Origin: Sphaerotilus sulfidivorans
GTDB lineage: Bacteria; Pseudomonadota; Gammaproteobacteria; Burkholderiales; Burkholderiaceae_C
NCBI RefSeq assembly: GCF_013426975.1
Contig: NZ_JACCPY010000037.1
Span: 1-37,150 of the forward strand
Direction of reading: 5' to 3'
DNA length: 37,150 nt
The notes under the pieces are model-generated. The model did no database searches and was not told the DNA's origin. It worked only from the letters and a program-made list of their open reading frames with translations. Below are positions 1 through 37,150 of this stretch, piece after piece. How positions within the stretch are numbered: position 1 is the stretch's first letter; each line of letters starts with the position of its first letter. The position numbers and the translations under genes are program-made.

Positions 1-204
1 ATCCGCCGCGAGGTGCTGCCGTACACACCCGACGCCTGGGTGAACAACGACGCCACCAAGATCGGCTACGAGGTGAGCTTCACGCGCCACTTCTACAAGC
101 CGCAGCCGCTGCGCACGCTGGCGGAGATCCGTGCCGACATCCTCGCCATCGAGCGGGAGGCCGGGGACTTGCTGGATGACTTGCTCGAAGGGACGCCCGC
201 ATGA
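1..204 (+). CDS. hsdM: Type I restriction-modification DNA methyltransferase subunit HsdM, C-terminal end only
   Basis: This is the last 67 codons of a gene that starts before the window. The frame is open from base 1 and ends in TGA at 202-204. The visible tail (DAWVNNDATKIGYEVSFTRHFY, then an acidic helix ending DLLEGTPA) resembles the C-terminus of HsdM N6-adenine methyltransferases. The N-PP-Y and SAM-binding motifs are outside the window, so the call rests on this tail and on the hsdS and hsdR genes that follow. HsdM would methylate the recognition sequence chosen by HsdS and form the M2S modification complex and, with HsdR, the restriction complex. The stop overlaps the next start (ATGA at 201-204), which indicates translational coupling. 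Confidence 0.85.
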   Translation: MRREVLPYTPDAWVNNDATKIGYEVSFTRHFYKPQPLRTLAEIRADILAIEREAGDLLDDLLEGTPA

Positions 205-1304
205 GCACCAGTAAGGCCGCTTCCAAGGGCCTGGCCGGCGTCGTGCAGGACGGCGCGGGGGAGGCCGTCGAGACTTCGTTCGCCGAAGTGGTCGGCCTGA
301 TCGAGCAGGCCCGGCAGCGGGCCTACCAGGCGGTCAACACCGAACTCGTCGCGCTCTACTGGGAGATCGGCCAGTACATCAGCGGCAAGCTGTCGGCGGC
401 CATCTGGGGCGACGGTGTGGTGGACCGTCTGGCGCAGCACCTGGCGCGCACGATGCCGGGCTTGCGCGGGTTTTCAGCGCAGAACCTGTGGCGCATGCGG
501 CAGTTCTTCGAGACCTACCGCGACGAGCCACAGCTTGCCCCGCTGGTACGGGCTTTGTCCTGGACCCACAACCTCGTCATCATGGGTCAGTCCAAGCGGG
601 CGGAAGAACGCGAGTTCTACCTGCGCATGGCCGTGCAGGAGAAGTGGCCGACCCGGGAGCTGGAACGGCAGTTCCGCCTGGCGGCCTTCGAGCGCGCGGT
701 GCTGGATCCGCCAAAACTCTCGGCAGTGCTGAGAGAAACGCATGGTGCCGCGGTGACGGGGGTGTTCAAGGACGGCTACGCGGTCGAGTTCCTGAACCTG
801 CCGACCGACCACAGCGAGGCCGATCTGCACCGCGGCTTGCTGAGCCAGTTGCGCGCCTTCCTGATCGAGCTGGGCCGGGACTTCTGTTTCGTCGGCTCGG
901 AGTTCCCGCTGCAGGTGGGCGGACGCGACTTCGCGCTCGACCTGCTGTTCTTCCACCGGGGGTTGAACTGTCTGGTCGCGATCGAGCTGAAGGTGGACCG
1001 CTTCGAGCCCGAGCACCTGGGCAAGCTGAATTTCTACCTCGAAGCACTGGACCGCGACGTGCGCAAGCCGCACGAAAATCCGGCCATCGGCGTGCTGCTG
1101 TGTGCGTCGAAGGAAAGCGACGTGGTCGAATACGCCATGAGCCGGACGTTGTCGCCGGCGCTGGTGGCGCAGTACCAGACGCAGTTGCCGGACAAGCAGA
1201 TGCTGGCGGCCAAGCTGCATGAGTTCTACGCCTTGAACGCGCAGGATGCCGCGCCGGCCACGACGCCGCGCGTCATGCAGAAGAAAAAGGGGGTCAAGAA
1301 ATGA
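201..1304 (+). CDS. DUF1016 (YhcG-type) PDDEXK nuclease domain protein inside the hsd operon
   Basis: This 367-residue protein has the two-part build of DUF1016/YhcG proteins. The N-terminal helical half (about 25-180) carries the family's IWGDGVVDRLA, GFSAQNLWRMRQF and SWTHNLVIM stretches. The C-terminal half (about 205-345) is a PDDEXK nuclease fold with D247 in FALDLLFF and E262/K264 in IELK, the expected D...ExK metal site. The tail is basic (KKKGVKK). The family is common beside type I hsd genes; its exact role there is not settled, and defence or interference with replicating foreign DNA are possibilities. The gene is joined by ATGA overlaps to hsdM (201-204) and hsdS (1301-1304), so it should be made together with the restriction enzyme. 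Family assignment is firm; function is inferred. Confidence 0.88.
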   Translation: MSTSKAASKGLAGVVQDGAGEAVETSFAEVVGLIEQARQRAYQAVNTELVALYWEIGQYISGKLSAAIWGDGVVDRLAQHLARTMPGLRGFSAQNLWRMRQFFETYRDEPQLAPLVRALSWTHNLVIMGQSKRAEEREFYLRMAVQEKWPTRELERQFRLAAFERAVLDPPKLSAVLRETHGAAVTGVFKDGYAVEFLNLPTDHSEADLHRGLLSQLRAFLIELGRDFCFVGSEFPLQVGGRDFALDLLFFHRGLNCLVAIELKVDRFEPEHLGKLNFYLEALDRDVRKPHENPAIGVLLCASKESDVVEYAMSRTLSPALVAQYQTQLPDKQMLAAKLHEFYALNAQDAAPATTPRVMQKKKGVKK

Positions 1305-2680
1305 TTGCAGGGCTCAAGCCGTATGCCGACTACATGGATTCGGGCCTGCCTTGGCTAGGGCAGGTTCCAGCGCACTGGAAAGCGGTTCGCAACAGCAGTC
1401 TGTTTGGCCAGCGAACCCAGACCGGCTATGCCGAGCTGCCGATCCTGGAGGTTTCCTTGAAGACCGGCGTGCAGGTGCGCAATTTCGGCAAGGCGAACCG
1501 CAAACAGGTCATGTCGGACCCCGGCAAGTACAAGCGGGCAGCGAAAGGCGATCTTGCCTACAACACGATGCGCATGTGGCAGGGCGCGCTCGGGGTGTGT
1601 CCCGTCGATGGCCTGGTCAGTCCGGCTTATGTGGTGGCGCGGCCCTACCCCGGTGTCGAGCCAAGGTATTTCGCTGCCTTGTTCCGGACTGACGACTACA
1701 TGGCAGAAATCGACAGTGCTTCGCGCGGCATCGTGAAGGATCGCAATCGGCTGTACTGGGACCAATTCAAACAGATGCAGTCACCGTGCCCGCCGCTGGC
1801 CGAGCAAGCCGCCATCGTGAAGTTTCTGGACTGGGCGAACGGCCGGCTGGATCGGACGATCCGGGCCAAGCGGAAGGTGATTGCGCTGCTGATGGAGCAG
1901 AAGCAGGTCATCGTCCGCCGCGCGATTACTCACGGACTTGATTCTTCCGCGCTTATGAAGTCAACTGGCGTTCCGTGGCTCGGCGATATACCACGTCATT
2001 GGTCGATAAAGCGATTTAAGTTTTTGGCGAAAATCAACAGCGGCCAAGTTGATCCGAGGAAATTCCCATACCGCGACATGGTGCTGATTGCGCCAAATCA
2101 CATTGAAAGCGGCAGCGGTCGCTTGCGCTCACAGCAGACTGCCGCCGAGCAAGGCGCAGACAGCGGTAAATACCTGGTGAGTCGTGGGCAGATAGTTTAC
2201 AGCAAGATTCGCCCGAACCTCCGAAAAGCAATAATTTCTCCGTCAGACTGCCTCTGTAGCGCAGACATGTACCCGATAACTCCTAAGCAATCTGAGTTGT
2301 TACCAGACTACTTATTACTGCTATTGCTATCCCAGCCATTCACGAAGTTTGCGGTTGATTCTTCAATGCGCGTCGCAATGCCTAAGGTCAATCGAGAGGC
2401 TTTAGCAGATTGCCCACTTTGGTACCCAAGTATTAGTGAGCAGGCTGACATACTAAAAAATGTTGCCAGCGAAAATCAACCGATTGACGATGCAATCAAT
2501 CGACTAAATCGAGAAATCAACCTCCTTCGCGAATACCGCACCCGCCTCATCGCCGACGTGGTGACCGGCAAACTCGATGTGCGCGAAGCGGCGGCCCCGT
2601 TGCCTGACGAGGCTGTGCCGGAAGCGGTCGAAGACATCGCCGACGACACCGAGCTTGAGGACGAAGAGGCGATCGCATGA
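1301..2680 (+). CDS. hsdS: Type I restriction-modification specificity subunit HsdS
   Basis: At 459 residues this has the normal HsdS length and two-repeat layout. Each target-recognition domain opens with a related block: SGLPWLGQVPAHW near residue 14 and TGVPWLGDIPRHW near 221. Each ends in a conserved helical region: PPLAEQAAIVKFLD at about 165 and ISEQADILKNVASEN at about 370. The second helical region leads to LLREYRTRLIADVVTGKLDVRE, a typical HsdS ending, followed by an acidic tail. HsdS binds the two halves of a bipartite DNA target and holds HsdM and HsdR. The DNA for the second recognition domain (about 1930-2530) is much AT-richer than its surroundings, suggesting that this half was exchanged. 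Both ends overlap neighbouring genes by ATGA. The target sequence cannot be read from the protein by eye. Confidence 0.93.
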   Translation: MIAGLKPYADYMDSGLPWLGQVPAHWKAVRNSSLFGQRTQTGYAELPILEVSLKTGVQVRNFGKANRKQVMSDPGKYKRAAKGDLAYNTMRMWQGALGVCPVDGLVSPAYVVARPYPGVEPRYFAALFRTDDYMAEIDSASRGIVKDRNRLYWDQFKQMQSPCPPLAEQAAIVKFLDWANGRLDRTIRAKRKVIALLMEQKQVIVRRAITHGLDSSALMKSTGVPWLGDIPRHWSIKRFKFLAKINSGQVDPRKFPYRDMVLIAPNHIESGSGRLRSQQTAAEQGADSGKYLVSRGQIVYSKIRPNLRKAIISPSDCLCSADMYPITPKQSELLPDYLLLLLLSQPFTKFAVDSSMRVAMPKVNREALADCPLWYPSISEQADILKNVASENQPIDDAINRLNREINLLREYRTRLIADVVTGKLDVREAAAPLPDEAVPEAVEDIADDTELEDEEAIA

Positions 2681-5600
2681 GCACCGACACCAGCGAGAAG
2701 GGCCTCGAATCGCTGATCGTGCGGCACATGACCGGCACCGACGGCCTGGCTGTCTCGCCCGGTGCCGTGGCCGAGCCGCCTGCAGCCTATGGCGGCACCG
2801 GCTACCTCGCTGGCAGCCCGAAGGACTACGACCGGGCCCACGCGCTCGACGCGGCACAACTGTTCGCCTTCCTGCGTGCTACCCAGCCTGAGGCGCTGAA
2901 GAAGCTGGCCCTGGCCAATGCCAGTGACGCCAAGGACATCAACCGCCTCAAGTTCCTGGACCGCCTGAGCGCCGAGGTCGGCAAGCGCGGCGTCATCGAC
3001 GTGCTGCGCAAGGGGATCGAGCACCATCCAGCCGGCCACTTCGACCTGTTCTACGCCACGCCGTCCGAGGGCAACGCCAAGGCTGCCGCGCTCCACGCGA
3101 AGAACCGCTTCTCGATCACCCGGCAACTGGCCTACAGCCTCGACGAAACGCGCCGCGCGCTCGACCTGGGCCTATTCATCAACGGCCTGCCGATCGCCAC
3201 CTTCGAACTCAAGAACAGCCTGACCAAGCAGACGGTGGAAGACGCGGTCGAGCAATACCGACGCGACCGCAACCCGCGCGAACGCCTGTTCGAGTTCGGC
3301 CGCTGTGTCGTGCATTTCGCCGTGGATGATGCCGAAGTGCGCATGTGTACCGAGCTGAAGGGCAAGGCGTCGTGGTTCCTGCCCTTCAACAAGGGCCACA
3401 ACGACGGCGCCGGCAACCCGCCCAACCCGCACGGCCTGAAGACCGACTACCTCTGGAAAGAGCTGCTCACGCCGGCCGGCCTGACCGACATCCTGGAAAA
3501 CTACGCCCAGATCGTCGAGACCAAGCACCCGAAGACCGGCAAGAAAAAGCGCACCCAGGTCTTCCCGCGCTACCACCAGTTGGATGTGGTCCGGCAGGCG
3601 CTGGCCGATGTGCGCCTGCACGGCGCCGGCCGGCGCTACCTGATCCAGCATTCGGCAGGCTCAGGCAAGTCGAACTCCATCGCCTGGCTGGCACACCAGC
3701 TCATCGGCGTGAAGCGTGACCTCGGGCAGGGCAGCAAGGACGTGTTCGACTCGGTGATCGTGGTGACCGACCGGCGCATCCTCGACGACCAGATCCAGAA
3801 GACCATCAAGCAGTTCATGCAGGTGGGTGCCACGGTCGGCCACGCGGAGCACTCGGGCGACCTGCGCCGCTTCATCGAGCAGGGCAAGAAGATCATCGTC
3901 ACCACGGTGCAGAAGTTCCCATGGGTGCTCGACGAGATCGGCGCCGTGGGCGACAAGCACTTCGCCATCGTCATCGACGAGGCGCATTCGGGGCAGGGCG
4001 GCAAGACCTCGGCGGCGATGGGCAAGGCACTGGGAGAGGGTGCAGACACTGCGGCTGCCGATGACGACGACGAAGAGCGCGATCCCGAAGACGTTGTGAA
4101 TGCGGCGCTGGAAGCGCGCATGGCCGCGCGCAAGATGCTGACCAACGCCAGCTATTTCGCCTTCACCGCCACGCCCAAGAACAAGACGCTGGAAATGTTC
4201 GGCGAGCCGCTGCCGGCGGACGCGCAAGGGCGCGTCAAGCACCAGCCGTTCCACCACTACAGCATGAAGCAGGCGGTGCAGGAGCGGTTCATCCTCGACG
4301 TGCTGGAGCACTACGTCCCGGTGGACAGCTACTACAAGCTGATCAAGAGGGTCGAGGACGATCCCGAGTTCGACACCAAACGGGCGAAGAAGAAGCTGCG
4401 CCGCTACGTGGAAAGCCACGACCACGCGATCAAGCTGAAGGCCGAGATCATGGTGGACCACTTCCATGAGCAGGTGCTGGCGGCCGGCAAGATCGGCGGG
4501 CAGGCCCGGGCGATGGTGGTCACCAGCGGCATTGAGCGCGCAATCCAGTATTTCCACGCCATGACGGCTTACCTGCAGGAACGCAAGAGCCCGTACCAGG
4601 CCATCGTCGCGTTCTCGGGCGAGCATGAATACGGGGGCACCAAGGTGAGCGAAGCGTCGCTCAACGGTTTTCCGAGCAAGGACATCGCCGACAAGATCCA
4701 GGAAGATCCGTACCGTTTCCTGGTCTGCGCCGACAAGTTCCAGACCGGCTACGACGAGCCGCTGCTGCACGCGATGTACGTGGACAAGGCCCTTTCCGGC
4801 GTGAAGGCCGTGCAGACCCTTTCCAGGCTGAACCGCGCGCACCCGCAGAAGCACGACTGCTTCGTGCTCGACTTCCAGAACAACAGCGAGACGATCACCT
4901 GCGCGTTCCAGGACTACTACCGCACCACGCTGCTGGCCGAGGAAACCGACCCGAACAAGCTGCATGACCTGAAGGCCGCACTGGACGGCGCGCAGGTGTA
5001 TTCACCTGACCAGGTGCAGCAGTTCGCCGCCCTGTTCCTGGGTGGCGCCGAGCGTGACCAGCTTGATCCGGTTCTGGACGCTTGTGTCGCGGCCTACGCG
5101 CACGCGCTGGACGAAGACCAGCAGGTTGATTTCAAGGGCAAGGCCAAGGTGTTTTGCCGCACCTACGACTTTCTGGCGTCGGTGATCCCGGACACCAACC
5201 CGGAGTGGGAACGGCTGTCGATCCTGCTAAACCTGCTCGTCAGCAAGCTGCCGGCGCCGAAGGAAGAAGACCTGGCCAAGGGCATTCTCGAAGCCATCGA
5301 CATGGACAGCTACCGGGTCGAGAAGAAGGCGCTGATGAAGATCGCGTTGGCCGACGCCGATGCCGAGATCGCGCCGGTTCCGACCGAGGGGGGTGGACGC
5401 AAGGCCGAGCCGGAGCTGGACCGGTTGAGCAACATCCTCAAAAGCTTCAACGAGAATTTCGGAACGCTGTTCGAGGATACCGACCGTGTGGTCAAGCGCA
5501 TCCGCGATGACATCGCGCCGCAGGTCGCCGCCGACAAGGCGTTCCAGAACGCCCGGGCCAACACCCCGCACACGGCACGCATGGCCCACGACCAGGCGCT

Positions 5601-5718
5601 CGGCAAGGTGATCCAAGTTCTGCTCAAGGACGACATGCAGGTCTACAAGCAGTTCGTCCAGAATGAATCGTTCAGGCGGTTTGTGGGGGACATGGTGTAT
5701 CAGTTCACCAGTCCATAG
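2677..5718 (+). CDS. hsdR: Type I restriction endonuclease / translocase subunit HsdR
   Basis: This 1013-residue protein is the motor and nuclease subunit, which translocates DNA with ATP and cuts away from the recognition site. The N-terminal HsdR_N domain has a PDDEXK-type site: D163, then E177 and K179 in FELK. The SF2 helicase core follows, with Walker A (AGSGKS, K331), the DEAH box (D434-H437), motif III-like FTATPKNKT near 494 and motif VI-like QTLSRLNRAHP near 711. The C-terminal third is the helical assembly region. The length is ordinary and no frameshift or stop is seen, so the enzyme looks intact. The gene starts in an ATGA overlap with hsdS and ends the operon; the next gene (5773) lies on the other strand. 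Confidence 0.95.
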   Translation: MSTDTSEKGLESLIVRHMTGTDGLAVSPGAVAEPPAAYGGTGYLAGSPKDYDRAHALDAAQLFAFLRATQPEALKKLALANASDAKDINRLKFLDRLSAEVGKRGVIDVLRKGIEHHPAGHFDLFYATPSEGNAKAAALHAKNRFSITRQLAYSLDETRRALDLGLFINGLPIATFELKNSLTKQTVEDAVEQYRRDRNPRERLFEFGRCVVHFAVDDAEVRMCTELKGKASWFLPFNKGHNDGAGNPPNPHGLKTDYLWKELLTPAGLTDILENYAQIVETKHPKTGKKKRTQVFPRYHQLDVVRQALADVRLHGAGRRYLIQHSAGSGKSNSIAWLAHQLIGVKRDLGQGSKDVFDSVIVVTDRRILDDQIQKTIKQFMQVGATVGHAEHSGDLRRFIEQGKKIIVTTVQKFPWVLDEIGAVGDKHFAIVIDEAHSGQGGKTSAAMGKALGEGADTAAADDDDEERDPEDVVNAALEARMAARKMLTNASYFAFTATPKNKTLEMFGEPLPADAQGRVKHQPFHHYSMKQAVQERFILDVLEHYVPVDSYYKLIKRVEDDPEFDTKRAKKKLRRYVESHDHAIKLKAEIMVDHFHEQVLAAGKIGGQARAMVVTSGIERAIQYFHAMTAYLQERKSPYQAIVAFSGEHEYGGTKVSEASLNGFPSKDIADKIQEDPYRFLVCADKFQTGYDEPLLHAMYVDKALSGVKAVQTLSRLNRAHPQKHDCFVLDFQNNSETITCAFQDYYRTTLLAEETDPNKLHDLKAALDGAQVYSPDQVQQFAALFLGGAERDQLDPVLDACVAAYAHALDEDQQVDFKGKAKVFCRTYDFLASVIPDTNPEWERLSILLNLLVSKLPAPKEEDLAKGILEAIDMDSYRVEKKALMKIALADADAEIAPVPTEGGGRKAEPELDRLSNILKSFNENFGTLFEDTDRVVKRIRDDIAPQVAADKAFQNARANTPHTARMAHDQALGKVIQVLLKDDMQVYKQFVQNESFRRFVGDMVYQFTSP

Positions 5719-5772
5719 CAGGGGCCGTCATGCATGCCTGCTCGCAAGCAACCGAACCCGGGACGGTTCAGA

Positions 5773-6204
5773 TTAACCCATATGGGTATATCGCCCCACC
5801 TGGGTATCGGCTTCCATCTCCGCCAGCCCGCGCAGGATGCCGCAGGCATCAACGGCCTGCTCCACCTGGCATTGCTGACGCAGTGCCCCGAGCTGCTGCT
5901 TCAGGTGCAGCAGTTCAGCGATCCGGGCATCGACATGCCCGATGTGGTCATCCAGCAGCGTGTTGACGGCCCCGCAGTCCTCGGCCGGTGTGTCCTTCAG
6001 ACGCAGCAGCCCGCGGATCTCCTCGTGGGTCATGTCGAGCGCACGGCAGTTGCGGATGAAGCGCAGGCGCTCCAGGTGGCTGGCGTCGTAGTGGCGGTAG
6101 TTGGACTGCGTCCGGCCCGCCTCGGCCAACAGCCCCGCCTTTTCGTAGAAGCGCACGGTCTCGGTCGTGCAGCGGGCGGCACGCGCCAGTTCGCCGATCT
6201 TCAT
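5773..6204 (-). CDS. cadR: MerR-family Cd(II)/Pb(II)-responsive regulator, CadR/PbrR type
   Basis: This 143-residue regulator starts MKIGELARAARC with the MerR winged-helix DNA-binding domain (VRFYEKAGLL, NYRHYD). A long dimerisation helix follows, with three cysteines at C77, C112 and C121. That spacing is characteristic of the CadR/PbrR group, where these thiols bind Cd(II), Pb(II) or Zn(II). MerR proteins bind between the -35 and -10 boxes of overlong promoters and realign them when metal binds. The gene is divergent from DUF3703, and a promoter with a 19-bp spacer (6229-6259) lies in the 61-bp gap. It probably controls that promoter and itself. The second regulator at 8259 has cysteines at the same positions, so shared operators are possible. 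Confidence 0.88.
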   Translation of the reverse strand: MKIGELARAARCTTETVRFYEKAGLLAEAGRTQSNYRHYDASHLERLRFIRNCRALDMTHEEIRGLLRLKDTPAEDCGAVNTLLDDHIGHVDARIAELLHLKQQLGALRQQCQVEQAVDACGILRGLAEMEADTQVGRYTHMG

Positions 6205-6228
6205 GGGGATGCCCTCGGTTGGTTCCGC

Positions 6229-6261
6229 TTGACATTGTAATTACTCGAAGGTTTTCACTGG
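6229..6261 (+). promoter_or_regulatory. MerR-type metal-responsive promoter/operator before the DUF3703 gene
   Basis: The -35 box TTGACA (6229-6234) and -10 box TTCACT (6254-6259) are separated by 19 bases, the overlong spacing used by MerR-family regulators. The spacer holds TTGTA and CGAAGGT, as in CadR/PbrR-type operators. It matches the promoter at 8651-8683 at 25 of 33 positions. Only 6 bases separate the -10 box from the ATG at 6266, so the transcript is probably leaderless. Confidence 0.75.
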
Positions 6262-6265
6262 TGCC

Positions 6266-6664
6266 ATGATGAACACAACGCCGCCCTCCGTAGCCTTCGA
6301 TCCGGTTCTGTTCGCGCACGTGATGCAGCAGTACCGGGAAACGTCACCGCACGATCCTGCGCACCAGTGGCTGCTGCTGGAGACGCTCCATGTCGTCAGC
6401 CAGACGCGGTTCATTCCGCACTTGAAGGTGCATGACCTGATGCTGCACCTGGCATGGCGGACCCGTGACTGGGCCGAGGTGGGCGGGCAGACGCTCCGGC
6501 TATTGTTGGTGCCCCTGGGACACCTCACCGGCCGACTGCCCCTTGGCAACTCAGGACGCTCCGACATCAACCCGTTCAAGCCGATGCCGCTGCGCCGCGA
6601 TCTGTCCGACGTGATTGCGCAAGCCCGCCAAGCCATTGCCAGCGCCGAGCAATGCTGTCCCTGA
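6266..6664 (+). CDS. DUF3703 domain-containing protein
   Basis: This 132-residue protein is predicted to be cytosolic, with no signal peptide. It contains the DUF3703 signature: an H-x-W-x-LLE helix near residue 26, RFIPHLKVHDLMLHLAWR near 48, and the conserved end PLGHLTGRLPLGNSGRSDINPF near 83-104. The family is frequent in heavy-metal resistance clusters of proteobacteria, but its biochemical role is unknown. The start has no Shine-Dalgarno sequence. The -10 box ends 6 bases upstream, which fits a leaderless mRNA; a second ATG follows at once (6269). The gene is the first member of the rightward metal module and directly faces the MerR operator, so metal induction is likely. Confidence 0.82.
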   Translation: MMNTTPPSVAFDPVLFAHVMQQYRETSPHDPAHQWLLLETLHVVSQTRFIPHLKVHDLMLHLAWRTRDWAEVGGQTLRLLLVPLGHLTGRLPLGNSGRSDINPFKPMPLRRDLSDVIAQARQAIASAEQCCP

Positions 6665-6676
6665 GGTGGCCGGCTC

Positions 6677-6682
6677 TACAAT
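6677..6682 (+). promoter_or_regulatory. Candidate -10 box (TACAAT) directly before the CzcI-like gene
   Basis: TACAAT ends 6 bases before the ATG at 6689. No convincing -35 box is visible, and no ribosome binding site lies close to the ATG. If used, it would give a leaderless mRNA. The gene could equally be transcribed by read-through from 6266. Confidence 0.35.
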
Positions 6683-6688
6683 CCCGCC

Positions 6689-7054
6689 ATGTGCAAGTGG
6701 TTGGCCATCCTTCTGTTGGTGTTGATGCCGCTGCAGCTCTCCTGGGCTGCAGTGGGTGCCTATTGCCAGCACGAGCGCGGACAGGCGGCGTCACATGCCG
6801 GCCATCACACGCATGAGCACCAACCGCAAGCCGAGTCCGATGTGCCGGCTGGCGAAAAGGGTGTGATGCCTTCGGCTGACGCAGACTGCGTGACCTGTCA
6901 TGCGGGTTGTGTGCTGTGGGCCATGCCGAGTCACCATGATCCTGTGCGCGTTCTCCCGCCAGTGACCCGTTCAGCCGACCCCGGGGCCGCGCTGGTGGCC
7001 CCAACTGCCGCTCGACCTGAACGGCCTCAGTGGACCCTCGCCTCGTTGCCCTGA
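6689..7054 (+). CDS. CzcI-like exported His-rich metal-resistance protein
   Basis: This 121-residue protein has a clear signal peptide (MCKWLAILLLVLMPLQLSWA) followed by AVGAYCQHERG, then a His-rich run AGHHTHEHQPQ and a later CVTCHAGC-type cysteine cluster. The N-terminal LMPLQLSWAA-YCQHE pattern followed by HH-H-H is typical of CzcI, a small periplasmic protein encoded ahead of czc-type cation efflux genes. In those systems CzcI is thought to modulate metal-dependent expression or to bind Zn/Co/Cd. Here no czcCBA follows; the next genes encode a Dsb pair and a CadA-type ATPase. The cysteine cluster C-x2-C-x3-C may add metal binding. Family call is moderate; function is inferred. Confidence 0.65.
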   Translation: MCKWLAILLLVLMPLQLSWAAVGAYCQHERGQAASHAGHHTHEHQPQAESDVPAGEKGVMPSADADCVTCHAGCVLWAMPSHHDPVRVLPPVTRSADPGAALVAPTAARPERPQWTLASLP

Positions 7055-7151
7055 CACGGGCAGAGTGAACTGACCCCTGGCTTGGGTTGCCAACGCACCG
7101 AAGTCAGGCCGCTTCACCGACACAGGCCGGGGTGCCTGAGCGGAGAACGAC

Positions 7152-7571
7152 ATGCACACCAAATCCTGGTGGCTCCTGATGGGGGCCTGGCTGATCGCAG
7201 CCCTGGCCACGGCCGGCGCCTTGTTCATCGGTGAAATCATGCTGATGGTCCCCTGCACGCTGTGCTGGTACCAGCGCATCTTCATGTTCCCGATCGCCAT
7301 CATTCTGACCATCGCCTGCTTCAGCGAAGACCGGCGCGGCGCGGTCTATGCATGGGCGCTGGCGGCCGGTGGCGCTGTGGTGGCGGGTTACCACACGCTG
7401 CTGGTGGCGGGGTGGATTCCAAAATCCTGGCTGCCATGCCAGGCCGGCATTTCCTGCGCAGACCAGAAACTCGACATCCTGAACGGCCTCCAGATTCCGT
7501 GGCTGGCTCTGGCCGCCTTCCTGCTGATCCTGATCCTCCTCACCCTCTTTTTACGGAAAACCTCTCGATGA
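7152..7571 (+). CDS. dsbB: DsbB-family disulfide bond formation membrane protein
   Basis: This 139-residue inner-membrane protein has four predicted hydrophobic helices (about 6-28, 42-58, 64-86, 114-134). It has the two DsbB cysteine pairs: C35-x2-C38 in PCTLCWYQR and C96/C102 in PCQAGISC. DsbB enzymes pass electrons from DsbA-type oxidases to quinone. The short form with a C-x5-C second pair resembles the BdbC group. Its stop overlaps the ATG of a thioredoxin-fold gene (ATGA at 7568-7571), so the two form an oxidase/partner pair. Within this cluster it may re-oxidise cysteines of exported metal proteins, but that is inference. A plausible ribosome site (GGAGA) precedes the ATG. Confidence 0.9.
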   Translation: MHTKSWWLLMGAWLIAALATAGALFIGEIMLMVPCTLCWYQRIFMFPIAIILTIACFSEDRRGAVYAWALAAGGAVVAGYHTLLVAGWIPKSWLPCQAGISCADQKLDILNGLQIPWLALAAFLLILILLTLFLRKTSR

Positions 7572-8236
7572 ACACCAAGATGAACACCAGGAAGATTGCG
7601 GTGGCCGTCGTGCTGGGCGTCATCGCGCTGGCCTTTCTGGTCGGCATGAACGTCTACCAGCGCAGCGTCCAGCAGGCACAGGAGGAGAAAGCCAGCCAGC
7701 AGAATGACCGGCTGGTGCGCCCGCACTCGCCGGTCTTCGGCCCGAAGGCAGCACCCGTGACGATCGTCGAGTTCTTCGATCCGGCCTGCGAGAGCTGCCG
7801 ATATTTCTATCCCATCGTCAAGGACATCCTCAAGAAGCACCCGGACGACGTGCGGTTGGTCCTGCGCTACGCCCCGTTCCACAGGGGGTCCGAGCAGGTG
7901 GTCGCACTACTGGTCGCTGCCAAGCTGCAAAATCAATACCAGCCGGTGCTGGAGGCGATTCTGGACGCGCAGCCGCAGTGGGCCGATCACGGCATGCCCA
8001 ATATCGGCATCGCGTTCAAGGTGGCGCAGCAGACCGGCCTTGACATGGACAAGGCCGCCACCCAGGCCCAAAGTCCCGAGACGCAAGCCGTGATCCGACA
8101 GGACATGCAAGACCTGACATCGCTGGGCGTGACCAAGACCCCGACGTTTTTTGTCAATGGACGCAGCCTGCTGAATTTCGGCCCCGAGCAACTGGCTGCC
8201 TTGGTGGCCGAAGAGGTGGCGAAAGTCAAGAAATGA
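7568..8236 (+). CDS. DsbA/thioredoxin-fold exported thiol oxidoreductase (CESC)
   Basis: The protein has 222 residues when started at the ATG that overlaps the dsbB stop; the frame is open further upstream, but that part lies inside dsbB. An N-terminal membrane anchor or signal (about 10-30) is followed by a thioredoxin fold with active site C74-E-S-C77 in FFDPACESCRYFYP and a cis-proline loop TKTPTFFVNG near residue 180. The sequence resembles BdbD/DsbA-like proteins that pair with short DsbB homologues. It would oxidise cysteines of exported proteins and be re-oxidised by the DsbB encoded just before it. The next gene, a MerR regulator, follows after 22 bases on the same strand. Confidence 0.88.
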   Translation: MNTKMNTRKIAVAVVLGVIALAFLVGMNVYQRSVQQAQEEKASQQNDRLVRPHSPVFGPKAAPVTIVEFFDPACESCRYFYPIVKDILKKHPDDVRLVLRYAPFHRGSEQVVALLVAAKLQNQYQPVLEAILDAQPQWADHGMPNIGIAFKVAQQTGLDMDKAATQAQSPETQAVIRQDMQDLTSLGVTKTPTFFVNGRSLLNFGPEQLAALVAEEVAKVKK

Positions 8237-8258
8237 CCTCGATATCTGCTCTGCCATC

Positions 8259-8654
8259 ATGAGAATCGGAGAAATCGCCCGAGCCAGTGGCGCGTCGGTC
8301 ACCATGGTCAGATTCTATGAGCGGGAAGGATTGCTGCCTGAGCCCATGCGCTCCGTCGGGAATTACAGAGTCTACGAAGGGCACCATGTCAGTTTGCTGA
8401 GATTCATATTGCATTGTCGCAGTCTGGGATTGACGCTGGACGAGGTGCGTTCGCTGCTGAAGTTCATGGCAATGCCTGATCAAGGGTGCGCGCTTGTGAA
8501 CCATCTGCTGGATGAACATATTGCTCGGGTCACTGAAAAAATTGGGCAACTCCAGACGCTGCAGAATGAGCTTCAACGCATCAGGGAAAAATGCCACGGT
8601 TCTGATTCACTGAGTCAGTGCGGCATCCTTCATGAACTGTCGAACCCGGCTTGA
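8259..8654 (+). CDS. cadR: Second MerR-family CadR/PbrR-type regulator, co-directional with the ATPase gene
   Basis: This 131-residue protein begins MRIGEIARASGAS with the MerR helix-turn-helix and wing (VRFYEREGLL, GNYRVYEG). It has cysteines at C77, C112 and C121, exactly the positions found in the regulator at 5773-6204. These define the CadR/PbrR metal site. The rest of the two proteins differs widely, and this gene looks less GC-rich than its neighbours, so it is probably not a recent duplicate. It lies on the same strand as its presumed target rather than divergent. Its TGA stop (8652-8654) falls inside the -35 box of the ATPase promoter (8651-8656). Transcription through the regulator would therefore cross its own operator. 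Confidence 0.88.
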   Translation: MRIGEIARASGASVTMVRFYEREGLLPEPMRSVGNYRVYEGHHVSLLRFILHCRSLGLTLDEVRSLLKFMAMPDQGCALVNHLLDEHIARVTEKIGQLQTLQNELQRIREKCHGSDSLSQCGILHELSNPA

Positions 8655-8683
8655 CCTTGTAGCCACTTCAAGGTGTCCACTGG
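8651..8683 (+). promoter_or_regulatory. MerR-type promoter/operator of the CadA-type ATPase gene
   Basis: The -35 box TTGACC (8651-8656) and -10 box TCCACT (8676-8681) are 19 bases apart. Between them lies the perfect dyad ACCTTG (8654-8659) / CAAGGT (8669-8674). The layout and sequence follow CadR/PbrR/ZntR operators and match the site at 6229-6261 at 25 of 33 positions. The stop codon of the upstream regulator overlaps the -35 box. Confidence 0.85.
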
Positions 8684-8706
8684 GGTCCGTTCATCAAGGA
8701 GTCCCC

Positions 8707-10932
8707 ATGGCCGGCTGCTGCGACCACCCACACGACAAGAAGTCCGCCCACGACGACCATGGGCACAACCATGCCAGCGCGCCCTGCGGCCCGGCACCCA
8801 CTGCGCTGCCGGATCTGCCCGCCCCTGAAGCGGTCGCAGGCGGGATGCGAACCCCGATCCGCATCCTGCAGATGGACTGCCCCACCGAGGAGGCCCTGAT
8901 CCGTCAGGCGCTGGGCCACCTGCCCTCGGTCCGGCACCTGGAGTTCAACCTGATGCAGCGCGTGCTGACCGTGGTGCATGCGCCGGAGGCCCTCGACACC
9001 GTGCTGGAGGCTGTGCGCTCGCTCGGTTTCCAGCCGGAAGTGCTGACGGCGGGCCAGCCCGTCACGGCTGCGGTCACGCCACCCAAACCCTGGTGGCCGC
9101 TGGCCGTGGCGGGCGCCGCCGCCATTGCCGCCGAAGCGGTGAGCTGGCGGGGCCTGCCCGAATGGCTGACGGCAGCCCTCGCGCTGCTGGCCGTGGCGTC
9201 CTGCGGGTTGACCACCTACCGCAAGGGCTGGGTGGCCCTGCGCCACGGCAACCTGAACATCAACGCGCTGATGAGCATCGCCGTGACCGGCGCGCTGGCA
9301 CTGCGGCAGTGGCCGGAAGCGGCCATGGTGATGGTGCTGTTCACGGTCGCCGAGCTGATCGAGGCCAAGTCGCTGGACCGCGCCCGCCATGCCATCGCCG
9401 GCCTGATGAAGCTGGCCCCGGAGATCGCCACAGTGCAGCAGGCCGACGGTACTTGGCGCGACACCGCGGCAACAGCGGTCACCGTGGGCAGCCTGGTGCG
9501 CGTCAAGCCCGGCGAACGCATCGGGCTGGACGGCACGATCGTCCAGGGCCGCTCGACCGTGAACCAGGCCCCGATCACCGGGGAAAGCCTGCCGGTGGAC
9601 AAGGGCCCAGGCGACGCCGTGTTCGCCGGAACGATCAATGCGTCCGGTGCTTTCGATTACCGGGTCACTGCGGCGGCGAACAACACCACGCTGGCCCGCA
9701 TCATCCACGCCGTCGAGGAAGCTCAAGGTGCCAAGGCGCCCACGCAACGCTTTGTCGATCAATTTGCCCGCGTCTACACGCCGATCGTGTTCGCGATGGC
9801 CCTGTTGGTGGCAATGGTGCCACCGTTGCTGATGGGCGGCATCTGGCACGACTGGATCTACAAGGCCCTGGTGCTGCTCGTGATCGCCTGCCCTTGCGCG
9901 CTGGTGATCTCGACACCGGTCACGATTGTCAGCGGGCTGGCCGCAGCGGCACGGCACGGCATCCTGATCAAGGGCGGTGTCTACCTGGAGGAAGGCCGCA
10001 AGCTGGTATGGCTGGCCCTCGACAAGACCGGCACGATCACCCATGGCAAGCCCGTGCAGACCGAATTCGAGTTGCGGGCCGAGGTGGACCCCGCACTGTG
10101 TCGCCGCCTGGCCGCCAGCCTGGCCGGTCGCTCCGATCACCCGGTGTCGCAGGCCGTGGCCCAGGCCGCCGACCGCGACGGCGTCACACGAGAGAGCGTC
10201 GAAGCCTTCGAGGCGCTACCTGGCCGAGGCGTGCGTGGGGTGATCGGCGGCCAGGCGTATTCGCTGGGCAACCATCGCCTGGTGCATGAACTCGGCCGCT
10301 GCACGCCGGAACTGGAGGCACGGCTGGACACGCTGGAGCGGCAGGGCAAGACGGTCGTCCTGCTCGTCGATGACCGGCAGGTGCTGGCCTTGTTCGCCGT
10401 GGCGGACACGGTGAAGGACAGCAGCCGCGCCGCCATCGCCGAACTACACCAGTTGGGGGTCAAGACCGTGATGCTGACCGGCGACAACCCGCACACGGCG
10501 GAAGCGATTGCGCAGCAGGTGGGGATCGACCAGGCCCGCGGCAACCAGTTGCCCGACGACAAGCTGAAGGCGGTCGAAACATTCGCCGCCGAAGGCCCGG
10601 TGGGCATGGTCGGCGACGGCATCAACGATGCGCCCGCCTTGGCCCGCGCCGACATCGGCTTCGCGATGGGGGCGATGGGCACCGACACGGCGATCGAGAC
10701 GGCCGACGTGGCCTTGATGGACGACGATCTGCGCAAACTCCCGGCCTTCATCCGCTTGTCACGCGCCACGCACGCAGTGCTGGTGCAGAACATCGTGCTC
10801 GCGCTGGGCCTCAAGGCGGTGTTCTTGGTGCTGACACTGATGGGCCTGGGGTCGATGTGGATGGCGGTGTTCGCGGACGTGGGCGCCAGCCTGCTGGTGG
10901 TGGGCAACGGCTTGAGGTTGCTGAGGAAGTGA
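8707..10932 (+). CDS. cadA: Cd(II)/Zn(II)/Pb(II)-exporting P1B-type ATPase, CadA/ZntA family
   Basis: Started at the ATG at 8707, which has an AAGGAGT ribosome site, the protein has 741 residues. The N-terminus is a Cys/His-rich tail (GCCDHPHD, DDHGHNHAS) followed by one heavy-metal-associated domain in which the usual CxxC is replaced by MDCPTEE. The membrane metal site is C395-P-C397 and the phosphorylated aspartate is D439 in DKTGTITHG. The SDHPVS motif and the hinge [11 protein letters not shown] are present. CPC together with the MDCPTEE domain is typical of the Zn/Cd/Pb exporters. It would pump these ions from cytoplasm to periplasm. The gene has its own MerR-type promoter (8651-8683). 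Confidence 0.93.
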   Translation: MAGCCDHPHDKKSAHDDHGHNHASAPCGPAPTALPDLPAPEAVAGGMRTPIRILQMDCPTEEALIRQALGHLPSVRHLEFNLMQRVLTVVHAPEALDTVLEAVRSLGFQPEVLTAGQPVTAAVTPPKPWWPLAVAGAAAIAAEAVSWRGLPEWLTAALALLAVASCGLTTYRKGWVALRHGNLNINALMSIAVTGALALRQWPEAAMVMVLFTVAELIEAKSLDRARHAIAGLMKLAPEIATVQQADGTWRDTAATAVTVGSLVRVKPGERIGLDGTIVQGRSTVNQAPITGESLPVDKGPGDAVFAGTINASGAFDYRVTAAANNTTLARIIHAVEEAQGAKAPTQRFVDQFARVYTPIVFAMALLVAMVPPLLMGGIWHDWIYKALVLLVIACPCALVISTPVTIVSGLAAAARHGILIKGGVYLEEGRKLVWLALDKTGTITHGKPVQTEFELRAEVDPALCRRLAASLAGRSDHPVSQAVAQAADRDGVTRESVEAFEALPGRGVRGVIGGQAYSLGNHRLVHELGRCTPELEARLDTLERQGKTVVLLVDDRQVLALFAVADTVKDSSRAAIAELHQLGVKTVMLTGDNPHTAEAIAQQVGIDQARGNQLPDDKLKAVETFAAEGPVGMVGDGINDAPALARADIGFAMGAMGTDTAIETADVALMDDDLRKLPAFIRLSRATHAVLVQNIVLALGLKAVFLVLTLMGLGSMWMAVFADVGASLLVVGNGLRLLRK

Positions 10933-10960
10933 TTGAAGACGCGAGGTGATCCGCTAGATT
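10933..10960 (+). promoter_or_regulatory. Candidate sigma70-type promoter before ynfA
   Basis: TTGAAG (10933-10938) and TAGATT (10955-10960) are 16 bases apart. The -10 box ends 6 bases before the ATG at 10967, which would give a leaderless mRNA. The nearest GAGG lies about 20 bases before the ATG, too far for a normal ribosome site. Confidence 0.4.
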
Positions 10961-10966
10961 CCCGTC

Positions 10967-11320
10967 ATGGAATCCAGCCCAGCCATTCTCTTGCTCAAGA
11001 CGCTCGGTCTTTTCATCGTGACCGCGCTCGCGGAGATCGTCGGCTGCTTCCTCCCGTACTTGTGGTTGAGGAAACAGGGGTCCGTGTGGCTGCTGCTGCC
11101 GGCCACATGCAGCCTGATGCTTTTCGTGTGGCTGCTGACCCTGCACCCAGTCGCCAGTGGGCGCGTCTACGCCGCCTACGGCGGTGTGTACGTCGCAACC
11201 GCGCTGGTCTGGCTGCGGGTGGTCGATGGCGTGAAGCTGTCCATGCTGGATTGGTTCGGCGCCGGGGTGGCCCTGCTGGGCATGTCGATCATCGTCGCAG
11301 GCTGGGATGGTCGGGGTTAG
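10967..11320 (+). CDS. ynfA: YnfA/UPF0060 family four-helix membrane protein
   Basis: This 117-residue protein has four hydrophobic segments (about 10-28, 40-58, 65-83, 92-113). It carries the UPF0060 signatures [41 protein letters not shown] and [12 protein letters not shown]. YnfA proteins are small multidrug-resistance-like membrane proteins; a role in efflux of cationic compounds has been proposed, but the natural substrate is uncertain. They are often found in metal-resistance clusters. The gene follows cadA after 34 bases. Its stop codon (TAG, 11318-11320) overlaps the stop codon of the convergent epsI gene, so this marks the junction between the GC-rich cadmium module and the AT-richer exosortase block. 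Confidence 0.93.
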
Positions 11321-12000
11321 TCAGTCAGACCAGCCAGACGCAGCCGGTCTGCGGCTGTGATCGACGCCAGCATTTCTTGGATGAATTTCTGCTGCATTGA
11401 AAATGCACGAGGCTTGTCGGTGTCGATGCTGGAGATTCTGAACAATAACCCGTCTGCAATATCGCCTTGCATGGCGTACGACATCTCCTTCAGTTTCTTG
11501 TCCAGTCCGGACTTGACCGCATGATTGCCGATGGTCGTCCAATAGGTGACCGGCTCGACCCTTCGAGACTGGAAAGTGGTTTCCAACTGCTTGATGGGAA
11601 TTTCACCGTAGGGTGTTGTCAGCGCCATCTTTCGTGAAGCCCCGACCTGAAACCCCTGGGCTGGGTAGCATATCTCGGGCAGATGCACCTGGAAGGAGTC
11701 GTTCTGGTTTTTTCCGTAAGCCATCGACAGCATGATCACGTAACCATCGCTTGATGTATAAGTCCTTGTGACCAGTTCGGTGTAAAGTTCATCGAGCAAT
11801 TGCTGCTGTTGTGGATTGACCACCCCAGTAGATAAGTCCATTTTTTTCCAGGCGCCAAAATTCTCTGGAATTATACTGGATATTTTTATGCCGCCTCTCG
11901 TGTCAGCCATGAAATTGGTTGGCTTGATTTGATTTGCAGAGAAGCCGCTGAGCAACATTATCGCGCATAGAGTAACGGCAGATGTGAGTTCGCGAGTCAT
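11317..12000 (-). CDS. epsI: EpsI-family exosortase-associated protein
   Basis: This 227-residue protein has an N-terminal signal or anchor helix (about 5-22). It contains the EpsI-family core: an early PENFGAWKK segment (45-53), and the signature H106-L-P-E-I-C111-Y-P in the middle, followed by GFQVG. EpsI proteins are encoded beside, or fused to, exosortases in PEP-CTERM systems; they are periplasmic, and their exact role in sorting is not resolved. The start overlaps the stop of xrtB (ATGA, 11997-12000), so the two are co-translated. It is the last gene of the AT-rich operon. No exopolysaccharide genes are nearby, unlike the usual EpsI context. Confidence 0.9.
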
Positions 12001-12887
12001 GATTTTCTGGCAAGAATGATTCTGAGGAATCCGTCAAACAAAATTATCAGCAGCAGTGCAGCCATAAAAAGAACCATTCCGGCGAAACCATGCAGAAAGC
12101 CTTGCCCCGCCTCATCGCCTAAATGATAAGTAATCAACGTCAATGCAATGACACGAATGATGTTGGCAGCAAAACTGATCGGCACGATACAGATTGCCAA
12201 GATGATGTTTCGCGCTACCGACTCATGTTTCACCAAATTGAGATAGAGCAAACCAAGAGCTTCTAGCGTGAACAGCGTGTTCAGTCCTGCGCAGGCGTCT
12301 GCAACCAACAATTGGTACTGTCCGATTTGCAGAATTACACCGCTGCGGCTGATGGGATACCCGACAGCATAGAGAGCAGACTCTACTGCGTAGGAAACGG
12401 CAGTCTTCATGGGCTGGGTCATGGCATCGACAAAGACTCCCGGCAGCGGAATCATGAAGACCATGAACACCAACGGGAACCACAGATGTTTCAAGGCTTC
12501 CATGCCCCGGAGAATCAGGGTGATACTCGCGGTCATGACGATGAGTGAACCCACCTCAAATATCAATATATTCTGGGATCTTCCGATGATGTACAGCAAT
12601 GATCCAAAGATCAGAAGAGACCAGCCTATTACAAAGGCTGGCCGTAACGGTGTCTCAATGACCTGAGGTGCTTTTTTCCCGAGCAGCCAGATCGAGACAG
12701 CCAGCACGATGGGGCCATGTCCTTGCTGATCTCCAGCCCACAGCCCATTGAACAGATCCCGAAAAGTGGGGAAATACATTCCCACTAATCCGATCAATGT
12801 TACAGCCCATGGAGCTATGATTTTTGTTATTGATGGCTTGAATATTGTGGCGATGTTGTCGATAGGGGCGGAGTTGATTTTTGTCAT
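11997..12887 (-). CDS. xrtB: Exosortase B, membrane cysteine transpeptidase-like protein sorting enzyme
   Basis: This 296-residue polytopic membrane protein has about eight hydrophobic helices. The exosortase active-site residues are all present: C199 in ADACAGLNTLF, R245 in AANIIRVIALT and H266 in GFLHGFAGMV. Early motifs GLWAGDQQGHGPIVLAVS (about 49-66) and FMIPLPG match exosortase B. Exosortases recognise a C-terminal PEP motif, transmembrane helix and basic tail on exported proteins, and cleave or transfer them at the outer face of the inner membrane. No such substrate is encoded in this window. The gene is coupled to epsI and follows dsbA after a 101-base gap. No strong ribosome site is seen. 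Its base composition is far AT-richer than flanking DNA. Confidence 0.92.
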   Translation of the reverse strand: MTKINSAPIDNIATIFKPSITKIIAPWAVTLIGLVGMYFPTFRDLFNGLWAGDQQGHGPIVLAVSIWLLGKKAPQVIETPLRPAFVIGWSLLIFGSLLYIIGRSQNILIFEVGSLIVMTASITLILRGMEALKHLWFPLVFMVFMIPLPGVFVDAMTQPMKTAVSYAVESALYAVGYPISRSGVILQIGQYQLLVADACAGLNTLFTLEALGLLYLNLVKHESVARNIILAICIVPISFAANIIRVIALTLITYHLGDEAGQGFLHGFAGMVLFMAALLLIILFDGFLRIILARKS

Positions 12888-12988
12888 ACACGTTGAATTG
12901 CATGTTTAAAAATGAGAGCGGGAAATGGTCGGGATTGATGTAAATATATCTGGAGTGGCCATGGTGCAGCTTTCGCCCTTGAGCAGAA

Positions 12989-13645
12989 TTATTGCCGCTT
13001 GACGGTTGATCGCTGCTGGTCGATCAATTGATTTAATACTTCAAACACTTGGGCTTCGCCTCCTGCTTGATGAGGCTCCGTGCTGAACTGTCCATTGATG
13101 ATGAATTTGGGTACGCCATCAATTTTGTAAGCATTGGTCAGGGATCTCATTTTGTTGACCTGGGCTTGCATGCCGAATGACTTATGCATGGAATCAAACG
13201 CCTTGCTGTCTATGCCATTCTTGTCAACCCAATTCTTGATCGAGCCCTCTTCTCTGAAGTTGATGCGGTCTTTGTGCAGAGCCTCAAAAACAGCCGGGTG
13301 ATGCCTGGGGAGAATGCCCATTGCGCGTAGCGTCGCAAATATTTGGGCGTGAATGGATGTTTCCTTGCGTGAATCCCAGACAATATGCTCTCGTCGAAAG
13401 GCAACATCGGCTGAAAGCTTTTTTTCCCAGGCATCCACCATCGGATCAATTTTTGCGCAATGCGGGCAGCCGTACCAAAAAAACTCAATCACCTCAATCT
13501 TGCTCGGGTCAGTTGTTGGAATCGAGGGACTTATTCTGGAAAATGCACCTTCAGTACCATGATCTCCTGCTGCCTGGACCCAATGCGGTACGGAAAACAG
13601 TCCAAGTGAAATCGAGGTGGTGATTGTTCTTCGCAAATGATTCAT
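12989..13645 (-). CDS. DsbA-family thiol:disulfide oxidoreductase (CPHC)
   Basis: Started at MNHLRRT the product has 218 residues with a Sec signal peptide ending HWVQAA. The thioredoxin fold carries C60-P-H-C63 in FFWYGCPHCAKI and the cis-proline loop GVPKFIING. CPHC is the DsbA active site, so this is expected to oxidise cysteine pairs in the periplasm. An upstream in-frame ATG at 13687 would add 14 residues and begin 3 bases after the SCO stop; I prefer 13645 because the signal peptide then begins normally. A stand-alone DsbD alpha domain lies two genes upstream in the same operon, so oxidising and reducing thiol functions are both present. Confidence 0.88.
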   Translation of the reverse strand: MNHLRRTITTSISLGLFSVPHWVQAAGDHGTEGAFSRISPSIPTTDPSKIEVIEFFWYGCPHCAKIDPMVDAWEKKLSADVAFRREHIVWDSRKETSIHAQIFATLRAMGILPRHHPAVFEALHKDRINFREEGSIKNWVDKNGIDSKAFDSMHKSFGMQAQVNKMRSLTNAYKIDGVPKFIINGQFSTEPHQAGGEAQVFEVLNQLIDQQRSTVKRQ

Positions 13646-13690
13646 GGTGTCTCTGACATGAAGTGTTTCTGTTGATGAACTTTGCATGCG

Positions 13691-14305
13691 CTATGCAAGA
13701 AGGGCTTTGATGTCCCCAGAGAAGTCAGCGGCTGATTGCTCATGCTTCATCGCGAGGCGCAATAGCCCATGTGTATCGAATATATAGGTCAGCGTGGTGT
13801 GATCCATCGTGTAGGATTTTCCTGTCACCACTTTTTGATAAAATACCTTGAATTCCTTCGCCATCTCGGCGGTCGCTGCAGTACTGCCGCGCAAGGCAAT
13901 AATTCGCTTGTCGAATGCACCAACATAGCTGCGCAGAAGAATTTCTGTATCTCGCTCGGGATCAATTGTGACGAAAATGGGTTGCAGTTTTCTGGCATCG
14001 TCTCCTAACAATCGAATGACCTCAGTGGCTCGCCCAAGTGCCGTTGGACAGACGTCCGGGCACTGTGTAAACCCGAAAAACAGCATGACAATGCTGCCTT
14101 TGAACTCAGACAGGGTTCGAACCTTCCCATCTATGTCTGTCATGCTGAAGGATCGACCGAATATTGCCCCGGTTAAATCCAGTCCTTTGAATGAATACGG
14201 GACACGCTTCTCGCAGCCCACTAGAATCATGGCTGACCATGCGGTCATGGTCAGCCATGTGCGGCGGTTCAAAGCAGGTGATACATCCATGGGGTGGGTT
14301 GTCAT
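13691..14305 (-). CDS. SCO1/SenC-family copper-chaperone lipoprotein
   Basis: The chosen ATG overlaps the preceding stop (ATGA, 14302-14305) and gives 204 residues; the frame is open further upstream but inside the previous gene. A lipobox MILVGC places the lipidated cysteine at C31. The SCO fold has the copper site C82-P-D-V-C86-P in GFTQCPDVCPTALG and the distal H169 in MDHTTLTYIFD. SCO proteins deliver Cu to the CuA centre of cytochrome oxidase or act as thiol-disulfide switches. As a lipoprotein it could be processed by the LspA encoded in the same operon. Here it sits with DsbA and a DsbD alpha domain rather than with oxidase genes. Confidence 0.9.
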   Translation of the reverse strand: MTTHPMDVSPALNRRTWLTMTAWSAMILVGCEKRVPYSFKGLDLTGAIFGRSFSMTDIDGKVRTLSEFKGSIVMLFFGFTQCPDVCPTALGRATEVIRLLGDDARKLQPIFVTIDPERDTEILLRSYVGAFDKRIIALRGSTAATAEMAKEFKVFYQKVVTGKSYTMDHTTLTYIFDTHGLLRLAMKHEQSAADFSGDIKALLA

Positions 14306-14844
14306 GGCTGTTTTTTCTCCGGCAACTTGCCAGACGCCATGCCATTGACTGGGTTCAGCTTTATCTCGGAAGTTTGGGGCGGATAACAAACCCCCAACGT
14401 CTCGAAACAGCCTTGATAACGCGCAACCAGAGTAATTGGAGAGGAGTTTTTCTCGTTGCCTGCTATTAGCCCATGAACTTCAAAGGATTTTGGGTACACC
14501 TGTGTGGGACCGAAACTCTTATCCTGCTTGGTGATTGCTGCCGGATAGTCCGCGCGCAACAATCGCACTCCTGGCGAGCCTTTTATTTCTAGGCTCACCT
14601 TGTCCTTGTATAGATAGTAATCAGGTTTCAATGTAAACAGCACATTGATCTTGCCGGGATCTATCAAGCGCGCTGAAACTTGAAATGCCTGTTCAGGAGG
14701 AAGTGGCTCGACAGTCTTCTTGCCGAACAAGGCATTCACTGATCCTGGCTCTGCCGCGCTGAGATCTTGAGAATGAATGCCGCAGACCACGAACAGCATT
14801 GCGCCCCAGATTGCGTGATGTCCAGTAGGTGAAGTTATGGTCAT
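14302..14844 (-). CDS. Stand-alone DsbD N-terminal (alpha) domain protein
   Basis: This 180-residue exported protein corresponds only to the periplasmic alpha domain of DsbD. It has a signal peptide (about 10-31), the segment FGKKTVEPLPPEQAF, the conserved LKPDYYLYKDKV, and the active-site end YQGCFETLGVCYPP with C146 and C153. In full-length DsbD this domain hands electrons from the membrane part to periplasmic clients. The membrane and thioredoxin domains are absent here, so an electron donor must come from elsewhere. There are six residues between the two cysteines, one more than in the common YQGCADAGFCYPP form. Overlaps with lspA and the SCO gene show tight coupling. Confidence 0.85.
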   Translation of the reverse strand: MTITSPTGHHAIWGAMLFVVCGIHSQDLSAAEPGSVNALFGKKTVEPLPPEQAFQVSARLIDPGKINVLFTLKPDYYLYKDKVSLEIKGSPGVRLLRADYPAAITKQDKSFGPTQVYPKSFEVHGLIAGNEKNSSPITLVARYQGCFETLGVCYPPQTSEIKLNPVNGMASGKLPEKKQP

Positions 14845-15353
14845 GGCGTGCTTTCAGGATTTGTGTTGGTGGCACCGAAACTGGTTATCAGCAGCAAAAA
14901 TGCCCCTGACACGACATAAATGTCTGCAATATTGAACGCAGGCCAATGCAAATCTCCCCAGTGAACATCAAGATAATCAATTACAGCCCCTATGCGCAGT
15001 CGGTCCAGTACATTCCCGAGTGCTCCGCTCATCAGCAAAACATAGGCGACACTTTCAGATGTACTGAGCACGCCTGTCCATAACAGACGAGTCAGAATTA
15101 CGCTGACAATAATTCCGAAAATACTGAGGAAATATTTCTGCCAACCACCGGCATCGGCCAGAAATGAAAATGCGGCACCAGGATTCAGAACATGCACCAG
15201 ATTGAACCATTCGCTTAATTGCTCAACTGTGCCGATGGGCATGACCAATGTCACGCCAACTTTTATTGCTTGATCTATTAAAATTAGCGCAGTCGCCAAA
15301 TAGAATATCGGTTGTCTGTGTAGACTGGAATTGAAAGCGTGACTTTTGGGCAT
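14841..15353 (-). CDS. lspA: Lipoprotein signal peptidase (signal peptidase II)
   Basis: This 170-residue inner-membrane aspartic protease has four hydrophobic helices. It has the family motifs: LNPGAAFSFL near 56-65, SGALGNVLDRL (109-119), and the two catalytic aspartates D126 (AVIDYLDVHW) and D144 (FNIADIYV). It removes signal peptides from lipidated precursors. Accessory LspA copies occur in metal-resistance operons (PbrC of lead-resistance systems is one), and here the downstream SCO gene encodes a lipoprotein that could be its client. It begins 6 bases after the small membrane gene and overlaps the DsbD-alpha gene by ATGA. It is probably an extra copy beside a housekeeping lspA elsewhere, which is inference. 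Confidence 0.94.
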   Translation of the reverse strand: MPKSHAFNSSLHRQPIFYLATALILIDQAIKVGVTLVMPIGTVEQLSEWFNLVHVLNPGAAFSFLADAGGWQKYFLSIFGIIVSVILTRLLWTGVLSTSESVAYVLLMSGALGNVLDRLRIGAVIDYLDVHWGDLHWPAFNIADIYVVSGAFLLLITSFGATNTNPESTP

Positions 15354-15359
15354 TGTTTG

Positions 15360-15494
15360 TCAGTTCATTATTTTGAATCTGGACAGGTATCCCAATAAAG
15401 ATGCAATGCCGAAGATGATCAAAAACGCTGCCGTCTTTCTGTTTCGGCGACGGAGTTGATTTTTACGCTGCTGTTCTGTTGATGCGTTGTCCAT
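15360..15494 (-). CDS. Small single-helix membrane protein, first gene of the exosortase operon
   Basis: Started at ATG 15494 this is 44 residues: a polar, basic N-terminus (EQQRKNQLRRRNRKT), one hydrophobic helix (AAFLIIFGIASLLGYL) and a short basic end. An alternative ATG at 15521 would add nine residues, but it overlaps the -10 box of the MerR-type promoter and so cannot lie on the mRNA. The charge pattern predicts a cytoplasmic N-terminus. The layout recalls the very small cytochrome-oxidase assembly proteins of betaproteobacteria, which would suit the SCO gene in this operon, but I cannot confirm homology by eye. The small size and weak ribosome site keep confidence moderate. Confidence 0.55.
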   Translation of the reverse strand: MDNASTEQQRKNQLRRRNRKTAAFLIIFGIASLLGYLSRFKIMN

Positions 15495-15519
15495 GAACGA
15501 TGATGGAGGTAAAAATTTC

Positions 15520-15550
15520 ATTTCAAACCCTGTAGCAGGTGTAGGGTCAA
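15520..15550 (-). promoter_or_regulatory. MerR-type promoter/operator of the exosortase B operon
   Basis: Read on the minus strand, -35 TTGACC (15550-15545) and -10 TGAAAT (15525-15520) are 19 bases apart. Between and overlapping them lies the dyad ACCCT (15527-15531) / AGGGT (15543-15547). This is the classic MerR-family architecture and closely resembles lead/cadmium/zinc-type operators. No regulator gene lies next to it; the closest candidates in the window are at 5773 and 8259. Transcription would start near 15513 and run through the small protein, lspA, dsbD-alpha, SCO, dsbA, xrtB and epsI. Confidence 0.75.
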
Positions 15551-15599
15551 ATTTATGTGGAATGCCCCTCAATCGTTTCAGGTTTTGACGGGGCACTGA

Positions 15600-15791
15600 G
15601 CTGAGTCCCATGACCATGAGCACGAACACGACGTGCTGGAACATGAGCATGCCCACCGACACGATGACGGACACCACGAGCACCTGCATGAACCCATGCC
15701 TGCAGGGGTACACAGCCACGCACACAGGCATGCCCCTGTCCGACATCAGCACGCCCATGTGCCGGATATGCACCATCTGCATCGGCACTGA
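15600..15791 (+). pseudogene. Remnant of a His-rich metal-binding protein gene
   Basis: The frame from 15600 to the TGA at 15789-15791 encodes 63 residues, with histidine at close to two of every five positions. Runs include DHEHEHDVLEHEHAHRH, DDGHHEHLHEP, HSHAHRHAPVRHQHAHVPD and MHHLHRH. Such HEH/HRH segments ending in a HxHVPDxHHxHRH pattern belong to exported or soluble Ni/Co/Zn-binding proteins. The frame is closed on the left by TGA at 15597-15599 and has no ATG before the His region; a GTG inside it is the only early alternative. It is therefore best read as the 3' end of a gene whose beginning was lost when the AT-rich block was joined. Other frames here give only low-complexity products. 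Confidence 0.6.
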
Positions 15792-15834
15792 CATCACAGG
15801 GGATGCCTCCATGAGCACCGGCCAAAGCCGGGTC

Positions 15835-15866
15835 TTACACAGGAGCCCATGAGGCTCATGCATAAT
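15835..15866 (+). promoter_or_regulatory. Candidate promoter with palindromic spacer upstream of the cus operon
   Basis: TTACAC (15835-15840) and CATAAT (15861-15866) are separated by 20 bases. The spacer contains the perfect odd palindrome CATGAG-G-CTCATG (15848-15860) and an overlapping GAGCC/GGCTC pair. An overlong spacer filled by a dyad suggests a MerR-like regulator site. It lies 112 bases before the gene at 15979. The sequence is not a standard CueR site. Confidence 0.4.
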
Positions 15867-15978
15867 GGCTGTCACCCATGCTTGTACCTCTGCGCCTCGC
15901 CAATGTTCTTGCCAAGACCCTGCGTATTGGTGAACTGTTGGCTGTGTGTTGGTCAAGGGCCACCATGAGGCCTGCAGC

Positions 15979-16386
15979 ATGACGCGATCCTTCCTGCGGA
16001 TGATCTGCCGGATGCTGATCGGTGTCGTGCTGTTCGCGCAGCTCGCGGTGGCGGCATATGCCTGCCCGGGGCTGTCAGCGGCCGGTGCCCGGTCAATGGA
16101 CCCTGGCACAGCGGCGACGGTGCAGGCCGGGATGGATTGCGACGACATGGCCGGTTCGATGGATCCGTCGTCCGCCAACCTCTGCGCCGAACATTGCCGC
16201 CAGGGGCAGCAAAGTGACCAGGCCGCCACGTTGGCGCTGCCGGCCATCCTGCTCACCTCCCTGTACACCCTCCCCCTGGCCCCTGAGCCACCTTCTCCTA
16301 CCCCGCGCCAGATGGCCGAAGGGGCCAGTGCCCTGGCAGCGGCTTCTCCGCCGCACGCCATCCTGCACTGCTGCTTCCGAACTTGA
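15979..16386 (+). CDS. Exported Cys-containing copper-cluster protein of unknown function
   Basis: I do not recognise a named family. Started at the ATG at 15979 the protein has 135 residues. It has a signal peptide or anchor (MLIGVVLFAQLAVAAYACP), a Met/Asp/Cys segment (MDCDDMAGSMDP), a C-x3-C pair in NLCAEHCRQGQQS (about 73-77), a second hydrophobic stretch (LALPAILLTSLYTLPL) and the C-terminus HAILHCCFRT. Similar small proteins precede copper efflux operons in betaproteobacteria and are annotated only as hypothetical. The protein at 28360-28764 has the same plan: anchor, C-x3-C, hydrophobic segment and basic end. It probably has a periplasmic copper-linked role. cusC follows 134 bases downstream on the same strand. 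Confidence 0.7.
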   Translation: MTRSFLRMICRMLIGVVLFAQLAVAAYACPGLSAAGARSMDPGTAATVQAGMDCDDMAGSMDPSSANLCAEHCRQGQQSDQAATLALPAILLTSLYTLPLAPEPPSPTPRQMAEGASALAAASPPHAILHCCFRT

Positions 16387-16520
16387 CCGTCCAGACCCTC
16401 TGACGCCGACGACCCTGCAGGTCGAATCGGCGCAGCGGTCGTGCTCGTCTGTGCCCGAACGCCTGTCCGCCGTTCGCACCGAGCCGACACGAAGCCCCCG
16501 TTTCGTTGTCTGGAGAATCC

Positions 16521-17852
16521 ATGTTCCATCCTCCATGGCCCCACGGCGCTCGCCGGGTGCCTGTCCGTTGCCGCCTAACCGCGCTGCTTATTCTGGGCGC
16601 CGCGTGGGCTCCCCTCGCTAGCCACGCCCAGCCTGCCCTGACCCTCGACCAGGCCCTGCAACTCGCACAGGACCGCTCGCGCCAGCTTCCGGCACAGGAA
16701 GCCGCCGCCACCGCCGCCCGCGAGATGGCCGTGGCCGCCGGCCAGCGCCCCGACCCGACGCTCAAGGTCGGCCTCGGCAACCTGCCCCTCGACGGCCCGG
16801 ATCGGCTCAGCCTGACCCGCGACTCCATGACCATGCGCTCGGTCGGTCTGATGCAGGAGATCACACGCGGCGACAAGCTTGCGGCCCGGTCGGCGCGCTT
16901 CGACCGGGAGGCTGATGCCGCAGACGCAGCGCGTGTCGTGGCACTCGCCCACCTGCGCCGCGACACCGCGATGGCCTGGCTGGACCGCCACTTCCAGGAG
17001 CGCCTGCGCGAACTCCTGCAGAGCCAGCGCGTCGAGGCCGGCCTGCAGATCGAGGCCGCCGACGCCGCCTACCGGGGCGGACGGGGCGCGCAGGCCGACG
17101 TGTTCGCCGCCCGGTCGGCGGCGGCGCTGATCGATGACCGCCTGCGCCTGGCCGCGCAGCAGGTCGAGGCCGCCACGGTCCGGCTCGCCCGCTGGGTCGG
17201 CCCGGATGCGCAGCAGCCGCTCGGCGAACGCCCGCCACTGACCGCAGTTCCCGCAGCGGTGCATGACCTGGACACCCACCCGGACCAGCACCCCGAGATC
17301 GCGCTGCTGATGCGGCAGCAGGCCATCGCGCAGGCCGACGCCGACCTCGCGCAGCGCAGCCGGCGGCCGGACTGGAACGTGGAGCTGATGCTCGGCCAGC
17401 GCGGGCCGGCCTACTCGACCATGGTCTCCGTCGGGGTGTCGATCCCACTGCAGATCGACCTCAGAAACCGCCAGGACCGCGAACTCTCCGCCCGACTCGC
17501 GCTGGTCGAGCAGGCCCGCGCCCAGCGCGAGGACGCCACGCGGGAGCACCTGACCGAAACTCGCCTCCGGTTCCTGGCATGGCAAGGCAACCAGGCACGG
17601 CTGGCCCACTACGACCGCACGCTGCTGCCGCTGGCCGCCGAGCGCACGCAGGCCACGCTGACCGCCTACCGGGGCGGCAGCGGCTCGCTCGATGCAGTGC
17701 TCGACGCGCGGCGCCTGGAGATCGACACCCGCATAGACCGACTCCGACTCGACATGGAGACGGCCGGCCTGTGGGCACAACTCCACTACCTGACCCCGGC
17801 CGACCCTGCCGAGCGCCGCGCCGCTGCCATCCCCACCACCACGGACCAATGA
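16521..17852 (+). CDS. cusC: Outer-membrane efflux protein of the CusCBA system (TolC/CzcC family)
   Basis: The ATG at 16521 has a GGAGA ribosome site and gives 443 residues. A signal peptide ends at ASHAQP. The rest is the two-repeat TolC-like pattern: a first helical repeat with TLDQALQLAQDRSRQLPAQEA (about 40-60), and a second with GVSIPLQIDLRNRQDRELSARLALVEQAR (about 305-333). The helices are long and Ala/Gln/Arg-rich. It would form the outer-membrane channel of a tripartite Cu(I)/Ag(I) pump with CusB and CusA. There is no lipobox cysteine, unlike E. coli CusC. The stop overlaps the cusB start (ATGA, 17849-17852). Confidence 0.9.
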   Translation: MFHPPWPHGARRVPVRCRLTALLILGAAWAPLASHAQPALTLDQALQLAQDRSRQLPAQEAAATAAREMAVAAGQRPDPTLKVGLGNLPLDGPDRLSLTRDSMTMRSVGLMQEITRGDKLAARSARFDREADAADAARVVALAHLRRDTAMAWLDRHFQERLRELLQSQRVEAGLQIEAADAAYRGGRGAQADVFAARSAAALIDDRLRLAAQQVEAATVRLARWVGPDAQQPLGERPPLTAVPAAVHDLDTHPDQHPEIALLMRQQAIAQADADLAQRSRRPDWNVELMLGQRGPAYSTMVSVGVSIPLQIDLRNRQDRELSARLALVEQARAQREDATREHLTETRLRFLAWQGNQARLAHYDRTLLPLAAERTQATLTAYRGGSGSLDAVLDARRLEIDTRIDRLRLDMETAGLWAQLHYLTPADPAERRAAAIPTTTDQ

Positions 17853-19525
17853 CCATGAAGCTCAAGCGCAACTCCCTCCTGGTTGGCCTGATGGCGACCA
17901 GCATTCTCGGCGCCGCCGGCTACGGTCTGTACACCACCGGCCTGCAGCGCGGCATGGGCATGGCCGCTGCGTCGGCGCCGGCCGCGTCGCCCATGCCCGC
18001 CACGCAAGCCGTTCCGCAGACCATCGCGCAAGGCGAAGACGCCACCCGCCGACACGTCACGGCCGGTCTCAAGGCCGGTGATGTCGATCCGGTCACCGGC
18101 CGCAAAATCCTGTACTACCACGACCCGATGATGCCGGGGAACCGGTTTGACAAGCCCGCCAAGTCACCCTTCATGGACATGATGCTGGTGCCCGTCTATG
18201 CGGACGGCGGTGGCGACGGCGGGGCCAGCGAAGGCAGCACCGTCACGGTCAGCCCCCGCCTGCAACAGAACCTGGGCGTGCGCACGGCGCCGGTCACCGA
18301 GGGCATGCTGTCGCCGCCCGTCACCGCCGTTGGCAGCATCGCCTTCAACGAACGCGACCAGGCCACCGTGCAGGCCCGCGCCACCGGCTACGTCGAGCGC
18401 CTGCATGTGCGGGCCACGCTCGACCGGGTGGCCAAGGGGCAGGCACTGGCCGAGCTGTACGTACCGGACTGGGTTGCCGCGCAGGAGGAGTTCCTGTCAG
18501 TGCGCCGCATGCAGGGCACCGACCTCGCCCCACTGGTGGAGGCGGCCCGTCAGCGGATGCGCCAGATCGGGATGAACGAAACCCAGATCGCCTCGGTGGA
18601 ACGCAGTGGACAGACGCAGGCCCGCACGATCCTCGTGGCGCCGATCGGCGGCGTGGTCACCGAGCTGGCGGTGCGCGAAGGCATGACGGTGATGGCCGGC
18701 ACCACGCTGTTGCGCCTGAACGGCCTCGGCACGGTGTGGGCCGACGCCGAGGTGCCGGAGAGCCAGGCGGCCCTCCTTCGTCCGGGCGCCGGGGTCCGGG
18801 CGAAGAGTCCGGCCGTGCCGGGGGCGACGCTCGACGGGCGAGTACAGGCGCTCCTGCCCGAGGTCAACCCGACGACACGCACGCGCAAGGCGCGGATCGA
18901 ACTCGCCAATCCCGGCGGACGGCTGGTGCCGGGCATGTCGGTGCAGATGCAGTTCGCGGACCTGCAGGCGGACAAGGCCCTGCTGGTGCCCACCGAGGCG
19001 GTCATCCAGACCGGCCGGCGAACGGTGGTGATCGTGGCGGATGGCGACGGTCGCAGCGGGCACTTCCGGCCGGTCGAGGTCGAGATCGGCACCGAGAGCG
19101 GCGGACAGACCGAGGTCAGACGTGGCCTGCAGGTCGGCCAGCGGGTTGTGGTGTCTTCGCAGTTCCTGATCGACTCCGAGGCCAGCCTGAAGGGGGTCGA
19201 GGCGCGGCTGAACGCGGCCGAGTCCAAGCCGCAGGCGGCCGACACCACACCGCGCCATGAAGGCGATGCCACGGTGGAGAGCCTCAGCCGCGATGCGCTC
19301 ACGCTGTCCCATGGCCCGATCCCGTCGCTCAAATGGGGTCCGATGACCATGGACTTCAAGCCGCCGCCACAGGGCCTGCCCAGCGGGCTGAAGGCCGGGG
19401 ACAAGGTGCGCTTCGAGTTCTATATGGGTGCCGACAACCTGCCGCAGCTCACGGCCGTGACCATGCAGGCTTCCGCCTTCAAGGCCAAGCCGGTGACGGG
19501 TGCCAAGACCGGGAGCCAGCCATGA
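17849..19525 (+). CDS. cusB: Periplasmic adaptor CusB with a C-terminal fused CusF domain
   Basis: This 558-residue adaptor has, in order, an N-terminal membrane anchor (about 9-28), a heavy-metal-binding segment [14 protein letters not shown]...[12 protein letters not shown] (about 91-120), the barrel-sandwich/beta-barrel core of membrane fusion proteins (about 140-450), and a CusF-like domain (about 475-545). The last has H488, W496, M499 and M501, spaced +8, +3, +2 exactly as H36, W44, M47 and M49 of E. coli CusF. That links it to Cu(I)/Ag(I). CusB would connect CusA to CusC and pass metal to CusA; the fused domain would act as a built-in chaperone. ATGA overlaps join it to cusC and cusA. 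A separate CusF is encoded at 36271. Confidence 0.93.
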
Positions 19526-22500
19526 TTGCCAGACTGATCCGCTGGTCGATCGCCAACCGCTTCCTGGTGCTGCTGGCCACGCTGATGCTCAGCGCCTGGG
19601 GCGTTTATTCCCTGCAGCGCACGCCGCTCGACGCGCTGCCCGACCTGTCGGACGTGCAGGTCATCATCCGCACGTCCTACCCGGGCCAGGCACCGCGCTT
19701 GGTCGAGAACCAGGTCACCTACCCGCTGACGACGACGATGCTGTCGGTGCCGGGGGCCAGGACGGTGCGGGGGTATTCGTTCTTCGGCGACTCGTTTGTC
19801 CACGTCCTGTTCGAGGATGGCACCGACCTGTACTGGGCGCGTTCGCGGGTGCTGGAGTACCTCAACCAGGTACAGTCGCGCCTGCCGCCCGGCGCGAAGG
19901 CGTCGCTCGGGCCGGATGCGACCGGCGTGGGCTGGATCTACCAGTACGCGCTCGTCGATCGCCGTGGCACGCAGGACGCGAGCCAGTTGCGCGCCCTGCA
20001 GGACTGGTTCCTGAAGTTCGAGCTGAAGACGGTGCCGAACGTGGCCGAGGTCGCCTCGGTCGGCGGCATGGTGCGCCAGTACCAGGTCGTGCTCGACCCG
20101 GACAAGCTGGCGGCCCACGGCATCCCGCATACCCGGGTGGTCGAGGCGATCCAGAAGGCCAACCAGGAAGCCGGCGGCTCGGTGCTCGAACTGGGGGAAG
20201 CCGAGTACATGGTGCGCGCTTCGGGTTACCTGCAGTCGCTCGACGATTTCCGCCAGGTGCCGCTCGTGACCACGGAGGCCGGTGTCTCGGTGCGGCTCGG
20301 GGACGTGGCCCGCGTCCAGATCGGGCCGGAGATGCGGCGCGGCATCGGTGAACTCGATGGCGAGGGCGAAGCCACTGGGGGCGTGGTCGTGATGCGCTCC
20401 GGCAAGAACGCACTGGAGACGATCGCGGCGGTGAAGGCGAAACTCAGGACGCTGCAGGCCAGCCTGCCCGCAGGCGTCGAGATCGTGCCGGTCTACGACC
20501 GCTCGGGGCTGATCGAACGCGCCGTGGACAACCTCGGGTTCAAGCTGCTCGAAGAGTTCGCCGTCGTCGCGGTGGTGTGCTTTGTCTTCCTGTTCCACCT
20601 GCGCTCGGCGTTCGTCGCGATCGTCTCGCTGCCGCTGGGCATCCTGATGGCCTTCATCGTGATGCACCACCAGGGGGTCAACGCCAACATCATGTCGCTG
20701 GGTGGCATCGCGATCGCCATCGGCGCGATGGTCGATGCGGCGGTCGTGATGATCGAAAACGCGCACAAGCACCTGGAGCACTGGGCCCATGACCACCCTG
20801 GCCAGACACTCGACGGCGAGGCCCGCTGGCGCGTGATCGGCGACTCGGCCGCCGAGGTCGGGCCGGCGCTGTTCTTCTCGCTGCTGATCATCACGCTCAG
20901 CTTCATCCCGGTCTTCACGCTGGAGGCGCAGGAGGGGCGGCTGTTCTCGCCGCTGGCGTTCACCAAGACCTACGCGATGGCGGCGGCGGCGGGGCTGTCG
21001 GCGACGCTGATCCCGGTGCTGATGGGCTACCTGATCCGGGGCCGCATTCCAGACGAGAAGACCAACCCGCTGAACCGGCTGCTGATCGCCCTCTACCGGC
21101 CGCTGCTGGACGCGGTGCTGCGGGCGCCGAAGGTGACACTGGTGGTGGCGGCGGCTGTGCTGGTGCTGAGCCTGTGGCCGTTGCAGCACATCGGCGGCGA
21201 GTTCATGCCAAGGCTTGATGAAGGCGACCTGCTCTACATGCCGACGGCGCTGCCGGGGCTGTCTGCGGGCAAGGCGGCCGAGCTGCTGCAGCAAACCGAC
21301 CGTCTCATCAAGACCGTGCCCGAGGTGGTCCGTGTCTATGGGAAAGCGGGCCGTGCCGAGACCGCCACCGACCCGGCGCCGATGGAGATGTTCGAGACGA
21401 CGATCCAGTTCAAGCCCAAGGACCAGTGGCGGCCCGGCATGACGCAGGACAAGCTTGTCGAGGAGCTGGACCGCATTGTCCGGGTGCCGGGCCTGGCCAA
21501 CATCTGGGTGCCGCCGATCCGCAACCGCATCGACATGCTGGCCACGGGCATCAAGAGCCCCGTCGGCGTGAAGGTGGCGGGCGCCGACCTGGCCGTGATC
21601 GACCGGCTGACGGGCGAGATCGAGCGGGCGCTGAAGGACGTGCCGGGTGTCAGCAGCGCGCTGGCGGAACGGCTCACGGGCGGGCGTTACGTGGACGTGA
21701 CGATCCGCCGCGATGCCGCCGCACGCTTCGGCCTGAACATCGCCGACGTGCAGTCGGTCATCACCTCGGCGGTGGGCGGTGACAACATTGGCGAGACGGT
21801 CGAGGGGTTGCAGCGGTTCCCGATCAATCTGCGCTATCCGCGTGAAATCCGCGACTCGCTGGCGGCGCTGCGCGTGCTGCCCATCGTCACCGAGCGAGGG
21901 GCGCGGCTCGTGCTCTCCGACGTGGCCGACCTGCGCATCACGGACGGCCCGCCGATGCTGCGCAGCGAGAACGCGCGCCTGTCCGGCTGGGTGTACGTGG
22001 ACATCCGGGGCCGCGACCTGCGCTCGGCGGTGCAGGAGATGCAGCGCGTGGTGGCGGCGAAGGTGGTGCTGCCGGCCGGGTACGCGGTGTCGTGGTCGGG
22101 CCAGTTCGAGTTCCTGGAGCGTGCCACCGCGAAGCTGAAGGTGGTCGTGCCGTTCACGCTGCTGATCATCTTCGTGCTGCTCTACCTGACCTTCCAGCGC
22201 TTCGACGAGGCGCTGCTCATCATGGCGACGCTGCCCTTCGCGCTGGTCGGCGGTGTCTGGCTGCTCTACCTGCTCGGCCACAACTTGTCAGTCGCCGGGG
22301 CGGTGGGCTTCATCGCGCTGGCGGGCGTGTCGGCCGAATTCGGCGTGATCATGCTGCTGTACCTGAAGCAGGCGTGGGACATGCGCCTCGCACAGGGCAA
22401 GACCAGCAACGCCGATCTGCTCGATGCCATTCGCGAAGGCGCCGTGCTGCGGGTTCGTCCGAAGGCGATGACGGTGGCGGTGATCCTGGCGGGCCTGTTC

Positions 22501-22692
22501 CCGATCATGTGGGGCACGGGCACCGGCTCGGAGGTGATGCAGCGCATCGCCGCGCCGATGGTAGGCGGCATGGTCACGGCGCCGCTGCTGTCGATGTTCG
22601 TCGTGCCGGCAGCTTACTTGCTGATGCGCCGGTCGCGTGTGCGGTCCGTCAAGGGTGCGGCGGCATCTACAGCAGGAGCTTCGCCCATCTGA
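19522..22692 (+). CDS. cusA: Cu(I)/Ag(I)-exporting RND pump CusA
   Basis: This 1056-residue RND transporter has twelve expected membrane helices and two large periplasmic loops. It starts in an ATGA overlap with cusB. Residues numbered from the start coincide with E. coli CusA: the Cu(I) ligands M573, M623 and M672 are all methionine, and D405 and E412 lie in the TM4 motif [14 protein letters not shown]. This TM4 motif and the methionine triad separate Cu/Ag pumps from CzcA-type divalent pumps. The protein would move Cu(I) or Ag(I) by proton antiport through CusB and CusC to the outside. No breaks are seen. Its stop is 5 bases from that of the convergent P-type ATPase gene. Confidence 0.97.
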
Positions 22693-22697
22693 TCGGA

Positions 22698-25088
22698 TCA
22701 ACCTTGACGGATGGCCGCACCACGTAGACGCAAGGCATTGCTGATCACCGATGCTGAACTCAGACTCATCGCCAGGGCGGCGATCATGGGCGACAGCAGC
22801 CAGCCCGTGAACGGGTACAGCACACCGGCGGCCAGCGGCACGCCGAGGGCGTTGTAGACAAAGGCGAAAGCCAGGTTCTGCTTCATGTTCGCCACTGTCG
22901 CCACGGACAGCGTGCGGGCCACTGCGATGCCGCGCAGGTCGCCCTTGACGAGCGTGATCTGGGCGCTGTTCATCGCCACGTCGGTACCGGTGCCCATCGC
23001 AATGCCCACGTCGGCGCGTGCCAGCGCCGGTGCGTCGTTGATGCCATCACCGGCCATCGCGACGACACAGCCCTCGGCCTGCAAGCTCTCCACGAGCTTG
23101 AGCTTGTCCGCTGGCCGGACCTCGCCATGCACCTCGTCGATGCCCAGCCGCTGGCCGATGGCGCGTGCCGTGGCAAGGCCATCCCCTGTGGCCATTATGA
23201 TGCGCAGGCCGTTGTTGCGCAAAGCAGCCAGCGCATCCGGGGTGGTTGCCTTGATGGGGTCGGACACGGCCAGCAGCCCGGCGAGCTGCCCGTTCACCGC
23301 CAGGTACATCACGCTCGATCCTTGCAACCGCCAGGCTTGCGCCTGCTCCACCAACCCGGCGACCTCGACTCCGAGTTGCTGCATCAGGATCGTATTGCCC
23401 AGCGCAAGCCCCTTGCCCGCCACGCTGCCGCGTACACCGATGCCGGAGTTCGAATCGAACTGCTCCGGTTTGTCGAGGCGTAGTCCACGGTCGTGTGCCG
23501 CCGCCACGATCGCAGCCGCCAGCGGATGTTCGCTGCCTTGGTCCAGACTGGCCGCCAGCCGCAGGACTTCGTCCTCGGTGAAGCCGGTGGTGCCTACCGC
23601 ACACTCGAAGGTTGGACGCCCCTCGGTGAGCGTGCCCGTCTTGTCCACGATCAGCGTGTTCACCTTGCGCAGGTTCTCGATCGCCGCGGCATCCCGAAAC
23701 AGCACGCCGCTGGTGGCGCCGCGCCCGGTGGCCACCATGATCGACATCGGCGTGGCCAGGCCCAGCGCGCAGGGGCAGGCGATGATCAGTACCGCCACCG
23801 CATTGATCAGGCCATAGGCCCAGCTCGACGCCTGGAGCGTTGGGCCGAAGAGTCCCCAGCCGAAGAAGGTCAGCAGCGCAACGCTGACCACGGCCATGAC
23901 AAAGTAACCGGCCACCGTGTCGGCCATGCGCTGCATCGGCGCCCGCGAGCGCTGTGCCATGGCGACCATCTGCACGATCTGCGCGAGCACGGTAGAAGAT
24001 CCCACATGCTCCGAGCGCATGACCAACGCGCCGCTGGTGTTCATCGTCGCGCCGATGAGCTTGTCGCCGACACGCTTGGTGACCGGCAGCGGCTCGCCCG
24101 TCAACATCGATTCGTCCAGGGCGCTGCTGCCTTCGACGACGATGCCATCGACGGGCACCTTCTCACCAGGGCGTACCCGCAGCAGGTCGCCGACATGGAC
24201 ATTGGACAACGGAATATCCGACTCACTGCCATCGGTCGCGATCCGCCGCGCAGTCTTCGGGGCAAGGCCGAGCAGCGACCTGATCGCCGCCGAGGTCTGC
24301 GAGCGCGCCTTCAACTCCAGGATCTGGCCGAGCAGCGTCAGCGAGATGATCACCGCCGCCGCCTCGAAGTACACCGCCACCCGGCCCATGGAGACGAAGG
24401 ACGCCGGAAAGACCTGCGGCGCGATGGTGGCAACCAGGCTGTAGACAAAAGCCGCGCCGGTCCCGAGCCCGATCAGGGTCCACATGTTCGGGCTGCGGTT
24501 GACGATCGACTGCGCCCCGCGCACGAAGAAGGGCGCGCCGGCCCAGAGGACGGTCGGCAGCGTGAGAGCCAACTCGATCCAGCTCTGGCGTGCCATGTCG
24601 AACCAGCCCAGACGATGGCCGAACATGGCCAGCACGGCGACGACCACCGTCAGCGGCAATGTCCACCAGAAGCGACGCTGGAAATCCATCAGCTCAGGAT
24701 TCCCGGTTTCCTCCAGTTCCGGCAGCACCGGCTCCAGCGTCATGCCGCACTTGGGGCAATTGCCGGGTCGGTTCTGGCGGATCTCCGGGTGCATCGGGCA
24801 GGTGTAGACCGCGCCCGCCAGGACTTCCGGCGCGAGTGCTGCAGTGATGGGTGCCGCCGCAAGTGAAGCGTGCGGTGCCACGGCGCCGGTCTGGACGAAC
24901 TTCGCCGGCTCCGCCGTGAACTTCGCCAGACACTTGGCGCCGCAGAAGTAGTACGGCCTCCCGGCGTGTTCCAGATGGTGCGGCGACTGCGCTGTTACCG
25001 TCATGCCGCAGACCGGATCCTTCAGCACCTCCGCGGTGGCGGGCATCTTCGGATCGAGATGGCCATGGCTGGCGTGGTCGTGGTCCAT
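22698..25088 (-). CDS. copA: Cu(I)/Ag(I)-exporting P1B-type ATPase with N-terminal YHS and metal-binding domains
   Basis: Started at MDHDHASHG the protein has 796 residues. In order it has a His-rich tip, a YHS-type domain (DPVCGMTV...[12 protein letters not shown], about 24-60), a heavy-metal-binding domain (YTCPMHPEI...[10 protein letters not shown], about 95-125), then the ATPase. That has eight membrane helices, the membrane site C438-P-C440 in [13 protein letters not shown], phosphorylated D482 in [14 protein letters not shown] and [11 protein letters not shown]. The CPCALG signature and N-terminal domains mark the Cu(I)/Ag(I) export group. It moves cytoplasmic Cu(I) to the periplasm, where CusCBA and the oxidase act. 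The start is 2 bases after the oxidase stop, with AAAGG as ribosome site. An upstream GTG-type start at 25151 would lie inside the oxidase gene. Confidence 0.94.
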
Positions 25089-25090
25089 GG

Positions 25091-26779
25091 TCAGCCTTTC
25101 ACGGCATACCGGATCATCATGCCGGCCTCTTCGTGCTCCAGGTTGTGGCAATGGAACACGTAGTCCTGGTCGCCCGCGAACGGATGTGAGAAGTCGAGCG
25201 CGATGCGCACCGATTCACCGGGCCAGACATGCACTGTGTCGAGCATCCCCCGGTCCTGCGCCAGCAGGCCCTTGGCACCCGCCAGGGCATGCACCTGGGC
25301 CGGGCTGCCGAGCCGTTCGAGCACCCTGAACTTGAACCCGTGCAGATGCATCGGGTGCGGCATGCTGCGGCGCGCGTTCTCGATCAGCCAGGTTTCGGCG
25401 GTGCCACGCCTGACCGTGACCGGCACCACTTTCGGATCGAAGGTCCAGCCGTTGATCGTCCAGTGGCCCTTGACGTCGAGCGCGAGCTTCATGCGGCGCG
25501 GCGCACCCTTGGGCGCCACGGCGGCAGGCAAGGCAGACAGCACGGCCGGGATCTTGCGGCTGTAGGCCGGTGACGCTTTGACATCGATGCGCAGCAAGGC
25601 GTGCGCGTCACCGTCCATCGCCATGTTGGCCTTCGATGCCGCCGGCATGGCCATTTTGCTGTGGTCCATGCCGGCCATGTCTGCCATGCCTTCCATCGCG
25701 CCAGCGTCGTGACCACCATGGCTGCCGGCACCTTCAGCATGCATCGGATCGAAGGCCAGCGAGGCGAGCGTGACTGCCTGGCCTTCGCTGACCTCGCGCA
25801 GATCGACGAGCACATCAAGCCGCTGTCCTGGTGAAATGAAACTCTCGTCGATGCGCTGTGGGGCGGCCAGCAGACCACCGTCGGTGCCGGCGAGAAAGAA
25901 GCCCAGCCGGCGCCCGCCCTGAAGGAAGGCGAGCCGGTAGGTGCGTGCATTCGAGCCGTTCAGGATGCGAAAGCGCACGATGCGGCGCCCGGCCTGAATG
26001 AACGGCCGCTCAGTCAGGTTGACGAGCAGGCGCTCGCCGACCCAGCCGGCTGCCAGATCAGTGGCGGTCGGGACGTACTGCAGCCGGCCTTGTGCGTCGA
26101 ACTGGCGGTCCTGCAGCACGAGCGGGATCTCGGTCTCGCCCAGTGCCAGATCCAGCTCACGCCGCAGTGCCGTTTCCTCGTCGTCATCAATGAACAGCAG
26201 GCTGGCCAGACCGTGGTACGCCTGCTTGGCAATGAAGCCATGGGCGTGCGGGTGGTACCAGTACATCGAGGCGCGATCGCGCAGTTGAAATGCGTAGTCC
26301 AGCGACTTGCCCGGCTCGACCACGGTCATGCCGTTGCCGTCGTTGCGTGCGTCGAGGCTCAGGCCGTGCCAGTGGATCACGGTGGGTTCGTCGAGGTCGT
26401 TGACCAGGCGCACGCGCATCTCGTCCCCACGGCGCGCCAGCAGCGCCGGGTTCAGGAACTGCTTGCCACCCGATTCGACGGCGTAGGCCAGGTACGGCGT
26501 GCGCTGGCCCGGCAACACCTCGATCTCCGTGCGGACCACGTGAACCTCGCGGAACTCGGACGCGGGCAGGACGCCATAGAGGCCACTCGTTCCTGGCAGG
26601 CGTAGCGGATTGCCAAAACCGGCGGCCGCTTTCTCCAGTGCCGACACGGCAGCCGCTGATTCTGCAGAGGCTGCCTGGGTGGTTTTGCGGACGGCAGAAA
26701 AGGCCATGCCGGGTGCAGCGCCTGCTGCGCCCAGCGCGCTCAGGCTGCCGATGAACTGTCTGCGAGAAAGGTCAAACAT
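25091..26779 (-). CDS. Multicopper oxidase, CueO-like, with Met-rich insert
   Basis: The protein has 562 residues. It has a twin-arginine-type signal ([16 protein letters not shown]), then three cupredoxin domains with the four copper motifs: HWHG (136-139), HPHAH (176-180), HPMHLHG (475-481) and [13 protein letters not shown] (543-555). A Met/His-rich stretch at 346-388 ([15 protein letters not shown] within it) corresponds to the Cu(I)-binding insert of CueO/CopA oxidases. The enzyme oxidises Cu(I) to the less toxic Cu(II) in the periplasm using oxygen. It lies between an ICMT-like gene and the copper ATPase in one leftward operon. A second, differently built oxidase lies at 33815. Confidence 0.93.
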
Positions 26780-26794
26780 GCAATGTTCTCCTGA

Positions 26795-27451
26795 TCAAAT
26801 CGACACCGACCGGGAGGTCAGGCGGGGAATGAAGCGCGGCGTCTGCGCTGCGTAGTGCTCGAAAGCCGCGCCGAATCGGGTCTGCATCTCACGCTCCTCG
26901 GTCACGGCCAGCCGCCCGTACATCACCAGCAAGACCGGAAACATCAGCAAGGTCAGCAGCGTGGGCCACTGCAGCAGGAACCCCAGCAACACCAGCACGA
27001 AGGCGACGTACTGTGGATGCCGGATGCGCGCGTAGGGTCCTTGGGTTGCCAGTGCCTGTCGGCGCTGTGCGTGGTAAAGCACGTTCCAGGCATTCGACAG
27101 CAGCCAGAAGCCACTGCCGATGAAGGCAAAACTGAGCAGATGGAACACACCGAAATGCGGATCACCGCCCAGCCCGCTGTCGCCCAGCAGCGTGGACCAG
27201 AGGTGGCCTGCGTTGTGCGACAGGAGGTCGAGGCCCGGATAACGTGTCTGCAACCAGCCGGACAACAGATAGATCGTCAGCGGAAAGCCGTACATCTCGG
27301 CGAACAGCGCGACGATGAAGGCGGCGAAGGCGCCAAAGGTGCGCCAATCGCGTGTCGTCTGGGGCTTGAAGAAACTGAATGCGAACATCAGGAAGACACC
27401 CGAATTCAGGACAACCAGACTCCACAGGCCATAAGCCGAACTGCCATTCAT
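26795..27451 (-). CDS. Isoprenylcysteine carboxyl methyltransferase-like integral membrane protein
   Basis: Started at ATG 27451 (ribosome site GGGAG), the protein has 218 residues with five or six hydrophobic segments. The C-terminal part carries the ICMT/PEMT-type signature GPYARIRHPQYVAFVLVLLG (about 147-166), then TEEREMQTRFG-x3-EHYAAQTPRFIP. Members of this family bind S-adenosylmethionine and methylate small or lipid substrates, but bacterial copies in copper clusters have no proven substrate. The start overlaps the DUF2933 gene stop (27448-27451), and the oxidase gene follows after 15 bases, so it is part of the copper operon. The family call is good; a copper-linked function is inferred from position only. 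Confidence 0.85.
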   Translation of the reverse strand: MNGSSAYGLWSLVVLNSGVFLMFAFSFFKPQTTRDWRTFGAFAAFIVALFAEMYGFPLTIYLLSGWLQTRYPGLDLLSHNAGHLWSTLLGDSGLGGDPHFGVFHLLSFAFIGSGFWLLSNAWNVLYHAQRRQALATQGPYARIRHPQYVAFVLVLLGFLLQWPTLLTLLMFPVLLVMYGRLAVTEEREMQTRFGAAFEHYAAQTPRFIPRLTSRSVSI

Positions 27452-27729
27452 CGCGAATCTCCCGACGGATCTGATGTGGATCGACCAGCCGCTGGAGCGC
27501 GGTCGGCTGAAGGGCCGTGTCCATGACGGCCGTGGTGGTGCCTGCCATGCATGAACACATGCATCAGCGGACAGGCCAGCAGCACCAGCCAGGGCAAGGC
27601 ACCGAACAGATGGGCTCGGTGCTCGGTCAACAGGAACCAGCCGGCCACGGCCGCCAGTGCCAGCCACCCCAGGCCGAGGCGCGAGCGCCAGAACGGTGGC
27701 GGGGTATCGCGAAGGTCGAGATCATTCAT
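27448..27729 (-). CDS. DUF2933 domain-containing small membrane protein
   Basis: This 93-residue protein has two hydrophobic helices (about 20-34 and 43-58). It has the family signature FLLTEHRAHLFGALPWLVLLACPLMHVFMHG, followed by a His-rich run (GRHHHGRHGHG) and a polar tail. DUF2933 proteins occur widely in copper and silver resistance clusters, often next to ICMT-like genes as here. The TEHRAHLFG loop plus C-PLMH-x2-MHG may form a metal site, but this has not been shown to my knowledge. AGGAG precedes the ATG. The stop overlaps the ICMT-like start, so the two are probably co-expressed. Confidence 0.85.
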   Translation of the reverse strand: MNDLDLRDTPPPFWRSRLGLGWLALAAVAGWFLLTEHRAHLFGALPWLVLLACPLMHVFMHGRHHHGRHGHGPSADRAPAAGRSTSDPSGDSR

Positions 27730-27756
27730 GTTCGGCTCCTTCCGGACAACGGTGGC

Positions 27757-28200
27757 TTACTTGCTGTCTGCTTCAGCGGCTGGCATGCGCTGCATCATCA
27801 TTTCCATCATGGTCTGCATCATGGCCATGCGGTCTTCCATGCTCTGCCGGTGCTTGGCCATGTCGGCTGGCATGGCGCCTTTGCCGGTTCCTGCCATGCC
27901 GCCCATGCCAGCCATGCCGGACATGTCCTTCATCGACTGCATGCCCTCCTGCATGGCCTTCATGTGATCGGCCATGAGGGCCTGGCGCTCTGCCGGGGTC
28001 TTCGCGCTGGCCATCTTGTCGCGCATCTCGCGCATGGCCTTCACGCGGTCGCCTGCAGCCGGCTTAGGCGCGGAGGCGGCCGCCGCCGGGTGATGCGCGG
28101 CATGTTCGTCCGCCTTTGGGGGCGTGGCAGCCGCTGCGCCCAGAGAGGCGGCAAGGATGGAAGCGACAGACACAAACGCAAGTTTTTGCACGACGGACAT
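27757..28200 (-). CDS. Exported Met-rich, His-containing copper-cluster protein
   Basis: Started at MSVVQKLAF (ribosome site AGGAG) the protein has 147 residues. It has a signal peptide ending ASLGAAAA, a short His patch (DEHAAHH), then a charged helical region rich in methionine: KAMREMRDKMASAK, MQEGMQSMKDMSGMAGMGG, and the last stretch DRMAMMQTMMEMMMQRM. Methionine clusters of this kind bind Cu(I) or Ag(I) in the periplasm in several copper-resistance proteins. I do not recognise a named family. It is the second gene of the leftward copper operon, 27 bases ahead of DUF2933. A copper-sponge or chaperone role is inferred. Confidence 0.8.
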   Translation of the reverse strand: MSVVQKLAFVSVASILAASLGAAAATPPKADEHAAHHPAAAASAPKPAAGDRVKAMREMRDKMASAKTPAERQALMADHMKAMQEGMQSMKDMSGMAGMGGMAGTGKGAMPADMAKHRQSMEDRMAMMQTMMEMMMQRMPAAEADSK

Positions 28201-28359
28201 GGTGATCTCCTGATCAAGGGTGACGCTCGTGAATGAGCAAGGAAAACGGGGGAGGGGGTGGAAAGGCCAAGCTGCGGCGGGGGCCAACAGAAGGCAGAAG
28301 ACGCGCAAGCGACCAGTCACGGGAGTGCATCCCGCAGACTGGCCGCTTGGCTGGAGGAA

Positions 28360-28764
28360 CTACAGAGTCAGACGCAGGAAACGGATGACCAGCGGTGGCC
28401 CATGGGGCATGGGGCGGTCAAAAAACTGCCGGATTCCAATGGCAATGACCGGAACGACTGGCTGCCATGCGGACAACACCAGGAGCAGCGGCACGCCAAG
28501 ATCCGGTGCAACCCCCTGGGTCTTCGACAATGCCGAAGACTCATCCGCACAGAACTTCAGGCAACTGGTCTTGGCATTGGCGTCGTTGTGGCCGTGCTGG
28601 GCGACGGAGCTGTCACCTACTGCGACGACTCCATGCCCGTCGGAAACCCGTGGTGTGAGCACACAGGCGTTCAACACACCAACGGAAAGCGCAAACAGCC
28701 ACGCCACCAGCGTCACCCAGACAAGGCGGCGCAAGCGGTGGCGAGGGAGGAGCGTTGTGTACAT
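28360..28764 (-). CDS. Small anchored Cys-containing copper-cluster protein of unknown function
   Basis: This 134-residue protein has an N-terminal basic segment and anchor (LVWVTLVAWLFALSVGVLNAC), an aspartate/histidine linker, a C-x3-C pair in SCLKFCADESSALSK (about 68-72), a second hydrophobic stretch (VPLLLVLSAWQPVVPVIAIGI) and a basic end (PPLVIRFLRLTL). Proteins of this plan are found near copper operons in betaproteobacteria, without assigned function. It shares its overall plan with the protein at 15979-16386. It could be the first gene of the leftward copper operon, but a 159-base gap separates it from the Met-rich gene and its start lacks a clear ribosome site. Confidence 0.65.
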   Translation of the reverse strand: MYTTLLPRHRLRRLVWVTLVAWLFALSVGVLNACVLTPRVSDGHGVVAVGDSSVAQHGHNDANAKTSCLKFCADESSALSKTQGVAPDLGVPLLLVLSAWQPVVPVIAIGIRQFFDRPMPHGPPLVIRFLRLTL

Positions 28765-28974
28765 GGGGAAGCGGTTTGGACAGTCTCAGTCTATGCGCCG
28801 GGGCAATGGTCAATTTGTTCTAGATCAACTCGACCGCTGTGCAGTTCGAAGACTGAAAACTCTCGCACCATCTAGTGCTCTTTCACGCCTGACGCGGGGT
28901 GCTCGCACGTCTCTGCGGGAGGCTTGTATGTCGCTCAAAGGGTGTTTCAAGACGTGCCATCTAGTATTCGGACC

Positions 28975-28988
28975 TGACAAAAATGTCA
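28975..28988 (+). promoter_or_regulatory. CusR/CopR-type binding site before the CopK-like gene
   Basis: TGACA-aaaa-TGTCA is a perfect 5-bp inverted repeat with a 4-base spacer. This is the core spacing of the CusR box known from E. coli, and also of the longer site at 31946-31965. It lies 100 bases before the CopK-like gene and 210 bases before the divergent gene at 28764. Confidence 0.6.
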
Positions 28989-28998
28989 CCGTAATCAC

Positions 28999-29017
28999 AG
29001 TCTCCTGTCAGGAGACT
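28999..29017. repeat. Perfect 9-bp inverted repeat with 1-base centre
   Basis: AGTCTCCTG-T-CAGGAGACT reads the same on both strands apart from the central base. It lies 10 bases after the CusR-type site and about 70 bases before the CopK-like start. With a one-base loop it is more likely an operator than an RNA hairpin. Confidence 0.6.
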
Positions 29018-29088
29018 TGCTTCAGAATAACCCCTGTGTTGTTAAGCAACGTGTTTTTCAAGCAGTGTTTCTTGCTAAAGGAGTTGTC

Positions 29089-29373
29089 ATGAATATTCGA
29101 ATTGTTGTCGCTTTTGCTGCCGTTGTCCTGAGTGCAGTGGCTGTTCCATCGTTTGCATCTGACGCTGCTACAGCAGCAGCCGGAAAATTGATGCCGATGC
29201 GGGATGGCGGGACGATTTATGTATTCAAGGATGGGAAAATGGCAGTCGGAGACAAGTACGGCCGTGCAGTTTCCGTGGAAATCGGCAAGATGATTGAAAC
29301 GGCCGATGGCAGCAAAATAACCATGAGCAGCAATGAAGTGGCTCGCTTGGATGTATTGCTGATCAAGCACTGA
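29089..29373 (+). CDS. copK: CopK-like small periplasmic copper-binding protein
   Basis: Started at ATG 29089, with AAAGGAG 5 bases upstream, the protein has 94 residues. A signal peptide ends near PSFASDA. The mature part follows CopK of Cupriavidus: DGGTIYVFKDGKMAVGDKYGRA, then KMIETADGSKITM, SNEVARLDVLL and a terminal histidine. CopK binds Cu(I) through clustered methionines and can also take Cu(II). Compared with CopK as I remember it, the core fold residues are kept but several of the Cu(I) methionines are replaced (AVSV where CopK has SMNM). Metal affinity may therefore differ. A CusR-type box lies upstream, so copper induction through CusRS is likely. Confidence 0.8.
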   Translation: MNIRIVVAFAAVVLSAVAVPSFASDAATAAAGKLMPMRDGGTIYVFKDGKMAVGDKYGRAVSVEIGKMIETADGSKITMSSNEVARLDVLLIKH

Positions 29374-29454
29374 TACCTGTATTGATTCAGTGTTCCCTGG
29401 CTAGGGTTCGATCTTTCTCTAGCTATTTCGTTACCTTGCTCAATGGAGTCAATG

Positions 29455-29787
29455 ATGAACATCACGACCGGAAAATTCATGGCAGCAGCCATCATGGCAA
29501 TTTCAGTGGGGGCGTCTTCAGTCTATGCCAAGACACATGTTCAACCCAGTGCGGCCGACTTGGCGTTGGCACAAAAAGTGGAGTCGCAACTGAAAGACAG
29601 TGGCGTCCTGGAGAAGGGCCTGACCGAGGTTCGCGTCGAAGCCCAGAACGGCGACATTGTCCTGTCGGGCTGGCTGCAGCATGCGGATGACGACCGCAAA
29701 GTCATCGCCACAGCCAAGAATATCGAGGGTGTTGGTTCCGTGAAGGCGAATTTCAGAACCTGGTCGTCACGGCGCCATCCTTCCTGA
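29455..29787 (+). CDS. Exported BON-domain protein
   Basis: The preferred start is the ATG at 29455, 6 bases after GGAG, giving 110 residues; ATGs at 29443 and 29452 are alternatives. A signal peptide (MAAAIMAISVGASSVYA) is followed by one BON domain (about 38-97): alpha helix LAQKVESQLKDSG, strand EVRVEAQNGDIVLSGWL, helix RKVIATAKNIEGV, strand VKANF. BON domains bind phospholipid or envelope components and are often induced by envelope stress. The gene follows the copK-like gene after 81 bases on the same strand and converges on cusS, so a copper-stress envelope role is plausible but unproven. Confidence 0.85.
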   Translation: MNITTGKFMAAAIMAISVGASSVYAKTHVQPSAADLALAQKVESQLKDSGVLEKGLTEVRVEAQNGDIVLSGWLQHADDDRKVIATAKNIEGVGSVKANFRTWSSRRHPS

Positions 29788-29797
29788 CTCAGCCACT

Positions 29798-29822
29798 TGC
29801 CATCCTCAGGTCCGTGATGGCA
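29798..29822. terminator. Candidate hairpin between the convergent BON and cusS genes
   Basis: TGCCATC (29798-29804) and GATGGCA (29816-29822) form a perfect 7-bp stem with an 11-base loop. It overlaps the cusS stop. There is no T-run on either strand, so intrinsic termination is only a possibility. Confidence 0.35.
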
Positions 29823-31200
29823 CCTGTCTTGGGAAGAGCATGCGGAACACCGTGAGCCCGTTCTGGGACTGGGCATCGACTGCTCCCCCGTGGGCCTGCA
29901 CGATGGCGCGGGTGATGGGCAAGCCCAGGCCGGCGCCCTCGGATTCCGGGTGGGTCCGTGACGGATCGGCTCGGTAGAACCGATCAAAGAGACGCGGAAG
30001 TACGGCTGGATCGATGCGGTCACCCGAGTTTTCTACCGACACGAGCGTGCCCTCGACGGTCTCACCGACTTTGACCACCACCGTGCTTCGATGATGGGCG
30101 TGACGCAGGGCATTGGACAGCAGATTGCTGAGTGCCCTGCGGAACATCAGGCGATCTCCCAAGATGGCACCTTCGCCGTGCAAGCTCAGCGTGATGCCCT
30201 TTTCTTCCGCTACGGCTTCGTAAAATTCCAGCAAAGCCTGTGCATCCCGGGCAGCCGAAAACGGCTCCTTGTGAGGCAGGTCCACACCCCGTTCGGTCTT
30301 GGCCAGGAAAAGCATGTCCGAGACCATGCGGGCGAGACGCTGGAACTCCTCTGCGTTGGACTCCAGGATATCGCGATAGGTTTCGGCATCACGCTTGGCG
30401 GACAAGGCCACCTGTGTCTGCGTCAGGAGGTTGCTGATGGGGGTGCGGAGTTCATGTGCCAGATCGGAAGAGAACTCTGACAGTCGCCGGAAATCTTCCT
30501 GCAGGCGATCCAGCATCTGGTTGAGTTCCCGGGCAAGGTCGGCCATTTCGATGGGAACAGCGTCGATGGGCATGCGCTGGCTGAGTTGCTGGCCCGTGAC
30601 CACAGAAGCGCGGGCTTTCATTGCCCGCAAAGGCGTCAAACCTTGGTAGGCGGCAAACCAGCCCAGCAGGCCACTGACGCCGACGGCCAGTACCGCATAA
30701 AACACAAGGGTGTGTCGCAACTGGGTCATGAAATGCGTGTGGTGGATCGTGTCGATGGCGACCAGAACATCGAGTCTTTCGGACGAGGAATCGGCCAGAT
30801 TGGCCTGGAATCGCAGGCTGCGGAATTCACGGTCTTTGTCACGCCAGTCTTGAATGACTGGTTGAATACCAGCAGGGTTCACCTCTGACAACGACTCAGG
30901 CGGCTGAAATCCATTGGATCTGAAAATGGTGCCTCCTCGCCTGGATTCGACGAGGGCATACAGGCCATGGTGGTTGCCCAATGCCTCACCCAATCGCCAC
31001 CGGGCATCGTCGATGGAGTTGGCGGTGGTCAGGATCTCCTCGATCAGGTGCTGCTTGTCCTGAAGGGAGGATCGGTCCAGATCCACGAAATGCCGCTCCG
31101 TCAGGACCATGAACAACACCCCCAGGCCCAGCACGATGGCTGCCGCCGCCATCGTGAAGAAGAGGGTCAGTCGGCTCGTAAGCGAGAACGATCGAAACAC
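29806..31200 (-). CDS. cusS: Copper-sensing histidine kinase, CusS/CopS type
   Basis: This 464-residue sensor kinase has two membrane helices (about 12-34 and 163-184) that bound a periplasmic sensor loop. It has a HAMP domain (about 185-237), the H-box FSSDLAHELRTPISNLLT with phosphorylated H249, the N-box NLLSNALRHA near 365, and the ATP lid ESEGAGLGLPITRAIVQAHGG near 425. The HAMP-to-H-box segment LNQMLDRLQEDFRRLSEFSSD is typical of the heavy-metal sensor kinases CusS, CopS and PcoS. The gene starts directly after the cusR stop with no gap, so the two are one operon. It would phosphorylate CusR when periplasmic Cu(I)/Ag(I) rises. Confidence 0.94.
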   Translation of the reverse strand: MFRSFSLTSRLTLFFTMAAAAIVLGLGVLFMVLTERHFVDLDRSSLQDKQHLIEEILTTANSIDDARWRLGEALGNHHGLYALVESRRGGTIFRSNGFQPPESLSEVNPAGIQPVIQDWRDKDREFRSLRFQANLADSSSERLDVLVAIDTIHHTHFMTQLRHTLVFYAVLAVGVSGLLGWFAAYQGLTPLRAMKARASVVTGQQLSQRMPIDAVPIEMADLARELNQMLDRLQEDFRRLSEFSSDLAHELRTPISNLLTQTQVALSAKRDAETYRDILESNAEEFQRLARMVSDMLFLAKTERGVDLPHKEPFSAARDAQALLEFYEAVAEEKGITLSLHGEGAILGDRLMFRRALSNLLSNALRHAHHRSTVVVKVGETVEGTLVSVENSGDRIDPAVLPRLFDRFYRADPSRTHPESEGAGLGLPITRAIVQAHGGAVDAQSQNGLTVFRMLFPRQVPSRT

Positions 31201-31884
31201 TCAGGGGGTCTCCGGTATTTCCAGCACGTAGCCCATGCCGCGCACGGTCTGGATCAGCTTGCGATCCTGCCCCTCATCGATCTTGAGGCGCAGGCGGCGC
31301 ATCGCCACCTCAATGACGTTGGTGTCGCTGTCGAAGTTCATGTCCCAGACCTGTGACGCGATCAGAGAGCGGGGGAGCACCTCGCCTTGTCGCCGCATGA
31401 GCAACTCCAGCAGGCCGAATTCCTTGGCCGTCAGGTCGATGCGCCGGCCATTGCGCGAGACGCGGCGGCGCAGCAGGTCCAGCTCCAGATCCGCCACGCG
31501 CAATGTGGTGGGTTCAGTGCCGCTGCGCCCCCTGCGCAGAATGGTGCGCACCCGGGCCAGCAGTTCCGCAAAGGAGAAGGGTTTGACCAGGTAGTCGTCC
31601 GCGCCCAACTCCAGTCCTTTGACCCGGTCCTCGACTTGATCGCGGGCGGTCAGGAACAGCACGGGCATGTGCAACCCATGCTTGCGCAGGGACTGCAGCA
31701 CTTGCCAGCCGTCCATCCGGGGCAGCATCACGTCCAGGATCACCAGATCGTGCTCGCCCTGCAGCGCCAGGTGCAGTCCGTCCAGCCCGTCCTGCGCCAG
31801 GTCCATCACGAACCCGGCCTCTCGCAGTCCTTGGCGCAGATACTCGCCGGTCTTGGGTTCGTCCTCGACGATCAGGATCTTCAC
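31201..31884 (-). CDS. cusR: Copper-responsive OmpR-type response regulator, CusR/CopR type
   Basis: This 227-residue regulator has an N-terminal receiver domain with acidic pocket E7/D8 and phospho-acceptor D51 in [14 protein letters not shown]. The C-terminal part is an OmpR/PhoB winged helix (about 128-222) with the features [26 protein letters not shown] and [16 protein letters not shown]. It is the standard CusR/CopR/PcoR length and layout. A perfect inverted repeat of CusR-box type lies 62 bases upstream (31946-31965), in the gap shared with the divergent copper operon. It probably controls both directions there, and the copK-like gene. Confidence 0.94.
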
Positions 31885-31945
31885 GCACTCGCTCCGCTGT
31901 GTGGCATGGCGTGCAGTGTGCAGAGTTTCAGGGCGACTGACCTGC

Positions 31946-31965
31946 AGATGACAGGAATGTCATCT
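31946..31965. promoter_or_regulatory. CusR/CopR box between cusR and the divergent copper operon
   Basis: AGATGACA-ggaa-TGTCATCT is a perfect 8-bp inverted repeat with a 4-base centre. It matches the E. coli CusR box pattern ATGACA...TGTCAT in both sequence and spacing. It is 61 bases from the cusR start and 76 bases from the start at 32042, well placed to activate both. Confidence 0.85.
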
Positions 31966-32041
31966 TGCCGACAGCGTCCTGACGGCCACGGGTTTTCAGA
32001 ATCCCCCTCCAACAAGTGTCGAGATTAGCCCCGAGGAGCCC

Positions 32042-32368
32042 ATGCCCAACGCAAACCATCCTGTTGCTGTCAAAGACCTGCTGCCATGGGCGTTGGTCTT
32101 GCTGGCAGGCACGGCCGCAGCGCAGTCGCCTGCCGTACCTATCAAACCGGCCATGCCGACCAGGCTGCAGTACACCTCCACGCTGAGTGGTTACCAAGGC
32201 TATGCGGATGAACCCGTCCAGCCCTGGCGCGACGCCAACGACCGGGTGGGACGCATCGGGGGCTGGAAGGTATATGCCAAGGAAAAAGCCTCGGGTGTAG
32301 CGCCCGCCGCAGAGGCACCGGCCACGCCGATGCCCCACGGTGCCCACCACGGGGGTGGCAAGCCATGA
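32042..32368 (+). CDS. Small exported protein heading the second copper operon
   Basis: I cannot name a family. The 108-residue protein has a signal peptide (LLPWALVLLAGTAAAQS). A conserved-looking middle follows, YTSTLSGYQGYADEPVQPWRDANDRVGRIGGWKVYAKE (about 44-81, given here only by its ends and key residues Y51, W62, R63, N66, R72, W75, Y78). An Ala/Pro linker ends in a His/Gly tail (HGAHHGGGKP). Similar proteins stand just before TolC-like genes in betaproteobacterial copper clusters and are labelled hypothetical. The His tail may bind copper. The ribosome site GAGGAG precedes the ATG. The stop overlaps the start of the TolC gene (ATGA, 32365-32368). Confidence 0.8.
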   Translation: MPNANHPVAVKDLLPWALVLLAGTAAAQSPAVPIKPAMPTRLQYTSTLSGYQGYADEPVQPWRDANDRVGRIGGWKVYAKEKASGVAPAAEAPATPMPHGAHHGGGKP

Positions 32369-33798
32369 AGCCTGCCCTGAACGTTGCTCGTGGTCGGCTG
32401 ATGTTGTCCACCGTCGCCCTGGCCGCACTGTCCGGCTGTGCCAGCGTCAGCCTGGAACAGCAGATGGCGAAGGTCAATGACGAGACCGCGTCCTTCACCG
32501 ACGGACGGCTGGCCCTGGCCCGCACCGACCGCGAGCGCGCCCAGCGCGCGCAGGCCGCAGCCGACTTGTTGAAAACCCCTCTATCACAGCGCGAGGCCGT
32601 GCATCTGGCGTTGGTCAACAGCCCGTCCTTGCAAGTCCTGCTGGCGCGGGGATGGGCTGAATCGGCGGATGCCGCGCAAGTGGGGCGCATCGCCAACCCG
32701 GTGTTCAGTTTCGAGCGCATGGTCGCTGGTAGCGAGCTGGAGCTGGGACGCGCCTTGTCTTTCGGTTTGCTGGATCTCCTGACCTTGCCCAGCCGACAAG
32801 GCATCGCCCGTCGCCAGATCGACCAGTCGCAACTGCGGCTTGCCAGCGAGGTGGTGGACCAGATCACGCAGGTGCGCCAAGCCTGGGTTCGCGCCGTCAC
32901 GGCACAGCAGACGTTCGCCTATGCCCAGCAGGTCTTGGCCAGCGCCGAAGCCAGCGCGGACCTCGCCCGTCGCCTCCAGTCTGTCGGCACCTTCAACCGA
33001 CTCAACCGGGCGCGTGAACAAGCCTTCTATGCCGACGCCGCCACCCGACTCGCCACGGCGGGTCATCAGGCCACGGCCAGCCGGGAAGAGCTGGTGCGCC
33101 TGCTGGGGCTCGATGAAACACAGGCACAGGCCCTCCGGCTGCCCGAGCGCCTGCCCGATCTGCCCAAGCAGGCAATGGAACCCGATGCCGTGGGGGCGCT
33201 CGCCACCCGTGGTCGCCTGGACATTCGCCTGGCGCAGGCGGAGCTTCAGACCTCCGCTCAGGCGCAGGGGCTGAACACCTTCACCAGCTTCACGGACATC
33301 GAATTGACCGCAAGGCGCAACACTCGGTTCGACAACGAATCGGGAACCAAGTCCACGGCACGTGGATTCGAAATCGCCGTGCGTCTGCCGATCTTCGACT
33401 GGGGCGGGCTGCAACGTGACGCCATGAACGCACGCACGCTGGCGGCCACCAACCAACTGGAAGCAACGCTCAGGACGGCGGCTTCCAGTCTGCGCGAGAG
33501 CTACTCGGCCTATCGCACCGCCTATGACATCGCTCGCCATCACCGCGACGAGGTCGTGCCGCTGCGCAAGGTCATCTCTGAAGAGAACCTGCTTCGCTAC
33601 AACGGGATGCTCATCGGGGTGTTCGAGTTGCTGGCCGATTCACGGGACCAGGTCAGCACCGTGATGGCGGCCATCGATGCGGAACAGCAGTTCTGGTTGG
33701 CCGACGCGGCGCTGCAAGCCTCGCTGATCGGTCGCCCCACCAACACCACCCTGTCCGTGAACGCCAGCGCGCCCAGTGGGGGCGGTGCTGGTCACTGA
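32365..33798 (+). CDS. TolC-family outer-membrane lipoprotein of the copper operon
   Basis: This 477-residue protein starts in an ATGA overlap. It has a lipoprotein signal (STVALAALSGC, lipidated C25), then the TolC-type helical repeats. The first repeat includes LSQREAVHLALVNSPSLQVLLARG (about 73-95), and the second includes GFEIAVRLPIFDWGGLQRDAMNAR (about 333-356). Proteins like this act as outer-membrane channels. There is no inner-membrane pump in this operon, so it either serves CusBA, as an alternative to the channel at 16521, or has a different partner. It is followed after 16 bases by a multicopper oxidase gene. This pairing of a TolC-like lipoprotein with an oxidase is common in copper clusters that resemble copAB arrangements. 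Confidence 0.87.
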   Translation: MKPALNVARGRLMLSTVALAALSGCASVSLEQQMAKVNDETASFTDGRLALARTDRERAQRAQAAADLLKTPLSQREAVHLALVNSPSLQVLLARGWAESADAAQVGRIANPVFSFERMVAGSELELGRALSFGLLDLLTLPSRQGIARRQIDQSQLRLASEVVDQITQVRQAWVRAVTAQQTFAYAQQVLASAEASADLARRLQSVGTFNRLNRAREQAFYADAATRLATAGHQATASREELVRLLGLDETQAQALRLPERLPDLPKQAMEPDAVGALATRGRLDIRLAQAELQTSAQAQGLNTFTSFTDIELTARRNTRFDNESGTKSTARGFEIAVRLPIFDWGGLQRDAMNARTLAATNQLEATLRTAASSLRESYSAYRTAYDIARHHRDEVVPLRKVISEENLLRYNGMLIGVFELLADSRDQVSTVMAAIDAEQQFWLADAALQASLIGRPTNTTLSVNASAPSGGGAGH

Positions 33799-33814
33799 GG
33801 GAAAGACCCGTTCC

Positions 33815-35227
33815 ATGACATCCAGACGAGATTTCTTCAGATACGCCGGTGTGACCGGCGGGGCCGTGGCCGTCAGTGCTGTAAGCCGTGTGGCGATGGC
33901 GGCACTGCCCGAGCCGGTGATCCAGACCCGCCCCGACACCATGCCGCCGCTGGTGCCCGACAGCGGCATGCCCTACAACCCGGTGGTCACGCTCAATGGC
34001 TGGACGCTGCCCTGGCGCATGAACCAGGGCGTCAAGGAATTCCACCTGGTGGCCGAACCGGTGGTGCGCGAGATGGCACCCGGCTTCAAGGCCCACCTGT
34101 GGGGCTACAACGGCCAGAGTCCGGGGCCGACCATCGAGGTGGTCGAGGGCGACCGGGTACGGATCTTCGTCACCAACAAGCTGCCGGAGCACACCAGCGT
34201 CCATTGGCACGGCCAGCGCCTGCCCAGCGGCATGGACGGTGTGTCTGGTCTGACGCAGCCGTCCATCCAGCCCGGCAAGACCTTCGTCTACGAATTCGTG
34301 GCACGCCGCCCCGGCACCTTCATGTACCACCCGCATGCCGACGAGATGACGCAGATGGCCATGGGCATGATGGGTTTCTGGGTGACCCACCCGAAGGCCC
34401 GGCACCCGCTGATCGACGAGGTGCAACGGGACTTCTGCTTCCTGCTCAACGCCTACGACATCGACCCGGGCAGCTACACGCCCAAGACGATGACGATGAC
34501 GGACTTCAACCTCTGGTCCTGGAACAGCCGCATCTTCCCGGGCATCGACACGCTGAATGTGCGCCTGAACGACAAGGTGCGCATCCGCATCGGCAACCTG
34601 ACCATGACGAACCACCCCATCCACGTCCATGGTCACGAATTCACCGTGACAGGAACCGATGGCGGGCCGACACCCAAGGCATCGCGGTGGCCGGAGGTGA
34701 CGGCCGACATCGCCGTCGGTCAGATGCGCCAGATCGATTTTCTGGCGGATGAGGAAGGGGACTGGGCGTTCCACTGCCACAAGAGCCACCACACGATGAA
34801 CGCCATGGGCCACAACGTGCCGACGCTGATCGGTGTGGACCACAGCGGGGTGGCCAAGAAAATCAACAAGCTGATCCCCGAGTACATGGTGATGGGCGAG
34901 CGGGGCATGGCCGACATGACCGAGATGGAGATGCCCATCCCCGACAACACCGCGCCGATGATGACCGGGGAAGGGCCGTTCGGCTCGGTGGAGATGGGCG
35001 GCATGTTCAGTGTCCTCAAGGTGCGCCGTGACCAGAAGCCGGGTGATTACAAGGATCCGGGCTGGTTCAAGCACCCCGAGGGCACCGTGGCCCACGAATA
35101 CACCGGTCCGCTGGCTGAGCCGGCGCGCTTCAAGGCCGAAGGGGGGCAGTCCATGCCCCGCGTCCAGTCGCCGGCCAAGGTCACTGAAGTTCAAGTTCGC
35201 AAACCCACGTCGCACAGCGGCCACTGA
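33815..35227 (+). CDS. Second multicopper oxidase (Tat-exported, copper-oxidase subfamily)
   Basis: Started at MTSRRDFFRYAG the protein has 470 residues with a twin-arginine signal (SRRDFF, then a hydrophobic stretch to VAMAA). Copper motifs are HWHG (130-133), HPHAD (172-176), NHPIHVHGHEF (267-277) and HCHKSHHTMNAM (320-331), so the type 1, 2 and 3 sites appear complete. Clustered methionines follow the second motif (MTQMAMGMMG) and fill the region 365-400 (MADMTEMEMPIPDN). It is shorter than the oxidase at 25091 and the two share little beyond the copper motifs, so they are different subfamilies. It probably oxidises Cu(I) or a related substrate in the periplasm. An upstream in-frame start at 33776 would overlap the TolC gene. 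Confidence 0.92.
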   Translation: MTSRRDFFRYAGVTGGAVAVSAVSRVAMAALPEPVIQTRPDTMPPLVPDSGMPYNPVVTLNGWTLPWRMNQGVKEFHLVAEPVVREMAPGFKAHLWGYNGQSPGPTIEVVEGDRVRIFVTNKLPEHTSVHWHGQRLPSGMDGVSGLTQPSIQPGKTFVYEFVARRPGTFMYHPHADEMTQMAMGMMGFWVTHPKARHPLIDEVQRDFCFLLNAYDIDPGSYTPKTMTMTDFNLWSWNSRIFPGIDTLNVRLNDKVRIRIGNLTMTNHPIHVHGHEFTVTGTDGGPTPKASRWPEVTADIAVGQMRQIDFLADEEGDWAFHCHKSHHTMNAMGHNVPTLIGVDHSGVAKKINKLIPEYMVMGERGMADMTEMEMPIPDNTAPMMTGEGPFGSVEMGGMFSVLKVRRDQKPGDYKDPGWFKHPEGTVAHEYTGPLAEPARFKAEGGQSMPRVQSPAKVTEVQVRKPTSHSGH

Positions 35228-35259
35228 GTTTCTTTCACCCCACCCCTGGAGATTCCTTG

Positions 35260-35748
35260 ATGCTTTCCAAGCTTTCGCGCATGCAACCACTCATCACCGT
35301 CGCCGCACTGGCTCTGTCGAGCACGGCCTTTGCCGGCGGCACGCATGGGGGTGGCCATGATGCGGCAGAAACCGCCATCGGCAAGCCCGGCGTGGCCGCC
35401 AAGGCGGCCCGCACGGTGACCATCGAGATGAGCGACACCATGCGCTACACGCCGTCGGACATTCAGGTCAAGCAAGGCGAAACCGTCCGCTTCATCGTGA
35501 AGAACAGCGGCAAGGTCAAGCATGAGCTGAGCCTCGGCACCGAAAAGGAACTGCTGGAGCATCTGGAGCAGATGAAGAAGTTTCCTGACATGGAGCACGA
35601 CGAGCCGAGCAAGGTTTCGCTGGCCCCCGGCAAGCAAGGTGAAATCGTCTGGCAGTTCACCAAGGCTGGCGCGGTCAACTTCGCCTGCTTGATGCCTGGG
35701 CACTACGAAGCCGGCATGAAGGGCGCGGTCAAGGTCGCCAAGAAGTAA
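35260..35748 (+). CDS. Periplasmic cupredoxin (plastocyanin-like blue copper protein)
   Basis: The ATG at 35260 gives 162 residues; a TTG directly before it (35257) is less likely. A signal peptide ends at STAFA, followed by a short GGTHGGGH patch and one cupredoxin domain. Type 1 copper ligands are H88 (KVKHELSLG), C143, H148 and M153 (FACLMPGHYEAGMKG). The segment ELLEHLEQMKKFPDMEHDE is a family-typical insertion seen in cupredoxins of copper clusters. It probably binds and shuttles copper or electrons for the oxidase encoded 32 bases upstream. Ribosome site GGAGA precedes the start. Confidence 0.92.
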   Translation: MLSKLSRMQPLITVAALALSSTAFAGGTHGGGHDAAETAIGKPGVAAKAARTVTIEMSDTMRYTPSDIQVKQGETVRFIVKNSGKVKHELSLGTEKELLEHLEQMKKFPDMEHDEPSKVSLAPGKQGEIVWQFTKAGAVNFACLMPGHYEAGMKGAVKVAKK

Positions 35749-35774
35749 CCCGTCATCCAGCAGGACTCCTGTCC

Positions 35775-36263
35775 ATGCACCCGGCCGTACTTTCATTGAA
35801 TCCGCAGCGGCGCATCCTGCTATTGAGAGCACTCGCGTTGAGTGCGACTCCGCTGGCCTTGGCCAAAAAGCCGAACGCCACTGCCGTCACCATTCAAGTC
35901 TGGAAAGACCCGAGTTGTGGCTGCTGCAAGGACTGGATCACGCACCTCGAAAAGAATGGCTTTGCCGCGACGGCCATCGATCAAGGCAACAGCACGGCCC
36001 GGGTTCGGCTTGGGATGCCCCAGAAATATGGCTCCTGCCACACCGCGCTGGTTCAGGGCTATGTGATCGAAGGGCATGTCCCGGCGGAGGACATCCGGCG
36101 CCTGCTCAAGGAGCGGCCAGACGCCCTGGGTCTGGCAGTGCCGAGCATGCCCCTTGGATCACCCGGAATGGATGGGCCCGCTTATGGAGGTCGGCGTCAT
36201 CCCTATCAGGTGCTGCTGGTCCAGAAGGACGGCTCGGCCCAGGTTTTCAACTCTTACTCGTGA
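35775..36263 (+). CDS. DUF411 metal-binding protein
   Basis: This 162-residue exported protein has an N-terminal hydrophobic signal (ILLLRALALSATPLALA) and the DUF411 core. KDPSCGCCKDW has C48, C50 and C51, and KYGSCHTALVQGYVIEGHVP has C88 and H89. The end PLGSPGMDGP contains the conserved Met motif. DUF411 proteins (for example CopG of copper clusters) are thioredoxin-like folds that bind copper at these cysteines; a redox role has been suggested. It follows the cupredoxin gene after 26 bases and is 7 bases before cusF, in one rightward operon. Confidence 0.9.
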   Translation: MHPAVLSLNPQRRILLLRALALSATPLALAKKPNATAVTIQVWKDPSCGCCKDWITHLEKNGFAATAIDQGNSTARVRLGMPQKYGSCHTALVQGYVIEGHVPAEDIRRLLKERPDALGLAVPSMPLGSPGMDGPAYGGRRHPYQVLLVQKDGSAQVFNSYS

Positions 36264-36270
36264 AGAAACC

Positions 36271-36612
36271 ATGAACACGTTCAAACAGATTTTCGCCATC
36301 TCCGCTCTTGCCTTGGGGGTTGCCGTACCCATGAGCAGCTTCGCTCAGACAGCGATGGAGCCAGGCAAGATGGACATGTCGCAGCAGGCAGCCATGACAG
36401 ATGGGGAGGTGAAGAAGATTGACATGGAAGCTGGAAAGATCACCCTCAAGCATGGCGACATCAAGCACATGGACATGCCCGGCATGACCATGGTGTTCAC
36501 CGCCAGGGACAAGCGCTTGCTGGTCAACGTGAAGCCTGGGGACAAGGTCAAGTTCATGGTTGTCAACGAAGGCGGCAAGATGGTGGTTACAGACATCCAG
36601 CCAGCCCGATGA
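36271..36612 (+). CDS. cusF: CusF-like periplasmic copper chaperone with Trp-to-Met change
   Basis: The ATG at 36271 gives 113 residues. A signal peptide ends at SSFAQ, then a Met-rich linker (MEPGKMDMSQQAAM) leads to the CusF barrel (about 43-113). Metal residues are H61, M69, M72 and M74 in KHGDIKHMDMPGMTMVF. The spacing (+8, +3, +2) equals that of H36, W44, M47 and M49 in E. coli CusF, so M69 occupies the place of the tryptophan that covers Cu(I). The fused domain on CusB (17849-19525) keeps that tryptophan. It would carry Cu(I)/Ag(I) to the efflux pump. It is the last gene of the copper operon and converges on the integrase. Confidence 0.9.
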   Translation: MNTFKQIFAISALALGVAVPMSSFAQTAMEPGKMDMSQQAAMTDGEVKKIDMEAGKITLKHGDIKHMDMPGMTMVFTARDKRLLVNVKPGDKVKFMVVNEGGKMVVTDIQPAR

Positions 36613-36639
36613 GCATGCAGAATCGTGTAGTCCTGCGAG

Positions 36640-37150
36640 TCAATAGCGCACCTTGAAGGTCGGCGAGTCCTCGGGCCGCGACTGGCGCCGGTCATAGATG
36701 CGGGTGGTGGAGATGTTGGCGTGGCCGAGCCACTCCTGGACCTTGGCGATGTCGGCCTGGTGGTCGAGGGCGTTGGTGGCGGCGGTGGCCCTGAGGGCGT
36801 GGGCGCCGACCTCGAAGCCGAGGGCGGCGGTGTGGCCCCGCACGATCTTATAGACCGCATCGGGGGTGAGGCCCGGGGCTTGGTCGCGCCGGCCGCGCAG
36901 TGCCCGGAACAGTGCCCCCGACGCATCCGCCCCATGCCCTGCCCCTTCCAGGTACTCGGCGATCAGCATGCCGGCGGCCGGGTGCAGCGGCACATAGCGG
37001 GTCTTGCCCCCTTTGCCCTGCACACGCAGGTGCATCACGCCGCGGCGCATCTGCTGGGCATCCTTCACCGACAGACGGCATAACTCCTCGCGACGCAGCC
37101 CGTGGTAGAGCAGCGTCGCGAGGAGGGCTTTGTCTCGTTGGTCCTTCAGG
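36640..37150 (-). CDS. Tyrosine recombinase/integrase, C-terminal catalytic domain (gene runs out of the window)
   Basis: The frame is open from the right edge to the stop at 36640-36642, giving 169 visible residues; the N-terminal DNA-binding part lies outside. The catalytic residues of tyrosine recombinases are present in order: R in LYHGLRREELCRL, K in VQGKGGKTRYVPLH, H-x2-R in AHALRATAATNAL, the second H in WLGHANISTT and the nucleophile Y in TRIYDRR. The family integrates or excises mobile DNA at short attachment sites. Its position beside the copper operon suggests that it marks an end of an integrated element. I see no tRNA gene or repeat in the window that could be the attachment site. 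Confidence 0.9.
   Translation of the reverse strand, partial: LKDQRDKALLATLLYHGLRREELCRLSVKDAQQMRRGVMHLRVQGKGGKTRYVPLHPAAGMLIAEYLEGAGHGADASGALFRALRGRRDQAPGLTPDAVYKIVRGHTAALGFEVGAHALRATAATNALDHQADIAKVQEWLGHANISTTRIYDRRQSRPEDSPTFKVRY

Follow-up and report, generated by a model that had tools for sequence, protein, structure and literature searches.

Seven leftward genes of the window (the whole stretch of 37,150 nucleotides that was analysed) lie behind a promoter of the CadR/PbrR type, in an order that is kept in a second species of Sphaerotilus, both species being sheath-forming bacteria. We judge it rather probable (about 0.55) that these genes form one operon of a Cd/Pb/Zn-resistance regulon, which would supply extra envelope-maturation enzymes, surface sorting included. 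The features are as follows (position in the window, strand, description).

8259..8654, plus strand: cadR, candidate regulator on the same replicon (TIGR02047, 152.3 bits, cut-off 151.45)
8707..10932, plus strand: cadA, Zn/Cd/Pb P-type ATPase (TIGR01525, 586.5 bits)
10967..11320, plus strand: ynfA flank (PF02694, 129.4 bits), convergent with epsI with a 4-bp overlap; the same in G008, the second species (L114:6285-6638)
11317..12000, minus strand: epsI, B-type exosortase-associated protein (NF045609, 265.7 bits, cut-off 220), adjoining xrtB
11997..12887, minus strand: xrtB, exosortase B, duplicate copy (TIGR03113, 393.5 bits, cut-off 275)
12989..13687, minus strand: DsbA-family thiol oxidoreductase with CPHC (PF01323, 52.5 bits, cut-off 25.6); start perhaps at 13645
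13691..14305, minus strand: SCO family lipoprotein (PF02630, 145.4 bits, cut-off 22.8), RefSeq frame
14302..14844, minus strand: stand-alone DsbD alpha domain, 180-aa frame (PF11412, 90.8 bits, cut-off 25)
14841..15353, minus strand: LspA-type signal peptidase II, PbrC-like second copy (PF01252, 121.5 bits, cut-off 25)
15360..15494, minus strand: one-helix membrane protein of 44 aa, with a predicted start (70% identity in G008 over a 53-aa frame)
15520..15550, minus strand: CadR/PbrR-type promoter (TTGACC, 19-bp spacer with the dyad ACCCT...AGGGT, TGAAAT)
16521..17852, plus strand: czcC flank, start of czcCBA (TolC family protein in RefSeq), kept in G008

The identities that the sequence-only reading had given to the seven genes were borne out: all are encoded on the minus strand and six score above the HMM cut-offs. 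The order is 44-aa membrane protein, LspA, DsbD-alpha, SCO lipoprotein, DsbA, exosortase B and EpsI-B. The stretch 11317-15494 is identical in plasmid pSna507_unt12 of Sphaerotilus sulfidivorans (NZ_CP035709.1), and all seven frames are listed in the PLSDB/RefSeq table of that record. RefSeq starts DsbD-alpha at window 14799, later than the ORF list, and gives the frame of the small gene as a 'hypothetical protein' with a start far upstream, at window 15980. The small protein is probably of 44 residues, its frame itself being open upstream. The start at 15494 was chosen because the ATG at 15521 falls in the promoter -10 and is ATA in G008, which keeps the ATG corresponding to 15494. Junction lengths were taken from the ORF-list starts, with SCO counted from 14305. 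The small gene and lspA are 6 bp apart; lspA and dsbD-alpha share an ATGA overlap (a 41-bp gap if the RefSeq start is used), as do dsbD-alpha and SCO; SCO and dsbA are 3 bp apart (45 bp if DsbA begins at the ATG common to G008); xrtB and epsI share an ATGA overlap of 4 bp. The widest gap of the operon, 101 bp (72 bp in G008, the two gaps being dissimilar), separates dsbA from xrtB. A consensus scan of the 101-bp gap detected no minus-strand promoter-like or terminator-like site, although its totals were close to those of shuffles. GC content is 47-50% in the cassette and 60-73% in the bordering metal-resistance genes. The cadA gene sits on the strand opposite to the cassette, in a separate convergent run.

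The promoter at 15520-15550 matches TTGACNCTN7CTNNAGGGT with 0 mismatches, and 100 shuffles contained no site with up to 1 mismatch. Its counterpart in G008 (L114:10833-10803) also has 0 mismatches. These searches count a pattern by mismatches, and sites with 2 mismatches are weak. The layout matches the PpbrA architecture, TTGACT-19-TTAAAT (PMC3431237), and the binding signals of PbrR and CadR are described as alike (PMC1526738). A single metal-type promoter precedes the whole set of seven genes, as would be expected if they are co-transcribed. This promoter had not been reported by the sequence-only reading. A second candidate cadR lies at 5773-6204 on the same replicon.

On the chromosome of G008 all seven genes recur in unchanged order, with 70-89% protein identity. 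They lie there between ynfA and czcC, with cadA close by; the CadA proteins are 90% identical. Between the window and G008, dN/dS (Nei-Gojobori, one pair per gene) is 0.080-0.180 across the seven genes, XrtB and EpsI having the lowest values. The dS values are 0.7-1.4 in the cassette and 0.33 for the flank czcC; with this lower value in czcC, the island may not have moved as one piece. Chance assembly in one strain was ruled out by the identical seven genes and flanks in G008. A second species thus shares the order and both flanks, and the genes are under purifying selection. The cassette is therefore judged to be more than chance, and the proposed unit joining disulfide handling, SCO, LspA and an exosortase is supported as real and recurring. 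The order thus recurs outside this strain, within the genus; none was found beyond the genus as far as searched. The xrtB-epsI-bearing cassettes are two instances only, related by descent. A second exosortase is present in 2 of 13 genus genomes, and a close DsbD-alpha (E<=1e-24) in 2 of 399 family genomes. In the order search, DsbD-alpha matched 39 of 399 genomes at E<=1e-20, mostly as full-length DsbD frames; the short-frame matches inspected were those of G008, G165, G186, G270, G306, G114, G183, G157 and G476. A class-wide profile search reached E<=1e-30 in 2 of 369 genomes and added a single match, which lies in an 811-aa frame and is not a stand-alone protein. Plasmid tblastn with DsbD-alpha or DsbA matched 1757 and 68 records; no further cassette was present in the 4 regions inspected (H54, H65, H42, H79).

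Parts of the cassette were found in metal loci of three further genomes of the order. G165 has a pbrA-PAP2/lspA-dsbD-alpha run, and G270 and G306 have cadA-lspA-dsbD-alpha-dsbA, with CadR/PbrR-type promoters ahead (1 mismatch in G165, 0 in the two others). A plasmid of Cupriavidus pauculus has a PAP2-DUF5666-dsbD-alpha run behind such a promoter (1 mismatch). The cassette LspA is 49-53% identical to the LspAs behind cadA/pbrA in G165, G270 and G306, 40% to an LspA near cadR in C. pauculus and 37% to the chromosomal LspA. The cassette DsbA is 46-51% identical to DsbAs near a stand-alone DsbD-alpha in G186, G270 and G306. To judge from these arrangements, lspA-dsbD-alpha (with dsbA in G270 and G306) recurs as a metal-resistance unit of PbrC type, to which SCO and a duplicated xrtB-epsI appear to have been added in Sphaerotilus only. 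This kinship of LspA and DsbD-alpha with cadA/pbrA operons was likewise not in the sequence-only reading. No CadR/PbrR-type promoter was detected at up to 2 mismatches at the smallTM-dsbD-alpha-dsbA locus of G186 or at dsbD-alpha on a plasmid of Massilia putida. Short DsbD-alpha-like proteins (31-37%) in G114, G183, G157 and G476 have no cassette-type LspA, DsbA or XrtB adjoining. The 180-aa DsbD-alpha frame of the window has no Pfam domain besides PF11412, and its cysteine pair is spaced C-x6-C (alignment A1). It scores 74.7 bits against the full DsbD model NF001419 (cut-off 330), the membrane beta and gamma domains being absent.

According to the preferred explanation, soft metal ions would bind the CadR/PbrR product of one of the replicon's own cadR genes (8259 or 5773), and this regulator would turn on the 19-bp-spacer promoter at 15520-15550. 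LspA would finish lipoproteins, SCO included; DsbA and DsbD-alpha would make and reset disulfides; SCO would hold or deliver copper; and XrtB/EpsI would release PEP-CTERM proteins, probably chromosomal ones, to the surface. The probable benefit would be that periplasm-facing thiol enzymes, which soft metals poison, are replaced or protected while a metal-loaded cell rebuilds its sheathed surface. Related observations have been reported: signal peptidase II is >3-fold up under Zn in Mesorhizobium (PMC3668242), Co(II) raises two PEP-CTERM proteins in Geobacter (PMC7726332) and the sheath of Leptothrix cholodnii is held via disulfide bonds (PMC13386937). More tentatively, exosortase sorting itself might be part of the metal regulon: in sheathed bacteria the Cd/Pb sensor would induce a second XrtB/EpsI along with disulfide, copper and lipoprotein maturation enzymes, and the PEP-CTERM proteins thus exported could rebuild or load a disulfide-linked sheath as a metal sink. 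Several points count against the preferred explanation. Metal-poisoned thiols give no reason for LspA, which is an aspartic protease; the presence of SCO suggests copper rather than Cd/Pb; and DsbD-alpha stands alone without an electron-feeding membrane domain. The same holds for the 101/72-bp gap before xrtB, the kin relation of the two xrtB-epsI instances, the G186 and M. putida loci without a promoter of this type, the DsbD-alpha-like proteins without cassette-type neighbours and the dS discrepancy of czcC.

Exosortases are known from exopolysaccharide (EPS) loci. Of the 71 other xrtB loci, 64 have a homologue of a BY-kinase or chain-length protein near xrtB, the probes being two EPS proteins of L014, itself among the 71. 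None was found in the window or in the G008 cassette locus (L114), in agreement with the sequence-only reading, which had noted the absence of EPS genes. A general link of XrtB with Dsb/SCO/LspA was rejected, 0 of 71 xrtB loci having DsbA, SCO, DsbD-alpha or LspA (tblastn, E<=1e-3), as was one with metal genes (0 of 71 with cadA or czcA, E<=1e-20); many of these loci end at contig ends and their flanks are incomplete. XrtB matches occur in 39 plasmid records. In trees, the cassette xrtB-epsI pair stands beside the chromosomal xrtB-epsI of the G008/G004/L014 lineage, within the genus, and this branching contradicts the idea that one donor supplied the entire operon as foreign low-GC DNA. Nearby chromosomal xrtB genes have 46% (L014) and 54% (L163) GC, so low GC is no proof of a distant origin for the cassette pair. 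Each locus was represented in the trees by its best tblastn stretch of over 170 letters, with gaps removed; several rows were identical, and shorter stretches were left out, as were the second copies in L029 and L071. Sister rows in the XrtB tree were taken from nearest-row and smallest-set lines. The EpsI tree, in which long branches met, came from a short search, and its support values are SH-aLRT only. By tree, the chromosomal XrtB/EpsI of G008 and of the window's genome (G000) are not strict orthologs. The chromosomal comparison used longest frames, whose wrong N-termini may inflate dN, and only paralogue identities were taken from it. Cassette XrtB is 68% identical to chromosomal XrtB. 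This ancestry suits another explanation, somewhat doubtful to us, in which smallTM-lspA-dsbD-alpha-SCO-dsbA is a functional metal unit and an EPS-locus xrtB-epsI duplicate landed behind it and was kept as a useful spare for ordinary EPS/PEP-CTERM biology without a metal link. In L014 the pair shows this ATGA overlap as well, within an EPS locus, the widest gap of the operon precedes xrtB, and parts of the metal unit occur without xrt in G165, G270, G306 and G186. Against it, xrtB-epsI is held at the exact position in two species, with dS of 0.7-1.4 and the lowest dN/dS of the operon, and the simple scan of the gap showed no minus-strand promoter-like site.

Copper-site assembly is an unlikely account of the whole. 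Under metal stress, the small protein, SCO, DsbD-alpha and DsbA would mature either the CuA site of a cytochrome oxidase or some other copper protein; LspA would process SCO, and XrtB/EpsI would be incidental. The SCO translation has the lipobox LVGC and keeps CPDVC and the His, and TlpA-type thiol proteins are reported to keep SCO and CuA cysteines reduced (PMC9145763). The G186 look-alike of the small protein (21% to the window protein) reaches 26.1 bits against NF038351, a cytochrome oxidase small assembly protein, below the cut-off of 27.5; the window protein itself does not match this model at E<=1. Moreover, the annotation table of the plasmid holds no oxidase gene, and no SCO match is present in the lspA-dsbD-alpha-dsbA units of G270 and G306. 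The sequence-only reading proposed a self-contained module that matures and sorts a single dedicated exported protein; this seems very improbable, even with all required enzymes present. The suggested search of the host for PEP-CTERM proteins gave eight TIGR02595 matches in its genome, all on other contigs, so a substrate would come in trans. The tail pattern, which recovers all eight of these proteins, has no match in the window or the entire plasmid, and 'self-contained' is not supported. In addition, G000 has two copies each of XrtB, SCO and LspA. PEP-CTERM matches occur in 13 of 13 genus genomes; the one tail-pattern match in the 20-kb G008 locus lies in a frame antisense to czcC.

An XrtB copy controlled by a CadR/PbrR-type promoter and sharing its gene run with a PbrC-type LspA would tie metal stress to surface sorting. 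The role of PbrC-type LspA in lead resistance is described as still unsettled (PMC3431237). The cassette offers a concrete gene set for the question why metal operons hold spare lipoprotein peptidases and Dsb proteins, envelope-enzyme renewal being a candidate answer.

Among known systems, SCO/cytochrome oxidase assembly sets share the SCO lipobox and, below the cut-off, the likeness of the G186 small protein to NF038351, whereas no oxidase subunits are annotated on the plasmid. The Scs (suppressor of copper sensitivity) system is defined by the scsABCD gene set. The cassette lacks this set; its proteins of this sort are the alpha domain of DsbD, DsbA and SCO alone, and its promoter is of the CadR/PbrR type. 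It shares with Scs the metal-linked DsbA/DsbD-like periplasmic thiol proteins (PMC8900818; PMC5524982). With type B XrtB-EpsI systems it shares invariant residues (XrtB Cys199, Arg245 and His266 in 87/87 rows; EpsI His106 and Cys111 in 86/86 rows) and PEP-CTERM proteins in the host, whereas the cassette pair is a plasmid/island duplicate in a metal operon, outside an EPS locus. A plasmid-borne exosortase is reported in Desulfovibrio vulgaris (PMC1569441). The cassette does not have the make-up of a pbr operon proper (PbrA ATPase and PbrB PAP2 phosphatase inside the operon), the window LspA matching PF01252 only and cadA being on the other strand; G165 has PAP2-LspA behind pbrA. With the pbr/cadA-pbrC operons of Cupriavidus metallidurans, where a pbrR2-cadA-pbrC2 arrangement is described (PMC2864759; PMC3431237), the cassette shares a CadR/PbrR-type promoter, a PbrC-type LspA gene and nearby cadA and czc. 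It differs in having the P-type ATPase in a separate convergent run and no PbrB phosphatase domain, and it adds SCO, DsbA, DsbD-alpha and exosortase B/EpsI.

The cassette stands on a complete 37-kb contig (G000:C76), and window 11317-15560 matched the Sphaerotilus sulfidivorans D-507 plasmid pSna507_unt12 (NZ_CP035709.1) at 100% identity, with no other near match in the plasmid record search. The following features were used:

15550-15520, minus strand: CadR/PbrR-like promoter, TTGACC-CTACACCTGCTACAGGGTT-TGAAAT, directly upstream of the cassette
11317-15494, minus strand: cassette, in the order 44-aa membrane protein, LspA, stand-alone DsbD alpha domain, SCO lipoprotein, DsbA, exosortase B (XrtB) and EpsI type B

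The GC content of the cassette block is 47-50%, versus 60-73% in the adjoining stretches and 52-73% in the rest of the contig. Metal genes flank it: cadR, cadA and ynfA on one side, a czcCBA-like RND efflux set and copper genes on the other. A short His-rich frame (LEHEHAHRHDDGHHEHLHEP...HHLHRH; 15633-15791, plus strand, GTG start only) lies between the promoter of the cassette and czcC; it is possibly the remnant of a metal-binding protein. A 135-aa exported-looking protein with several cysteines (15979-16386, plus strand; no Pfam match) adjoins czcC. Further off, a run of co-oriented genes (6229-8681, plus strand) comprises DUF3703, dsbB, a second DsbA-like gene, cadR and cadA, its two Dsb genes being a second such pair within the metal island; weaker CadR-like promoter candidates were seen at 6229-6259 and 8651-8681 (two mismatches each). 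Outside the window, the plasmid record L173 has a hypothetical protein, a ThiF adenylyltransferase and a patatin-like phospholipase in a row (15556-20044), which is CBASS-like, judged from gene names.

The sequence-only reading had proposed a self-contained maturation and sorting operon. Its gene order does recur beyond the window strain: all seven genes were found in identical order in a second genome of the genus, G008 (locus L114:6635-10804, on a 4.8-Mb contig), the one full recurrence seen. Protein identities between the two copies were 89% (EpsI), 82% (XrtB), 80% (SCO), 76% (DsbA), 73% (LspA), 72% (DsbD-alpha) and 70% (small protein). The four-base ynfA/epsI overlap is present in G008 as well, the RND set lies on the side opposite ynfA, and a 90% identical cadA is found about 1.8 kb past ynfA. 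An EptA-like phosphoethanolamine transferase (L114:4506-6197) stands between cadA and ynfA in G008, where the window has ynfA directly after cadA; a protein similar to the 135-aa one occupies the same place (L114:11137-11616). Between the two copies, dN/dS was lowest for XrtB (0.08) and EpsI (0.085) and lay at 0.13-0.18 in the five remaining genes, with dS of 0.7-1.4; therefore the order is old and every one of the seven genes is under purifying selection. The dS of the flanking czcC was lower (0.33), so that this gene is set apart by its codon usage or by a separate history.

In its front half the cassette is a unit of metal operons. Four more genomes of the order (G165, G270, G306 and G186) encode stand-alone DsbD-alpha proteins that belong to the subfamily of the cassette protein (42-49% identity), and the family-wide search gave a close one in 2/399 genomes, namely the window's genome and G008. 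All six aligned sequences have the cysteine spacing C-x6-C (GCFETLGVC in the window); the host's own chromosomal DsbD has C-x5-C. In G165, pbrA is followed by a PAP2-LspA fusion, of like make-up to PbrB/PbrC, and then by DsbD-alpha. In G270 and G306, cadA, LspA, DsbD-alpha and DsbA are in line; read gene by gene, G270 has DUF3703 ahead of LspA and a 169-aa protein ahead of DsbA. In G186 a small membrane protein is encoded together with DsbD-alpha and DsbA, and no cadA was found within the 20 kb read. On a Cupriavidus pauculus plasmid, genes for PAP2, DUF5666 and DsbD-alpha (38% identical) follow one another, and cadR and lspA are 4-6 kb off. The cassette LspA shares 49-53% identity with the LspAs of G165, G270 and G306, 40% with the C. 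pauculus protein and 37% with the host chromosomal LspA. None of these partners was found beside the weaker short DsbD-alpha proteins (31-37%) of G114, G183, G157 and G476, which counts against a strict unit. SCO and xrtB-epsI are additions, seen in Sphaerotilus only.

The promoter was the sole match in the window to the CadR/PbrR-like pattern at ≤1 mismatch; 100 shuffles gave none. It is retained in G008 with one spacer change, and its layout equals that of PpbrA, described in an excerpt of PMC3431237 as TTGACT, a 19-bp spacer with an imperfect dyad, and TTAAAT. Sites of the same type precede pbrA in G165 (one mismatch), cadA in G270 and G306 (no mismatch) and the C. pauculus PAP2 gene (one mismatch); neither the G186 locus nor the Massilia putida plasmid stretch gave such a site at ≤2 mismatches. 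Together with the cadR carried on the same replicon, these matches make a response of the operon to Cd, Pb or Zn a well-founded prediction.

Trees were built with 87 XrtB and 86 EpsI rows. In both, the two cassette copies form one clade; closest to it stand chromosomal copies of G008, of G004 (another genome of the genus) and of the Sphaerotilus MAG locus L014, an EPS locus in which xrtB and epsI share an ATGA overlap. The simplest history is that the pair was duplicated within the genus, captured behind the metal unit and spread later; the cassette now lies on a plasmid in S. sulfidivorans and on the chromosome in G008. Cassette XrtB retains Cys199, Arg245 and His266, and EpsI His106 and Cys111, all invariant across the tree rows. 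Exosortase was found in 13/13 genomes of the genus, in two copies only in the window's genome and G008. Among 71 xrtB loci (genome_contigs), none had DsbA, SCO, DsbD-alpha or LspA nearby, none had cadA or czcA, and 64 had an EPS kinase or chain-length homologue. No such homologue was found in the window or the G008 cassette locus.

When soft metals are sensed, the operon would most likely supply added copies of envelope-maturation proteins (XrtB, LspA and SCO each number two in the window's genome). Most of these proteins act via periplasm-facing thiols, which soft metals attack; LspA does not depend on thiols, but would be required for the SCO lipoprotein. The main rival is that xrtB-epsI merely ride along behind the metal unit, as the wide dsbA-xrtB gap would suggest; against this, the position of the pair is conserved and its dN/dS is low. 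A metal-driven surface-maturation set is made plausible by three published findings: the disulfide-bonded matrix of the Leptothrix cholodnii sheath, with sheath formation in S. natans proposed to be similar (PMC13386937); two PEP-CTERM proteins raised by Co(II) in Geobacter, where the excerpts mention no rise of the exosortase (PMC7726332); and an LspA-type gene raised by Zn in Mesorhizobium (PMC3668242). A PEP-CTERM tail pattern that recovers all eight TIGR02595 proteins of the window's genome had no match anywhere in the window or on the plasmid as a whole; in the G008 20-kb locus it had one, in an antisense frame. The eight are encoded on other contigs, and most of them have VPEP tails; none of the fifteen TIGR02595 matches of G008 is inside its 20-kb locus. 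Sorting by the cassette exosortase, if it happens, would act in trans.

In the open-licence PMC literature, no operon of this kind was described in titles or abstract openings among the matches listed, no paper was found combining cadA with lspA, dsbA, pbrR and cadR, and the word exosortase was absent from two papers on the genus. Plasmid-borne exosortase is already known (excerpt of PMC1569441), and tblastn gave XrtB matches in 39 plasmid records; an lspA gene behind cadA is likewise known (excerpt of PMC2864759). The cassette is classed here as a metal operon of the PbrC type to which an exosortase pair has been added.
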